64,000 bases of DNA, taken from the NCBI RefSeq assembly GCF_000151665.1, contig NW_013171838.1, positions 757,001-821,000 of the forward strand, read 5' to 3'. A program made the position numbers and the translations under genes. A model generated the notes under the pieces. It was not told the DNA's origin. It did no database searches and worked only from the letters and a program-made list of their open reading frames with translations. Shown here piece after piece: positions 1-64,000 of the stretch (its first letter is position 1; each line of letters opens with the position of its first letter). Source of the stretch: Blastocystis hominis. Lineage: Eukaryota > Sar > Bigyra > Opalinata > Blastocystidae.

Positions 1-391
1 ATAGCGCAGGTTCGCCGCGCTTCCAGCACCGATACCGAACGTCTTTGTGGGAGTCTGAAGGTAACCCGACAACAAACACACTCACATTTACAGAAAGGAA
101 GATCATGTCAGACTCTTCAATTCCCTTCTCCACATCAGTGGTGAAGAAGAGGTTTTTACCACGGGTCTGCATTACAACTTCATGCAGACCAGGCTCGAAA
201 ATGGGCAGGTTATCACTGTTCCACGCCGCAATGCGATCGGCGTTTAAATCAACTACGGTCACTTTGATTTGAGGACACTTCAAAGCAATGATGGCCATTG
301 TTGGTCCACCCACGTAACCAGCACCAACACAGCAAATACTCTTGATTCTATATTCGCACACTTTACAGAAACCTTACTCTTTAACTTGCAT
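1..391 (-). CDS. UGDH: UDP-glucose 6-dehydrogenase, N-terminal part (runs off window)
   Basis: Oxidises UDP-glucose to UDP-glucuronate in the cytosol with NAD+. On the minus strand the first exon starts at ATG 391. A 30-nt GT-AG intron (377-348) leads into the Rossmann dinucleotide loop CCVGAGYVGGPT. Conserved blocks follow: VTVVDLN, AAWNSDNLPIFEPGL and GKNLFFTTD. A second intron of 31 nt (85-55) joins SVN to TPTKTFGIGAGSAANLRY, a signature of this family. The catalytic Cys and the C-terminal domain lie beyond position 1. The start was chosen because only the 30-nt intron keeps the frame; without it a TAA interrupts after five codons. The family call is firm, and no functional residue in view is missing. 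Confidence 0.93.
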
Positions 392-669
392 CTAACAAAA
401 CCAAAAAATAAAATGGAGGGTTAATAAACAGATAATTTGTTTTCTCTGTTTCTACCTTTTAGGATACGAAGTATTGACGAAATAACCGTTATTTACGTTA
501 TCTTCTCACTCTTCTGTTTTTGAATGACTGGAGGGTGGCGAGTATATGGGAGCTACTCCTAGAGAGATTGAGGGAACCCTCAGCATAATCACTTTAATTC
601 AGGTTATCCTGTTTTATCAGCGAAGCCTACTCTCTTCAATTTTCTGTCTAATTAACAGTACTGTTTGTG

Positions 670-2240
670 ATGCAGGCGGATCAAAATAACGAGTATGTCG
701 ACATGTTGATTCGGAAAGATTTTGTCCATATAACATTCATAATCAAAGAGGGACGCTACGAGTGCACATGCATACTATCCGAAAATCCGCAGATTGTGGC
801 TCAGTTTCAATTAATGCAGGGACTCGTGGATGGGGTTGCGTACATTGTGAATCTAGATTCCTGTTCGATTGTGGGCGTGCACAATTTCCGCCTAGGAGAA
901 CAGATCCCGCTGGAGTACTCCTATGAGCATTTGGATTATGCAGTCCTCGATTTAGATGATAGGGGAACCCGTTGGGAGGGATCCCTTCTACATGGCCAAC
1001 CTTTTGGATTCGGAGAGTTGTACAACACTGAGGGGCTTCGTGTGTTTTGCGGCTTTTTATTCAATGGCCAGTATTCCTGCTATGGAGCAACCTATTTCCA
1101 GGATAACGGATTATTGGAGTATCAAGGCATGTTCTATAAAGGAAAGCGATTTGGCTATGGAACGTTGCATGACCGATTTTCTACGGTCGTCTATAATGGT
1201 GAGTGGGTCGATGACATGCATCCCGTCATCTCGCTGAAGATCGAAAAGAGAGCGGCTTCAGTCGATGGACTATCTTCCACTCTACACGAACTAACGATCG
1301 AAGACAGCGTTTGCGAGGCAATGCAGAGACTTCACCTCACACTGATGAACAATCTGGAGAAACTCGTGATTGGAGACAACAGTTTCGAAATGGTCACCGA
1401 TTGTTTTTTTTCGCTGCCTTCCCTCAAAACGCTCATCATCGGGAACAATTCATTTCTAGGCCGAAGTGTATGGAACAGCATGCAATCCGTGCCATGCGTG
1501 AATGGCTCTTTTGAAGTCTCCTCATGTCCTCAACTCGAGGAACTCACGATTGGAGCCTATTCATTCCTTGGCTGTTCGAAGTTTATTTTGCATGGTGCGT
1601 GTGTGGCGTTTCACTGATACACAGATACTCCCTGTCTGCAAACTTTAACGATAGGCAGTGTCAATTATGAATCGAATAATTTCTTTTTTTGTAACACTCT
1701 CGAATTGATAGGTACTCATTCATTCGCTCGGCGATGAACCTACTAGATCTTCCTTCTCTCCAATCGATCACGTTGGGAGATGGTTCTTTTAGTCTCGCCT
1801 CGCAAATTGTATTTCAAAGTAGACGATCGCCTCTTCTCCCCTTGACTCGCAGATCTCCCATCGCTGCTTTCCATTGATTTTGGGATCTCCACCTGCTCGG
1901 GAAGCCTAAGTTTTTACCGAAAACACTCGAACCAAACGAAGGTTGTTTTTCGAAGTACACTTGCTCTCTCTTTTGTGTGATTCTCGCTAAGATCTCCCCA
2001 AACTGAAACAACTCATCTCCCACGGATGGAACAACTTTTCATTTCACAAAACTGTTGAAATCGATTGTGAGTCTTTCATTGCTTGTTGCTGAGGAGGTAG
2101 ACGTACCCAATGTGGAGCAAGTCAAATTCGTTGACTCTTTCAATAATGCGTGTGTTACTACTTCAGAAAGTATTGATGTCGTGTTGATTGAATCGACTCG
2201 TAGATTCGCTCTCTTTTGCTTCTATCATTACAGAAATTAG
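670..2240 (+). CDS. MORN-repeat and leucine-rich-repeat (BspA-like) protein
   Basis: The first exon (670-1590) holds MORN-like units (WEGSLLHGQPFGFGEL, YQGMFYKGKRFGYGTL, YNGEWVDDMHP) at about residues 100-180. Repeats of the form LEKLVIGDNSF and LEELTIGAYSF follow, typical of BspA/treponemal-type leucine-rich repeats. Four or five short introns (for example 1591-1620, 30 nt, then about 34-37 nt each) are needed to continue the repeats (LPSLQSITLGDGSF, LPKLKQL, VPNVEQVKF) to TAG at 2240. A TGTTTGTT motif follows at 2256. No signal peptide or membrane segment is seen. MORN and LRR units are both protein- or lipid-binding scaffolds, so the cellular role cannot be inferred. The downstream exon boundaries are approximate. 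Confidence 0.7.
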
Positions 2241-2255
2241 CCAAGCGAATTCACT

Positions 2256-2263
2256 TGTTTGTT
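2256..2263 (+). terminator. TGTTTGTT 3'-end motif after the MORN/LRR gene
   Basis: An exact TGTTTGTT lies 15 nt after the TAG at 2238-2240. In Blastocystis this octamer is the reported 3'-end processing signal. Its repeated placement after stops in this window supports that use. Confidence 0.6.
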
Positions 2264-2336
2264 GCAACTCATTTTCTTGCTCTTTTTTTGTTCCTTTTTA
2301 TTCGACTCTTGAGAGTGTTGAGAGTGTTTGTTTAGC

Positions 2337-3783
<1,447 letters not shown>

Positions 3784-3929
3784 GGAGGAAAGGAAGGGAT
3801 TTGATGTGAATCGGATGGATAGCAAATGGTTTGTTGAACAAACAACGCGTGGAATCAATGAATGAGAATCTCATTGCTTTCACCTTTTCTTCAAGACTTG
3901 TTTTTATTCCAACTTCCACAACCTCTTCC

Positions 3930-5272
3930 TCAAATCAACTCTGCGATTTTGTCTCTCAAATAGGTACTGCTGAAGTACTCGATCCCGTGGCAATACACGC
4001 TTTCCAACTCTACTTTCACTTGCTTCTCTTCCATCCCTCGCAGCTCCGATCGAAACACTTCATTCCCCTTCACAAACGGATGTCTGAATCTCACTCCCCT
4101 GCCTTTCGCTCACTCTATCAAGCTTTTCACCTTCGCTTCATCCAGTTTGCTGAATGGCTGCTTTGACACTTCCGGGATCTGCAAGCTTTCGATGTCTGCA
4201 GCATGCAATCCAACCCATTGCATCGACACACAGTAACGATAAGACTAGTCTTCAATGTTGCTTTTTCGTCTACTTCCAATCCTGAATTCAATGATCCAAG
4301 AATGTAAGTCATCAGTAACGCAGCGCCGAACGGATTCCAATCGCAGATTCCGAAGATTGGGAGTTGGAGTTGTGTCTATATCAAACAAACGAGAGAAGAA
4401 AACAGCGAGGAAGTGCGTGAACGCGCGTGTGGCAATGTCTGGAAAGCCTCGGCCTGTGATTATCACACAGGGAAGAATATCGAAGAACTGCGTGTGAGAA
4501 AAGTTACAAAAAAACAAGCATAAAACATACTCGATCTTCGTATAATCGCTTGAAAATACCGTCCTATGGATGTGCGATTGACCTCAACTCTACCTTCTCT
4601 ACGACTAGAATGAACTGCGCGTCTGATTTCACTTCCAGGGAGTTGATCATGTCGTAGGTGATGCTGTGCGGCTTCTCCATGGTCATATCGTACCACACTC
4701 CTTCCTCTTTTGGATAGTAAAACAATCTACTCTTCAAAGACGACCCTAGCTTCAACCTTCCTGTCACATATCCTTTGGAAGTGGCTGAGATCCCTAAAGC
4801 ATCGCGAGGAACGCGCAGCAGAGCGATGCAGTCCTGAATCGAGTCATCGCACTCTCGCTGTGCGGAAAAGATCTGCAGAATGAGATAAACACGGAATCGA
4901 GACATCTGTATTCATGTAATAAAGTTCTCTTTGGTTGACCGTCTTTTTCTCTCTCCCCAATGCATAGCATATTTGCAGAATTTTCACTAATCCTTGAAAT
5001 CGCTTGCCATCCGATAAGCGTCTTTTCACTGTTCCCAGACGCAGTCTCAACTGTTGCTCACGTTTGCAAAACACTGCGTTCTTGTTCGATCGAGCTACCA
5101 CGGACAGGGACGGCTCTTCTTGCTGTGAAATCTGCTTTAACAACGACAGCACAGTTTGCTCGATCAGCTTCAGAACATCTTCAGGAGTGGCATCAAAAAA
5201 CGTCTGGATCAATTCCCTATCCTCTGTGCTGTCAATAAACTCCATTTTGCCTGTAGCTGGTTTTCCCTCCAT
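3930..5272 (-). CDS. SPO11: SPO11 / topoisomerase VI subunit A-like meiotic DNA transesterase
   Basis: Cleaves DNA through a tyrosine-phosphodiester link to start meiotic recombination. The winged-helix domain has RELYYMNT, carrying the catalytic tyrosine, and a 31-nt intron follows. Next come FSAQRECDDSIQDCIALLRVPRDALG and STSKGYVTGRL. The Toprim fold follows with VVEKDGIFKRL (its glutamate), CVIITGRGFPDIATRAF and CDWNPFGAAL (the acidic DxN motif), then the C-terminal MQWVGLHAADIESLQIPE. At least five introns of 28-43 nt are required. The start ATG 5272 was chosen because the upstream gene appears to end at 5295. The stop is TGA 3930-3932. The length, about 350 residues, suits the family. 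Its presence implies meiotic capacity, though function is not shown. Confidence 0.88.
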
Positions 5273-5282
5273 CTCTCTTCGC

Positions 5283-5290
5283 AACAAACA
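5283..5290 (-). terminator. TGTTTGTT motif that would define the 3' end of the coiled-coil gene
   Basis: The minus strand reads TGTTTGTT at 5290-5283. Four nucleotides upstream the frame ends in a lone T, so cleavage there plus poly(A) gives TAA. The motif is only about 11 nt upstream of the SPO11 start. Confidence 0.55.
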
Positions 5291-5294
5291 GTCC

Positions 5295-6183
5295 AAAAGA
5301 AATCGTCTATTACGAACAAATCGGCCTTATCCTTTTGTTCTCGAACAACATTTTGAAACAATTCCAAACCAGGTTTATCCATGTGTGCGATCTTCTCCGT
5401 TCCGCTCTCCAAACCAGTGGCTCTGCTTCGCTTTCTCCTCTGCATGTGCGGAACCGTCGAAAGCGAAGGCAAGCAAGGTACATCATTTTCCTTCTTGAGT
5501 TCGATCGAATTGATGGCATCGATTATCCGCTCTTCCAATTTCTCGTTCTCTTCTCGCACCACGCGTCGCATAGACGAGGGAAGCTTCTTCTGGTTGGTTT
5601 CATCTCTGCGAACAATCGACAATACGTTTTTTGTTTCTTTTTGAAGGGTTTGAACTGCAATTCAGGAAAAGGCTTGTGAGGATACTTTGTGTAGAGAGGG
5701 ATTCGATCCCTAGTGTGAAGGATTCCGTCATGGATTGAAGCTGTGACTGAAGTGCTTTGAGGGATTGGAGGGTGTCTTCCGAATGTGCTTGCTTTGACTC
5801 CTCGGATTGCTTCACTATCTCGTAGACCTCTAGAAACTATCCAAAATTCAAATGAGGGTACTGCCGAGCATCTTCAACACAGCTTGTACTTCGAGGGGAT
5901 TTGAACCCGCTATTTCAAAACCATAGCAAATCCATACCTCTGTGGTAGGCCGATACAGTTTCTTCTTGTGTTGGTTGGCTGCAGGAAAAGAGCTCATAGC
6001 TGCAATACTGGGGAATCGTTGCAGTAGATGAATTCTACGATATGTAAATGATCAGATCACGTACAGAATCCCTACAGTGAACCAGCATCAATTCTCCTAC
6101 CTTTGTTGCGAGTACGGAATCCCTTTTCCGTGGACCTCAAAATTAAGGATATCGTTTAGCGATAGTTTCTGCGCGCGATTCAT
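5295..6183 (-). CDS. Unrecognised coiled-coil protein, stop probably made by polyadenylation
   Basis: The predicted start is ATG 6183 (MNRAQKLSLNDILNF). After about 66 nt of intron the frame continues RIHLLQRFPSIAAM and KKKLYRPTTE. A longer intron leads to FLEVYEIVKQSEESKQAHSE. Heptad-rich segments follow (LQSLKALQSQLQSM, and IQTLQKETKNVL after a 31-nt intron), then VVREENEKLEERIIDAI and a basic stretch MQRRKRSR. The reading ends at ADLFVIDDFF, with no stop codon before TGTTTGTT. If read through, the frame would run about 80 nt into SPO11. I do not recognise a family; a coiled-coil scaffold is all that can be said. The N-terminal exons are less certain than the C-terminal part. Confidence 0.6.
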
Positions 6184-6479
6184 TCTTGACACTCTCTCAT
6201 TGTTGTGAAACAAGGAGGGAAAGTTTGATTGGCGCACCAGTTTTCCCTCCTTCTTGGTTGTTTATTGCACATCCAAATCACACAGATTCCAGAAGTAATA
6301 TGCAACTATTGTAGAATCTAGTTTATACAAGCTGCTAGAACTATTTGTAATGCGATACTGTTCATTTTGAGTGATTTTCACAGAATCGAATTGAATTGAA
6401 CTAGACATCCACCCATTCTGCCGTCTGTACAGTACATCTCCTCCTATCCACACAGCAAAAAGACCTCTTCAATACAACA

Positions 6480-6499
6480 AACAAACAAACAAACAAACA
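6480..6499 (-). terminator. Four overlapping TGTTTGTT motifs downstream of the phosphoacetylglucosamine mutase gene
   Basis: A (TTTG)n tract on the minus strand gives overlapping TGTTTGTT octamers, the nearest about 27 nt after the TAA at 6526-6528. It fits the 3'-end signal seen after other genes here. Confidence 0.5.
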
Positions 6500-6525
6500 A
6501 CCATTATTAACCAGAAAACTTCTTC

Positions 6526-8282
6526 TTACGGTCTCTCACCAACTCCCTTGGCATAGTCGTACACAATCCGCTTCACCTCAAGAGACAGCTTTTCGACCTG
6601 CTCCATCGTCTCGGCCTCTGCATACACACGCACCACATTCTCCGTTCCAGAAGGGCGCACAAAGCTTCTTCCCTTCGGAATCGTTTCCACGATCTTGTCA
6701 ATCGCAGGCTGAATCTCCACGGGCTCCACACATCGGGTCTCGTCCTCATTGCACTTAATCACCGTGCGGTCCTCCACCTTCAACACCTGGTTCGTGCTAC
6801 CGTCAAAATATATTCCTCGTCTCCTACAAAGGCAGATTCACGTACAGCTGGCTGAACTGCTCCATCGAGATGTCCATCGTGATCATCACCGCCTCCAGGA
6901 ACAGCGCGTCGCTCAGCGCGTCGCCGACCGCCTGGTTCACCAGCACCGAGGCCCAGATCAGTCGGTGCCGCGCGTCCTTCTGCTTCTGCTACGCGTCAGT
7001 TCCCCTCCTTTCTCTCACCGTCAGCTCCGCCTCGTCCAATCCGCGCAGTCTCGCAATGAACGCCGGCTTAAACAGCACCGTGCCGTGGCCATTGGCCTCG
7101 AAGTACATGCCCACGTCGAACTTCTCCGCCAGCGGGTGCAGATGCTTCACGCCCGTCTTCGCCAGCACCACTTCGATTCCGTGCTCGCGCATGTAATCGT
7201 TCGACGCGCCGTTCGCGTACGCAGTCTTCACGACGCCCATCGACACGCCCTCCAACGCGAGGTCGTCGAGCTGCTTCCGCACCCACAGCGCGGCCAGCGC
7301 CATCTCCTTATCGCCGTCCATAATCTCCAGACTCCGATCGCTCGGGTTGACGCGCCAATACAGAAGACGGTCCGCATCGCCGTCCAGCGAGCAGAACCGC
7401 TTCCCCACGGCCGTTTCCGCGGTGAAGCCGGACGGAATGGCCTTCTGCGTGTACAGATAGTTGGCTCCGGCGAGGTGATTCAGATTCTCGCGCGCCGTGT
7501 TGAAGCCCACCAGCTTTAAGTAGCCGTTCACTGCTTGCTGCAGACGGTCCACCACCAGCTGACCCGCGCCGTTGGCGCAGTCCACGTAGAGCTCATCGCG
7601 AGTCAGCGCGATGGCCTCGAAGCCGCGGATCGTTTCCGCGAAGGCCGTGCCCAACATGCGGTAATAGCCCTCGATGTCCTTGTATTCGCTCTTCTTGTCG
7701 TTGAATTGGCGAACCACGTGGTGCAGAATAGGAGTCGTCACCTCGTTCAGATTCACAATGTTCGCACACATAATCTCGGCGGACTTGATCGCCAAGTCCA
7801 ACAGATACTCTCCGCTCTTACGCGTATCACGACCGCAGATCACGATAGCAGGACTGTCCAGATCGATCTGCTTCTCCGCAATAAAGGCATCGAGCAGCTC
7901 AAACGCAGCGTCGGTACCAGCATTCGTTAGATCCGTGGCGAACTAAAGAGAAGCGAAAAGACACAGCAAACCTTCTCCCAATCCATAGACATCATACCTC
8001 CATCAGGATCCACGATTTTAATACCGTTATCCGCTTCCGGGTTGTGAGAAGCCGTTACCATCAGTCCAATGGCCTAGAATAACAAGCTACTCTAACACAC
8101 ACCTTTTTCAAGTACTTGCTGCGCAACGTACCAATAATTCCAACACGGATGAACACGGAGGGCAGCAATTCGTAATTCATACGGAAACCAGCAGTACCAT
8201 AGAGGAACTTGCAGTCAGGCTTGGGGATACTGTTAACAAAGTTGTAGATTTCAGGGTATCTGGTACAGAACGATGTATTCAT
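6526..8282 (-). CDS. PGM3: Phosphoacetylglucosamine mutase
   Basis: Interconverts GlcNAc-6-P and GlcNAc-1-P, the step before UDP-GlcNAc formation. From ATG 8282 the protein has FLYGTAGFR, then after a 29-nt intron the phosphoserine loop TASHNP. The metal-binding loop [12 protein letters not shown] sits mid-protein, and the sugar-phosphate loop [18 protein letters not shown] is near the C-terminus. The TASHNP loop and the FxRPSGTE(D/N)VVRVYAEA block point to the PGM3/AGM1 subgroup rather than PGM1 or PMM. Introns of 28-31 nt include one (about 6790-6820) that joins NLPF to [10 protein letters not shown]. The stop is TAA 6526-6528. Its product is the substrate of the UDP-HexNAc pyrophosphorylase at 38.3-40.1 kb. 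Confidence 0.92.
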
Positions 8283-8502
8283 GACAAAAATAACTATTAT
8301 TTGCATAACTGGGGGCAACTGCCTTCCTTCGACAGATTGGGAGCAGAACCGCGGTGACTCGGAAATTGAAAGTTAATGAGATGCAGTCATTGACAGAAGG
8401 GTTGAGCCGTAATATTCCACCTTAGTATCTATGCAATGATACGCAGCATTGGTATTCTACCTCTCTCAGAGCAACCTTCCGAATTCCTTTCTCTGTCTTT
8501 CA

Positions 8503-8510
8503 AACAAACA
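8503..8510 (-). terminator. TGTTTGTT 3'-end motif of the CoA-transferase gene
   Basis: Exact TGTTTGTT on the minus strand, 23 nt past the TAA at 8534-8536. Confidence 0.55.
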
Positions 8511-8533
8511 ACCCAAACAACAAGCCATCCGCA

Positions 8534-10106
8534 TTACAACCGAAGTCCGAGCTGCTCCCGCGCGGTCTTCTCCAAACTCTCTCTGTGCTTGGGATGCGCA
8601 ATATCGATCAGCGCTCTCGCTCTCTCTCTGAGCGACTTTCCGTACAAGTCCGCAATTCCGTACTCCGTGACCACAAACCGCACATGCGCTCGCGTTGTGA
8701 CCACACCGGCTCCCTGCTTCAAGAAGCCCACGATCTTGCTCTCTCCCTTCTTCGTCGTCGACGGCATCGCGATGATCGGCTTTCCGCCCTTCGATCTCGA
8801 CGCTCCATAAATGAAATCGACCTGTCCGCCGAAGCCCGAGAAGATCCGCGGGCCGATCGAATCGCTCACGATCTGTCCGGTCAGATCGATCTCGATCGCC
8901 GAGTTGATCGCCACCATCTTGGGCATCTGCGCGATCACGAAGGGATCGTTCGTGAATCCCACGTCGCGGATCTGAATCGACGGGTTGTTGTGCACGAACT
9001 TGTACGTCTTCTCCGTGCCCATCACGAAGCACGTCGTCGAGCATCCGCGATCCAGCGGCTTCTGCGCTTCACCCTTCGCCCGATCGGCCTACGAACTCGT
9101 TGGTGATCGCGCCGGACTGGATGAGGTCGATCATTCCGTCCGAGAACATCTCGCTGTGCACGCCCAGCCCTTTGTGTCCCTTCAGATTCGCCATCACCGA
9201 GTCGGGGATCACGCCGATGCCCGCCTGCAGCGTCGATCCGTCCTCCACCAAGTTGTCAGCGATCAGTTTGCCGATCCGCATCTGCACTTCGTCCTGCTCT
9301 ACCCATCAGCACACCGCGCCGTTTCCACCCGGAAGCACGTATTTCGGGATCGGACGGTCCACGTACACCACCTTGTCTAAGTGGCTCATGTGGATCAGGC
9401 TGTCGCCATAGCAGCGAGGCATCTGCGAGTTGATTTCCGCCACCACCACGTCCGCGCACTCCGCCGCCGCGCGCGTGCAGTCGATGCTCGCTCCCAGCGT
9501 GCAGAAACCGTGCTCGTCTACATTGGCATTGAATGGCTGGGGTACCGGGAGGGGACAGCTGAAGAAGACACACATTGAGATGATAGCGTCCGCTGCGGAG
9601 GAACTCGGGGACTTCTCCGAAGAAGATAGGAACGTAGTCGTTCTGACCGCGGTTGACGGCCTTTCGCGTGTTTCCACCCACAAACAGGTTGCGAGTGTTG
9701 AAAATACCGTCAAACTCTATACGCTCATAAAAGGAAATTAGAAATACCCGGATTGGTGTACGGAGCTTCTCCTAAGGTCAGCATATGGGTCATCTCCACA
9801 TTCTTAAGATTGCGAGCAGCCGCCGTCTGTCAATTTCACTCCAGAAAGAATCCCCCTTACCTTACAAACAGAATTTAACAAACCAAGAGGCGAACAGGGA
9901 CCAATATGAACCCACACCTATCCTCACACTCAAATTTAACGGATTACGTGATCTCCACTCTTGATAGACTCCACCACTTCTTCAGAACTGCAAACCTTAG
10001 GCATCTTGTTAGGAACTGTTGCAGTCAGTTCACGGATTTTGCCATAGGATCTTGAGGAAATGCGGGTCGAGATTCGTTTAGCAGCAAGTCTGGAAAATGA
10101 GAGCAT
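8534..10106 (-). CDS. Acetate:succinate CoA-transferase (acetyl-CoA hydrolase family), organelle-targeted
   Basis: Transfers CoA from acetyl-CoA to succinate, releasing acetate. With succinyl-CoA synthetase this yields ATP in anaerobic mitochondrion-related organelles. The N-terminus MLSFSRLAAKRISTRISSRS is Arg/Ser-rich without acidic residues, a typical mitochondrial presequence. Family blocks follow: HIGPCSPLGLLNSVC, DGIFNTRNLFVGGNTRKAVN, DEHGFCTLGASIDC, STLQAGIGVIPDSVMANL, GLGVHSEMFSDGMIDL (with the expected catalytic Glu), FGGQVDFIYGA and VRFVVTEYGIADL. Seven introns of 28-34 nt, several of 30-31, keep the frame. The stop is TAA 8534-8536. I judge it subfamily 1C-like; separating it from a plain acetyl-CoA hydrolase needs phylogeny or assay. 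Confidence 0.88.
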
Positions 10107-10157
10107 AGGGGTGAATGACTCACAACCCAAAAATTCCACGTTTCTCCGATGTGTGAA

Positions 10158-10165
10158 AACAAACA
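10158..10165 (-). terminator. TGTTTGTT motif defining the syntaxin-5 3' end
   Basis: Exact TGTTTGTT on the minus strand four nucleotides past the last in-frame T of the syntaxin gene. Without cleavage there the frame would run on into the neighbouring leader region. Confidence 0.6.
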
Positions 10166-10169
10166 ATCC

Positions 10170-11252
10170 AAGCTAAGAATAGAAGGAAGAAAATAATGAA
10201 GAAGATTAAAACAGCAAAGAGCTTCATGATAAGACTGCGATTGCTGAACCTGCGCATCAGTCCAATCCTTTTCCGCCTCCTACACGCTCTGCCCATATTT
10301 CACGATTTCCTGATATCCCATGTTTACATTCACCTCGGCAGCGTCCAGATTATCATCGAGACGATCCACCATCTCTCCCTGCTCCGTAATCATCGTCGAC
10401 AATCGCTCGAAAATGTTCCCCTTCCGTTCAGACGCTTCCTCTCCCCTACCAGTTCCGTCATATGTGCCTCTATGTCCTGAACAGCCTGTGCTCGCTCGTG
10501 TAGATAGTCGTTCGCGATCACATCGCTCGTTTGGATTGAGAACGAGGGAGTTTCCTTCTTCCTGTTAGCTTCCCATCCCACTCCTACCTGTGGCGTTGAA
10601 GAAAGCAACGGCTGTTTCTCGTCGCCTTGATCCACGGGCGTTGTCTGCTGCTCATAAACAGGCTGCGAGGCATACATTGCGAGACTTGTAGACGATGGGC
10701 TTGCCCAGCATATCGGGCGCTGAACCACCGAAGCGCTGGCGTCGTTTATCCGTTTCTTGGAGATTCTCATGACGAACCTCCAGAACTTTCCGGAAATCTT
10801 TCGTCGTTCCCATGAGCTCTTCTTTTAGCACTTCCACAACTCCCTGATCGTATTCTCGGCTCTGTGAAGAGGAATACTTTTGCATTTGCACGAATTTCTA
10901 CATGGAAAATATCTAGATAAATAAGTACTTCCAATTCTTCCAGTTCCAGGTTAATACTGGTAATGTCAGACTTGATAGAGCCAGTAAGCTGGTTAATTTC
11001 TGTGGATTTATCATCGAACAAACTTTTCTTTCTAACAACTACAAATTCAACAGAATTAGGAAACGAACGATCTGTGAGTCTTTGCAACTTGAGTGTCGTT
11101 TTACTCACACGGTTTGACAGAGATGCAGTGACTTTCGAAAAATTAGACACGGAAAAGTTCGGAGGAGGAAGATTGACTCTTGGCTGAACGGCACTTCCCA
11201 TATGAACATTGGATGCTAATCTAAATTCTTCTGTTCTATCAATATACGCCAT
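10170..11252 (-). CDS. STX5: Syntaxin-5/Sed5-type Qa-SNARE, stop completed by poly(A)
   Basis: Qa-SNARE of ER-Golgi and intra-Golgi fusion. It starts MAYIDRTEEFRLASN, close to the Sed5 N-peptide (DRTxEF) that binds the SM protein Sly1. An Habc-like helical region follows (LKLQRLTDRS, KFVQMQKYSSSQSREYDQ). The SNARE motif is NDYLHERAQAVQDIEAHM, then after a 29-nt intron FERLSTMITEQGEMVDRLDD, with the zero-layer Gln. The tail is SNRSLIMKLFAVLIFFIIFF plus LLFLA, a single C-terminal anchor. Introns are 29-34 nt. There is no genomic stop: after GCT comes T, then GGAT and TGTTTGTT, so polyadenylation would create TAA or TGA. It partners functionally with GOS28 at 37.4 kb. Confidence 0.9.
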
Positions 11253-11391
11253 CGATCCCAGGAGTTTCAGAAAATGAAAATGAAAATGAACTGAATCTCT
11301 TCAGGGGCTTAATAGAATCAAGAAATGGTTTAGGATAGGAACATGAATAATGTGAATTGGTTACGCAAAAAACACTTCAAGTTTCGGGTTG

Positions 11392-11685
11392 ATGGAAGAT
11401 TCGGAAAATTCGAATGTCCTTCTTGAAGATAGTCAAGATGAAATAAAAGAAACGGAGGAAACTGTCAAGAAGAAGAATGAAGCAGAACAAGAAGAATGTG
11501 ATAGTGATAGCAGCGAAGACTCGATTATGAAATTCCGAAACGAGCAAGAAATGAAGAAAAAGGAAGATGCACTCCCCATTCGAGTCCTCGAGACTCCATC
11601 AAAGACCCGAATATCCTTTGAGTTAAATGGAATGAAAGTAACATTGCGCAAACGTCCTTCCCATAAAAGAAGGGCTAAAACATGA
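11392..11685 (+). CDS. Small acidic hypothetical protein (97 aa)
   Basis: A single-exon frame from ATG 11392 to TGA 11683-11685. The N-terminal half is very acidic (EDSQDEIKETEETVKKKNEA, ECDSDSSEDS). The C-terminal part is less charged and ends in a basic tail (KVTLRKRPSHKRRAKT) that could act as a nuclear localisation signal. No domain is recognised. Its 3' end converges with the Ser-rich gene 35 bp away. It may be a small nuclear or ribosome-biogenesis factor, but that is a guess from composition only. Confidence 0.5.
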   Translation: MEDSENSNVLLEDSQDEIKETEETVKKKNEAEQEECDSDSSEDSIMKFRNEQEMKKKEDALPIRVLETPSKTRISFELNGMKVTLRKRPSHKRRAKT

Positions 11686-11719
11686 GTTGTTTATTATCAC
11701 AAAGAAGAAAAGAGTATAG

Positions 11720-12398
11720 TTAGGGAGTTGGAGGCATATCTAAACTCCAAAAATGGGGAGGTGTATCACTTTGCTGCTTTGTTGCTTTCGCAGACTTCAC
11801 CTTCCTGTCTTTGATGGGTGTAACACACAGTAACGATCTTCGGAATGCAGAATCAGGCGAGAGAAAAGGTTGTTCACTACTAGGAATAGGTGAGGGATTG
11901 TTGGACTGCTCGCTACTCTCCCGTTTTACAGATTGATTCCTTCGCTTGGCCAACACAGGAGAGACAAGCGATTTCGAATCAGTTTGGGATTGGACTGGCG
12001 TTTTCTGAGAAGATGCGGTTGTGGGGTTGATAGAAGGCTCTTCCTCTGTAGAGAGAGTCGTTTGTTGCTGTGAAAAAGGGAGGTTGACCAAAGAAGTGTT
12101 GAAAACATCTGATTCTGATTCATCCTTTGTACCATTGTTACAATCCGACGATCTAACTGTGAAGTGCACAAAAAGGAGGGACGATAGTGATACATTAGTT
12201 TGTTGACTGCTACTGGAGATATCGATTATAGATCCATCGGATTGGTCTGCATCAGAATCACTTTCAAATAATTCTATCGATGACCAAGCTTACAATCACA
12301 AACTCACCTTGTAGTTTGCTAAACGTTTCATCAATAATTGCATATAAACTTTGCTCCAATTCAAGTCTGATTTGTTGAAGCTTTTGGCGTTTACTCAT
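11720..12398 (-). CDS. Ser/Thr/Gln-rich hypothetical protein
   Basis: From ATG 12398 the first exon encodes a helical segment MSKRQKLQQIRLELEQSLYA. A 34-nt intron (about 12308-12275) leads to ELFESDSDADQSDGS and a long low-complexity Ser/Gln/Asn/Pro region with many SP and TP sites (KSLVSPVLAKRRNQSVKRE, LLCVTPIKDRKVKSAKATK). The stop is TAA 11720-11722. No domain is recognised. The multiple S/T-P sites and KR-rich patches suggest a phosphorylated, possibly nuclear, disordered protein. It converges with the small acidic gene. Confidence 0.55.
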
Positions 12399-12537
12399 TC
12401 CATGAAAAATAGTTTATCTGTGGAATTGGTAACGAATCAAAGAGTATTATGGTGTACTAAACAAAACTGGTGAGTCTGAATGGAAGAATAATTATTGAAA
12501 ATCACCCATTCTATCTTCGCCCAAATAATAACTTCAA

Positions 12538-13488
12538 ATGCAATCCGAGGGAGAGACTATTCCATCCATTGAATCTGGAACCCAAGAAGTGCCTCCTGAA
12601 ATCAACGAAGATGACATTGTTGTAACAAGTCACCTTCGGAAGTCTTACAAACTGCAAGATGGTCGAGAAGTGGTCGTCCTGCGCAATATCACGCTTGACA
12701 ACAGTGTTGATTCGTTTCCTGTGAAACGTGGCGAGTTTGTGATCATTCGAGGACCTAGCGGCAGTGGAAAAACAAGTTTCCTCAACATCATTGGTACAAT
12801 CGACCAGCCCACTTCCGGCGCGCTCTACTTGTTTGGAAAGCATGTTGAAAACAAAGCCAAAGACAAGGAATTAGCCGAAATTCGGCTGCGTCATGTATTC
12901 CTGGAGTGAATACACTACTCTATAGATTGGATTCGTGTTCCAAACCTTTAATCTGATCTCCACACTCACATCTTTGGAAAACGTGCTTCTCCCTATGCAG
13001 CTTGCAGGAGACTTATCTGCGCAGGAACAGAAGGAAAGAGCTATGCAATTGTTGGTCGATGTGGGGTTGCAAGATCGGATTTATCATCTCCCGTCCGAGC
13101 TGAGTGGAGGAGAACAGCAACGAGTCACGATAGCCAGAGCTTTGGCGAACAAGCCTGAGATTTTGCTGCTGGATGAACCTACAGGCGATCTAGATAGCCG
13201 GACAACAATCGAAGTGATGAATATCCTCCTAGACCTAAATCGCGTAAGTTTCGCTTTGAACCTGTAACTCCTGAGAGTGGAATTACCATGATCATGGTAA
13301 CTCATAACCCGGATTTGGAGTGTTATGCAAACCGGATATTATACATCAAGAATGGCATGGTAGACAAGCAAGTAATCAACCAATATCAGTGTAAATACTA
13401 TCCTGAAGAATATCAAGAAAAGGTAAACTCAAAGAAATTGTTATTCTTTTTTTGTTCTAAAAAACGGTACAAAGGGAATAAGTCATAA
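12538..13488 (+). CDS. LolD/MacB-type soluble ABC ATPase
   Basis: A single nucleotide-binding domain with no membrane helices. It has Walker [11 protein letters not shown], the Q-loop in [15 protein letters not shown], signature [16 protein letters not shown], Walker [15 protein letters not shown] and H-loop [10 protein letters not shown]. The organisation and the wording of the signature region match bacterial LolD/MacB/FtsE-type ATPases. Two introns (about 31 nt after RLRH, about 32 nt after LDLNR) must be removed. The stop is at 13486-13488. No permease partner is in the window, so the cargo is unknown. A bacterial-type ATPase with host-type introns would suggest old transfer or an organellar origin. 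It is followed after 18 bp by the armadillo-fold gene on the same strand. Confidence 0.85.
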
Positions 13489-13506
13489 AAGTGAGCTACT
13501 TGGATT

Positions 13507-16500
13507 ATGGAAGAGTTAACTAAGCTTACACACCGAGCAAAGACCTTCATCGAAAAGAACAAGGAAGATAGGCGGATATTGGGGATTGTAGTGAAAATTG
13601 ATTGCTGTAATGTAGATATCCAGTTATTACAAAGGACTGTCCTTTCCTACGGTGGCTGATGCCTTTTCCTTTATTGGAAAATCCATTGTATTTAAATTTG
13701 GAGAGGAATCAAACTGTAGTTTCCATATTTATATGCATTTTTCAAAACAGGTGACACTACTGTGAAATTCAAAGCTCTTCAAATTATTCGTGACTATACA
13801 CTGCTGGGTACTCTTGTATATATATATTAACAGTAGAAAATGAGTTCGTTCCATACCATCTTCTGAACGACTCTGGAATCTTAGCCCAAGTTGCTCTGTT
13901 CCTCGATCCGGAATATTCAGAAGCGTTCCAATTCAATGCATCGTGGATTTTTCTAAATGTGTTATCCGAAAAAGAGTATGTCCTTTATTCTCTTTTATCT
14001 TATGGCGAATAGACTCTACAATAGTCTTTCTATCGATACCATGGTTTCTCAAATCGTTCGGTTGGTTCGCGTTACCCCCTCGCCATTGGTGTGCAATAAC
14101 TGCATTCTCGCTCTTTGTAACGCCGTTGAAATCGACCCTGGATCGATCGAAATCATCCTCAATGGCAACTTTGTAAATAGCATTCTCGATCTCGACTTTG
14201 TTTTCTCTTTTTTTTCAAATCCTCACTTTTAGAAAGAAAAGGATTCATTAATGCAGAAGATTCTCTTGCAGTTTATCTCGTCCTGTCTCACAACAATCGA
14301 GCTGACGACTCGTCCATTCCAGCGCTGCCTTGAGCTTCTTCCGCTTTTATCCTGGATTCTCTCTGTATCGAGCGACACTTCTCCCAATCTGGACTTCATT
14401 CTCAAGATCTTCTACTGGATCGTCTGCGAATTCAACGCTCCCGAAGAGATCGAAGTACGATTGCGTGCGGATTGCTGAGCAGATGTTGATGCGACAGTCG
14501 GTTTTAACGCAGCTAATCTATCGAATTCAGTTTTTGTCGTATTCTTATCGCATTCGATGCCTGCGAATTCTTCTGACGCTGACGCAGTACGGAGTTCCTC
14601 CCGAGTTCCAGCCGCTGTTTCGACATGTGGTGATTCTGATCGAGGTTCTTCTGAAGAATTCGCTGCGATTGATGAGTGAACCGGGTAATTGGTTTGGATG
14701 GGAAGTGAAAATAGATGACGACGAAGTTGAAGAAGAAACGGATTCTGATTCTTACTCGAATTCTTACTCGAATTCTGAAGAGACTGCGAATTCACAGTCG
14801 CAATTCCAAGGGAATTCGAATGGAATGGTAACCCACGAAACAGAAGTGCAGATGGTTTCTGCAAGCCATCCGTCGTCTGTGAACTCGGAAAGGAAAATCA
14901 CGTCGTTCTATCAAGAGGAACTCTATATCGTATTGACTCTCTTGCGTGAAATGTGTTCGTACAATGATGTTATGATCGAAGTAACCATAATGGAACGCGA
15001 TGATCGATAGGATTTTCTTGCCCACGGAGTGTTTTCGATTCTCAAGCTTTTCATTCAAGATCCTTTCTATTCACAAGATCTCATTGCACAGCAATACGCT
15101 CTTCACATTCTCACGAGTTCGGTCTTTAAAGCCGATGAGCAGCGTCTCTATTACCTCTGTGAAGCCAATCTTATGACTACGTTTGCGTGGAGATTGAGCG
15201 TCGCAACCCACGAAATGGATTCGATTCTTCATGGAGATGAACAGAGACAGTTACCTTCGCTTTTTGAAGTGACAAACCAGACACAGATGATCGTGGATAC
15301 CGTGTTGAATAAAGAAGATATCGTTCGAGACATCACCAATTCGATTGTGGATTCAATCGTGTCGGATGTGGTGCGTCAAGTCGAAGAAACGAAATCGATC
15401 GTGGATCAAACTGTCGCGACCATGATCGATATTTTCTTGGATAAGACGCAGGAGAACAACGATCACTCTCTAGAGGATGAGATTTTAGTGAATGAAGTGG
15501 TGGATGAAATGATCGATGGAATCGTGAATGTGGTTTGTCAGCCTCCTCCCAAGCCGATTTCGATCGACCCTTCCATGGTAGATCGATTGAAGGACGCTGC
15601 GCAGGTAAGCGAACTGCTGATTCTCGCGATCGCAATCCTCATAACGGTGAGTTTACTCTGTGGAATTGACGGATAGAAAGGACAACAACTGATGAACGCC
15701 CAGATTCTGAAATCCAACAAATATCTCAACCAGCTAATCTCCTTCCCTGACATTTCTTTCATTCTGGAGAATCTCATCGTCCCGACTTCTGTCGTGTTTA
15801 CCTGGAACCGCATATCGCTGTTGCTGAAAGGCATGGCGTATGAATCGTTCGATTGGCAGAATGTTTCGGGATGCGACGTGGACGGTGAGTTCTTCGTGCA
15901 GAAAGAAGACATCAGCAATCTGATGCTATTGACCACAACCGATGGAGAGTTTTCGACTGCCAATCTGATCCATGGCTATTCGTTCAATCCTCTTCCAGAG
16001 AACAGCTATTTCTTGCTTTCTACGCTGAGTGAAGACTACGACAATTACGAAGCAGAGAAGAATCGAGAGGAATCGAAGCTGGATTTCTTGCTGAATAGCC
16101 ATCAGAATTTTGCTGCAGCAGAAATCGGGATTTCGCGAAAGAACCGACCGATTCTTTCGCGAATTCGACAGCCTTCGGTTGTTCAATTAAATTCGGATGA
16201 TGCGATAATCGAAGAAGAAGAAGAAGAAGAAGGAGAATCAGGAGGAGAAGGCAATGAATCATCCGATGACTATAGCGATGTCTCTAGTATTCCTCCGAAT
16301 TCTCAAATGAGTACTGGGCATCATTTGAGAAACTTCTCGTCGGTGTCTTTAACTCGAGGGGAAAACGATGTAGATGTGTTTCCCAAGATGGATGTTAGAA
16401 CTCCCAGCATTGTAGCTCGAGAACAGCGGGGAGAAACTGTGAGTACGCATCGAAGAACTCCAAGTATGGGGATTGTGAGTCGTCATGTGGATGATTATTC

Positions 16501-16552
16501 AAGTCTGGGAGTACGATCTTCAAAAGGAAGCAGAGTATCAAGTGAAAAATGA
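13507..16552 (+). CDS. Armadillo/HEAT-fold protein with acidic, Ser-rich C-terminus
   Basis: Starts MEELTKLTHRAKTFIEKNKED, which resembles importin-alpha-like N-termini. Through introns of 26-37 nt and one near 60 nt it continues as helical pairs (FKALQIIRDYTLL, ILAQVALFLDPEYSEAFQFN, MVSQIVRLVRVTPSPLVCNN, LTQLIYRIQFLSYSYRIRCL). The middle has Asp/Glu- and Ser/Asn-rich linkers. The C-terminal third is low-complexity (a run of seven Glu, then GESGGEGNESSDD) with many Ser/Thr sites. The stop is at 16550-16552. The ARM fold is inferred from helix periodicity. I cannot tell a transport receptor from another scaffold. It sits at the left edge of the AT-rich island. Confidence 0.65.
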
Positions 16553-17629
16553 AAAGTGTTTGAAATGTTTGTGTGTGATAAATGTGTCAAAAGGGGAGGG
16601 AATATGGGAAGTTGGCATGCAAATTGAAGGCAGAGAATAGAATTCGAGGTAGGGAATAGAGTAAACAATTTAGTAGTACCAATGCCAAATCGAATGTGGG
16701 ATGTGGAATCATCAAAGAATTACTATTGAAGAAGGAGAGTAACTCAGAACAAACTTATTCAATACAGCAGTATTTCAATGCTCATTATATGTTTTTGCCA
16801 TTCAGTAATATCGATTACACACATATATATGTATATCGAATTACTCTAACAAGCATTATTCAAATTCATTATTCGATTGCCTAGTTCTTAACTGGAAAAA
16901 GGTGAATGAGCCTAAATTATTTATAGATCTTTTATATTGAATATCTAATAGATTTATCATTCTTGTGATGAATTAAAAATGAATGATGTTTATTCAGTAA
17001 TAAGTATTATGACATGACATAATAAAGGGAATATCAAATATCCTAGCCTTCAAAACATCATATTTAGTTAATTAATAACATTACACATTGATTTATTATT
17101 GGTACACAACGCAACAACAACATCCTTAATTAATACTATTCATTTTCTCAAATCTACTCATAAAGGAATGATTCAAAAGTAGTTCGTACAACAAATGAGA
17201 CGTTATTACTACTATTCTTTAGTGAAAACAATATTCCTCACATTATTATTGTCATTCAAATAGCATTCCCACATTTTATTGCTTTTTATAAAGTGGTGTT
17301 TAAGAAAACTGAATATAAGAATGTGATCATTTCCCCATAAGATCATATACAAAGAAATAAACAGTGATCTTTGATATTTTGCGGTTCTAAATGTATGATC
17401 GCATAGAATAAGCTATAATAAATACATTGCGATAGGAGGTGAAACATAATATACAAAAACTTCAGGTTATCATTATGGTTTATCAATTGACATTCTGATC
17501 GAGGAATAATAGACTCTTGTCAAAAGAGGGACAATCCCCTTTAAGTATTGATCTCAATAGTAACCACTTTATAGAGAATTGAAGCTTGAAATAACTACTC
17601 AATTCTTATTTCGGAAAATCTACTTTTCC
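16553..17629. other. AT-rich non-coding stretch
   Basis: About 1.1 kb of strongly AT-rich sequence with only short frames. No conserved peptide, tRNA or repeat unit stands out. It marks the left side of the AT-rich island. Confidence 0.6.
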
Positions 17630-18047
17630 TCATTTGTAGTATAATGTACATTTATCATTTTCCATTCCCTTTTCATAATTCAAGCGTGCTACTATAGTTC
17701 CATTTGGATCCTCAATAGTCGCATTCCCATTGAGAAGTCCATCTTTTACTGACGCTTTCAAAGTGTATCCAAGGTGAGGAGAACCAATTTCACACAAGGC
17801 TTGCCTTTCAATTATGGTTTTATTCACAATTGGAAATTCACTACAAATACAATTATTCCATATGCTTAAATCTTCTTTATTTCTTTCTACACCTAAACTA
17901 GTCACTAAAATAGTATCTACTTCCATAACAATTATTGGGGCAGGTTGAACTTTTCTCTGATCATTCATTTCTTGATAAATATGATATCTTTGATGAACCG
18001 AACACAATAATAAAGAGATATAGAAATGTATTTTTGCAATTCCACAT
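17630..18047 (-). CDS. Small secreted protein, MORN-like C-terminus (about 129 aa)
   Basis: From ATG 18047 the N-terminus MWNCKNTFLYLFIIVF is a clear signal-peptide-like hydrophobic segment. A 28-nt intron (17998-17971) joins it in frame to EMNDQRKVQPAPIIVMEVDT. The mature part has several Cys (NNCICSEF, RQALCEIG, ENDKCTLYY), consistent with disulphides. It ends with a beta-hairpin unit, DGLLNGNATIEDPNGTIVAR, resembling MORN or YwqK-type repeats. The stop is TAG at 17630. The spliced length divides exactly by three. No family was assigned. It sits about 0.45 kb downstream of the giant locus on the same strand. Confidence 0.55.
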
Positions 18048-18493
18048 ATTCGACTTATTTTGATGATTGGATTTGAAATTCTTTAATAGCAGTACAATCA
18101 TTTACGTTAAATGAAATGATTAATAGTGAATCAAAAATAGTAAAATTGATTAGGGTAAAAACACAAATTGGTAGCGAATAATCGACAATCTATGCTTGTC
18201 AAATTTCTAAATTCTATATGGAGTGTGTGGTATGTAGTGTAAGAATTCGTTTATCAGAATTGTTTGAAATACAACTTTAGATCGATATTTCTCTCCAAAC
18301 TCACGTCTTAATCAATTTATATATTCACTACATGTGAATTCACCCATTGAAGTATCATCATAATCATTCTAACCTTTTTTTAGCAATTCTGTGAATATCA
18401 ATTGTTAGGAAACTTTAAAAAAGGTTTCGCATGCTTGTACAATAATATGCATAGAATTAATGTGAACAACAAACAAGAATACCAATATCATTG
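18048..18493. other. AT-rich spacer
   Basis: About 450 bp of AT-rich sequence between the small secreted gene and the giant locus, both on the minus strand. No coding frame or structured element is recognised. Confidence 0.5.
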
Positions 18494-21400
18494 TTAAGAA
18501 ATACCAACGAATCGTTTATACTCTTGGATTGTAGTATTTGTAATCACTTGTATGAAATTTGTCTCTGTTGTAACTTCAGCACTATCTACAATTTCTGAAC
18601 CTAGGGCTGATTGCATTCTATTCATTGTTAGTCTAATCTGAGCAGGATAAATGGGCATGAACATTATGCGCACATTTTTAAACAGTAGAATATCCTCATA
18701 GATTCTGTACCATACAGTGAAAATGCTTTCTCCATTGATATATTCTCTCACTTTACAACCTGGTGTATCTCCATGATATGCATAGTCTCCAACGACAAGA
18801 ATCAAATGGTTGTAATTATCAAAAGGTGGTTGTTTCATTTGTTCTAACGCTCGAATCAATCCTCCTTGAATATCTCCACATCCATCTCCGCCACCACTTG
18901 TTCTAAATGAATCAAGTTTGTGTTTCAACCATTCAAAATCACTAGTAATACACTCTGCTTGCTCTCCATGTAAACGGTCATGAAAATTCTTATACTGTAC
19001 TACTTGACCCACAATTCCTCCTTCAGGAAGATGATAATCTTTCTCGATCTTCTTTAACTGATTCAATATTTGTACAATGTTATCTCTAGTTGCATTGATA
19101 TACGGTCTCATTGATCCTGTTGTATCCATCACAATACTCAAGCAGAAATTCACCTGTTTTTTGCTTGCTACCTTTCGTTTTTGCATCAGCTTCTTATCAG
19201 GTAATATAACTCCATCCATCTTGATTCCAGAAGTGAGGCTAGGATCCAAGAATCGTTCTTCTTCAAACTCTTCTGTGTTACACAACCAAACTGCAGCATT
19301 GCTGATCCATCGCGCGGTTCCATCTTCTGTGAACTCCAAAAACAGTTTCGATGCAGCTGTATCAATTATCATCCTGCCTTCATCACTTCCTTGGTTCTTC
19401 TCCCTCACCATAATCGAAGCATGCCCTTCACTTTCTCTGGCAAATACACGGAATCCAATTTCTTCAAATTGATATTCACTCAGTGTACAAAGTGTTCTTC
19501 CCTCAAAAATACTTACTATCCCAAAATCCAGACGAGACAAGTTAGAATAGTTCAATGCATCTCCTCCAATTGTGATGAAATGGCCTGCTTCGGGTGCTTC
19601 GTTTTTCACTCGTTTCATCACTTTACCTCCTTCTATGGTTTTTTCTTTGTCTCCCACTGCTTCAAATCCATAGAATTTCTTAAAGTACAAATCAGCTTCA
19701 TAAGTGAATGGGTAGTTCTCCAAAAACCAGAATACACCGCCTCCTCTCCTATTGAATTCGTGGACACAGCTCACAAAGGCATCTGCATAATGATCTACAC
19801 TATTATCACATTCTTTTGCCATGATTCCATCTCCAGGAGAACATGTTATGAACGTCATTCGATATTTGCCGCTCATCAACTCATTAATTGCAGATATGTA
19901 ATCAAATGCATAACGGATGTTAAACCCTTTCCCTATGGGCTTTCCATTAATATTCCTGTCTCCGAGTTTCAATATGGGAGAGAACCTTTCACTCTCCACA
20001 ACTTTTCCATTTCTCAAGACTTCCTCTGTGATAAACTCATCAATCACGTTTCCTTTCTCATCTTTCTCTCCTCGACACAAATAAAGAATAATGAACAAAA
20101 TCGAATAGTGACCAAACGCTCCATCCACTCCCAAGTCATATCTGCTGTCGTTAATATCATTAATCTTTTTCATTGCATCTTTTCCATCCGTCTCATCATT
20201 GAATCGAACACTACTCAATGTAGTCTCATAAATACTGGGGATATTGCAGATCGTCTTTGTCAATTCTCCATAAGTCTTGTCAAATGTTCCATTCCAAATC
20301 ATTCCATCTATTTTCTTCTCTGGAACTGCATTCGTATTGGTATTGACTGATGGAGTTGTCAGATTCATCAAGGTTTCGGACAATCGAGCAGGATTTGAAT
20401 TCCAAATCATTGTGGGGAACAAATCTTCAAATCCACACAAATACAAGCCAATTCCAATTCCAAGATAGGTCATTTCGATTCCACTCACAATCGATTTGAT
20501 TTCTTCTCTGGATTCATTACATAACACACCATTTGTTAACACCATCATTACAGATTGGAATGATCGAGTGTTACAAGTACTACAAGCATAACGAATACAA
20601 TCAGGCAAGCAAGTATTTTGACAAGGAGACAGTAATGCATGATACAACGCAGCCACAATATTGCTTTCCCACAAATCCATAGATGATATGCCTGTTGCTA
20701 CACGAATGATTCTAGATGAAGCCACCCACAAATCAATGCAAGGCAGTTGCATATTACTTAGATTTCGAAGCATTGTGAAGATCGTGATCAATGAATGAAC
20801 TCGGTTTGTTTCACTGAATGCGATTGAAGAGCAATCAATCACAATACTTGCATTGTAACTTCGAATCTTTTCACTTCCAAGCTTTTTGAAAAACTTGCCA
20901 TCTCCCGTTTTGCTAACCACATATTTGATGTAGTTTGCCATATGAATCGAAGTTCCTGAAGTGGATGCAACAAAGGCTGTTGATTTATTGGGAACGAACA
21001 GAGACATGTTCATTGCATCAAATAGATTTTCACCTTGAATCACTCCATTCAACTTTGTCAATCCAGAGGAATATCGCATCGATTTTGGACAAAATGACAA
21101 CTCTCCTTCTAACAGATCCACAATGGTTGCTGCCTTGGGACTTGCTATTGTATTCAATAGGATAACAGATTTATTCACTTTAAATACGAATTTAGTTGTG
21201 ATATCTATTGCAGAACTGAAGTTTATAGCATTATCTACCCTTTTACATTTATTAGGCTTCATCAAATTTTCGTCAAAGAAGATACTGCACAAAGGAGCAC
21301 AAAATAAATCATGAACTCTAGAAAAATGAATAATAGAAGTAAAATTCAATTTTAGAGCCTTTAATTGCTTTCGTTTATTGCTTTCATTAATGGATTCCTT

Positions 21401-22288
21401 ATTTCTTCCAATTATCCAAATTAAGTGCAATTTTTTGTACTTATTAAAAATAGTTTTGACATCATCGTCCTGAGACATCAGTTGTTCACTGAATCCATCA
21501 CTCACAATCACGATAGGATCGTTCTCGTCAAATTGATCTTTCACTGTCAATAGATCCAGAGGAGTCGAGGGCATTTTTACAACTTCTTCCATGTCAAATA
21601 AGAAGGAGATAATTTCACGAATCGATCGATCTTTCATAGAAACATGCACACCTTTATATCTCCCACAGAACACATACAGATTGAATGAAATGCCAAGTTC
21701 CTTCAAGATTGTAATCAGTATGGATGTTATGATTGACCTCATTCTTAATTTTCCTTTTCTCAAGCTGCAATTTGTATCAATAATGATATTTATAGTAGAG
21801 TACATACGATGATTTACCATTTTTTTCATAATATAACTGATTAACTGAGAAGACACAGACAACACTGCCTCGAGAACTGAGAAAGGAATTTTAACGTTTT
21901 CATTTGTCAAAGTCACTGTTTGGAGACTATTTTTGTTACTTAACGGCTTCACATACTTGGAAGTAAGTCTTCTCTTATATACCAAACTAAACAAGGCGTC
22001 CATTTTATAGGAGTTTACCACTTTCAAATATGATTTGTAATCTATCGATTTATACCTTAGATCGATTTCAGTTTTCGGTGTTTCTTCTTTCTGCATGTCT
22101 TCAGAATCTACTGCAATAAAAAAGTCTTCTTTATGAAGTATGGCTTGAGCTCGTTGTGATATCAATTCAACCACTTCATTTTTCAAGGTTCCCTTTTTCC
22201 AGATTCTTTCAACTTCTTGATCTGTATTCCTTTTTACCTCAATTAATTCCACAGTTACCTCACTTGAAGCACACTTTTCTTCTACCAA
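18494..22288 (-). CDS. Triple-vWA protein with amidotransferase-like region; probably the C-terminal part of the giant AAA protein
   Basis: A 1,264-residue uninterrupted frame. A vWA-like domain (about 165-310) has a degenerate metal site (INIIIDTNCS) and IVIVSDGFSEQL. A second (about 480-640) has IVIDCSSIAFSE. A region at about 720-1010 (TFITCSPGDGIMAKECDN, GGGVFWFLENYPFTYE, GHFITIGGDA) looks like a class-I glutamine-amidotransferase/BPL-N-type Rossmann fold with no proven catalytic triad. The third vWA (about 1045-1240) keeps a MIDAS-like motif (SIVMDTTGSMRPYINATRDN) and GGGDGCGDIQGGL. The frame is open upstream of its first Met, back into the AAA frame. A 26-nt GT-AG intron (22408-22383) would fuse the two, giving a midasin-like order with vWA at the C-terminus. 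Confidence 0.85.
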   Translation of the reverse strand: MVEEKCASSEVTVELIEVKRNTDQEVERIWKKGTLKNEVVELISQRAQAILHKEDFFIAVDSEDMQKEETPKTEIDLRYKSIDYKSYLKVVNSYKMDALFSLVYKRRLTSKYVKPLSNKNSLQTVTLTNENVKIPFSVLEAVLSVSSQLISYIMKKMVNHRMYSTINIIIDTNCSLRKGKLRMRSIITSILITILKELGISFNLYVFCGRYKGVHVSMKDRSIREIISFLFDMEEVVKMPSTPLDLLTVKDQFDENDPIVIVSDGFSEQLMSQDDDVKTIFNKYKKLHLIWIIGRNKESINESNKRKQLKALKLNFTSIIHFSRVHDLFCAPLCSIFFDENLMKPNKCKRVDNAINFSSAIDITTKFVFKVNKSVILLNTIASPKAATIVDLLEGELSFCPKSMRYSSGLTKLNGVIQGENLFDAMNMSLFVPNKSTAFVASTSGTSIHMANYIKYVVSKTGDGKFFKKLGSEKIRSYNASIVIDCSSIAFSETNRVHSLITIFTMLRNLSNMQLPCIDLWVASSRIIRVATGISSMDLWESNIVAALYHALLSPCQNTCLPDCIRYACSTCNTRSFQSVMMVLTNGVLCNESREEIKSIVSGIEMTYLGIGIGLYLCGFEDLFPTMIWNSNPARLSETLMNLTTPSVNTNTNAVPEKKIDGMIWNGTFDKTYGELTKTICNIPSIYETTLSSVRFNDETDGKDAMKKINDINDSRYDLGVDGAFGHYSILFIILYLCRGEKDEKGNVIDEFITEEVLRNGKVVESERFSPILKLGDRNINGKPIGKGFNIRYAFDYISAINELMSGKYRMTFITCSPGDGIMAKECDNSVDHYADAFVSCVHEFNRRGGGVFWFLENYPFTYEADLYFKKFYGFEAVGDKEKTIEGGKVMKRVKNEAPEAGHFITIGGDALNYSNLSRLDFGIVSIFEGRTLCTLSEYQFEEIGFRVFARESEGHASIMVREKNQGSDEGRMIIDTAASKLFLEFTEDGTARWISNAAVWLCNTEEFEEERFLDPSLTSGIKMDGVILPDKKLMQKRKVASKKQVNFCLSIVMDTTGSMRPYINATRDNIVQILNQLKKIEKDYHLPEGGIVGQVVQYKNFHDRLHGEQAECITSDFEWLKHKLDSFRTSGGGDGCGDIQGGLIRALEQMKQPPFDNYNHLILVVGDYAYHGDTPGCKVREYINGESIFTVWYRIYEDILLFKNVRIMFMPIYPAQIRLTMNRMQSALGSEIVDSAEVTTETNFIQVITNTTIQEYKRFVGIS

Positions 22289-22382
22289 CTCGGTTCTGTG
22301 ATTGTCAAAATGGGAGGTTATATCCCATTTTATGTTAAAAGACTGGTGATCTAAGACTTCTAATGCTGCCTTCCTAGGGCGA

Positions 22383-22408
22383 CTGAGTGGAATACATTCG
22401 TTAATTAC
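22383..22408 (-). other. Putative 26-nt intron joining the AAA and vWA frames
   Basis: The minus strand reads GTAATTAACG...CACTCAG. The donor GTAA itself forms the TAA that ends the AAA frame. Removing 26 nt gives CG+T then CGCCCTAGGAAG, in frame with the upstream extension of the vWA frame. With the other 14 introns removed, the total from 34964 to 18494 is 15,984 nt, divisible by three. It is shorter than most introns here, so transcript evidence is needed. Confidence 0.55.
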
Positions 22409-25400
22409 CGGTGAATCGATAATACTCGTTTGGCAAATGATTGATTTCCTAGCAAATAGGGGATTTTGCCAAAACTGTCCACGAAATCAGATATACAATG
22501 ACTTTTGAGTTTATTAATATATGATTCTACATCCTCGTTACTGATATCACAATTTAGAGTATTACTTGGCTCAGATTCAACAAAGTACTTGAGACAACCA
22601 TTTCTATCATATTCAAACCAGTTGTAACCGTTAACAATTCTTTTTCTATTAATCTCAATTCCGTTATCCAATTTGCCCCATATTTTAACTTTCTTTCTTC
22701 TTCGACTATCTACAAAATACAGGGTCAACGAATCGGCGTCACAGTACAATACTTTCTTGTCTGAATCATCGATTTCGCATGCTTGCTCAGTTTCAATCAG
22801 TGATGGTGTTTCAATATGCTGAAATGCGAAATTACAAACCTTATGAGCTTCTTTTGAACCAGATTTAACTGAAATATTAATTGATATCTTGATTTGACCG
22901 TTTTCACTATATTCGAAAACATTATCGCTCATAGTCAAACTAATGAACTGATCAGTCACTTGTAAATCGCAACTATCACTAGAAAACGATACTTTCTCAT
23001 CGCCAAATACAATGTATGGTATTCGAATACAATTTGAATGTCTTCCCTTATAATGCATTGGAAGCTTAAATAAGTCATTCTCTGGAAGTATAATCTTCCA
23101 ACCATTTCTTGTATCAATTACAATAGTATTCTTTATACCACAATATTCATTTACATTTCTTTTCGACTTTTCTACTGTTTTAGGAAAGAAGTAACATATC
23201 ACAGAATTTAGTTCATTTTCTATCTGTTGTATTTTAACTTGCAATTTTTGTTCATTCTCTTTGCTCAGAGCCTTTTTAGAATCGAGGTATTTCGTATGTA
23301 GCTCATTATAGTTCTGTACATCTTCTTTCGATTCCTCATCTACAGATGCCATTACTTCATCTCCCGTAATGAAATCATTTAGTGTCCATTCTTCCTTTAT
23401 TACTTTAGTATTGACTTCATTGATTGGTAGGATATCATTTCCTGAAGTAATTTCAGAACACTCGAAAAATTTAGTTGATCCCTTCATTATAAAAGAGATT
23501 TGCTTGCTATAAACCGTTAAACATGATGATGATGGTTTTGAAATGCTATGGTTACTAGCATATTCCAGAATATCGTGATCCCTAATATATTTGGCTTCAT
23601 ACTTTAAATCTAGACTCTTCATTAGTGCTATCATACAGGTAAAGCAGCATCTTGTGTTAGCATTTTCAATGATTGCTTTATCTTTATCTTTTATATTTAG
23701 CTTTCTCTTACTAAATTCCAAAAAAAACGACTTTATCTTAACGGAATCATCTTTAACAGTTATATTCCATTTATAGGGAGCTAGGGGCAATACAATTCCA
23801 ATTCTATTTTCCATAGTTATTATATAGGATGTATCATTAACATTGATTTTTAAGGTGGATTTGTTCAAATAGCAATCAATACCATGAGGTGGTGATAATT
23901 CGATAGTCACAGGTTCCTCCGTTTTACAGTTTTCAAAGCATAATATCTGAAAAGAGAATATTTTGTATTCATCGGCAGCTTCAGAAAATAAAGTATCATT
24001 CTTCATATCGTGTTTAGGGTATAATTCTTTCATGATCATATTAACCGCACTAAAACAACACAACATTTGTATTGTTTTCTTATTTCTCGTTTCATATTCT
24101 TGACTCTTACAACATTGCTTAGTTTTTTCCTCAGCTAAGCGTGTATATTTTTCTATAATGGTTTTCTTCATAGTTTCAAGCTCTTCACACATTTTTCTGC
24201 ATTCTTTTTCTTTTGCATCGTATTTTTGTTTTTCTGCATTTAACTTATCTTCCAATTCTTGTTTCCTCCTTTTCAATTTTTCACTTTTCGTCTTCAGTAC
24301 TTCATCTACCAACTGATTGATAGACCTGGAATACTTCAAACATTCAATTGCATATTCTCTTAGTTCTTTATTTAATAGCATATCTTGTACAACCTCACCA
24401 ATCAAATTTCTTTTTCTCGGGCAAAGGATACATAGTTTTTCCTCTTTACTCAATTGACACTCATGCTTTAATACAATATCATCTGGGTCGTCCTTTGCTT
24501 TCAGAGAAACAATATCTCTTTCACATTTCAAAATGGATTGACTGATGACAACGCCTTCAGGTACTACTTCAGGAAGATCACAAATCCAAGAATGCTGAAC
24601 AGCCTTTATCTGGCTTACCGAAAATCGCTCGATATCGCCATTTTCATCAACTGCTCGAAGTAATAAGGGCAAGCATATCGTTATACTTTTTACTGGAGTA
24701 AGTATTATGAATTGTTCAGAAAGTGCTGTTTTCAAATAACACAACACATTAGGGTTTTCACCATGCTTTTTTTTGTAAGTTCTATACCAATCTCTTTCAA
24801 ACAACATTTCAATGGCTGCTTCAAAGTCTTCTTTAGTCACTTCAACAGGAGTTATGAATGGATATTCGCTGTAATCCTCTAACAATTTATTCCAATCCAA
24901 GTTTTCCATTTCCTTTTTCAGCAAAACATTCAACATTTTCAATAAGTGGGGAAGGAGAATTGATGAACTACTGAATTCTTTTAGAATATCAGTCACATTC
25001 AATTCCAATCGATTCAATACATCTGCATATTCACTCAATATGAATGGATAGTTCTTAAATGTTTTCAGTTTATAAATCAAATGAGATGTTTTTACAATGA
25101 ATTGATTTGCTGTTGATTTATATTCATACTTGGTATACTTTGACTCACTGACATTGAAATTCAAGGATTTGTATGTTTTGCTATCAATCATCTTATCCTC
25201 AAATGCCTGTTCCAAGTAATTCTTTAATTCTTGATTCTTACTACAACTGTATTCTGCTTCTGTAAATCTGAACTTCATTCCTTGCTCATCATCATCATTC
25301 TTGTTACAATTTATAACACACATTTTAGCAGCAGATTCGATTGTTTCAAGAGTGCTAATTATTTCCTTCACACAATTTGATTCTTTTATTTCAGATGGGA

Positions 25401-28400
25401 AGCACTCAATGGATCGATTCACTGACTGAATTGAATTCTGAAGATTCATACAGTCGGTATACTTTGCCTTATTTCTATAATAATTGTCTTTCTTAAGTAC
25501 ATCCAAATAGATTTCTCGAATATTGATGATTGCCTTCATCATTGGTTCTGCCATGACTCTCCATTCACTGTTATCCATAATCGCAAATACTTCAAGTGCC
25601 AAATCAATTAATACAGTTTCCTTCATATAATCACATAATTCATTTCTTCTATCACAAATAAACAGCAATTCCAAATATATATATTGTTCGGTTGTAGGAA
25701 TGTCAAATAACTGCTTGATTGTGATTCCTTGGTCAAACATGCAATCTGACATTTTGTACTTGCTATTCATTTTCGGATCAATCGAGGAAATCAAATACCA
25801 ACGACGAAGAACACCTGCATTTCCTCCTCTTTGCCTCTTCATCATACAATTCTGATGATTATCCATTTCGAGTACTTTGATGGCACAATCCATTACATAG
25901 TAAATGAAATGGTTTTCAAAACACTTTATACAGCTTTGTAGTAGTTCGATAGTGTCGTCGATCACAAATCCACTCTTTGTGCTTGTACAAATCTTCTCCA
26001 TTATAGCAATCATTCGAGTCATTTTTTCAGTTTCTGACAAACTATTTACACTGTTCAAATAGTCAAATAATTCGTATTCAATAGATTTGGGGATTTCAAT
26101 CTTTGAAACCAAAGCATTTCTCTTCGGTGTATATCCAAATTCAAACAAGAATGCATCTCTTTCTTTACTGTTTATTACTCGAATACATCGTCGGAAGGTC
26201 TCCGATTCTTTAATTCCAAAATTACAAGGATCGCATCTCGATTCATTGATTTGGCAGATTTCTTGAACATTTGCTTGAGTCGATATTGGATCACAATACA
26301 CAATCACACAACGACTCAAGAATGGTCCAGTGAAGTGTTTCAATGTATTGTCCGATATTGTAAAGAAGATTCGGAATGCTTCGTGAATCCTTCTCTCACC
26401 CCTTTTCGGTCGCATTGAATACGTTATTTCTTCATTTCCTGCTAATACCTTCAATGTTGGGTTTTCTTCACACAGAGAATTCAGCGATTCCATCACATCA
26501 TTGTTTGCCAAATGAATATCTTCGATCACAATCCAATCCCCACTCTCCATTGCTTTCAACAGCGGACCTTCTCGGAATTTGATACATTCATTCCCATTTT
26601 CATCAATTCCAAGAGTACTTCGACCAATGAACACATCTGGAGAGCTTTCGTGATTCAAAAACACCGAAGTGCATTGTTTATCCCACATCAATGCCAGATT
26701 CGAAATACAATACGATTTGCCAGAGGGAGAAGATCCATAAACCAAAATAGCTCGTTTGGATTGTAAAGCAAGACTCAACTTGAATATCGTCACTTTCTCT
26801 GTTGAAGTGAAACAATACTCTTTGAAAGATCCTGAATACATTTGTTGTGTTTCAATGTCCCAATAACCACGAACAACACATTGGTCGTCTTGTTTGATAA
26901 TATCAACTTTCAATGTATCTTCCAGCTTCAATATCTTCTCGATTTCTTTTCTCTCCGATTCTTCATAACGACAAGCAAACACCAACCATAAAGCAGTTTC
27001 CAATGATAGGTTATTTCCATTGTTCACAATCTGATCCACTTTCAATACATCTCGAAGTGAGAATGGAATCGATGTCTTTTGATAGGAGTTGTAGGAATAT
27101 TCAAACAAATCAAGAATCTGATTCTCTGTTGATTCATCTTCCGATTCCATTACATTACTCAAGATTTGACGAGCTGTGAGGAACAATTCATTCAATGTGT
27201 ATTTCAAATCACGATGATAAATACAATACTTGTAGAATTGACGAGGCAATGTGCTGCGATTTGCTGACATGGATGCTGGATTCATACAGCAAATGATCAG
27301 CATGTTCGATGGAATTTTGATCAAATCGCCTCCTGGAACTTGGAATGGATCGTGATTCACATAACAACGAATCAGAGTGAGTAATACTTCAAGCACATCT
27401 GATGGAGCCAAATTCACTTCATCTAATAACAATGCGATTCGTTGATCTGAATGATCTCCTCTTTTCAATAGTTCTGTAATACTTCCATCTCTAAATTGTA
27501 ATGATCCATTCACAATCGTATAACATCCAAACAAACTGTCAATCGTTATGGTATTCGAAAAATTGATTCGCTTATAGTCAAGATTCTCCTTTACGAAATA
27601 ATTCTCAGCAGAAACAGTTTTGCCTACTCCAGGATCTCCTTCAAGAATCAGAGGAAGATGACTTCGATCTGCCAATACAATGGATGCCAATAGCTGAATC
27701 GTGGTCTTTGTAGGAAGTAATGGATGCTTGGAATGAAGGCTGGATTCTATATCATCAATAACATCATTTGTAAATAGGAATGATAGAGTTTGCTTCACGT
27801 TTTCTAGCATTGCATCATCCTTGTTGCTTGATTGAAGGAATTCACTCACTTCCTTCAAATCCTTATTCATCATTCCCATTTGAATCAGATTCTCTCGAGA
27901 TGCCAAATCAGATTGAAGGAATCGAAAATAGAATGGAATCACTTTCTCAGCATTCACAAATTCATTCCTCAGCATATTTGACTTTCGTAGAATGTGCAAA
28001 GGATAGTCATCTCGACTTTCAAACTCATATTTCGCCCTTTCTAATTCAGAATAGGGTTGACAAAACACTTGAATGAATTGGTCTTTCTTTGCAACTCTTC
28101 CATAATCTGGATCTTCGCATGTTACAATCGCATTCACAGATTCACCAAGAATCTCTGTTTGAATTTGGGAATAATCTTCGAATAGACTAAACTCTTGCGA
28201 ATCCAAACTAAACAACAATGAATATAATCGAGGAAGCAATCGGTCATTCAATAGATTGATATTGTTCAACACGATCGAATTGTTACTCATTATCGAACGG
28301 AGAATCGGACCAGGACGCATCATGAGCAATGATTCATAATCTGCCACGCTATACAATAACCTCTTCAGGTATTCTCGATATACCTCCATCGGAGTTCCAT

Positions 28401-31400
28401 CAACATTTTGGATCGATGTTTGTCTCAGAATGTATTGAATGTCTTCTTTACGACAAACAGAAATCTCACCAAATGTGTGAGACATTTCCATTGAACGAGA
28501 CATTTCCATATGAGCAGCATTGGGAAACAGCAAATGAGTGACTTCAGAAGCAATATCTGAATCACCAACCAATAACACAGGAAGGTGAGTTTGCTTGAAA
28601 TTGGAAATGGAAATAGTAAACAATGCAGTCAATACAGAAGAATCCAAATCCTTGAGCTTTGAATATTCGATTGGCACTGTTGTTTCGAGAGGTCCACGTT
28701 GAAGCAATGACCTAGATTCATTCTTTGGGGATTTTCTTGCTGTTACTGTTGGAGTTGACAAAACCACACTTGCCATTTCCAATTCTTCTTTCACTTCCGT
28801 ATCAGATGTCTTTTTCCATTCTTCTATCACTCTCTCAAGTAGTTCTTTGCGATCCATTCGATTTGCAAACAATGCTGCTACAATCCAAATTGGATGAGGA
28901 GAATTGAAGCAAATCTTATCCAGAGTGAATACTTCATTCAATGGAATCTCACCACTATCAATATGATCACATAATCGTTTGCAGATTTCACTATTCATCA
29001 ACTCTTTCGCTTCATCACTCTGGATTGGACTCATTTCACAAATATCGAAATAAGCAGGAAGAGAAGGCAACGAACTCACTCGACGTGTTGTGAATACGAA
29101 CAAAGCTCGGAATGAAGGATGAATTGAATGATTGATAGAAGCTGGATAAGTGAACTCATCAGTGAAAGGATCACAAACAGTATCAAGCATTTCCAGTAAT
29201 TCTGCTGACATGTTTTCAGCATTTTCGAATATCACTAATTCTCCATTTTCTACAGCTTGAATCAATCTTCCAGCTCGGAAATCGCCATTCATATCCACAC
29301 TTCCCATCAGAGTGGAAAACTCGGTTTCTCCAGATACACTGAACACTTGATAGTTTCTGATAGAGAGCTTATTGATGATTTCGCGAATTGCATAGGACTT
29401 TCCACTGCCTCTAGGTCCACACAGTGCCACAGCCTTGTTCCTACAAATACAATAGAACAATCTCGAAGCTTCAGTCCAATGGCTTCGAAGGGATTGCAGT
29501 TCAGGAATTGGCTGTTGTCTAGCGAGCATTTCAATCAGAGATTCATCCAATTCATATCCAGCTAACTGAGTGGCAAAATAAGCCATTCGATGGAGTTCTT
29601 GCTGCTTGAACCAGTCGATTGTTTGAGAATAATCATGAATCAAATCATCAATCTCATCTTTATCCTCACTATTCTCAAGCTTGGGAGAGTTTTCAAATCG
29701 CTTTGCATCTTCATGACTCACAAATACTTCCAAAAATCGATTTCTCAAGGCAGGAGAAAATGCCAGCAATCCCTTCTCAGACGTTGTTGCGATTACACGG
29801 AATTCGGGACTCATTTCGAATTCCGGTCTTTCTCGACGTTCATCAAATCGAACTACATGATGATGGCCATCTGCAGGTGATAATTCCAACACAGAGTTCA
29901 ATCGCTCGATCACATTCGATTTCATCAAATGCATCGACTGAAGAACACAAATACCTCCATTTTCAATCGCTTTAAGCAATGGAGAAGGACAGAAACGAGG
30001 AACTGGTTTGCCTTCATCATCATCTTTCTCGAGCGAATAGCTTCCAATCACACTTTCTGTTGAAGAAGTCGAACTGCAATGAATCACTTCACAGGATGTT
30101 CCTTCATTCTGCATTATCTCCATTATTGCTCGACAATACTTTCGAGATACATATTCTGTTTCTCCAATCAATAGAACATGACATCCAGATTCCAATCCTA
30201 GTCGAACTCGATCATACACATCCTTCCAGCATTCCTTGTCTAATGCAGCTTTGCTGAAAGTAATATCCGCTTTGAATACTGGATTTGTTTTCAAATCTTC
30301 ATTATATGCGATTTGTAAAGCTCGATTCAATGCTTTGCTTTCACCGATTCTCTCTTTATCCATCAGTGTCTCCATCATCCATTTTGTTCTACTACAATCT
30401 CGAAGTGTGTAATCCTTCCCTTTATCAATCTCTCTTCCAGACACATTCTTTCGATTATCAGCTCGATCATGAACATTACACACTCTTTCTCCAATTCTTG
30501 TATCTCCTCCAAACATCGCCGTTATGATGTCCAATCTTTCCTCTCTGTCAATCATTGGGAAGTATTTCTGTTTCGTTGAATCGTGAGTGACAAAACGGAA
30601 ACAATCGCGAATTGCAGAAGACAGATTGTTTCGCTTGTAAGAACTTCCAGCAGGATTCTGAGTGGCAATAATGCGGAAATCTCGATGCATTACACGCTCT
30701 TCACTTCCATCCTTGCCTTCATGAAGAATCTTCTTGCCAAACAAATACGATAACACACTCTGAACCACAGAAGGAGGAGCCAGAGACATTTCATCCATCA
30801 ATAGCAGTTTGCCATGAATGAATGCATCCGTGAAAGCTCCATCCTGGAATTTGATCTTTTCAGTATCATCGTTCGTAATTACCATATCTCCAAGCAATTC
30901 CTCAGTTGTGGACGAAGGACTGAAGTTGTATCTCACAAAGGGAACGAGAGAACGTCGACAGTATTGCTCCACCGTGAATGTTTTGCCTGACGAGGTCACT
31001 CCCTCAATCACCACTGGAATGTTGTATTGAATCACATCTTCCACGATTTGATTTCGAATTTTGGTTTGATTTGTTTCTCTGATAAACGGAGGATCTTCTT
31101 TCATTGTTTTTACATATCGATAGGCTTTCGATTCGATATACTTCCAATCCTCTCTGTCAGAGCGTATTGCCATGATTAATTGAACGTATTCCTCTGTGGA
31201 ATGGAAAATGAGCACATTGGATCTGCATAATACAGTGATAACCTTATTCTCATCAAGAGGAGACAAAATGCCAATCGTAGCATTCTTCACTCCAGAAATG
31301 CAGTGGAAATAGATTGTTTCAGGAATGATATTATGAGTTTGAGCTTCATTAGAATTGATAAGTGGAAGAATGAATGTTGTTTCCTGTTTCTGCAAATGAG

Positions 31401-34400
31401 GTCTTCCACTGAAACTAATCGTATCTCCCATATGAGCATAATCACATCCATCAGTCAAAGCAGATTGAAGGGAATAATATTTTTCATATTCTTCTATGAT
31501 CTTTTTCTCTTTTGTTTTCTTTGTTCTAAATGATCCACTTGTTTCATTATAGACAAATTTGGATCTCTTGTAGATTACATTGAGAGAATCAAACATCTCT
31601 GATACACCATTATTTGTTGTTGTTGTTGTTTCATACACTAAAATCGATTCATCATTTCCATAACTCCGATTATTGTTCTTCATTATTTCAAACTCATGAT
31701 TTTCAAAATCAGTGAACTCTAATGTAAAAATAATATATCACAATAATCCTACTAATCTCTTGAATTTTGTGATTTGTAGCTAAGTCCTCATTTTGAATGT
31801 TAAGCTTGGATTGATTATTAATATGGTTTCCATTTATCTTCACATCGAATTCTCTTTTCCTATTACTAAAGACTTTAAATGATAACTGGATTGATGACAA
31901 TCTCTTTCTGGATGAATTGGATTCTTATGATAACGAATTAATGAATATTATTACTTAGAATTATGTTTATTGTACCTTTAAACTTCTGTTTAGTAAGGAG
32001 ATCACACAAATCGTTACACTGTTTGTCTGACAATAAAGTTACTAATAAGTAAATAAAAACAAAATGACCATACATGGTAGGATAAATTCTGTTAAAAGAA
32101 AGCTTGTATAATGTTCGTATATACCAGAAACTTCACTCTCTTGGTCTGTATATCACTGATTTAAAAAAGCATACCGCTAATAGTGATTGTCTTTATGGTA
32201 CGTAGTCCCCTTGCTATTAACAGCCTCGACAAGCCAATGAAACTGAATTTTGTCGTTTTCCCTGTATTGAGATTATAATGTTAACCCTACAATAAACATA
32301 ATAACAAAGTGTTGAGTTATCGCAATTAGTAATTATAGTTGGTTCCCAGTTATTAATTTGGAAAATCTCTTTCTAATTATCATTCTTAACATCGAATTGA
32401 ACCTTATAAATTGTAATGCTGACTGGACTATCTGTTCGTTTAGCCAGATCGTCTACAGATTGAATCCTTTTTTTACCATCTATAAAGAACAACTGACAAC
32501 AATTGCATTTTGTAAAATTCTATATCTTAACTTGATGATATAGTATCTTACGGCGATTTCTTTGTCTATTTCTTCAGTTCTTTCCTTAACCTCAGGATTC
32601 GAGATATCTATTTCTTTCTTGTCCTTGTCAAATTCAAGTAGAATTTTGATTGCCGTAAGCGTGGTCTTCTCAACCGGTTTATGTCCTTCATTATCGGCTT
32701 TTAATCCCCCCATTGCATTTGTCTCTTGTTTATTATGTTCAGCATGTGTATCTATCTCGGTCTTTTCCTCCTTATTTTTCTTTTTTATTTCACAACGACC
32801 TGCCTTGTTTCCGTTCCTCTTTGTTTTGCTGCTTTCATCTTTACACTCGTTGCTTAACTGAGTATCCTTATTTTTCATTTCATTTCTTTCCTTTTTCTCT
32901 GTGGCAAGACTATTTGTTTTGCTATTTCCTTTGTTTATCTGTATCCTTTCCAATTCTTTTCTCTTATATACTATTGATGAATACAATTTGCAAAAGATAA
33001 TACCATCAAACTCCTGAGAATCTATGTCTTTCATTATTGTAGAATTTTCAATTATGTCAAACTGTTTATGAATTGTAAGGACAGTTTGTTTGAGAATTGT
33101 CTTTATTGCCTTCACTTTTTTCAGCTACAGTTCATTCCTTTCCTCAGAAATACAGCCAAATAGCTTTCTATAATATCGGAAACTGTTTTTTCGGGTTCAT
33201 ATTGTAGAGCAATCAGTTTGTCACCTTCATACAAGTGTATTTCCTTTTTAATTTCTGTATCCTTATCTACAAAATAGTAGTAAGCTAGAACGATATACAC
33301 TCTAATTCCATTTTATTCTCAACTCCTTGTTTCACAAGTGGTACATCTGATTTGAGAGGTTTTTCTACACCTTTAATATATAGCTGACCTGTTGAGGGAT
33401 AATCTGTTTCACTCAGAATGTCACGTAGCGTTAACTTTTCGGTTAACACAAACTGAATAATGTCGTGGGCGTATTGCACTGTAATAATATTCGTCTCATC
33501 TGCGATATACACTATGAATTAGTTACAAAAGTTGCTAGTAGACATATCATATTTTCTCCTGAGAGTCTTTCTGTTTGCAAAAGAATGCGATTATAGCCCT
33601 TTTTTACAACAACATACTCATCCAATTCCGTATCATTGCCGCATACATCCTATTGATGAGCATAGCAATATACTTATACCATAATCAATTGCGCAATTGT
33701 GTCAGTCTTTTCCATTGTTAATGGAATTTCCTCACTCTCAGCAAAGACACTAAATGATAGCATTGATTGGTTGGACTCCTCTGAATTTTGGACCAAAGAG
33801 CTGGTGGAATGCTGTTCTATGAGAGAATCGAATTCTGCATTCCCATTATGGTCCTGTACTCTCTTTTTGTTGTCTTCCTTATGTTTTTTGTTGAGAGATC
33901 CAGTATTATCTTCATCACTCTCTTGAATGGCTGCTTTTTGCTTATGGTTTTCGTATTTCGGTCTTTTGCCTGCTTCTGCCTTTGGGACATTAGTCGTAGA
34001 ATCCAAATGATTTGAAGAAAGAGTACTCGGATGCAGACCTATCATACGTAATTTCTCGTTTGCTGTCTCTTCGTAGTCCAGAGAAGAGTATGATAATTCG
34101 GAAGAAATACTTTGTTGTGAGTCGTCTGACTCTGAATTGGAATTACTACTACCATCTGATAACTCGGGTAACTCCATAAAATCAACTGCTTGCCTTGGCT
34201 TTTCCTTTACAGAATCTCTCCTTCTTTTCAAAGCAGTTTTGATCACTGTGTATGAAAAGAAATGATTCTGCTTACATGATACCGTATCCGTATTGCGTAA
34301 GTTCAACTCTTGTATTGTTACGTAGTCCTCGACACTGCGATTATTCACTACTAAAGTGTATAGGAAATAATCTGTTTTGCATATTTTCTCATACTGAATA

Positions 34401-34964
34401 TTCAAATTGAATTCCTACTTTCACTAAATCTCTCACAGTTGCAAACGGATTCACTTTTACGGACAGTAGAATCTTGTCCTTATTAACCGATATTTCAACG
34501 CTCTCCACACAGACCAAACTCAAAGTCATTGAAATTCCACAAAAAGGAAGAGTGGAAGATGATTCTAGCATTCTACCATTTGCAGTTTTCAGAATGTACA
34601 TCGAAATAGGTTTATTCGAGAGTTTAAATTGAGTTACGCACTCTTGAACAAGCCGGGAAACTCGTATATTTGTATATGAACGAATTCTTTTGACTTTTTC
34701 TTTCCACTGAATTGTATATGTATATTTCATTAGTATGCATACAGTCTTTTTGTCTGATATCCAGTCCATTATTGGTTTTGAGGTTTGCACTCTTTTATTA
34801 TCATGTGTAAATGCTATATCCGCTTTTTCGCACTGTACTCTTGTCTAGGGATGAGGAAAAGTAATATGTCAAACCGTGATTTCCTCTAGATACATCGACA
34901 AGCTATCTGATGGTTGAACATAGAGCTTGAACTGCTCAGTTCCTGTATCGAAAGTAATATTCAT
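22405..34964 (-). CDS. Giant midasin-like protein: ubiquitin-like segments, six AAA modules, coiled coil
   Basis: From ATG 34964 (MNITFDTGTEQFKLYV), fourteen introns of 25-52 nt thread a continuous frame of about 4,030 codons. Several are exactly 30 nt, for example 34874-34845, 34276-34247 and 33679-33650. Residues 1 to about 940 hold several beta-grasp, ubiquitin-like segments separated by Ser- and Lys-rich linkers. The last 9.3 kb exon holds six AAA modules. P-loops are intact in module 1 (GVTSSGKT, with LLLMDEMSLAP), 3 (GPRGSGKS), 5 (GDPGVGKT, with LLLDEVNLAP) and 6 (GSSPSGKS). Modules 2 and 4 have lost them. A coiled coil (about 3390-3455) and a beta-rich tail follow. Single-chain six-AAA rings are known from dynein, midasin and RNF213. 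The DEVNLAP-type Walker B fits the midasin/MoxR side. Substrate and location are unknown. Confidence 0.85.
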
Positions 34965-35228
34965 CAGAATTTTTATGTGTCATTGAAGGAAAGATGTTTC
35001 TTTATTTGTGGGTTTTGTATTTTTATACTTTTTGTCTTATTTTGCATAAATTCATTAGGAAATAGACCTCTACGTCTTCTTTATTAAGAAAACGATGAAT
35101 TCACATCACCCTCTGTAGTCGCTATCTTCAAATTGGGACGCGTCTCGTTCGAGACATTCTTATTGTTTCCCGCAATAAAGATCGAAAATAGAATTCTATC
35201 AAGTGAAACACATTTTTTAGTTTGTACA

Positions 35229-36061
35229 ATGTCCTCTTTTGTTTTTAAAGGGAAAATGGTGATTGTTGGTGATATAGCTGTCGGGAAAACGTCACTAGCA
35301 TCTCGTTTCGTGGAAGATAAGTTCCCAAAGAATCATATAGCCAGTGTGGGAGGTAGTGAATGCAATCTTCGTGTGTTGTATAGTTGCATACTTTACAAAA
35401 ACTCTTGTTGTGGATGAACACCTTACTGTGAAGTTCGATATTTGGGATACAGCCGGACAGGGTTTAAAGATTTGCCGAGAGGAATAATTGCGTAGAACGA
35501 TATCGTAGTATTAATAAGCTATATTATCGCGGTGCTGCTGCTGCGGTTATTGTTTTTGATTTAACGCAAAAAGCATTTTTCTCAGCATTGAAATGACTTG
35601 TAGTCGACGTTTGATGCTGTAAAATCCGAATGGTTGACGAACATCCGTTCGTGTGCAGACGATAATATAAGTATCATTGGTGTTGTTTTCCGAGATGCTT
35701 AGTCATTGTCCTTGCAGGAAACAAGAGTGATATGAAGGAGAATTGTGTTGTTTCTCACGAAGTCGAAATTTGATTTGCGGATGATGGTTAGGAAATAGAG
35801 GATTTCTGTTCTAAGGAAAATCTGTTATATGTTGAAACGAGTGCTTTGACGGGAGAAGGTGTGTCAGATCTCTTCGTCAAGATTGCGCTGCGTGTCCAAG
35901 AAAGCATGACCTCGGACGTGAAAACTGGATTTCAGCTGCTGGAGATGAAAGCAGAGAACTCGGATCAAGTGTAGAAGGTTTTTGCGGGGACTCATCTTTG
36001 TAGAAAGCTGAGCGCTGCTGCCGCTGCTTCCTCTCCGAAAAAAGGATGTTGTAGCAAATAA
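35229..36061 (+). CDS. Rab-family small GTPase (Rab5/21/22-like)
   Basis: Membrane-traffic GTPase. P-loop GDIAVGKTSL, switch I ASVGVAYFTKT, switch II WDTAGQERYRSINKLYYRGA, GNKSDM for guanine specificity, ETSAL, and a C-terminal KKGCCSK with two cysteines for geranylgeranylation. Seven exons are joined by introns of 30-34 nt. One intron (after TQK, about 31 nt) begins GC instead of GT and restores STFDAVKSEW. The switch and effector wording is closest to the Rab5/Rab21/Rab22 endosomal group, though I would not fix the isoform. The stop is TAA at 36059-36061. Confidence 0.9.
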
Positions 36062-36107
36062 TCTTGTTTAACAAACACACAAGAATACATAGAACAGAAC
36101 AGTTAGT

Positions 36108-36175
36108 GTTTGAAGTTTGAAGTTTGAAGTTTTCAGGTTTCAAGTTTTCAAGTTTCAGTTTGAAGTTAGAATACA
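36108..36175. repeat. Imperfect short tandem repeat (GTTTGAA / GTTTTCAA units)
   Basis: Repeated AGTTTGAAGTTTGAAGTTT-type units fill the 3' spacer between the Rab gene and the convergent cyclin. No function is evident. It could provide both 3' ends with processing signals. Confidence 0.6.
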
Positions 36176-36180
36176 AGCAT

Positions 36181-36924
36181 TCATTGTTCTTCATAAGCAG
36201 AACAGACAACATTCACTGGAGAATCGGATGAAGCCGCTTTCAGTTGGTCGCGGCTGATCGTGTAAGCACGATCCTCATCTTCCAGCAGATTAGAAAAGCA
36301 AAGCCCATCTACAGCTCGTTCTCTCCCTCGAACTCTACAGCAATTCGGACAAATACCACTGTCCGCGTGGTGACAGAGCTCAAAAAAGTACATGGCATAA
36401 TCACTCTGTGAAACGTACAGAGAAAAGCAAATGGCATGTAAAAACTCTGACTCAAGGAGATTGATTTCACGCGTCTGTAATCCTCCGATCTTGGCAAAAT
36501 AGCTATTCACACAGCAAACGTCTTCAAGATATTTCGTGGCAATTACCAGACTACAAAAGTCAGGTCGAGTGGAGAAGAGATTACCTTGTGACAAGAATAC
36601 GATGGATAGAAAGCGAATTAACAGCAACAGATTGACTTTGTATTAGGCGATCGATGTAAATTAGAGAAAAAATAAGTGGCTCGCTTCCGCAATGCGAGTA
36701 GGTACATAGTCTACGTAAAAGCGGCGATCGGATAGCTACCTCTGCAAGTAGTCATATATCGATATCCCAGGTTTGTGTTGAGAAGTAAAACAAGAAATGG
36801 TGGCAAAAGCAATGTTCTACAACTCAGCCAACAGGATTGATTCCACCTTGTCCTGTTCTTCCACAACGTGCTGCAGAATACAGCTAATCACAGATAGCAG
36901 ATTGTGCGCCTTTGTTTCCATCAT
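36181..36924 (-). CDS. PHO80/cyclin-P/U-type cyclin
   Basis: Regulatory subunit of a Pho85/CDK5-like kinase. From ATG 36924 (METKAHNLLSVISCILQHVV), a 30-nt intron and a 29-nt intron lead to the PHO80 cyclin-box sequence: PGISIYDYLQRL, IYIDRLIQSQS, LSIHRILVTSLVIATKYLED, VNSYFAKIGGLQTREINLLE and SEFLHAICFSLYVS. These blocks match the Pho80/Pcl cyclin fold, not A/B/D cyclins. A Cys-rich tail (HHADSGICPNCC) and an acidic end follow, with TGA at 36181-36183. In yeast this family acts in phosphate and glycogen signalling; the role here is unknown. Confidence 0.82.
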
Positions 36925-37381
36925 ACAGAACACAAGCTAACAGGCAGTAAAGAAGGAGGAAAAGATATCAAAAGAATCAAAAGGACTTCTAGATCAGTTA
37001 ATCTGCAACACAGTCCATACTCGAGAAAACTCAAAAAACAGATATTTGGTACAGTATAGAACAGTCAAAAAAGCTTAGACTGGTTTAATATTACTACAAG
37101 AGTACAAGATAGAGTTTTTTTGTTTTGTGGGAGAAGGGTAGTGTGCTTATAGGAATCATAGGGATCACTTTACGTTTGTGAAATAGCGATGAAAGCGAAC
37201 TGTACTCTTATTTCTCTGGCACCATTTTGTTGTAATGTAAGTAGTATATAATTTTACATGAGAGGAAGAAGTACCTTTGACTTGGCAGATAATAGTTGAG
37301 GCTCTTGTGCGCTATTGTAGTACAAATTGTGTTTTACCGGTTCGTTTTTCGCTGAAACGTACTTCACTCTTTTTCTTCGAA
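36925..37381. other. Divergent intergenic region
   Basis: About 460 bp between the divergently transcribed cyclin and GOS28 genes. It presumably carries both promoters. No conserved element was recognised. Confidence 0.5.
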
Positions 37382-38308
37382 ATGGCATCTGTACTCCCCT
37401 TCCCTGAATTCACTTATTATTAGTGGAATGTAGTCTTGTCTAACACGCGAATAATCGAAAATCGCCTTCAAGTGGGTTCTGCCTACACACTTGTTTCTTT
37501 TAGTCAAAACTCCAGCTCTATAGTTCTGCTATTCGGAACTTTGATATTTCCTGCCCAAATATTGGTATTTGAGAGATTATGGGGGTTTTCTGTAGAGAAG
37601 CAGTCAGAAGATATTGAGAATATGTGTGAAAGCATACAGACAATGATTCGGAATGTAGTTTATCGTCGATTGTATTCCTTGTAGTATGTGACGAGTCTGG
37701 ACGAACTAGTGAAGATAGCAGACTATCAAGCCGATCCCAAATATAACTCTATCATTGAAGTATGGGTTCGGTGCCTGTTCTTTTTTTTTAGCGGCAAAAA
37801 GCGGTTCTCGTCGACTTTCGTAAAGACTTCAATCGTATTAATGTAACTTTTTTTTATTTCTATAATGGATAGGATATTTTATCGCTGAAACGAGAACGGC
37901 AGCAACTACTTCACCCTCAACATGTTCATTCGTTTTCCATCGATTGTTTTTTATTCCTAATTTCTAGCATGTCTTCAGAGGACTCCGATGTAAAAGCTCT
38001 TTTGAAGGAGCGAGGCGCTGTTCACGCATCGCTCCAAATGGCAGATTCGTATCTGGAGTAGTTTGCGTGTCTGTTCTCTCACGCATAGTCGCGCTGCCGA
38101 ATCGCACAGTCTTTTAGTGAATCAGAGAAAGCGTTTGGAGTCCAGCCGTTCCAAAGTTCTCTCTGTCTTTACGCGACTTCCCATGGTGAATGAGCTGATG
38201 CGGAAGATCGGCGATAAGAAAACGCGCGATAACTTGATTGTGGCTGTTGTGATGGCTTGCTGTATCTTTTTCTGTATTTGGTATATCTTGCATTCGCTTC
38301 TTTTTTAC
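37382..38308 (+). CDS. GOSR1: GOS28/GOSR1-type Qb-SNARE, 3' end unresolved
   Basis: Golgi v-SNARE that pairs with syntaxin 5. Exon 1 is only MAS. A 33-nt intron leads to WNVVLSNTRIIENRLQ, and further introns (about 30-33 nt) to EKQSEDIENMCESIQTMIRN, RQKAVLVDFRKDFNRINDIL and ALLKERGAVHASLQMADSYL. The SNARE motif runs through RAAESHSLLVNQRKRLESSR, and the end has MRKIGDKKTRDNLIVAVVMA and CCIFFCIWY, the usual GOS28 tail anchor. No stop follows: the frame stays open for more than 200 nt into the convergent neighbour. The true end is therefore probably made by cleavage soon after the anchor, near 38300. Confidence 0.82.
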
Positions 38309-38338
38309 ACAAACATGAGGCAAATAGCGTATTACACA

Positions 38339-40123
38339 TCACAAGAACAGATAAACGACGTAGCCTTCCACAGGCTGGACCAGCTTCCCGATTCCCTCCG
38401 CAATCACTTCGTACGGTTGGTCCACTTCGGACCGATCGTAGATCAAACAGGGCAAATGGATCTCCACTCCCCTCAATCGCTGAAGGTCCTCTCCTCTCAC
38501 CGAGACCAGAGGGGAAATCTCCACAACTCGCGACTCGCCCTCGATCAGAGCTTGGTTGTGTTGGAGATATGTCAGATGAGTCGCTTCCATGCTTCGCACC
38601 GCTGTCTCGGGACACGCAACATGGCTTCCTAGACATGACCATCGCGACACATTCGCTACCGGGAGGATTTCGAATGGGGTTGTATTCCGCTCGCGGGATC
38701 ATAATCACATCCAGCTTTCGAACCAGCTGCAGAATATCCGTGAGATAGAACTGCATCTTGTAGGCGTTCGGCGTGACTGGCTTGATCGTTCGACCCAAAA
38801 TCGAATCATAGTAAGGAGTCGCCTTCTTCACGATATGACAACTACACGTCAGCCAAAAAAGTGAACAGGAAACGAGTCGGGAAGAGCAGACTCCACGCAC
38901 TTTTCTGAGAGAAACGAAACCGTCATGATGGTATCGAAAACGAACCCGATCCGATACACCATTTCTCCGAACTGATTGCGTTTGCAGATCTTTCGATAGC
39001 CCATTTCAGAATCAATCGCCATAAAGGGACGATGCTTGTACTGCACGAGGACCGAGAGTTGCTCTTCAGGACACGACTTCTCCACGCACTTCATGCAAAC
39101 TTCGCTTCCACACTCATGGCAGTAGCCCAAAAAGAACGGATCCGCAGGCTACACATCAGAACGACTCGATCCATCCATCTACCAGCTCCATCGCGTTGTC
39201 CACTCCAAACACATGGATGTACTCGATGCCTTTCTCCTTCCACTGACTCGGAAGATGATGGCGGTGCATTGCAAAATAGAAACCACCGCTTCCATCGGGA
39301 GAGAGAGCGATCTAGATGAAAAGCAAAACCTGAACCAACCTGATTCTTCTTCTGCATGATGAAAAGTCCTTCCTGGTCCACACAGGGAAGGGAGCCTTGC
39401 GAGAAGAGAACAAACTGACTCTCGGAGAGATTATAGTAGTTGTGCTTCTTGAGAAGAGCGGAGATCGAGTCGTTGTTGAACTCCGAGGTCATGATGTAGA
39501 TAGGGATGTTCACTTGAATGTGGAAACGTTGCTCCACGATGTTTTGGATCTTTCGAACCGACAGGAAAATCCGTTCGAAAAGCGTTTTATCTACAATAAA
39601 AAGGCAAGGAGAGAACGAACGAGAAGGAAAGCCAAAATCACAATCCCCCTTCGGAACTGTCGGATTAAAATGGGTTGACTAAAAGCTAAGGACTGTCAAA
39701 AGACCCAAACCTGGCCACCCGATAACAAAACTAGAGCTACCTTTCCGTCAGCTATCAGTTTGCAGCCTGCCGTCTTGTACTTCTCTCTATCTTCCGGATC
39801 CACGTCTTCCGAATATATGTAATTCTGAAATAAACAGGACAGATCGAATCGTACCTCTGGATATTCGGATATTTTTTCATACAAACTATTCAATTTTCCG
39901 CTTTGGCTTATTGATTTCGAATATAAGTTGCGGGAACGGATTAGGTCAAAACTCCGACACTTTAGTGTGAAGCAATAATAAGGAGTCGTACTTGACGTAC
40001 AAGCGATGCAATATCCTCCTCAGTGTAATCATCTTCTTCAAAAAAACTCAAGACATGCGTTTGATCAGCCCGATAGATTTCATCCAATACATCCTTCGGT
40101 ATTTTGCTGCGGATAGATTCCAT
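38339..40123 (-). CDS. UAP1: UDP-N-acetylhexosamine pyrophosphorylase
   Basis: Makes UDP-GlcNAc (or UDP-GalNAc) from the hexosamine-1-phosphate and UTP. From ATG 40123 (MESIRSKIPKDVLDEIYRAD), introns of 28-34 nt link GKVALVLLSGGQ to THFNPTVPKGDCDFGFPSHK, and then to IPIYIMTSEFNND, FVLFSQGSLPCVDQEGLFIM, SPDGSGGFYFAM, IEYIHVFGVDNAMEL, ADPFFLGYC, QLVRKLDVIMIPRAEYNP and RVVEISPLVSVRGEDL. All are family blocks. The nucleotide-binding signature, normally GGxGTRLG, reads GGQSTHF here. The stop is TGA at 38339-38341. It converges with GOS28 only tens of bases away. Its substrate comes from the mutase at 6.5-8.3 kb. Confidence 0.88.
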
Positions 40124-40424
40124 AACTACCAATTTTGTGTTGAGGGTTAAGGGGAGTTTCATTTTGAGTCGATTCTTTTCAGCAACTGACTCTTGCAACT
40201 GTAGTTTTTTTTTCCAAATTTGAATGAAAGCAACAGACACTTGCAAATTACACACGAAATTGAGGTTTTAGCAAATCAATTGTCGACTCGCCGTCTCTTT
40301 GGTAGGCCCTTATAACCATTCCTTTCTGTCCACAATTGGGCTTCGAACAAGTCCCGCATTGCATTATTTCGCTCGCGATGAAACGCCTTTTCTCCTTTAT
40401 TAGTTCGATTTGTCGCAACTTTTC

Positions 40425-41638
40425 ATGAGTTCGGAAATAGCATCCATTCCAAAACTGCGCGAAGTACTTGCTGCACGCTTCGTTTTATGAAATAGTTCCT
40501 AGAGAATGAGGAAAACGTTTTGACCATTGCCAATACTCTCCTCAGCGGAAGAGGTCCGTCAAAGTATGATGTTACGGAGATCTTTCAGACTGAAGAGAGT
40601 ACTTTGAGGTGATTTGGTCATTGATGCAATAGATGAATATAGAAAGCACTCCAGATGCACGAAGGGGAAGCATATCGACGAATGGTTCCGAGATGAGGCG
40701 CATCGCAGAGAAGCAAAGCTTCCGCAGGTTGCTGAGGAGGATGTGACAATGCTGATCAAGCTTGTGATGGAAGCGCTTCTTGACAGAAAGCTTTTGCATA
40801 CCGCGCAGAAACCCGATAATCTCCGTCGCATCATTCGCGTAAACGGCGACATGTGGGATAAGAAATATGTTTATTCTTGGGATTACGACGGTCCTGCTGT
40901 GCGTCTAGCTTGGTTTCGTAAAGTGTAGGGAATGCGATACTTGAAGACGGCATTCACCCTTCTCGCCATTGTCGCTGTGTTCACCTACAGAATTTGGCCC
41001 CGCCCGCTCCAGAATATCGTCTTTTATCTGTTGCTCTTCCTGACCCTGGGTTTGATTGGCCTCGAAGTGATTCGTTTTGCCATCTTCCTCGTCTGCTACC
41101 TCTTCGGCTACCGAATCTGGATCTTCCCAGACCTGGATCGTGACGATAAGGGCATTTTCGGTGTGTTCACTCCGCTCATTTCGGTGGAAGTAGGAAGAAA
41201 TGGAGCTGGCATTTGATTATTTCAGAAAATCGAGGATGGACACACCACAGCTCGGATTGTCGTTCTGGGCATTTTGGGAGCGACTCTCGCGATGTACTTG
41301 GCGAATCCTCGTGGATTCACGCGCGGATGCATGACTGTGTACAACACGGGCGTGCAGACAGGTGCGAGTTGTAGTGCCTTCTCCTATGTGTAGTGCAGTG
41401 GACGCGAGGTGAATGGCTGTCGTTCAAGATCGCGGTGGCGGAGCGAATGAAGGGACTCGTCAAGACGCAACCAGGAGCGCAAGCGAAGCCCAGTGCAGAG
41501 AATGTGAAGCCGCGAGTCCCTGTGTACAACCCAGACGAGGATGCATTGTATGACTTTACGGAGGAGGAGGCGGTGAACGAGGACGATTTGTACGATCTGG
41601 ACGAATTAGATGCGATTGAGTTGGATATTGAGGCCTAA
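40425..41638 (+). CDS. SEC62: Sec62 ER translocon subunit
   Basis: Subunit of the Sec61/62/63 channel complex for post-translational import. Exons from ATG 40425 (MSSEIASIPKLRE), through introns of 32 and 34 nt, give SKYDVTEIFQTEESTLR and HIDEWFRDEAHRREAKLPQ. The Sec62 core YSWDYDGPAVRLAWFR follows, then two membrane helices (AFTLLAIVAVFTYRIWP; NIVFYLLLFLTLGLIGLEVI and on) and GYRIWIFPDLDRDDKGIFG. The C-terminal cytosolic tail is acidic (DEDALYDFTEEEAVNEDDLY). One intron near 40926 appears to be only 24 nt. The stop is TAA at 41636-41638, inside a short tandem repeat. Confidence 0.87.
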
Positions 41639-41690
41639 GTGGCGATTGAGTTGGATATCGAGGCCTAAGTGGCGATTGAGTTGTGGCGTG
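41610..41690 (+). repeat. Tandem repeat of about 30 bp spanning the Sec62 stop codon
   Basis: The unit GCGATTGAGTTGGATATYGA plus GGCCTAAGTG occurs twice and then begins a third time. The first copy contains the Sec62 stop, so the stop codon has been duplicated into the 3' UTR. Confidence 0.85.
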
Positions 41691-41906
41691 TTTGAGTGAA
41701 CAAACAAGGGAGTGAAGAGCATGCAATTCTTGGAGAAAATAGGGCGTTTCCTCGTTGTTGTTGTTGTTGTTGGGAAGAACTGCATTATTTAAAACGTCCT
41801 ACGTGGAGAAAGAAGGACCAACAGCGTACAAGAGCATTTAAAAGAGACACAAGTATGATACAAACGACGAGCGTACATCGCCAATAAGAAGAAATTAGTA
41901 TGAGAA

Positions 41907-42330
41907 TCAGGGGTTCGCAGAGGAGCAGCAAACAACTGTAGAGAATGAGCTGGCGTCTACAGGGGAGTGGGAATTGATACTGCAACAATACTCTTGCTTA
42001 TATACAAACTGAAGTCCAACCAAGGCTGCGACATTGAGCAAAAACACCAGTGTGCTGAATGAAAGAGGAAGCAAAGAACGAAATAAAGTGAACTATTAGT
42101 AAATGTGGAGCAAAAAGAAGCATACAGAGTTCCCGAAAGCCATGTACGTACACAGTCCATAGAATCCCGAAAAGTGAATATCGCGAGCATCACTAGTATT
42201 GGAGCCTTCATGAAGAGATTACCTGTTAGAGTCTAATACATACATTATGCAAAGGTACACGACATTCACCAAGTAACCAAAGAATAGGACATCGACAAAC
42301 GATGTCTGGAACGAACTGTTTTCTTGACAG
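41907..42330 (-). CDS. Multi-pass membrane protein, unrecognised, N-terminus unresolved
   Basis: The minus strand carries hydrophobic segments joined by a 34-nt and a 59-nt intron: SFVDVLFFGYLVNVVYLCIM, APILVMLAIFTF, then LPLSFSTLVFLLNVAALVGL. A short Cys/Ser tail ends at TGA 41907-41909. Upstream in frame there is a Cys-rich stretch (FDCCCLNPIDCQENSS) reminiscent of extracellular loops such as those of tetraspanins, but no family can be assigned. The start was not found. The reading overlaps the proposed first exon of the WW/SH3 gene on the other strand, so at least one of the two 5' models is wrong. Confidence 0.4.
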
Positions 42331-45300
42331 TCTATAGGATTTAGGCAACAGCAATCAAATTTGTACAATCATTGCAAAAGAAAGCAGCAATGTCGCAAAG
42401 AAGCTGCTCAACCGAACGGTGCTCAAAGAGAGAAACCATAACGAGATATATCCTTCTCTCTTTAATCACCTACATCAAAATCGCAGCGAAAGACGACTTT
42501 ATTATAAGAGAAGCCAATCTGGTCCTTATCGAGATTGCGCTGATAATAAAACAACTATCATTCGAATAGTTCAGCTATTCGTACCACCGTTGAAGAGACT
42601 GCATAGACAATTAAAAAAAGAGAAATCATCACTGCAATAGGTAATTGTTTGAAAGAACTGGAATACAATGGAGGGAAAGGCCTATTTCTGGAATTCCCGA
42701 AATTGACAGCACATCCGTTTAAAAACCATGTTTCTCTCCTGAGATCTCTAATGGATGATTTTGTTTGGTATGAATGCATCTATCCTGGAAATAGCTCCAG
42801 TTTTTACACCAATATTAAAACTGGAGCTGTCGTAAAGAATGTTCCGCAAGATGATCCGGATGTTGCTAGAATCAGGAATTTTAGTTGTGATGATAACTTT
42901 TCGAAAGATTGCTACCGATATATATCCTATTTTATGGAATTGTTATAAATCTTAATTATCACATTAGTACAGCCCGCGAATCGTTTGCGAAGGAGAGACC
43001 GGAGGAGGTTAGCGTTGAAAAGGGATCCATGGTGTTCTGCTTTAGTGAAGAGATCGACGGATGGGTGTATGTGCGAACGATGAAAGGGGAAAGCGGTTAT
43101 GCCCCTGCCAGTTATCTGAATCCATTAGTTTTGAAATTCCTCGAACGAGATACTATTCACAGCAGATCGAGTGACATCATTAGCTCAAACACAATGGGCC
43201 ATGACATTCACGGAGTTGTCGTGGCAAGTTTACGTCCAACGAGAAATGGTACTTATTCAACGTCTTTTTCTGTGAATTCAACTGATTTTTAGGTATGATC
43301 TAGATCGCTCTTCCAAAAGAGTCATGAGCAACGCCACCCAAATCAGTCAGCGCAGGTCGATTCAACGAACAAAAACCGAAATCATTTGTACATCTTTCCT
43401 CTCTTTTCCAACATACAGCGAACCATTTGCTATGTTCTATGCTTCCCTTCTTCATTCGGACCGTTTTTTCTCATCCCTTTGTTATTCCGTATGACATCGT
43501 AGTGCTTTGTGCTGCGAGTAATCTTTTTAGTGGATCATCGAGACGTTAAAATCGAGGTTGAACTTGCAACCAGCACAATTCAACGAGATTCTGACCAAGT
43601 GCAACGTTTCCGTGGATATCTACAACTCCTACACTTCTCTCATGTGTGTGAGCACGATGTCTCCCGATTTTATCCTATTCCGAGGATTGTTTGGCAGCTA
43701 CAGCAGTCCGTACTCCTCGAACCAGTCGTTCAGTCGGTCTCGACCTATGCAGCGCAGCAGTTATTCTTCCCACAGTAGTGCGTCTGACCTACCTGCAGAG
43801 AGTACTGGCGGTGCGCTTCCGAAGGAGAGCAAGAGCGACAAGAAGAAGCCTTCGAGAAAGTCGCTGCCGAGCGCGCTGGAGGCACGGAGAATCACGGAGT
43901 TGGAGGAGGTCAACACGGAAGTGATGAGCACATCCTCGAAGGTGTCCATCCCGCAGTCGGCAGCCAGCTCGATCAACGAGTCTGCGGACAAGCCGGTCTC
44001 TCAAAAAGTGGAGAAGGCGGCTGCTGCCGCTGTGGGCAAGTCAGACGGCGACGTTTTGAAAGAGGGAACGGCCAAACCCGACGAAGTGGTGTCTGACAGT
44101 CAAGCAAAGAGCTCTTCACAGCCACTTCCTACTCCTCCAGAAGCAGCGGAAGCGACAGAACTGGTCGAAGCGACAGAGAAGACAGTAGTGCCAGGCGCTG
44201 CAGAAGCAATAGAGAAGACAGTAGTGCCAGGCGCTGCAGAACCAGCAGAAGCGCCGAAAGAGACCGTAGTACCAGAAGTTCCGAAGGAGACAAAAGTTCC
44301 AGAAGCGACGAAAACACCAGCGGCGAATGAAAAGATAGAACAGTCCGTAAAGGGAGGCTATCGAACCATCGTTGTCCCCCCGATTTGCACCGATTCCGCC
44401 GCCTTCAAGACGAGCGAGGTAGGACTTTTTCGCTCTCGTTCATCAAGCAGATAAGCGGGGAGACTCCGAAACAAGAGCAAGAGGCTACGCCAACCCAATC
44501 GGTTCCAGCGTATCCCTGCACACAACCTCGCAATACATCTCCTGCCACGACTTCAGCCCCGTCCGCTCCGATTCTTTATTCGGATCTGAACGAATACGAC
44601 TTCATGCACTACGCATCGATCTATTTCCAGCGAAAGAAGCCCCGCCTATTCCACTCGTTCTCGCTGGAGGAGCTCATATCGTACACCACGGAAGTGCCTC
44701 TGCGTCCGCTGCACTTCATTCATCAGCTGATCACGTCGACGGTTCTGGAGATCGAGCGGGACATCATGATCTTCATGGACATCACGGTTGGATATATGTC
44801 CTCCGAGTCCACTTCCACCGTGAACAAGAAGCTGCTGGATAACATTGTCTACCAGAGCTTCTGGAGTCAAAGCATCTTTGACGAAGTGGTGTGCTTCACG
44901 ATGAAAGAGATCAACAACAACCCGCAAGAGACGAGTTGCTATCTGGGATTCAAGCTGCTCTATATCTTGCTGATGATGCGTCGTCCGTCTCTGCCTCTTT
45001 TGAAGTATGTGCTCTCCTTCGTGTATCGGCAGATTGTCGATTCGAACGTGGGAGGCTTTGCCCGCGAGATCATGAAGGAATACTTGGAGAATCCCAGCCC
45101 AGCGATCGGCAACTTCGACATGAATTGGTTCGCGAAGATCTGCGACCTGGCCGACCAAGGCTTCAAGCCCTTCCCTCTGTCCCTGGCGCATCTTTCCTTG
45201 AAGGAGATCATTGAGACGGAGAACTTCGCGGGCATGCTGCTGAGCCACGGCATCATGCCGCCAAAGAACTTCTCCTATGCGTGGTACCCCCTTTCATGTA

Positions 45301-46800
45301 GTTCCGCATCGCTGACTCCACTGGTAGGCACTTCGATCTGTCGCGACCCCTACGTGCACCAAATGTTTTCCTCGTTCCTCCAAGGAGTGATTCTGTACAT
45401 CCGAATCACGCACGACCGCGAGTTCAAAGAGCGGCTCGTCATTCTGGACGAGTCCCTTCTGAAGATCCGCTGGATGTCGCTCCACTCCACCAAGCCGAAG
45501 CTGCGCGAGTTCCACGTGAAGGACTTCGAGGTGAGTGTGGCCGTTGGTGCCGATTCGTAGAGCGTGAGTTGGATCAAGGGTTCCATTGAGGGACTGAACC
45601 ACCAGGAACTTTTCGCGATCAAGCTGACGCTCTACAACACCGACGAGACCATCAACATTGCAGTGTCCTCCCATATCGAGCGCGACCGCGTCTTGCGGTT
45701 CCTGAACCAGTGGATCAACTGGTATCAGCTCTACGCGCAGGATCTTGACTCGATGGACCCGAATACCCTGACCCAGGAGAAGAAATCGCTCTCGGAAGAA
45801 GACACGCCAGGGAAGAAGTATCGCCGCTCCCTCGAGCAGTATTTGGACACGGTGGAGCCGTTCGCTGCCTCTCTGACCAACCCGTACAATAGTCTTTCCG
45901 ACTCGTGCAGCACTCCGCACTCCACCACAATATCGCCCAGCAACTCCATGTCGGGTTCGTTCCCTCAAACCAAGTCGGGCAAGCGCGGATTTGACTTCAG
46001 TGCGGTGAACGCGGACGCGGTCGACCAGCTCAAACGCAACCAAGTGCTGTCGAAATCGACCGCCACGCCGCCCAATTCGCTCACTCCGGTTTTGAACTAC
46101 TCGACTCCCCAGGACAACATCATCCAGCTACAGTCGCTGATTCCCTATCCCTATCACGACCACATTCCGAAGATTTTGCAGGTGCTGGTGTACTACCTGT
46201 ACAAGCTGGACGCCTACTCCAGCGAGGGTATTTTCCGCATTTCCTCGCTGGAAAGCACCACGCAGCAGCTGAAGAACGACCTCACCGACGGCTGCTATGC
46301 GGCGATCCTGGACGTCAATTCGGGATTTCTGATCGCAAGTGGGAGCATGCAGAATGTATGAGCTGTAGACATGATCAAGACGGTTCTCCGAGGGCTGCGA
46401 CCCATGCTGATCGTCGATTCTGTCGAAGCGAAGATCCTTCAGCTCGGAAAGCAAAAGGTCATTCCTCCGGAAGAGGCGTGGCGCATAATCCAAGAACTGC
46501 CGCCAGAGAACTATAAGACGTTCATGTATATTATGACGATGATTCTGTACACGTCACGCGTGGAGGTGAATCGAATGAAGGTTAATGCGCTTCTCCTAGT
46601 TTTTATTATGAACTTTATGCGTTGTGGGTAGGAGGTGATGGAGGTGTGTGACCTGCAGATCCGATGATGATGATGAAATGTGCTTTAATGCGATGAATAT
46701 GGTGAATTGGGCGTTACACTTTTTCGAGGTCATAGCTGACACGTTAGAACAACACTTTGATATATCAGAATTTGATGATGATTTCCCCAAAATTAATTGA
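42247..46800 (+). CDS. WW-SH3-MyTH4-RhoGAP multidomain protein
   Basis: A cytoskeletal-type Rho GTPase-activating protein. A WW domain lies near 42.76-42.85 kb (WYECIYPGNSSSFYTN), then an SH3 domain (ESFAKERPEEVSVEKGSMVF, EIDGWVYVRTMKGESGYAP). A long Ser/Ala/Glu-rich linker follows, then MyTH4 (PLRPLHFIHQLITSTVLEIE, CYLGFKLLYILLMMRRPSLP) and RhoGAP (YYLYKLDAYSSEGIFRISSL, VLRGLRPMLIV, LPPENYKTFMYIM). The RhoGAP arginine finger is GIFRISS. Introns are about 26-44 nt. The end is firm: a 31-nt intron leads to an acidic tail and TGA 46798-46800, then TGTTTGTT two bases on. The first exons (before about 42,380) are uncertain. Confidence 0.82.
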
Positions 46801-46802
46801 GC

Positions 46803-46810
46803 TGTTTGTT
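46803..46810 (+). terminator. TGTTTGTT motif 2 nt after the RhoGAP stop
   Basis: Exact TGTTTGTT directly after TGA at 46798-46800, the tightest spacing in the window. Confidence 0.65.
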
Positions 46811-47214
46811 CGAAAAGGGCAGATAAGGAAATTAACACGACGATTGCACGCAGACTAAGAACAATCCAGTATAATAGAATTTTATTCGCAACCATTGAAC
46901 TCTCAAGGTTAGAAATTCCACAATTTTCTTTAGTTCGTCCGTGTGGAGTGGTAAGTGGCATTGAGCAATGTGTGGCCAAAGAATTGATGAAAAACTTCGC
47001 CCCTATCAGAAGCATTCATGTTGATAGGAATTGATCGTTTCTGATCTTAGTTTTCTGGAGTTGTATTCAGGTTCTGGATAGGACCATTTCTATCTGGCTT
47101 GCAAATCCAGAATAGGAATAATGCACTCGCTAGTGTTTTAGTCTGCTTGTGATTATTTACATTAGTAGTGTTATTAACATTTCTGTAGATTGTAAGTCGT
47201 GTTTTATTTTTTGA

Positions 47215-47400
47215 GTTTGGTCGGGAATGTTTGGATCCGGCGGCGACGATGTGTGACTCGGACCTTCGGGTCCAGGCATACGTGACTCCCGCTCTTGCAC
47301 GCCATGGAAGGTAGTCCGACTACCGCTCAGTGAAGTCTCAGGCAGCAAGCAGATCCTAGATTTATGGACGGTTGAGCTTGCGCAAGCTTGCTCCTGCCCT
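47215..47400. ncRNA. Candidate structured RNA (three perfect hairpins)
   Basis: A GC-rich patch in AT-rich intergenic DNA. It holds GGACC-TTCG-GGTCC (47260-47273, a UUCG tetraloop stem), GGTAGT-CCG-ACTACC (47310-47324) and AGCTTGCGCAAGCT (47375-47388), plus GC-rich flanks. No protein frame is convincing. I could not match it to tRNA, U-snRNA, SRP, RNase P or U3 consensus by eye. The strand is undetermined. Confidence 0.4.
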
Positions 47401-47402
47401 GC

Positions 47403-47750
47403 CACTATATTCCTGATCCGGATGAGTTGCTCTGCAGCCTTGATCTATTTGGAAAAACCATAGTGGACACAGGTCTAATCTCTTTTAGATCCAACAGAAC
47501 ATTTTGTTTTTGGTATTGCGCTCGTGTTCAGGTAAGTGTGTGTTTTGTGTGTGCTGGTGAACTGTCGTTTTAAGGTACCCGCAAGTCTTTTTCTAGACTC
47601 GTGGGACTAACCGACGACAAAATGGATAGTCGTTTGACTCTGAGTGCGATCATGGATGCTTTCTGTGAGAGCAAAGTTGGGTGTCTAACATGGTTTAGAG
47701 TTGGTAGTCACGTTCACAGCGGTTTTCGCGTTGATTTAGGTATGTAGTGT
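47403..47750 (+). CDS. Unrecognised short coding segment
   Basis: A plausible reading PDPDELLCSLDLFGKTIVDT, then FRSNRTFCFWYCARVQ, continues through apparent introns (one of 43 nt, one of 29 nt) to LTLSAIMDAFCESKVG and GCLTWFRVGSHVHSGFRVD. It looks protein-like but matches no family I know. Its start and end are not defined. It could equally be a fragment or chance. Confidence 0.25.
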
Positions 47751-47815
47751 GTTTTGAATTGAGTATATGATCGTGCACAATGAATGCGAAATTTGAATGC
47801 TTTCTTGATTTTGAT

Positions 47816-47842
47816 TGTTGAGTTGAGTTGAGTTGAGTTGAG
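47816..47842 (+). repeat. TTGAG pentanucleotide microsatellite
   Basis: Four to five tandem copies of TTGAG in the spacer upstream of the SNF2 gene. Confidence 0.8.
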
Positions 47843-48309
47843 GAAACACGGCATTGCGATGAAGATGGAAATAGATGACGAGTCTGACAATCCATTCTCA
47901 TGATGTCATTTGAGGCATTTGTCTGAGCGTGACTGTGTGATGGCAACTTCACTAATTCATATGGACTGATCCAAATGAGTTCGTTCCCGTTGCCCAAATT
48001 GATTTCCGGGGACGCAAGCCCCATTGTTCGCATTCGAGTGCCGATCGTTTTGTGATTGTTGCTGACGTGGACAAAAACATCTAACGTTTTGTAGGTGAGG
48101 TAGGTAGGTAGTGCGAGAGTGAAGCGAGTGGGATGATTACAATTTCTTTCCCCATATGATCGACTCTGATTCTATGGAAAGATCCATGTCATTGCACATT
48201 AAGCCAGGATGCAGTGATGCATGACCACTTTTTTGTTTGTGTGCGAGCTTTTCTAACTGTAATATAGTATTCGTGTTTTTTGTTTATTTCTACAAAGCAA
48301 TTCTGAACG
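47843..48309. other. Intergenic region upstream of the SNF2 gene
   Basis: About 470 bp without a convincing gene. It holds a (GTAG)n-like run near 48,100 and presumably the SNF2 promoter. Confidence 0.5.
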
Positions 48310-51300
48310 ATGGAGAGTGGTAACGGTCGATTGGCGAATCCTTACCAATAGGAACATCTCGCTTGGAGAAATTACTGGAATCGATCCAAAATGGCGATGA
48401 CGAATCGGAAGAACTGCAAATCCCACAAGGACTTCGAAATCGTCTGTACGTGCTTTTTCTTCGTTTTCTGATTCAGGTATCCGCACCAACTTAGTGGGGT
48501 GCAATGGTTATGGAAAATGCACAACAGTCCCTACAAGGGTGCCCTTTTGGCGGATGATATGGGTCTTGGCAAGACGGTCCAAGTGTGCGCCTATCTGCAG
48601 TCCATTGCAGACCGCGGGCTTCTCGACTCTTGCCTAATCGTCGTTCCCAACAGTGTTGTTCCCGTTTGGCAGAATGCATTTCGCGAGTGGACAAGTATGA
48701 CAATATTCGGTTGTTGTTTTGCAGGGTTGCCCGTCATTCTCTTCCATTCAGTGAGTCCCAAGGGCAAGAAAGACATTCAAGACAAAGTACACAACGCGTT
48801 CTCGGTAGTCCTCACCACCTACGGCACTCTGGATCGGAACGTCGAGTATTTCTCCGCTTTCTGGACAGACACAGACCAAGCGTCGTGGGACTATGTAGTG
48901 CTAGACGAGGGCCACAAGGTAATCCCCTGCTCCTCCTGGACTGAATCGCAGATCAAAAACAGCAAGTCCGAAAACTCGCAATGCTTGAAAGACATCCCAT
49001 CCAAGCATCGAATCATGCTGACGGGCACTCCGCTCCAAAACAATCTCCTCGAGATGTGGAACATCATGGACTGGCTCTGCAACCACCAGCTGCTCGGCGA
49101 GCGATCGGCATTTGATCATGTCTTCCGAAAGCCCATCGAACGCGGCAACGACAAGCGAGCGACGCAGGATATCCGCGATTACGGAGACATGATGGCGAAG
49201 CAGCTGCACGACGAGATTTTTAAGGTGACTTTGCGGCGCGAGAAAAGCGCGGTTTTTCGAGATTCGTCGATCCCCGCGATTAGCAAAAAGACGGAAATCG
49301 TGTTGTGGTGGTAGGAGCAAGGCGATGCGTCAAGAAAAGCCGCATGAACGCGCGGCAAATCGCGATGTACGAGTGCTTCCTGCAGTCCAACCGCGTGAAA
49401 ACCGCGCTGAAAACCGCGAAACAGGCGCTGCCGAGCTTGATCGTGCTGCAGAAAATGCGAGGAATGGAGGGCGGATTGACGCGTAGAACGAACCACGTGA
49501 TGCTGCTGAATCAGAAGGAGCGACGCACGGTGAACGAGGTCGCGGTGAGGGAGGCGGGCGTGTCGCAGGGCGTTTTGTTTGATGGGATTTTTGGCGATGG
49601 AGCGTCGGATTTGGATTCCACCGAAGCGACCGAAGACGAAGAAGAAACAGACGAAGAAAAAACAGAAGAAGAAGAAACAGAAGAAGAAGAAGAAGAAAAC
49701 GAGGAAACAGACATAACCAAAAAAGATGAAGCGAATCTTTCGGCGATGGAATACGCTTTACTGATTCAAAAGCAGCGACAAGCCAAACTCGAAGCGTCCA
49801 AACCCGATCCCAAGCCCGACCCAGCGAGCAGCGCGGCCCCGAAAGAGCCGAAAGGCCTGTCGATCCGCAAGCTGCAGTCGCTGCTTCGCCAGCTCTCCGA
49901 GGAGGCTTTGTACGCGTACGGGAACAAGCTGAGCGTCGTGGTTCCGCTGGTGGCGCGTCTCCGAAGCGAAGGAAACCGCGTGATCGTCTTCGCGCGGTAT
50001 TTGAAGATGCTGCTGATCCTGGACGAGTGTTTCCAGCGCCGAGGCATCCGCACGATCCATTACAACGGCATGCTGGGGCTGGAGCAGCGCGCTGCGGCGC
50101 TGGCTGCGTTCAAACAGAGCGGATCGGGCGTGCTGCTGATCACGGTGGGCGCTGGAGGCGAAGGAATCACGGTGACGGAGGCGGACCGGATCGTGCTGCT
50201 CGATCCGAACTGGAACCCGACGGTGGACGAGCAGGCGATCGACCGAGCGTAGGGATGAACGGACGGAGCGAGGAGTAGCTATCGGATCGGGCAGACGAAG
50301 AACGTGATCGTGTATCGCTGCGTGACGTGCGGGACGATCGAAGAGAAGATGTACGCGCGACAAGTGTGGAAGCAGTGTCTCAATAAGAAGGTGATCGAGA
50401 ACAAGCACACGCTGCGGCATTTCTCCAAAGACGAACTCAAGGATCTCTTCCAGCTGAACGACCCTCAGCACTCCGCCATGCGCGCCAATATCGCGGTAGG
50501 CCGTGGAGAAGAGCGATCGCTGACGTCAAGGAGCTCCGATTGCAGGTCGATCTCCCGGAAAATCCCAGTCACATGCGCTTTCTCCAGTCGCTCGACATCG
50601 ACGGAATCAGCGAGCACTCCCAGCTCTTCACGCTCGACCACGAGCAAATCCGAAAGATCGTCCAGAGCTCCCTGCAGAACCAGATCCAGAGCAGCGATCT
50701 CCGCAAACTCCTCCAGGGAAACTTCGCTCAGCACCCCGTTTCCCCGCGGAAACCCGCCAACCCGCGGAAAATCCTCTCGAAAAACCTCAATAAGGGGCAG
50801 TACTACTTCTCCTCCTCCGATTTCCCGCGGTTCGAAGAGCCCGCGCGATCGGGGTTTGATCGTCATCGCGAAGCGAGTCGTCGCTCGCAGTACAGCCGGC
50901 CGTTTCACTCGCGTCCGCACGCGGAGAACACGGTGAGTCCGGATTGGATGTTCGCGAAGAAGCGACGCGCGGCGCTGACGGCGAATTCGCGGTCGAATCA
51001 GGCGGAGAACGAAGCGGGGAGGGGAAACGGGGAAACGGGAGAAACGCAGAGCGTGCAGAGAAGGAAACGGTTTGTTCCGGATCGAACGAAGGCGTCGAAA
51101 CGAATCCAATTGAATGAATTGAATGGATCGAATGGATTGAATGGAGGAATGGAAGCGAGGAGGAGCGAAGAAGGAAAGAATGCGTCGAGGGAAGCGTTGA
51201 TTGGGAGTCAAAACCCGATCAATGAGCGGAGAGATGAGATTTTGGAGTTGGGAAGCAGCTCGGATAGCGATGTGGAAGTTGTGTCGGTGCGACGTCCGAG

Positions 51301-51361
51301 GAAGAGAGTGGTGGTGGATTTGGCGAATGGATCGGAAAGTGACGGGGAGAATGCGTTGTGA
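48310..51361 (+). CDS. SNF2-family ATPase, CSB/ERCC6-like
   Basis: A DNA-translocating remodeller. From ATG 48310 (MESG, 32-nt intron, TSRLEKLLESIQNGD) it has LYPHQLSGVQWLWKMHNS and motif I ADDMGLGKTVQV. Motif II is DEGHKIKNSKSE after a 33-nt intron, and motif III is MLTGTPLQNNLLEMWNI. A Glu-rich linker follows, then the second RecA lobe: GNRVIVFARYLKMLLILDEC, ITVGAGGEGITVTEAD, and QAIDRAYRIGQTKNVIVYR after a 30-nt intron. The DEGHKIKN and AYRIGQ wording is typical of the ERCC6/ERCC6L/Rad26 branch. The C-terminal region is long, basic and Ser/Asn-rich (RRPRKRVVVDLANGSESDGE). The stop is at 51359-51361. It converges with the nucleolin-like gene. Confidence 0.9.
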
Positions 51362-51568
51362 ATGAATGAATGAAGTCGGGGAGCTTCGGTTCGTTCTCTG
51401 TCTCATGGATCGATTGAGGAGTGATTGACTGTGTTTTAATCGTTTTTTTTTTCTAAACTCTTTTTGTTTCATTGGTTTCGTCAAATGGATTCATTCAAAG
51501 GGAAAGTTGGGTAGAACACAATGTTTGTTGCATCAAATCCATCCAAACCAAAACGACATCAAACTCAG

Positions 51569-52808
51569 TTACTTCCCACCTCGATTTCCACCTCGGTTTC
51601 CACCGTTTCCTCGGTTTCCACCGCGTCCACGTCCTCTAAATCCTCCTCTTCCGCGGTTTTCGCTGCCTCCACGTCCTCGACCACCTCTAAAACCACCCCG
51701 GTTTCCCCGGTTTCCCCGGTTTCCCTGTCCTCGTTCGCTTCTTTCGCTTTGCCTTTCTTTCTTTTCACCGCGGTTTTCACCTCGGCCTCGTCCTCGTCCT
51801 CGTCCACCTCGGTTTCCACCTCTGTTTCCACCGCGGTTTCCACCTCTGTTTCCCCTTTTTCTCTCTTTTATTTCCTCCTCCTCTTCATCATCGTCATCAT
51901 CATCATCATCTTCATCTTCATCTTTTTCTTTTTCTTTTTCTTTTTCTTTTCGCTTCTTTTCGTTTCTCTCGTTTCGCTTTTTCTCTCGAACTCCCTCCAA
52001 AAACTTCTCTCGCTTCAGTTTTCGCTTCGCTGTTCGATCCAACTCCTCTGCGTTCTCCAACACCGAGATCGTCGTTTCACGGCCCAAGTACTCCACTTTC
52101 CCAGCGGCGATCGCTTTTTTGGCGGCTTCTGCGTCTTCGAATTCGACGGCTCTGCGATTCATTCGATTTTCTTTCGGCTACCCATAGCCTTGAAGACGAC
52201 CGCGAGGGGAGCGTACCATGAAGACCGTTTGGATCGCTCCAAAGGCTTCAAAGACTTTGCGGAAGGAGGATTCTTCGAAATCGAAAGAGACGCTGCGAAC
52301 CAGACTAATGAGAAAGGAGTGAACGAACATACACAGTTCTAGAGAGGTCCAAGGCGTTAATAATCTTCAGATCTTGCTCGTGAACCATCTCCGATTGCTT
52401 TTTGGCGTCTGATGGAGAAGGAGTGTTCTTAATTGAAAAAAGGAAATGCCACTTACCTTCTTTCCCTTTGGCTTGGCCATTTCTTTCTTTGTCTTATTCT
52501 TTTCTTTCAGTTCATCGAGATCAGCCTCTTCTTCCATTTCTTCGTCATCATCATCATCACTATCATCCTCTTCATCACTGTCATCGTTTTCACTGTCTTC
52601 CTCTTCCTCTGAGCTGCTTTCGTCACTGTCACTTTGTTCTACCTCGTTTTCCTCTTCTATAGCATCAACAATTCGGTTATTCTGCTACCACTACTTTCTT
52701 CCTCTATTAGTCACATCCCATCCCAAACATCGCACGCTGACTCGTTTCCTCCTCTTCTTCCATCTCGCTAGTGATATCCTCCTTCTTTTCAATCTCTTCG
52801 CTCGACAT
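51569..52808 (-). CDS. Nucleolin-like RNA-binding protein (acidic tract, RRM, RGG tail)
   Basis: From ATG 52808 (MSSEEIEKKEDITSEMEEEE), 32-nt introns join a long Asp/Glu/Ser acidic tract. A Lys-rich linker (KKEMAKPKGKK) and one RRM follow. RNP2 lies near TVRSVSFDFEESSF, and RNP1 near LQGYGAVEFEDAEAAKKAIA across a 30-nt intron that removes an in-frame TAG. A charged helix, a run of Asp/Glu, and a long RGG/RGRG tail (GFRGGRGRGG and repeats) complete it. The stop is TAA at 51569-51571. The acidic-RRM-RGG order is that of nucleolin/Nsr1 and suggests nucleolar pre-rRNA work. Only one RRM is seen where nucleolin has two to four. Confidence 0.8.
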
Positions 52809-52874
52809 TCCCCACAACTCAGCGATCAAATCTGCTGCTTTTCCTTCTTTCTTTCCACAAACACGTCAAACAAA

Positions 52875-54938
52875 TCAATTCTTCTGCTCCTCCTCCTTGG
52901 TTCCCACCACCTCCTCCACGATTCTCCTCAACATCGCGAACGACTCGATCATCTCGGTCGTCATCATCACCAGCTTCTCCCCTTCCACCATCGTCCTCAG
53001 CAGCCTCATCGCCGCCACCTCCATATACGTCAATCCTCCGACCACCACCACCACATCCACGCCGCCCGCTCGCTCCCTTCCCTTTCCTTCTTCTCGGAAA
53101 TACTCAAATCCCACGGCTTTTCCCACGTCCTCCATCCGCGCCGTGCTCTGCAGCAGCGCCTGCACGATCCGAGCCAGCAGCGGCGCGTACCCCGACGTCA
53201 CATAGCTAGAGAGAAGGATGGAGACGAGGCGACTTGAGATCGGAGCGCTGCGAGCCGTCGACGTCGTCGCGGATCAGCCGCATTTTCGAGCGCACCGACG
53301 CGAAGTTCGAGGAAGAACCGCGGGGAGAGAGAAGCCCGCAGCGGTCCAAGAGGGTGAGCAGAGGGAGCGTTTCGAGGCCGAAGTTCTGTGCGTCAGAAAA
53401 GGGGAAACGGGGAAACCAGGATGAACTCGCGACGAATGGAATCGAGCTCTTTGGGCTTGAGACCTCGGTTCACCGCGGAGAAGAGAAGAAGGTAGTGCAG
53501 GACTTCTTCAATGGGGTGCTACGATCGAGGAGTGATCGGGTTTTGACCTCACGGTTGAGCAGACCCGTAATGAAGTCCGATGCGTTGCCACCCTCCAGAA
53601 TTTCTCGCTCGCGCTGCCATCGCTCGCCGAAGGAGGGAGCATTCGTCCGGGCCGTGATTTGACTGGCGATCTGAAGAAAATGAGTTTGGAGGGAAAAAAA
53701 CGAACTTCCAAATGAATCTGCAAACTTTCTTTTAATTCCGAAATCGTGCCGACCTTCCCGGCGTATGCTGCGATTTCACTGACACTGCTGTCGCTGCTGA
53801 TGGGGCGATTTTTGCTGAACGCTGGATGGTAATGATGATGATGGAAGAAGATGTACCTTCGATCTCTCTGCATTTCTCTTTCAGCAACTGAGGAACGGTG
53901 CTGATGTTCGAATCTGCGATTTCGGAGAAGAGAGCGTCGTTCGTGTTCAACGAAATCGACACGACATTCTCCTTCTTTCCAATTCGACTCCCCTCCAATG
54001 AAACGCCTCCACAATCCATTCCCAGAACCTACGAAGTGAGCTGAGCCGAGATCGCAAGGCACTTCATGGATAAGTGACTCGTAAGTTAATGATGTCGTAA
54101 ACGGGCTGACCCAGTCCACAGAGCGATCTATCAGAATCAAACGATTTAACGAAGAAGGAATGGACTATGTAACAACCGAACTCCACATCAACGGAGAGAG
54201 AGTCGTCGTCTGGCTGCAGCTCTTTCATCAAGTTCAAGACAGATCGAGACAACGGACCGATCGCATGGAAGGATCGGAAGGCTCCGAAGAGAACTTCGAG
54301 TTTGAGCACGGCTCGTGCGATATCCTTCAATGGAGTGTAGTCGTGCTTCAGATAGATCGAGGAAAGCGAGTTCGTGATCTCCATGCTGATGAGGTCGTTA
54401 TCGGTGGGGATTAGGTTGATTTCGAGATCGTACAGCGTAACAAACTCATAGAGCTTGCTATCACGAAGGAACTGAACAGCGAATTGGGTTCGGTGGGGAA
54501 CCAGCAAAATATAGAACGAATAGGAGACCTACATAACACACACGCCACACCCAACCACATTTTCCTCGCGAAGCTGATTAATCACACTCACCACCAACTT
54601 CATGGATTTTGCATTGCTCTTGCAGATGAACACAATGTTGAGCGCTTCTGTGAACACCTTTTCGCCTGTGAGTCTAGAAAACGTGATAACATTGTTTTCC
54701 TATCGTTTATATTGGATATGGAACCAAAACTTTAAAGATTGACGCTCCCTCGAGGGCAATGTTGATGCTTTTACTTAGGTCCATATCTAGAACGACACAT
54801 TTGGGTCCTTCGATCTAGATAAGTCAAATGCAGTACGGAAAATACATTGCCAAAAATGTCGCAAAGATCACTTTTGTTAATAGTTCGAATAAGTTTAAAA
54901 TCGATCGATTCTCCATTAACAAAAGAAGGTTTAGACAT
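52875..54938 (-). CDS. VPS33: VPS33 (Sec1/Munc18-family protein of HOPS/CORVET)
   Basis: SM protein that templates endolysosomal SNARE assembly. From ATG 54938 (MSKPSFVNGESIDFKLIRTI) a 31-nt intron leads to EGPKCVVLDMDLSKSINIAL, and a 30-nt intron to YSFYILLVPHRTQFAVQFLR. The SM core is LYEFVTLYDLEINLIPTDND, DRSVDWVSPFTTSLTYESLI (the VPS33 DRxVD...LTYE signature), an LKEK / ISELKESLQIH region, and a C-terminal VVVVVGGLTYMEVAAMRLLR. The stop is TGA at 52875-52877, with TGTTTG sequences close behind. VPS33A and VPS33B cannot be separated by eye. Confidence 0.86.
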
Positions 54939-55201
54939 TGGATCTCCACTATGCTACAAAATAGAGTGTTTCCAGAACGGGAGTTTCATTTTGGAAAAGA
55001 TAAGAACATGCCGAATTATATGTGTCACCAACTACTCAAAACAATCTATGTGACATAAAGAATCGACTGGTAATTTTTGAACTTGCTTTAACGGACAATG
55101 GATAAGTGGGGGTTTCAAAATGTAGAAACCACGAACTCCATTTCCACTTTCAAACTTATTTACACTAATTTCTATTTACTCCATTTGGAGTTTTAGATAC
55201 A

Positions 55202-55930
55202 ATGTCTCTTGCTATTAGTTCTGCTTTAGCTCGATTTAAGCCCACTCTCAAAACTCTGTTCACTGTTGGAACGTATATGGGGTGTGGTGACCTTCTCACT
55301 CAGAAGATCGCGCTGAAGAGAGAGAAGCTGTAAGAAATTTATAATCTGACTGATTCGTAGGGAAGCTCGCCGTGCTTTCGCTTTCTTTACAGCTGGTTTC
55401 ACTTTCTCCGGGTTAGGCAATCATCTTGCCAATACTGCTGCTGGAAAGCTTTTCCCAACGACCCGTTTCAATGACGTTCTTCGTCGTACTTTGGTTCTCA
55501 ACCTGCTGTTCCCTATCACCCAGTCCATCACCTTCCTGTCTGTGATGTTCTGGCGCGATGGAACTATCCGAAAGAATTGGAAGACCAAGGTCGTGAAGGA
55601 TCTTCCTCAGGCCTATATGATCTCTCTCTTCTGTCTGACCCCTCTGTCTTTCCTTCAGGGTCGTTATGTAGCCGGTAACTATCGTAAGTGGACTGCTTGG
55701 ATTCAGGGAAGTACGTTTTTTTCTGCTGGGACTAATCGATAGCTTATTGGAATATGTGGCTGTCCGGACTCAATCTGCCCAACCGCGAGTACCGCACGTT
55801 CGATGATTACTTCCGCTCTGGCATGGCTCAGCTGTCTGGTTCCTATGCTTACTTCTTCCTGTCGGACAAGAAGAAGAAGAAGAGCCGTAAGGAAAAGGGT
55901 TCGAAGAAGAGCGATAAGGAGGAGGAATAA
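55202..55930 (+). CDS. Mpv17/PMP22-like membrane protein
   Basis: From ATG 55202 (MSLAISSALARFKPTLKTLF) through two 31-nt introns to TAA 55928-55930. Features resembling the Mpv17/PMP22 family are a GCGDLLTQKIALKRE start, about four hydrophobic helices (LVLNLLFPITQSITFLSVMF; YMISLFCLTPLSFLQG), a helix-breaking KNWKTKVVKDLPQ, and YWNMWLSGLNLP where the family usually has WNxYLS. The C-terminal tail is Lys/Ser/Glu-rich (KKKKKSRKEKGSKKSDKEEE). The family acts in peroxisomal and mitochondrial inner membranes. The match is moderate. Confidence 0.6.
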
Positions 55931-56106
55931 GAGGAATGAATTGTTATATGCTAGTTGGCTTTGAAGTTTTATTATTGCTTGTGGTACCGCAACAGTCCTT
56001 TCCGTTGTTTGTTTCACACACTTTTGGCTGTGAAGTTGTGGTGCGGCTGGTGAGACCTCGACTGGTCTGGTCTTGCTTTGTTTGCTCCTCACTTTTTTCA
56101 CCACGA

Positions 56107-57083
56107 ATGCTCGACGCGTACCATATCGGATTCATTGGAGGAGGAGTTATGGCAACCAGTGGGAATGGTGCTGGGTCGTGATGTCTAGCCATGATCTCGG
56201 GGTTTCTGCAAACGGAGACCTTCGCGAAAGACCACATCCACGTGTTTGATATTAGTGAGGACAGAACCAATTACTTCAAGTCCGTTGGGATTATCGTGAA
56301 TGACGGTATTACCCCGCTGGTCGATGCGTGCGACATTATTGTCTTCGCAGTGAAAGTTGGTCCGTGTCACTTTCCTAAGCTTTAGCCCGATGTTTTGCTC
56401 ACTCTCCTCCATAGTCCGTTGAGCATGGGAGAATACTATGACCGCAAGAAGCTCTTTATTTCTATTGCTTGCGGAATTAAAATCGCTCAGATCCGAGATA
56501 GAGTACTTTCGAAGAATGTTCTTTCCGATAGATCCATCCCAAAACGTGTGGAATCGTGCGTCTCTTGCCGAACACCCCGTGCGGTGTTCTCAAGGGAATC
56601 TGCTGTTACACGCTGGGTCCCAACACAGACGAGGAAACCGACAAACTGATGAAGAACATGTTCGGAAAGCTCGGCGAAACGCTCAAAATCCCCGAGTGCT
56701 ACATGGATGGTGAGCCCCTTCGCGATTCATGACCAATAGCTGTCGTGGCACTTGCAGGAAGCGGTCCTGCGATTATTTACATGCTTATCGAGGCACTCGC
56801 CGATGGCGGAGTGAAATCGGGTCTTCCGCGTGACTTAGCGATGAATCTGGCTGCGTATACCGTACGAGGCGCAGCAGAGATGGTGATTCAGACGAATCGG
56901 CATCCAGGTAGGGGAGAAGGCGGGGAATGAAGGGCAGCGGAGTTGAAGGATCAGGTCTGCTCGCCTGGAGGAACGTCGATCGCTGGAGTTGAGTATTTAG
57001 AGAAGAAGGGATTCAGAGGAAACGTTTTGGGAGCGGTGTATGCAGCCTTTTGCCGCGGGAAGGACATTGGAAACACGGAGTAA
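56107..57083 (+). CDS. PYCR: Pyrroline-5-carboxylate reductase
   Basis: Last step of proline synthesis, NAD(P)H-dependent. From ATG 56107, [13 protein letters not shown] is split by a 30-nt intron from [21 protein letters not shown] second 30-nt intron lies after [11 protein letters not shown] 29-nt intron leads to [20 protein letters not shown]. After another 30-nt intron come [20 protein letters not shown] and [19 protein letters not shown], then (30-nt intron) [20 protein letters not shown], the family's signature region. The stop is TAA at 57081-57083. The whole gene is a clean demonstration of the 30-nt intron rule. Confidence 0.95.
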
Positions 57084-57439
57084 AAGAGGATGCGTAGAGT
57101 GGTTGTGTGTTTGTTGGAAAAAAGAATTGAAGGGTGTGGTGTGTTTTTTTGATGGAGATTGGAATAGGATAGAGAGATTCTGTGTTGGTGCTGTTCCCTG
57201 ATGAGATAGAATAGGTTGCATAACAAGAATATCAAAAAAGCGGGCAAAAAAGAAGCATTCTTTGAAGCAAAGGACTATGAAATAGAGTCACTGATTCTTT
57301 GCGACAGACTGGTTCTGGGTTCTAGAACAAAAAAGAGTCCACGAAAAGCAAGATAAAACACAGAGTTTGACAGTATGACTTTTGACCAATCAGTTAGCGA
57401 TTCTATTTTCCCGTAATCTATTGCTTGTAAATAAAAATA
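57084..57439. other. Intergenic region
   Basis: About 355 bp between two plus-strand genes. It is AT-rich toward 57,400. No feature was recognised. Confidence 0.5.
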
Positions 57440-59914
57440 ATGTTGTTTTTTATTGCTGGGTTTGTTCTTGCTGCATGCTCCGGTTTAGTGTTTGTAGATA
57501 GGAACAATACTCATCAGTTGTTTGAGTACACATTTTCGCAGACTGAGTGTGAAAATGGGTATTTCATTCCGCATACATTTAATAATGGCTCATCATTTGG
57601 AAATCTACAAAAGATGGCATCTGCAGAGTGTCTTGAACGAAGTGGATATCGCAATATTCGTGCAAAGAACGGTATTGCAGCAAAAAGCGCGGGTACTTTT
57701 GAAAGAATCTTGGAGAGGATCAATGAAACGAAAGAGTTAACTGTGGAAATGTGGATAAACTATCTTGCTCCTTCTAGAAATCCTGAGAATATGTTTTTGA
57801 TAACCGGAGGAAATGAAATGGATGAAAACCATTATGAGGATATATCTTTCTCCTTGCTGATTGGTGGTACATATTTGTTATTGCACATTATTGATAATCA
57901 ATATGCTTCGTTTATAACAAGTCATAACAATGACGCACAGTTGCTTCATATTGTATATACTGTTCAACTATCTGAGAATGCAACCTATGCCACAGCCTAC
58001 ATTAACGGAACTACGATCGGATTGAATCCACAAAATCCTATTGACTTAAACAATTGGAATGCAAGTGCTCGTCTGATATTGTCTCGAACAGATGCTGGCT
58101 CAGAATCAATTATGTACTACAATGAAGTTTACTATTTCGGATTCTATGATCACGCTCTCACCTATGACCAAGTAATCTACAATTACAATTGCTTTCTCCC
58201 TCCATCTCTTGCTTCAATCAAACAGCGAGAAGTGCATGGGACAATGAACAGCGTGTTTCCCGTTGAACTTTTAATCCAAGACTATAATTTGGATACGAAT
58301 ACAAATCTTGTAGATAACTACACGGTTCAGATAATTCTTCGCTCCATTCCTCCTATAGGGCAACTCTTTTATGCAACCATGCAACCCATTAATTCGTGTC
58401 CTCCTGAAGGAATCGTTTTGAACTCCACAACACTCTTTTATCAACCCGAATACAACGAATATAGCGCTACTGAGTATTCCAACTTCACTGTACAAGTTGA
58501 GAATCCTTATGGCATTTCGAATCCGATTCCAATTTCGATTTTTGTGGCCTGGGTCAACCAGCCTCCAATCACTTGGGATTGTTGGTTCAATATCACGACC
58601 GATACTTCCTCTATAGTGGATATTGAAATGATAGATAGTGATGGGGACGCTGCTTATACTCGTTTTTTGTCTATTTCGCCGATTTGCTCTATTTCTGATT
58701 TATCAAATGATATGATATTGAATAACACGCGGTTTGAAGTGTGGTTCATCGGAAACTCACTCCAGTCAGACAATTGTAGCATTCAATTTGTAGTTGGAGA
58801 CATACATGGCTTAGAATCCAACATCACAACGTATTGGTTTACTGGTGTCAATACTTTATCTCCCCAACTTTCAATGATGTCGGTCAATCAATACGAGAAA
58901 ACAAATTTGTCTCTACCGATTGTCTCAACGAATGGAACTGATTTGACTTCCGAAGTGGAGTTGCAAATCGTGGCAATGCCTCGCTATGGAACCATTGAGA
59001 ACGTAAATAATAAAATCCTGCAATATTGTAGCCACGAATTCTATTTTTCGTCTCCATCCCAAACTATTTATGGGAAAGATATTGGGAACTCAATGGATTC
59101 GATAGAGTATGTCATTATCCACAAGGGAGTTTCTTCTCCGTCCTACACACTTCTTATTGATATTGTTCATAACAACACGATCCCTATTCTCAAAGTACCT
59201 TCTGAACTCTATTTCAAAGTTTATGATTCTGTTCCAGTTCAAAATATCACTTTAATCGATTACGATAATGATACACAACTCTGTGAACTGAAAATCTCGA
59301 CTGTTTCAGGTCTCTTCTATATCAATTCCACCACGAACGATCCAATGAACCCGCTCAAATGGGTCTCAGGAAACTATGGAGAAGGGAGAGATAACAGTAA
59401 AGTGACCGTGGAAGGAAGTCTAAGCGCGATCAGCTTCGCTCTGGGATCCTTATCGTACAAAGCAATGTATCGATTGAACGATTCACTTCAGCTGCAACTC
59501 ACAGATGGCGCATTTGTGGTAACAGGCGATGTGAAAATGGTTTATGTGCCTGAGCAAACCACGGTGATTACGCCAAAGTTTACGATTATCGTGATATTGG
59601 TAGTAGGAGTGATGGTGCTGTGGGCACTTTCGCTCTGCTGTAAGATTTGCCCTCATAAGAAAAAGAAGAAGCTGCCAGTGATAATCAAGGAGAAAGAACC
59701 AAAATTAGAACAAGAGAAAAAACACGAAAAGGAAAACGAACAGGAAAACGAACAGGAAGAACAAGTACAAGAACAAAAGAGAAAATCAAACAAGAAAAAG
59801 AAAACTCCGCCACCACCTCCCTCAACTCTTCCTCCGGTAAAAAGAACCGTTATGAATTCGGATGAAGTAAACATCAATTATAAAAAATCAAGCAAACCGC
59901 CAAGTGTAGTATAG
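57440..59914 (+). CDS. Type I membrane protein with LamG-like and cadherin-like ectodomain
   Basis: A single-exon frame of 824 residues. It has a signal peptide (MLFFIAGFVLAACSGLVF). A lamin-G/concanavalin-like region at about 30-230 includes LTVEMWINYLAPSRNPENMF and YNEVYYFGFYDHALTYDQVI. Beta-sandwich repeats follow that look like cadherin or CSPG-type units (TVQIILRSIPPIGQLFY, IVDIEMIDSDGD, VQNITLIDYDNDTQL), with many N-glycosylation sequons. One membrane helix lies at about 715-740 (FTIIVILVVGVMVLWALSLC). The cytoplasmic tail is Lys/Glu-rich and Pro-rich (KKTPPPPPSTLPPVK), a possible SH3/WW ligand. It is probably a surface adhesion or sensing protein; the specific ligand is unknown. Confidence 0.75.
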   Translation: MLFFIAGFVLAACSGLVFVDRNNTHQLFEYTFSQTECENGYFIPHTFNNGSSFGNLQKMASAECLERSGYRNIRAKNGIAAKSAGTFERILERINETKELTVEMWINYLAPSRNPENMFLITGGNEMDENHYEDISFSLLIGGTYLLLHIIDNQYASFITSHNNDAQLLHIVYTVQLSENATYATAYINGTTIGLNPQNPIDLNNWNASARLILSRTDAGSESIMYYNEVYYFGFYDHALTYDQVIYNYNCFLPPSLASIKQREVHGTMNSVFPVELLIQDYNLDTNTNLVDNYTVQIILRSIPPIGQLFYATMQPINSCPPEGIVLNSTTLFYQPEYNEYSATEYSNFTVQVENPYGISNPIPISIFVAWVNQPPITWDCWFNITTDTSSIVDIEMIDSDGDAAYTRFLSISPICSISDLSNDMILNNTRFEVWFIGNSLQSDNCSIQFVVGDIHGLESNITTYWFTGVNTLSPQLSMMSVNQYEKTNLSLPIVSTNGTDLTSEVELQIVAMPRYGTIENVNNKILQYCSHEFYFSSPSQTIYGKDIGNSMDSIEYVIIHKGVSSPSYTLLIDIVHNNTIPILKVPSELYFKVYDSVPVQNITLIDYDNDTQLCELKISTVSGLFYINSTTNDPMNPLKWVSGNYGEGRDNSKVTVEGSLSAISFALGSLSYKAMYRLNDSLQLQLTDGAFVVTGDVKMVYVPEQTTVITPKFTIIVILVVGVMVLWALSLCCKICPHKKKKKLPVIIKEKEPKLEQEKKHEKENEQENEQEEQVQEQKRKSNKKKKTPPPPPSTLPPVKRTVMNSDEVNINYKKSSKPPSVV

Positions 59915-59952
59915 TGAAAACAAACAAAACTTGTTTCAGAGTATACATTGAC

Positions 59953-60212
59953 TTAAATTGCTTCGTACTGATTCTCTATTTCGTTAGACACACAAACAAA
60001 CACGAACCATTCTTGATAGGCAATTTGAAAACAACTCGGTACCCACAGTATACGCAAAAGATCGGGTCACTTGCGCTGAGCTTCACGATCTTCCCACATT
60101 CTAAAAAGAACAAAAATGGAAAACCACTCACCTCCGCAACGATATTCCACTCCAGGTTCTTGTTGACCAACAGCTATACATAAACATGAGCAAAACAATC
60201 AAAACAATTCAT
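59953..60212 (-). CDS. Divergent RPB12/RPABC4-like zinc protein (second copy)
   Basis: Three exons from ATG 60212 (MNS, 32-nt intron, VGQQEPGVEYRCGE, 31-nt intron, CGKIVKLSASDPIFCVYCGY, then RVVFKLPIKN, 32-nt intron, ENQYEAI). The zinc ribbon CxxC...CxxC is kept, as is the C-terminal QYEA. The basic patch that normally follows CGYR (KKRTKR-like) is replaced by FKLPIKN. It is parallel to the canonical copy, 125 bp away, with introns at the same places, so it is a tandem duplicate. It may serve a different polymerase or be drifting. Confidence 0.72.
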
Positions 60213-60337
60213 GGAAGAACAAAAAAGTGAAATATGGGTTGGCTCCACTCCACCTATTGCACCAACTCCGTAACCAATTATTTCCTCATTTTCAACGTAT
60301 ATCGAACAAACATGTATCTAAACTACAAGTCTTATGT

Positions 60338-60599
60338 CTAGTTTGCCTCATACTGAATGCCTAAATGTAAAGAGGTAGGAAACATATGGCTACATCTCTG
60401 CGTTCGCGATTTGTAGACAATACGATAGGAGCATTCTTTGCAACGAATAGGCTCATGAGGGTTGAACACTACGACCTTTCCGCAACCTACAAGTCAAAAC
60501 GACAAGTAAATGGCTTACCACCGCAACGATACTCCACAGTGTTATTGGAATCACTAGGAACTACTTATCATACCCAATCAACCATAAAAAACCTGGCAT
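60338..60599 (-). CDS. RPB12: RNA polymerase I/II/III common subunit RPABC4 (RPB12)
   Basis: Small zinc subunit shared by all three nuclear RNA polymerases. From ATG 60599 (MP, 29-nt intron, VVPSDSNNTVEYRCG, 31-nt intron, GCGKVVVFNPHEPIRCKECS, YRIVYKSRTQR, 33-nt intron, CIQYEAN) to TAG 60338-60340. The four zinc cysteines, the basic YKSRTQR stretch and the terminal QYEA are all as in the family. The length, about 58-60 residues, is normal. Three introns within so short a gene show how strongly open frames alone mislead here. Confidence 0.9.
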
Positions 60600-60755
60600 C
60601 AAGTCAAACTAAAGAAAAAGTAAGCATGTCTTTCACAAACATTCATATTGTACAAAACCAACTAGTATTTAAATGAGTTATCGTACAGATGCGAGATTTC
60701 TGATACATCTGGATTCACAGCAGATCGATTCCCGGTCATGAACCCCATTCCATTG

Positions 60756-61327
60756 TTAATGATGACATCTATTCGTTATCGTTTGCAATCGCATACAAAT
60801 CGCATAAGCCATCAAAATCAACATAACGACTACCACCACGACACCTCCTTCCCCATTCTCCTGATTCTCTTCATCCAACACGATTTCCACGATGTTCTCT
60901 TCCACGTTTCCACTTTCTACCACTTCAATGTTCTCCGATTTCCACGATTTCTCCTTTTCTTGGGGTTCCTCGAAGACATCGAACTGGATGGGGAGTGGAT
61001 CGGGTTTTTGCTCGAAAGAATCGATAATGACCCAGTCGTCGTTTTGTTTTATTAATTTGGGCACCGATTGTGGTACATTGGAAATGGAATCGAAATTGGG
61101 CGAGGAAGTGGATTCTTCAGGTTCGGATTGGCTTGGCTACGATAAAGAAAGAGAAAAGAGGAAAGAACGCGGAAGAGAAGGAAAAGCGAGGTAAAGAAGC
61201 AAATCACACAAATGGAGCAAAGAACGAAAAAGCAACGAAACGAAAAAAGAGAAAAGGAAGAAGAAGAAGAAGAAGAAGAAGAGGAAGGGTCGGATTGAAA
61301 TGTAAAGTCAAATGTGGAAGATGGCAT
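60756..61327 (-). CDS. Putative tail-anchored acidic protein
   Basis: The minus strand encodes SVPKLIKQNDDWVIIDSFEQ, an acidic region (ENIEVVESGNVEENIVEIVL), then VVVVVVMLILMAYAICM, a C-terminal membrane helix, and a short basic end. This is the layout of a tail-anchored protein. An upstream exon may start at ATG 61327 (MPSSTFDFTFQSDP plus a Ser run), with an intron of about 100 nt, long for this genome. The family is unknown, and the 5' half is uncertain. Confidence 0.45.
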
Positions 61328-61334
61328 CGCCTGT

Positions 61335-62700
61335 CTATGGAGAGTGCGATGGAGTCTGAAGGTTACGAAATAAAAGGAAATCGGACATGTCGTTCAGTTG
61401 CTGAATTGCTTTGTGGTTGTCACCGGTAGTTCGCTGCGCGAGTTCGTTGATGAGTTGCTGGAGGGAGTTTTGGATGATGCGAAGACTGTCTGGCTCGTAG
61501 CTGCAAATAAAGTGGAGATATTCGATGAAGCAGGGGATTAAAGGACTGGAAGCTTTGAGCGTGCGCGTCACGCGTAACAACTCGGTAATCAAGCGTGGGC
61601 TACAGTTGCACTTGAAAATGCACAACTTTAGAAACCGATGAACAGTTTGGAGGGAAAAACAAGAAGGGTCATTTAAATAATCCAGCAAGTAGGAATAGAG
61701 GTTGTTTGCAATTCCACCAAAATCCTTGCCTGTTTGTTGAAGCAAAACCTCCAAGAACTCGAACACAATGGGGATAAGGTCGTTTTGATGATTGATAATA
61801 ACTCGAATACACTCCCCCTAACCATTATTGCATACAAAAATGAATACAATGACTTCTCGAAAGTCCTTCTGCAATGGGATGATTCCGGTTGGTAGTTGGC
61901 CATTCTGGACAAAAGTAATCAGACTTTGGATCGAAGATTTACGATCCGATATCGGTTTCATCTCGTTCAAGAAATCCTCTCCAATACTGCGAATCTACTC
62001 ATGATATCAGTTCAGAATTTAAACATTGCGTGATCGAAATGACATTCAGCTCAACAAGATGATTTTGAATCTGTCTTGTGATCGTATTGGCATGTGTTCT
62101 TATTATTAATCAGTGCAGACCAATCATTTCTGTATGAATCAAACAATTGTTCCAGGTAAATCGATAAAAAGCAGGGCAGTTATGTAGAGAAAAATACACA
62201 TCTTTCTCTATTCTTGAATCCAGAATTGGTACTGGCATCGCTCAAGTGAATGATTTCGGTATCACAAAGGGGATTCCGTAGATCGCTCCATTGTTGGGCG
62301 ACAGTGATTCCAGGTTTGAAAAGATCATTTTTGTTGGGACATAGGTCTGGAGTCGTTACTGCAATATGAGTTGGAGAAACTAAAGGTCTGTAACCGTTCG
62401 ACCTGTGTATATCGTGATTATAGTGGAGGAGTGGAATTGCAATGTAGGTAAACGAATAGTGGAATCATCATTAGTGGAGAAAGAGCAGTTTTGGCGCATG
62501 ATGTGCTGTTCTCGAATCATAGGTAGACATTTGCGATGGCTTTAACTTGTAGAGAGTGTCCGAATGCGCATTAGCACATTTATCGTCTCCAATCCCCGTG
62601 AAATCGAAAACGGTATATCCGAGATTCCCTGGGAGAAATACATTACGAAAAACGACAACGTAACCCTTCGAACTGTAGAACCACGGCACACATTCCACTC
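61335..62700 (-). CDS. Unrecognised helical-repeat protein, N-terminal exons uncertain
   Basis: The 3' part is good: QLPTGIIPLQKDFREVI joins, across a 30-nt intron, to GECIRVIINHQNDLIPIVFE. The frame continues FLEVLLQQTGKDFGGIANNL, FSLQTVHRFLKLCIFKCN and LIPCFIEYLHFICSYEPDSL to TAG 61335-61337. It reads as paired helices of a HEAT/ARM-like fold. Upstream minus-strand frames (SKGYVVVFRNVFLPGNLGYT at about 62.6 kb; TYIAIPLLHYNHDIHRSNGY at about 62.4 kb) look coding and are probably earlier exons, but I could not connect them. The function is unknown. Confidence 0.5.
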
Positions 62701-62722
62701 CTAGACCATCATTCGTAATAAC

Positions 62723-63834
62723 ATGTTCTTCCCACGAGACATCAATTCCATCATTCTAGAACGTTCTCCCCTCCCTCAACTCGCCAAATCCGTATCCACC
62801 ACACGCCAGCCCAATTCCAAAAACCTCTTTTTCCTCGTTTCCACCTTTCGTTTCCACTCATTTCGCAGATTCGAGGCGACAAAATCACAATTAGCGTCGA
62901 TTGCGGCTTCCAATCCACGCGTGGCTATCGCCAACACCTCGCTGAAACGCCTCTCAAAGAGACGATCGCTGCGGCTCGTACAGGTTCCGCGGTTATTCTG
63001 TTTAGTTTGCTATGATTCGGTTCGGAAGGGATTATTGCGCCGAAACAACATGTTGATGTTCGATTTCTTCTGTGGGTCGGGCGTGCTCGCGGCCGAAATG
63101 CACAGTTTGCTTCAGCGAGACTATCCCTATCTGCAGAGAAAGCGGCTGCTCAAAGAGTTTCGACATGGGTAGGCATGGACATGATGTGGCGAACAGGTTC
63201 GAATTCTGGCCGTGTCACGATCGATCGGGTTTTGAGAGGTTGGTGGAGAACGTGGAAACGGAGAAATCGGCAAAGGGACCGTTGATGCGTGGGAGATGAA
63301 AAGAAAACGCTGATCTGCAGGCGATTATGCGATTTTAAGCTCGGATATCGCGGATCGAGCGATTTTCTGCTCGGATCAGAACATTCGAAATGTACTTCGA
63401 CGCGATGCCAACCAGAAAGTGGAAGAAGTGGTAATTCCGAAAGTAGAAATGGGGAACCCGCGATTCTTGGTAGAATTTGACGTTTACACAGGGGGATTTT
63501 GAACATCGCGCCGAGCTGCTTGTCGAAGCGATTAAAATGAACAAGGAGGCTTATCACGACAATATCGTGATCCTAGCGAACGTAAAATCGTGAGAACGCT
63601 GCGATGTAGCCACCAATCTACATGAAGCAATACAAGAGCTTCCGGGAGCTGGATCAACTTTACCATTCTCTGTTTGAGCTGGTGTACAGTCTAAAGAAGA
63701 CGGATTTGCTGCGAAGCGCGAGCATCTTAATCCCCCATTCCACGCAGTTTCAACTGCCAGAGCCGCTCCAAGAAATCGCAGCTTTGCGTCCGTTGAAGTT
63801 AGGAGACCACACACTGTGCCTTTTGTCTGTTTAG
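62723..63834 (+). CDS. RlmL/YpsC/THUMP-type RNA (guanine-N2) methyltransferase-like protein
   Basis: After an intron ending near 62,869 the frame has IRGDKITISVDCGFQSTRGY, then RQHLAETPLKETIAAA. This is the RGYR...PLKETLAAA block that precedes the SAM fold in RlmL-type enzymes. A 28-nt intron follows, then motif I FDFFCGSGVLAAEM, a SSDIADRAI motif II region, and ILAN/PPIYMKQYKSFRELDQ across a 28-nt intron. The last gives the NPP(Y/I) catalytic motif of N2-guanine methylases. The stop is TAG at 63832-63834, with TGTTTGTT at 63863. No THUMP domain is identifiable in the short N-terminus. The substrate could be rRNA or tRNA. Confidence 0.68.
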
Positions 63835-63862
63835 GGAATGGTTTTTAAGTTTTTTTGTTGCT

Positions 63863-63870
63863 TGTTTGTT
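63863..63870 (+). terminator. TGTTTGTT motif after the methyltransferase gene
   Basis: Exact octamer, overlapping a second copy, about 30 nt past the TAG at 63832-63834. Confidence 0.55.
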
Positions 63871-63944
63871 TGTTTTCATACTTGGGAGTTTCATTTTTGC
63901 TGCCTTGGCTAGAAATCGCTTGATAGAGCAGACTCGTGGTATCT

Positions 63945-64000
63945 ATGTCAAGAAGAGATCGTAGAAGCCGAAGTTCGAGCCGGAGACGAGATTCCAGTCG
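63945..64000 (+). CDS. Start of an Arg/Ser-rich (SR-type) protein, runs off window
   Basis: From ATG 63945 the frame reads MSRRDRRSRSSSRRRDSSR to the window end. The RS-dipeptide composition suggests a splicing-related SR protein. Too little is visible to be sure. Confidence 0.45.
   Translation, partial: MSRRDRRSRSSSRRRDSS

Follow-up and report, generated by a model that had tools for sequence, protein, structure and literature searches.

A probable midasin-derived mechanoenzyme family with a homogenised AAA motor and diverging tails in Blastocystis hominis

Introduction

Midasin is commonly regarded as a single housekeeping gene. We asked whether a giant minus-strand gene, found in a 64,000-nucleotide stretch of Blastocystis hominis DNA (probably subtype ST7; contig NW_013171838.1, hereafter the window), encodes the ordinary midasin of this organism or a separate machine. 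The window gene is one of about 14 close copies dispersed in the genome, and at some 16 kb each this family amounts arithmetically to roughly 1% of the genome. The initial annotation had proposed a lineage-specific midasin relative that may be a new remodelling machine. Its view of the gene as a distinct midasin relative is supported; the family of about 14 had gone unnoticed.

Results

Gene structure and copies

The gene model runs from an ATG at 34964 to a TAA stop codon at 18494-18496 (Table 1). An earlier reading of the locus as one frame with 15 mini-introns is upheld as to the single spliced gene and 14 of the introns. The remaining one, a GT..AG stretch between the AAA and vWA frames, is more likely a frame break in the window copy, because the paralogs there encode residues in one frame. 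An amidotransferase-like region, also proposed at first, found no support. Just past the stop codon, the window carries the polyadenylation motif that PMC5608401 describes for Blastocystis.

Our comparisons covered 11 copies; the close copies C5, C23 and C20 and a distant relative on C13 lie outside them. Some sets were smaller: one identity table omits C6, most of whose middle is missing, and the N-terminal alignment omits C38; first-domain set A3 is without C38 and C34, and set A2 without the window copy and C8a; C38, C6 and C8a are absent from some typed first-domain or middle-region sets.

The main frame is broken in the window copy and in C5, and a search with the ring matched just one protein named Blastocystis hominis. 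These observations, and the exclusion of predicted repeats from the 2011 gene calls described in PMC3129679, would fit a functionless, decaying repeat or pseudogene family of which the window frame break is typical. We consider this very improbable, given single open frames of 4,024-4,552 codons in 10 of the 11 compared copies (one has a run of N), the intron positions in common, the signs of purifying selection described below and a polyadenylation motif directly after the stop in five of the 11 copies (none in the other six). The same two facts, the barring of repeats in 2011 and the single named ring protein, are the reason why the family has probably been overlooked so far.

Table 1. Features of the window gene; positions are those of the window.
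Feature	Position	Strand	Basis and distribution
Whole spliced gene, ~5,330 residues	18494..34964	-	coding-score gene model and intron profile; paralogs share intron positions
N-terminal region, intron-rich; several small domains in a row, one or more of them ubiquitin-like	31719..34964	-	
First ubiquitin-like domain, about 70 residues after splicing	34725..34964	-	paralog N-terminus profile
Mini-intron 1, 30 nt	34845..34874	-	gene model; same position in 9/10 copies
Mini-intron 2, 25 nt	34394..34418	-	gene model; window copy only; less certain
Mini-intron 3, 30 nt	33650..33679	-	gene model; position unique to window copy
Mini-intron 4, 32 nt	33512..33543	-	gene model; 10/10 copies
Mini-intron 5, 32 nt	33267..33298	-	gene model; 8/10 copies
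Mini-intron 6, 29 nt	33125..33153	-	gene model; 10/10 copies
Mini-intron 7, 33 nt	32971..33003	-	gene model; 9/10 copies
Mini-intron 8, 32 nt	32520..32551	-	gene model; 9/10 copies
Mini-intron 9, 30 nt	32373..32402	-	gene model; 9/10 copies
Mini-intron 10, 29 nt	32262..32290	-	gene model; 9/10 copies
Mini-intron 11, 29 nt	32146..32174	-	gene model; 9/10 copies
Mini-intron 12, 32 nt	32042..32073	-	gene model; 9/10 copies
Mini-intron 13, 31 nt	31924..31954	-	gene model; 9/10 copies
Mini-intron 14, 34 nt, adjoins AAA exon upstream	31719..31752	-	gene model; 9/10 copies
Homogenised block	24776..31477	-	blastn blocks, synonymous and 4-fold sites
Ring, six AAA modules AAA1-AAA6	26236..31089	-	profile, Pfam and PDB matches
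AAA1 Walker A GVTSSGKT	30979..31002	-	GK[T] in 11/11 copies; Walker B LLLMDEMS at 30807
AAA2 ex-Walker A GETEYVSR	30142..30165	-	P-loop Lys gone in 11/11 copies
AAA3 Walker A GPRGSGKS	29395..29418	-	11/11 copies
AAA4 ex-Walker A GDSDIASE	28543..28566	-	P-loop Lys gone in 11/11 copies
AAA5 Walker A GDPGVGKT	27616..27639	-	11/11 copies; Walker B ALLLDEVN at 27435
AAA6 Walker A GSSPSGKS	26713..26736	-	11/11 copies; Walker B position WIVIEDIH at 26535
Variable middle cassette with helices after the ring, a coiled coil and beta-rich domains	21805..24775	-	
AAA/vWA frame junction, 26-nt GT..AG stretch, probable frame break	22383..22408	-	compared with paralog frames
vWA-type domain 1, motif DTNCS ... 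SDG	21263..21811	-	motif order and predicted fold
Candidate vWA-like domain 2, motif DCSSI ... TNG, degenerate metal site	20306..21043	-	motifs
vWA domain 3, motif DTTGS, C-terminal	18500..19162	-	
Polyadenylation motif TGTTTGTT	18468..18475	-	21 nt past start of stop codon

The AAA ring resembles midasin

We compared the ring with a midasin profile using hhalign (midasin only, not dynein or RNF213 profiles) and obtained a probability of 100 and an E value of 1.8e-54 over 1509 columns, spanning midasin 300-2342. All six Walker A positions pair in order with those of midasin AAA1-6 along a single colinear chain, confirming six AAA modules in one protein. Pfam AAA_5 matches the ring at 3.3e-57 in five stretches, and midasin is the best PDB sequence match (1.9e-49). 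P-loops are present in AAA1, 3, 5 and 6 and absent from AAA2 and AAA4, a pattern found in all 11 copies; the ENA relatives P0005 and P0006 have four P-loops each.

Two other giant AAA proteins offer partial likenesses. Dynein heavy chains share the six AAA modules and produce Pfam cross-matches: AAA_7 (PF12775, dynein motor region) scores above cut-off in P0001 at 1.1e-16, with Dynein_heavy below cut-off. The Pfam scan of P0001 gave no DYN_lid or stalk family, none of the nine PDB sequence matches to the ring is a dynein chain, and all five giant-AAA matches among them are midasin. A true dynein heavy chain piece lies elsewhere in the genome, on C18. RNF213, described as a giant AAA E3 ligase (PMC7311170), likewise has a dynein-like AAA core in a giant chain; RING/RZ-type Pfam families were not found in the exon pieces or the C-terminal alignment, the spliced N-terminus having been scanned as exon pieces plus first domains.

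A canonical midasin lies elsewhere in the genome

A search for a second, canonical MDN1 located one on another contig, C13, at about 1306-1321 kb, so the window gene is distinct from the ordinary midasin. The C13 gene carries the lid families AAA_lid_5 (1.6e-30) and AAA_lid_7 and a D/E-rich stretch reaching 56 per 100 residues. One of its pieces is 47% identical to yeast and 52% to snail midasin over about 500 residues, and another shows 23-54% identity in shorter matches. The window protein is 24-31% identical to the C13 pieces where alignable.

Like midasin (Rea1/Mdn1, which acts in pre-60S remodelling), the window family joins six colinear AAA modules, a long tail and one or more C-terminal vWA-type domains in one chain. 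Unlike midasin, it is without several hallmarks. At E 0.1, P0001 matches neither of the lid families (PF17865, PF17867), and a genome search with PF17867 returned four matches, three to canonical midasin and one to dynein, with none in the window family. Between linker and MIDAS, the D/E content of the main exon peaks at 22-31 per 100 in the 11 copies, compared with 39-58 in six midasins. The long AAA2 insert of midasin forms an autoinhibitory bundle; neither this insert nor the long AAA6 insert was found, the Walker A-B spacing being 72 and 67 residues versus 178 and 157 in one yeast midasin. The family has also lost the AAA2 and AAA4 P-loops and has a ubiquitin-like N-terminus, three vWA-type motif sets and about 14 copies. 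With the moderate confidence that we attach to our explanation as a whole, the family descends from midasin yet differs from the cell's own midasin. The proposal of a lineage-specific midasin relative is strengthened by the separate gene on C13 and by a protein search with the C-terminal part, which retrieves proteins within a length window that have 5-residue words in common with the query: the nine proteins recovered (two Blastocystis, seven further ENA entries) include none from another named organism.

The ring is near-identical among the copies and its flanks are not

The AAA block is strikingly uniform among the copies. DNA identity is 92-96% in all 55 pairs of the 11 copies, with a synonymous divergence (pS) of 0.08-0.19 that lies below that of the middle in every pair; in the tail, synonymous divergence is 0.4-0.7. 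For the window copy, the block is 96% identical to C15 and 88-93% identical in the longest match to eight other paralogs, and the match to C9 is split into three. Outside the block, the N-terminal region is unalignable as DNA among most paralogs (coverage at most 11% in 50 of 55 pairs), and about 1 kb of downstream flank is unaligned in 53 of 55. Ring proteins share an identity of 0.92 within the genome versus 0.52 to P0005/P0006, and the corresponding values for the middle are 0.41 and 0.27. The AAA block is thus more alike within the genome than to outside relatives, as concerted evolution predicts.

In principle, synonymous divergence could be kept low by constraint acting at the level of DNA or RNA, and in protein sequence, too, no part is better conserved than the ring. 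We find this account hardly credible, since ring proteins are just 51-53% identical to P0005/P0006 and 69-71% to P0004, showing that the sequence is free to change, and since 4-fold site differences rise from about 0.06 to about 0.5 over a distance of some 400 codons within a single exon.

Several pairs of copies are mosaics (C15/window, C34/C38 and C14/C6). The window and its nearest relative, C15, are 96% identical in the ring, 93% at the C-terminus and 96% in downstream DNA, with about 3 kb of barely alignable middle. A recombination signal in the AAA block was reached by none of 500 permutations, and the signal is not specific to the ring (middle 1/500, C-terminus 0/500). The AAA tree supports one of eight inner branches; a grouping of C34 with C38 is not rejected there (AU p 0.059), and a quick protein tree joins the two (88). 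We infer that the AAA motor was homogenised by gene conversion among dispersed genes.

The low, uniform ring divergence and the unaligned downstream flanks in 53 of 55 pairs would also be expected of recent duplicates that share an AAA block and captured unrelated segments as their tails and N-termini, with no ongoing conversion. This scenario is unlikely in view of the recombination signal in the AAA block, and because protein-level homology among the tails and among the N-termini, together with common N-terminal intron positions, gives these parts the appearance of ancient variants of a single gene rather than of foreign segments.

The ring has pN/pS values of 0.16-0.38 and the C-terminal parts have values of 0.15-0.50, suggesting that purifying selection keeps the function of the family. 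In the variable middle, pN/pS is 0.47-0.67 and never exceeds 1; with pS there near saturation, these values are no demonstration of positive selection.

The tail and N-terminus carry vWA-type and ubiquitin-like domains

The middle cassette of the window gene has no blastn match above 150 nt to any of ten paralogs (DNA coverage 0-5% in all ten pairs). Its protein is nevertheless recognizable, at 29-33% identity to other copies in matches of at least 470 residues and 38% over 191 residues in C6. A structure model of C15 shows a coiled coil, as the initial annotation had expected, and a beta-sandwich in this region. The predicted models have mean pLDDT values of 46 and 49 and are poor except for vWA1, vWA3, the coiled coils and one beta-sandwich.

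Three vWA domains had been proposed at the C-terminus. One, vWA3, is firmly shown. For vWA1, the motif order recurs with small variants in all 19 rows with sequence there and the model has an alpha/beta pattern (pLDDT about 70); no Pfam family matched. The second may be a vWA domain: it aligns in register with the midasin MIDAS domain at a non-significant level (hhalign probability 10.6, E 0.0029), and its model is mostly under pLDDT 50.

The proposed ubiquitin-like modules likewise held in part. A profile of nine paralog N-termini (set A3) matches ubiquitin at 6.4e-7 and, over positions 2-65, SMT3 at 1.9e-6, identifying the first domain; taken singly, one of nine N-terminal sequences matches the ubiquitin Pfam family (E 0.0055). 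The second segment has mostly ubiquitin-like but weak PDB matches (best E 0.033) and the third has no ubiquitin-like PDB match; most of the array is a tentative assignment.

Discussion

Taken together, these data probably describe a midasin-derived mechanoenzyme family in which the motor is homogenised by conversion and the recognition parts diversify. The ring segment would be copied again and again between dispersed genes, with divergence or exchange of segments in the tail and N-terminus. ATPase activity, a remodelling role and targets are predicted. By midasin-like action, an ATP-driven ring and tail movement would pull on a target; vWA and ubiquitin-like modules on one chain would probably act as a gate or latch of this machine. 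The target would be chosen by the variable tail and N-terminus, and therefore one motor could serve many targets.

The pairing of domains has a parallel in Rsa4 and Ytm1, which according to PMC6624252 carry a UBL and bind the MIDAS domain of midasin. By analogy, the ubiquitin-like domain of the window family could in principle pair with a vWA/MIDAS domain. The midasin system splits UBL and vWA between proteins, whereas the window family has both in one chain.

For the genetics, a comparison is offered by VESA1 of Babesia bovis, a family with segmental gene conversion according to PMC7485966. Both consist of multi-copy genes with conversion tracts, but the homogenised part of the window family is the AAA motor. 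Five copies, examined by a crude hydropathy scan, showed no signal-like N-terminus, a result compatible with a membrane span.

The family might instead be an amplified and sub-specialised midasin-like set for housekeeping, in ribosome or other assembly, with tails under relaxed constraint, ordinary conversion in the ring and no recognition. The ring is plainly midasin-derived, pN/pS of the variable parts is below 1, and PMC3129679 discusses duplicated blocks and gene conversion in this genome. We regard this as a doubtful alternative: the genome already has a canonical midasin, the tails keep open frames and conserved vWA blocks, and otherwise near-identical copies differ by whole cassettes.

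The preferred reading of a converted motor with diversifying recognition parts can be carried further, tentatively and with low confidence, to an intracellular repertoire in which an invariant ATP-driven motor, maintained by gene conversion, with divergent, exchangeable recognition tails and ubiquitin-like fronts supplies target-specific mechanical remodelling receptors. If true, its logic would resemble that of the receptor families of immunity or self-recognition, with midasin as the engine.

A common human gut protist thus has, beside midasin, about 14 genes on the same engine. The rise in synonymous divergence from about 0.1 to about 0.7 inside one exon would make them a clear natural case of motor-confined gene conversion. 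With this family it becomes testable whether a mechanoenzyme is gated by a UBL together with a MIDAS-type vWA of the same chain, and whether tail swapping can re-target a motor.

A dispersed family of giant genes

Searching the genome (18.7 Mb, 40 contigs) with the C-terminal part as query returned 16 rows: 14 close copies, among them the window copy, plus a fragment and a distant relative. With the ring as query, the 24 rows again cover those 14 copies, two of which are split; the distant relative appears as two pieces, and six weak rows come from canonical midasin. Our comparisons cover 11 copies, that is, all close copies except C5, C23 and C20 (copies are named by contig). A single open frame of 4,024 to 4,552 codons is present in 10 of these 11 (in one case it includes a run of N); the window copy, whose frame changes, is the exception, and the main frame of C5 is also broken. 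Paralog C6 (L025) has lost nearly the whole coiled-coil/beta-tip stretch in frame, and its main frame is shorter (4,024 codons). In C34 (L015/L016), two predicted N-terminal introns are each present twice with identical letters, which suggests an internal duplication of a unit resembling a ubiquitin-like (UBL) domain. The distant relative (L034, C13 705-715 kb, G000:C13:705001-715000) has a ring identity of about 27%, one P-loop by pattern and a homologous tail, and may be an older, degenerate branch of the family.

The gene model was trained on the long exons of the paralogs themselves, and a splice profile was built from 123 introns of 26-36 nt, most commonly 30 nt (31/123); 30 nt is also the modal intron length given for Blastocystis in PMC5608401. 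For the window copy, the model runs from an ATG at 34964, the start proposed in the initial annotation, through 14 upstream introns of 25-34 nt to a TAA ending at 18494. Eleven intron positions recur in at least 9 of the 10 copies aligned. The initial annotation had joined the locus into one frame by removing 15 mini-introns. An open-frame scan shows minus-strand frames of 3,110 and 1,330 codons meeting at ~22.4 kb, and a 26-nt GT..AG stretch could link them. Since the paralogs read this same stretch in a single frame, a frame break (mutation or sequencing error) fits better than a 26-nt intron. On the opposite (+) strand, a 381-codon frame at 19205-20350, antisense to the vWA part, is probably a chance frame. 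Directly upstream of the giant gene and divergent from it lies a possible small Rab-like GTPase gene (35200-35500, + strand; MVIVGDIAVGKTSL read by eye).

The polyadenylation motif described for Blastocystis in PMC5608401, TGTTTGTT, lies at most 75 nt from the stop in 5 of the 11 copies, two of which have common downstream DNA, and was not found in that interval in the other 6. Chance expectation is 0.004 per copy from the motif's density in the compared 220 kb, or about 0.013 with the genome-wide density from PMC5608401.

The family was probably missed earlier. The 2011 genome paper (PMC3129679) kept predicted repeats out of its gene calls. A protein search with the ring lists one protein named Blastocystis hominis (P0003, 'uncharacterized protein') against ten open frames in the genome, and P0003 starts within the gene rather than at the gene start. 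The Blastocystis ST1 proteins BLSTO_04623 and BLSTO_04308 are family members, the latter 83% identical to the ENA relative P0006.

Other features in the window
Feature	Position	Strand	Evidence
SNF2-family helicase piece	48472-49311	+	SNF2-rel_dom 1.6e-45
MyTH4 domain, perhaps a myosin tail piece	44331-45557	+	1.5e-10
827-codon frame	57431-59911	+	weak Laminin_G_3 match 3.7e-4, below cut-off
Leucine-rich repeat, weak match	652-1614	+	2.6e-4, below cut-off

Homogenisation of the AAA ring

Across the 55 pairs of copies, the median pS (synonymous divergence) is 0.09-0.13 within the AAA block, taken as four parts, against 0.21 immediately ahead of the block and 0.49 immediately behind it; the middle has 0.69-0.73 and the C-terminal parts 0.40-0.69. 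In all 55 pairs the AAA block has a lower value than the middle. Fourfold-site differences climb from ~0.06 to ~0.5 across some 400 codons of one exon. By blastn, the AAA block is 92-96% identical at a coverage of at least 0.93 in 55/55 pairs, N-terminal coverage is at most 11% in 50/55, and the downstream DNA (about 1 kb) aligns in 2/55. Protein identity within the genome versus that to the ENA relatives P0005/P0006 is 92% versus 52% for the ring, 41% versus 27% for the middle and 69% versus 47% for the C-terminus. Judging from these sequence comparisons, the ring is homogenised and constraint alone is insufficient as the cause.

Neighbouring-site compatibility in the AAA block, a sign of recombination, exceeds every one of 500 permutations; the same signal occurs outside the ring, where it is reached by 1 of 500 permutations in the middle and 0 of 500 in the C-terminus. 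The AAA tree is nearly star-like (1/8 inner branches supported), versus 6/8 in the middle tree and 4/8 in the C-terminal tree. Against this contrast, C8a and C8b cluster in all three trees, a C34 + C38 grouping is not rejected in the AAA tree (AU p 0.059), and these two are joined in a quick protein tree (88).

Mosaic copies

In both the middle (100/99) and C-terminal (100/100) trees, C15 is the sister of the window copy, and their DNA is 96% identical downstream, 93% in the C-terminus and 96% in the ring; in the middle, DNA similarity extends across only 2%. At the protein level, the middle of the window copy reaches 29-33% identity to other copies across at least 470 residues, and C15 (30%) ranks twelfth among its matches, the window itself counted. 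C34 and C38 have the downstream DNA, C-terminus and middle in common (92-97%), with N-terminal similarity across only 3%. C14 and C6 have the N-terminus in common (96% over 71%) and not the downstream DNA. Among the ENA relatives, P0124 reaches up to 99% identity to the family C-terminus and groups with C2, and P0123 clusters with C14 with moderate support (90/87). We suggest that the tail types may predate the subtype splits.

Relation to midasin and proposed mechanism

The initial annotation had raised the possibility of a second, canonical MDN1, and such a gene is present on C13, separate from the window gene. One piece carries AAA_lid_5 (1.6e-30) and, along ~500 residues, shares 47% identity with a yeast midasin and 52% with one from a snail; a second piece is 23-54% identical to midasins over shorter stretches and holds a D/E-rich stretch (56 per 100). 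The window protein is 24-31% identical to these pieces. A genome search with the midasin lid family PF17867 gave four matches, three on C13 (1314.8-1319.8 kb) and one in a C18 dynein, and none in the window family. Unlike midasin, the window protein also has no D/E-rich stretch, its main exon reaching 24 per 100 at most, and neither AAA2 nor AAA6 carries a long insert. By these three features, the window protein is on sequence grounds not a midasin, though it may work in midasin fashion.

In midasin, as described in PMC6624252, Rsa4 and Ytm1 are bound through their ubiquitin-like domains by the tail-tip MIDAS domain, and both are stripped off the pre-ribosome by ATP hydrolysis. Whereas that system divides the two modules between midasin and its partners, the window family carries UBL and vWA modules on a single chain. 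In five copies checked by a crude hydropathy scan, no N-terminus looks signal-like, yet top 19-residue windows reach 1.5-1.9 (>1.6 in 4/5); the family protein is therefore likely intracellular, though it may have a membrane span. The sequence evidence goes no further than the domain identities; the ATPase activity, the pulling and the targets are inferred. In the most probable scenario, this is a tail-mediated pulling machine, in which the variable middle and N-terminal parts would set the target of each family protein and a UBL-vWA contact would be a possible latch.
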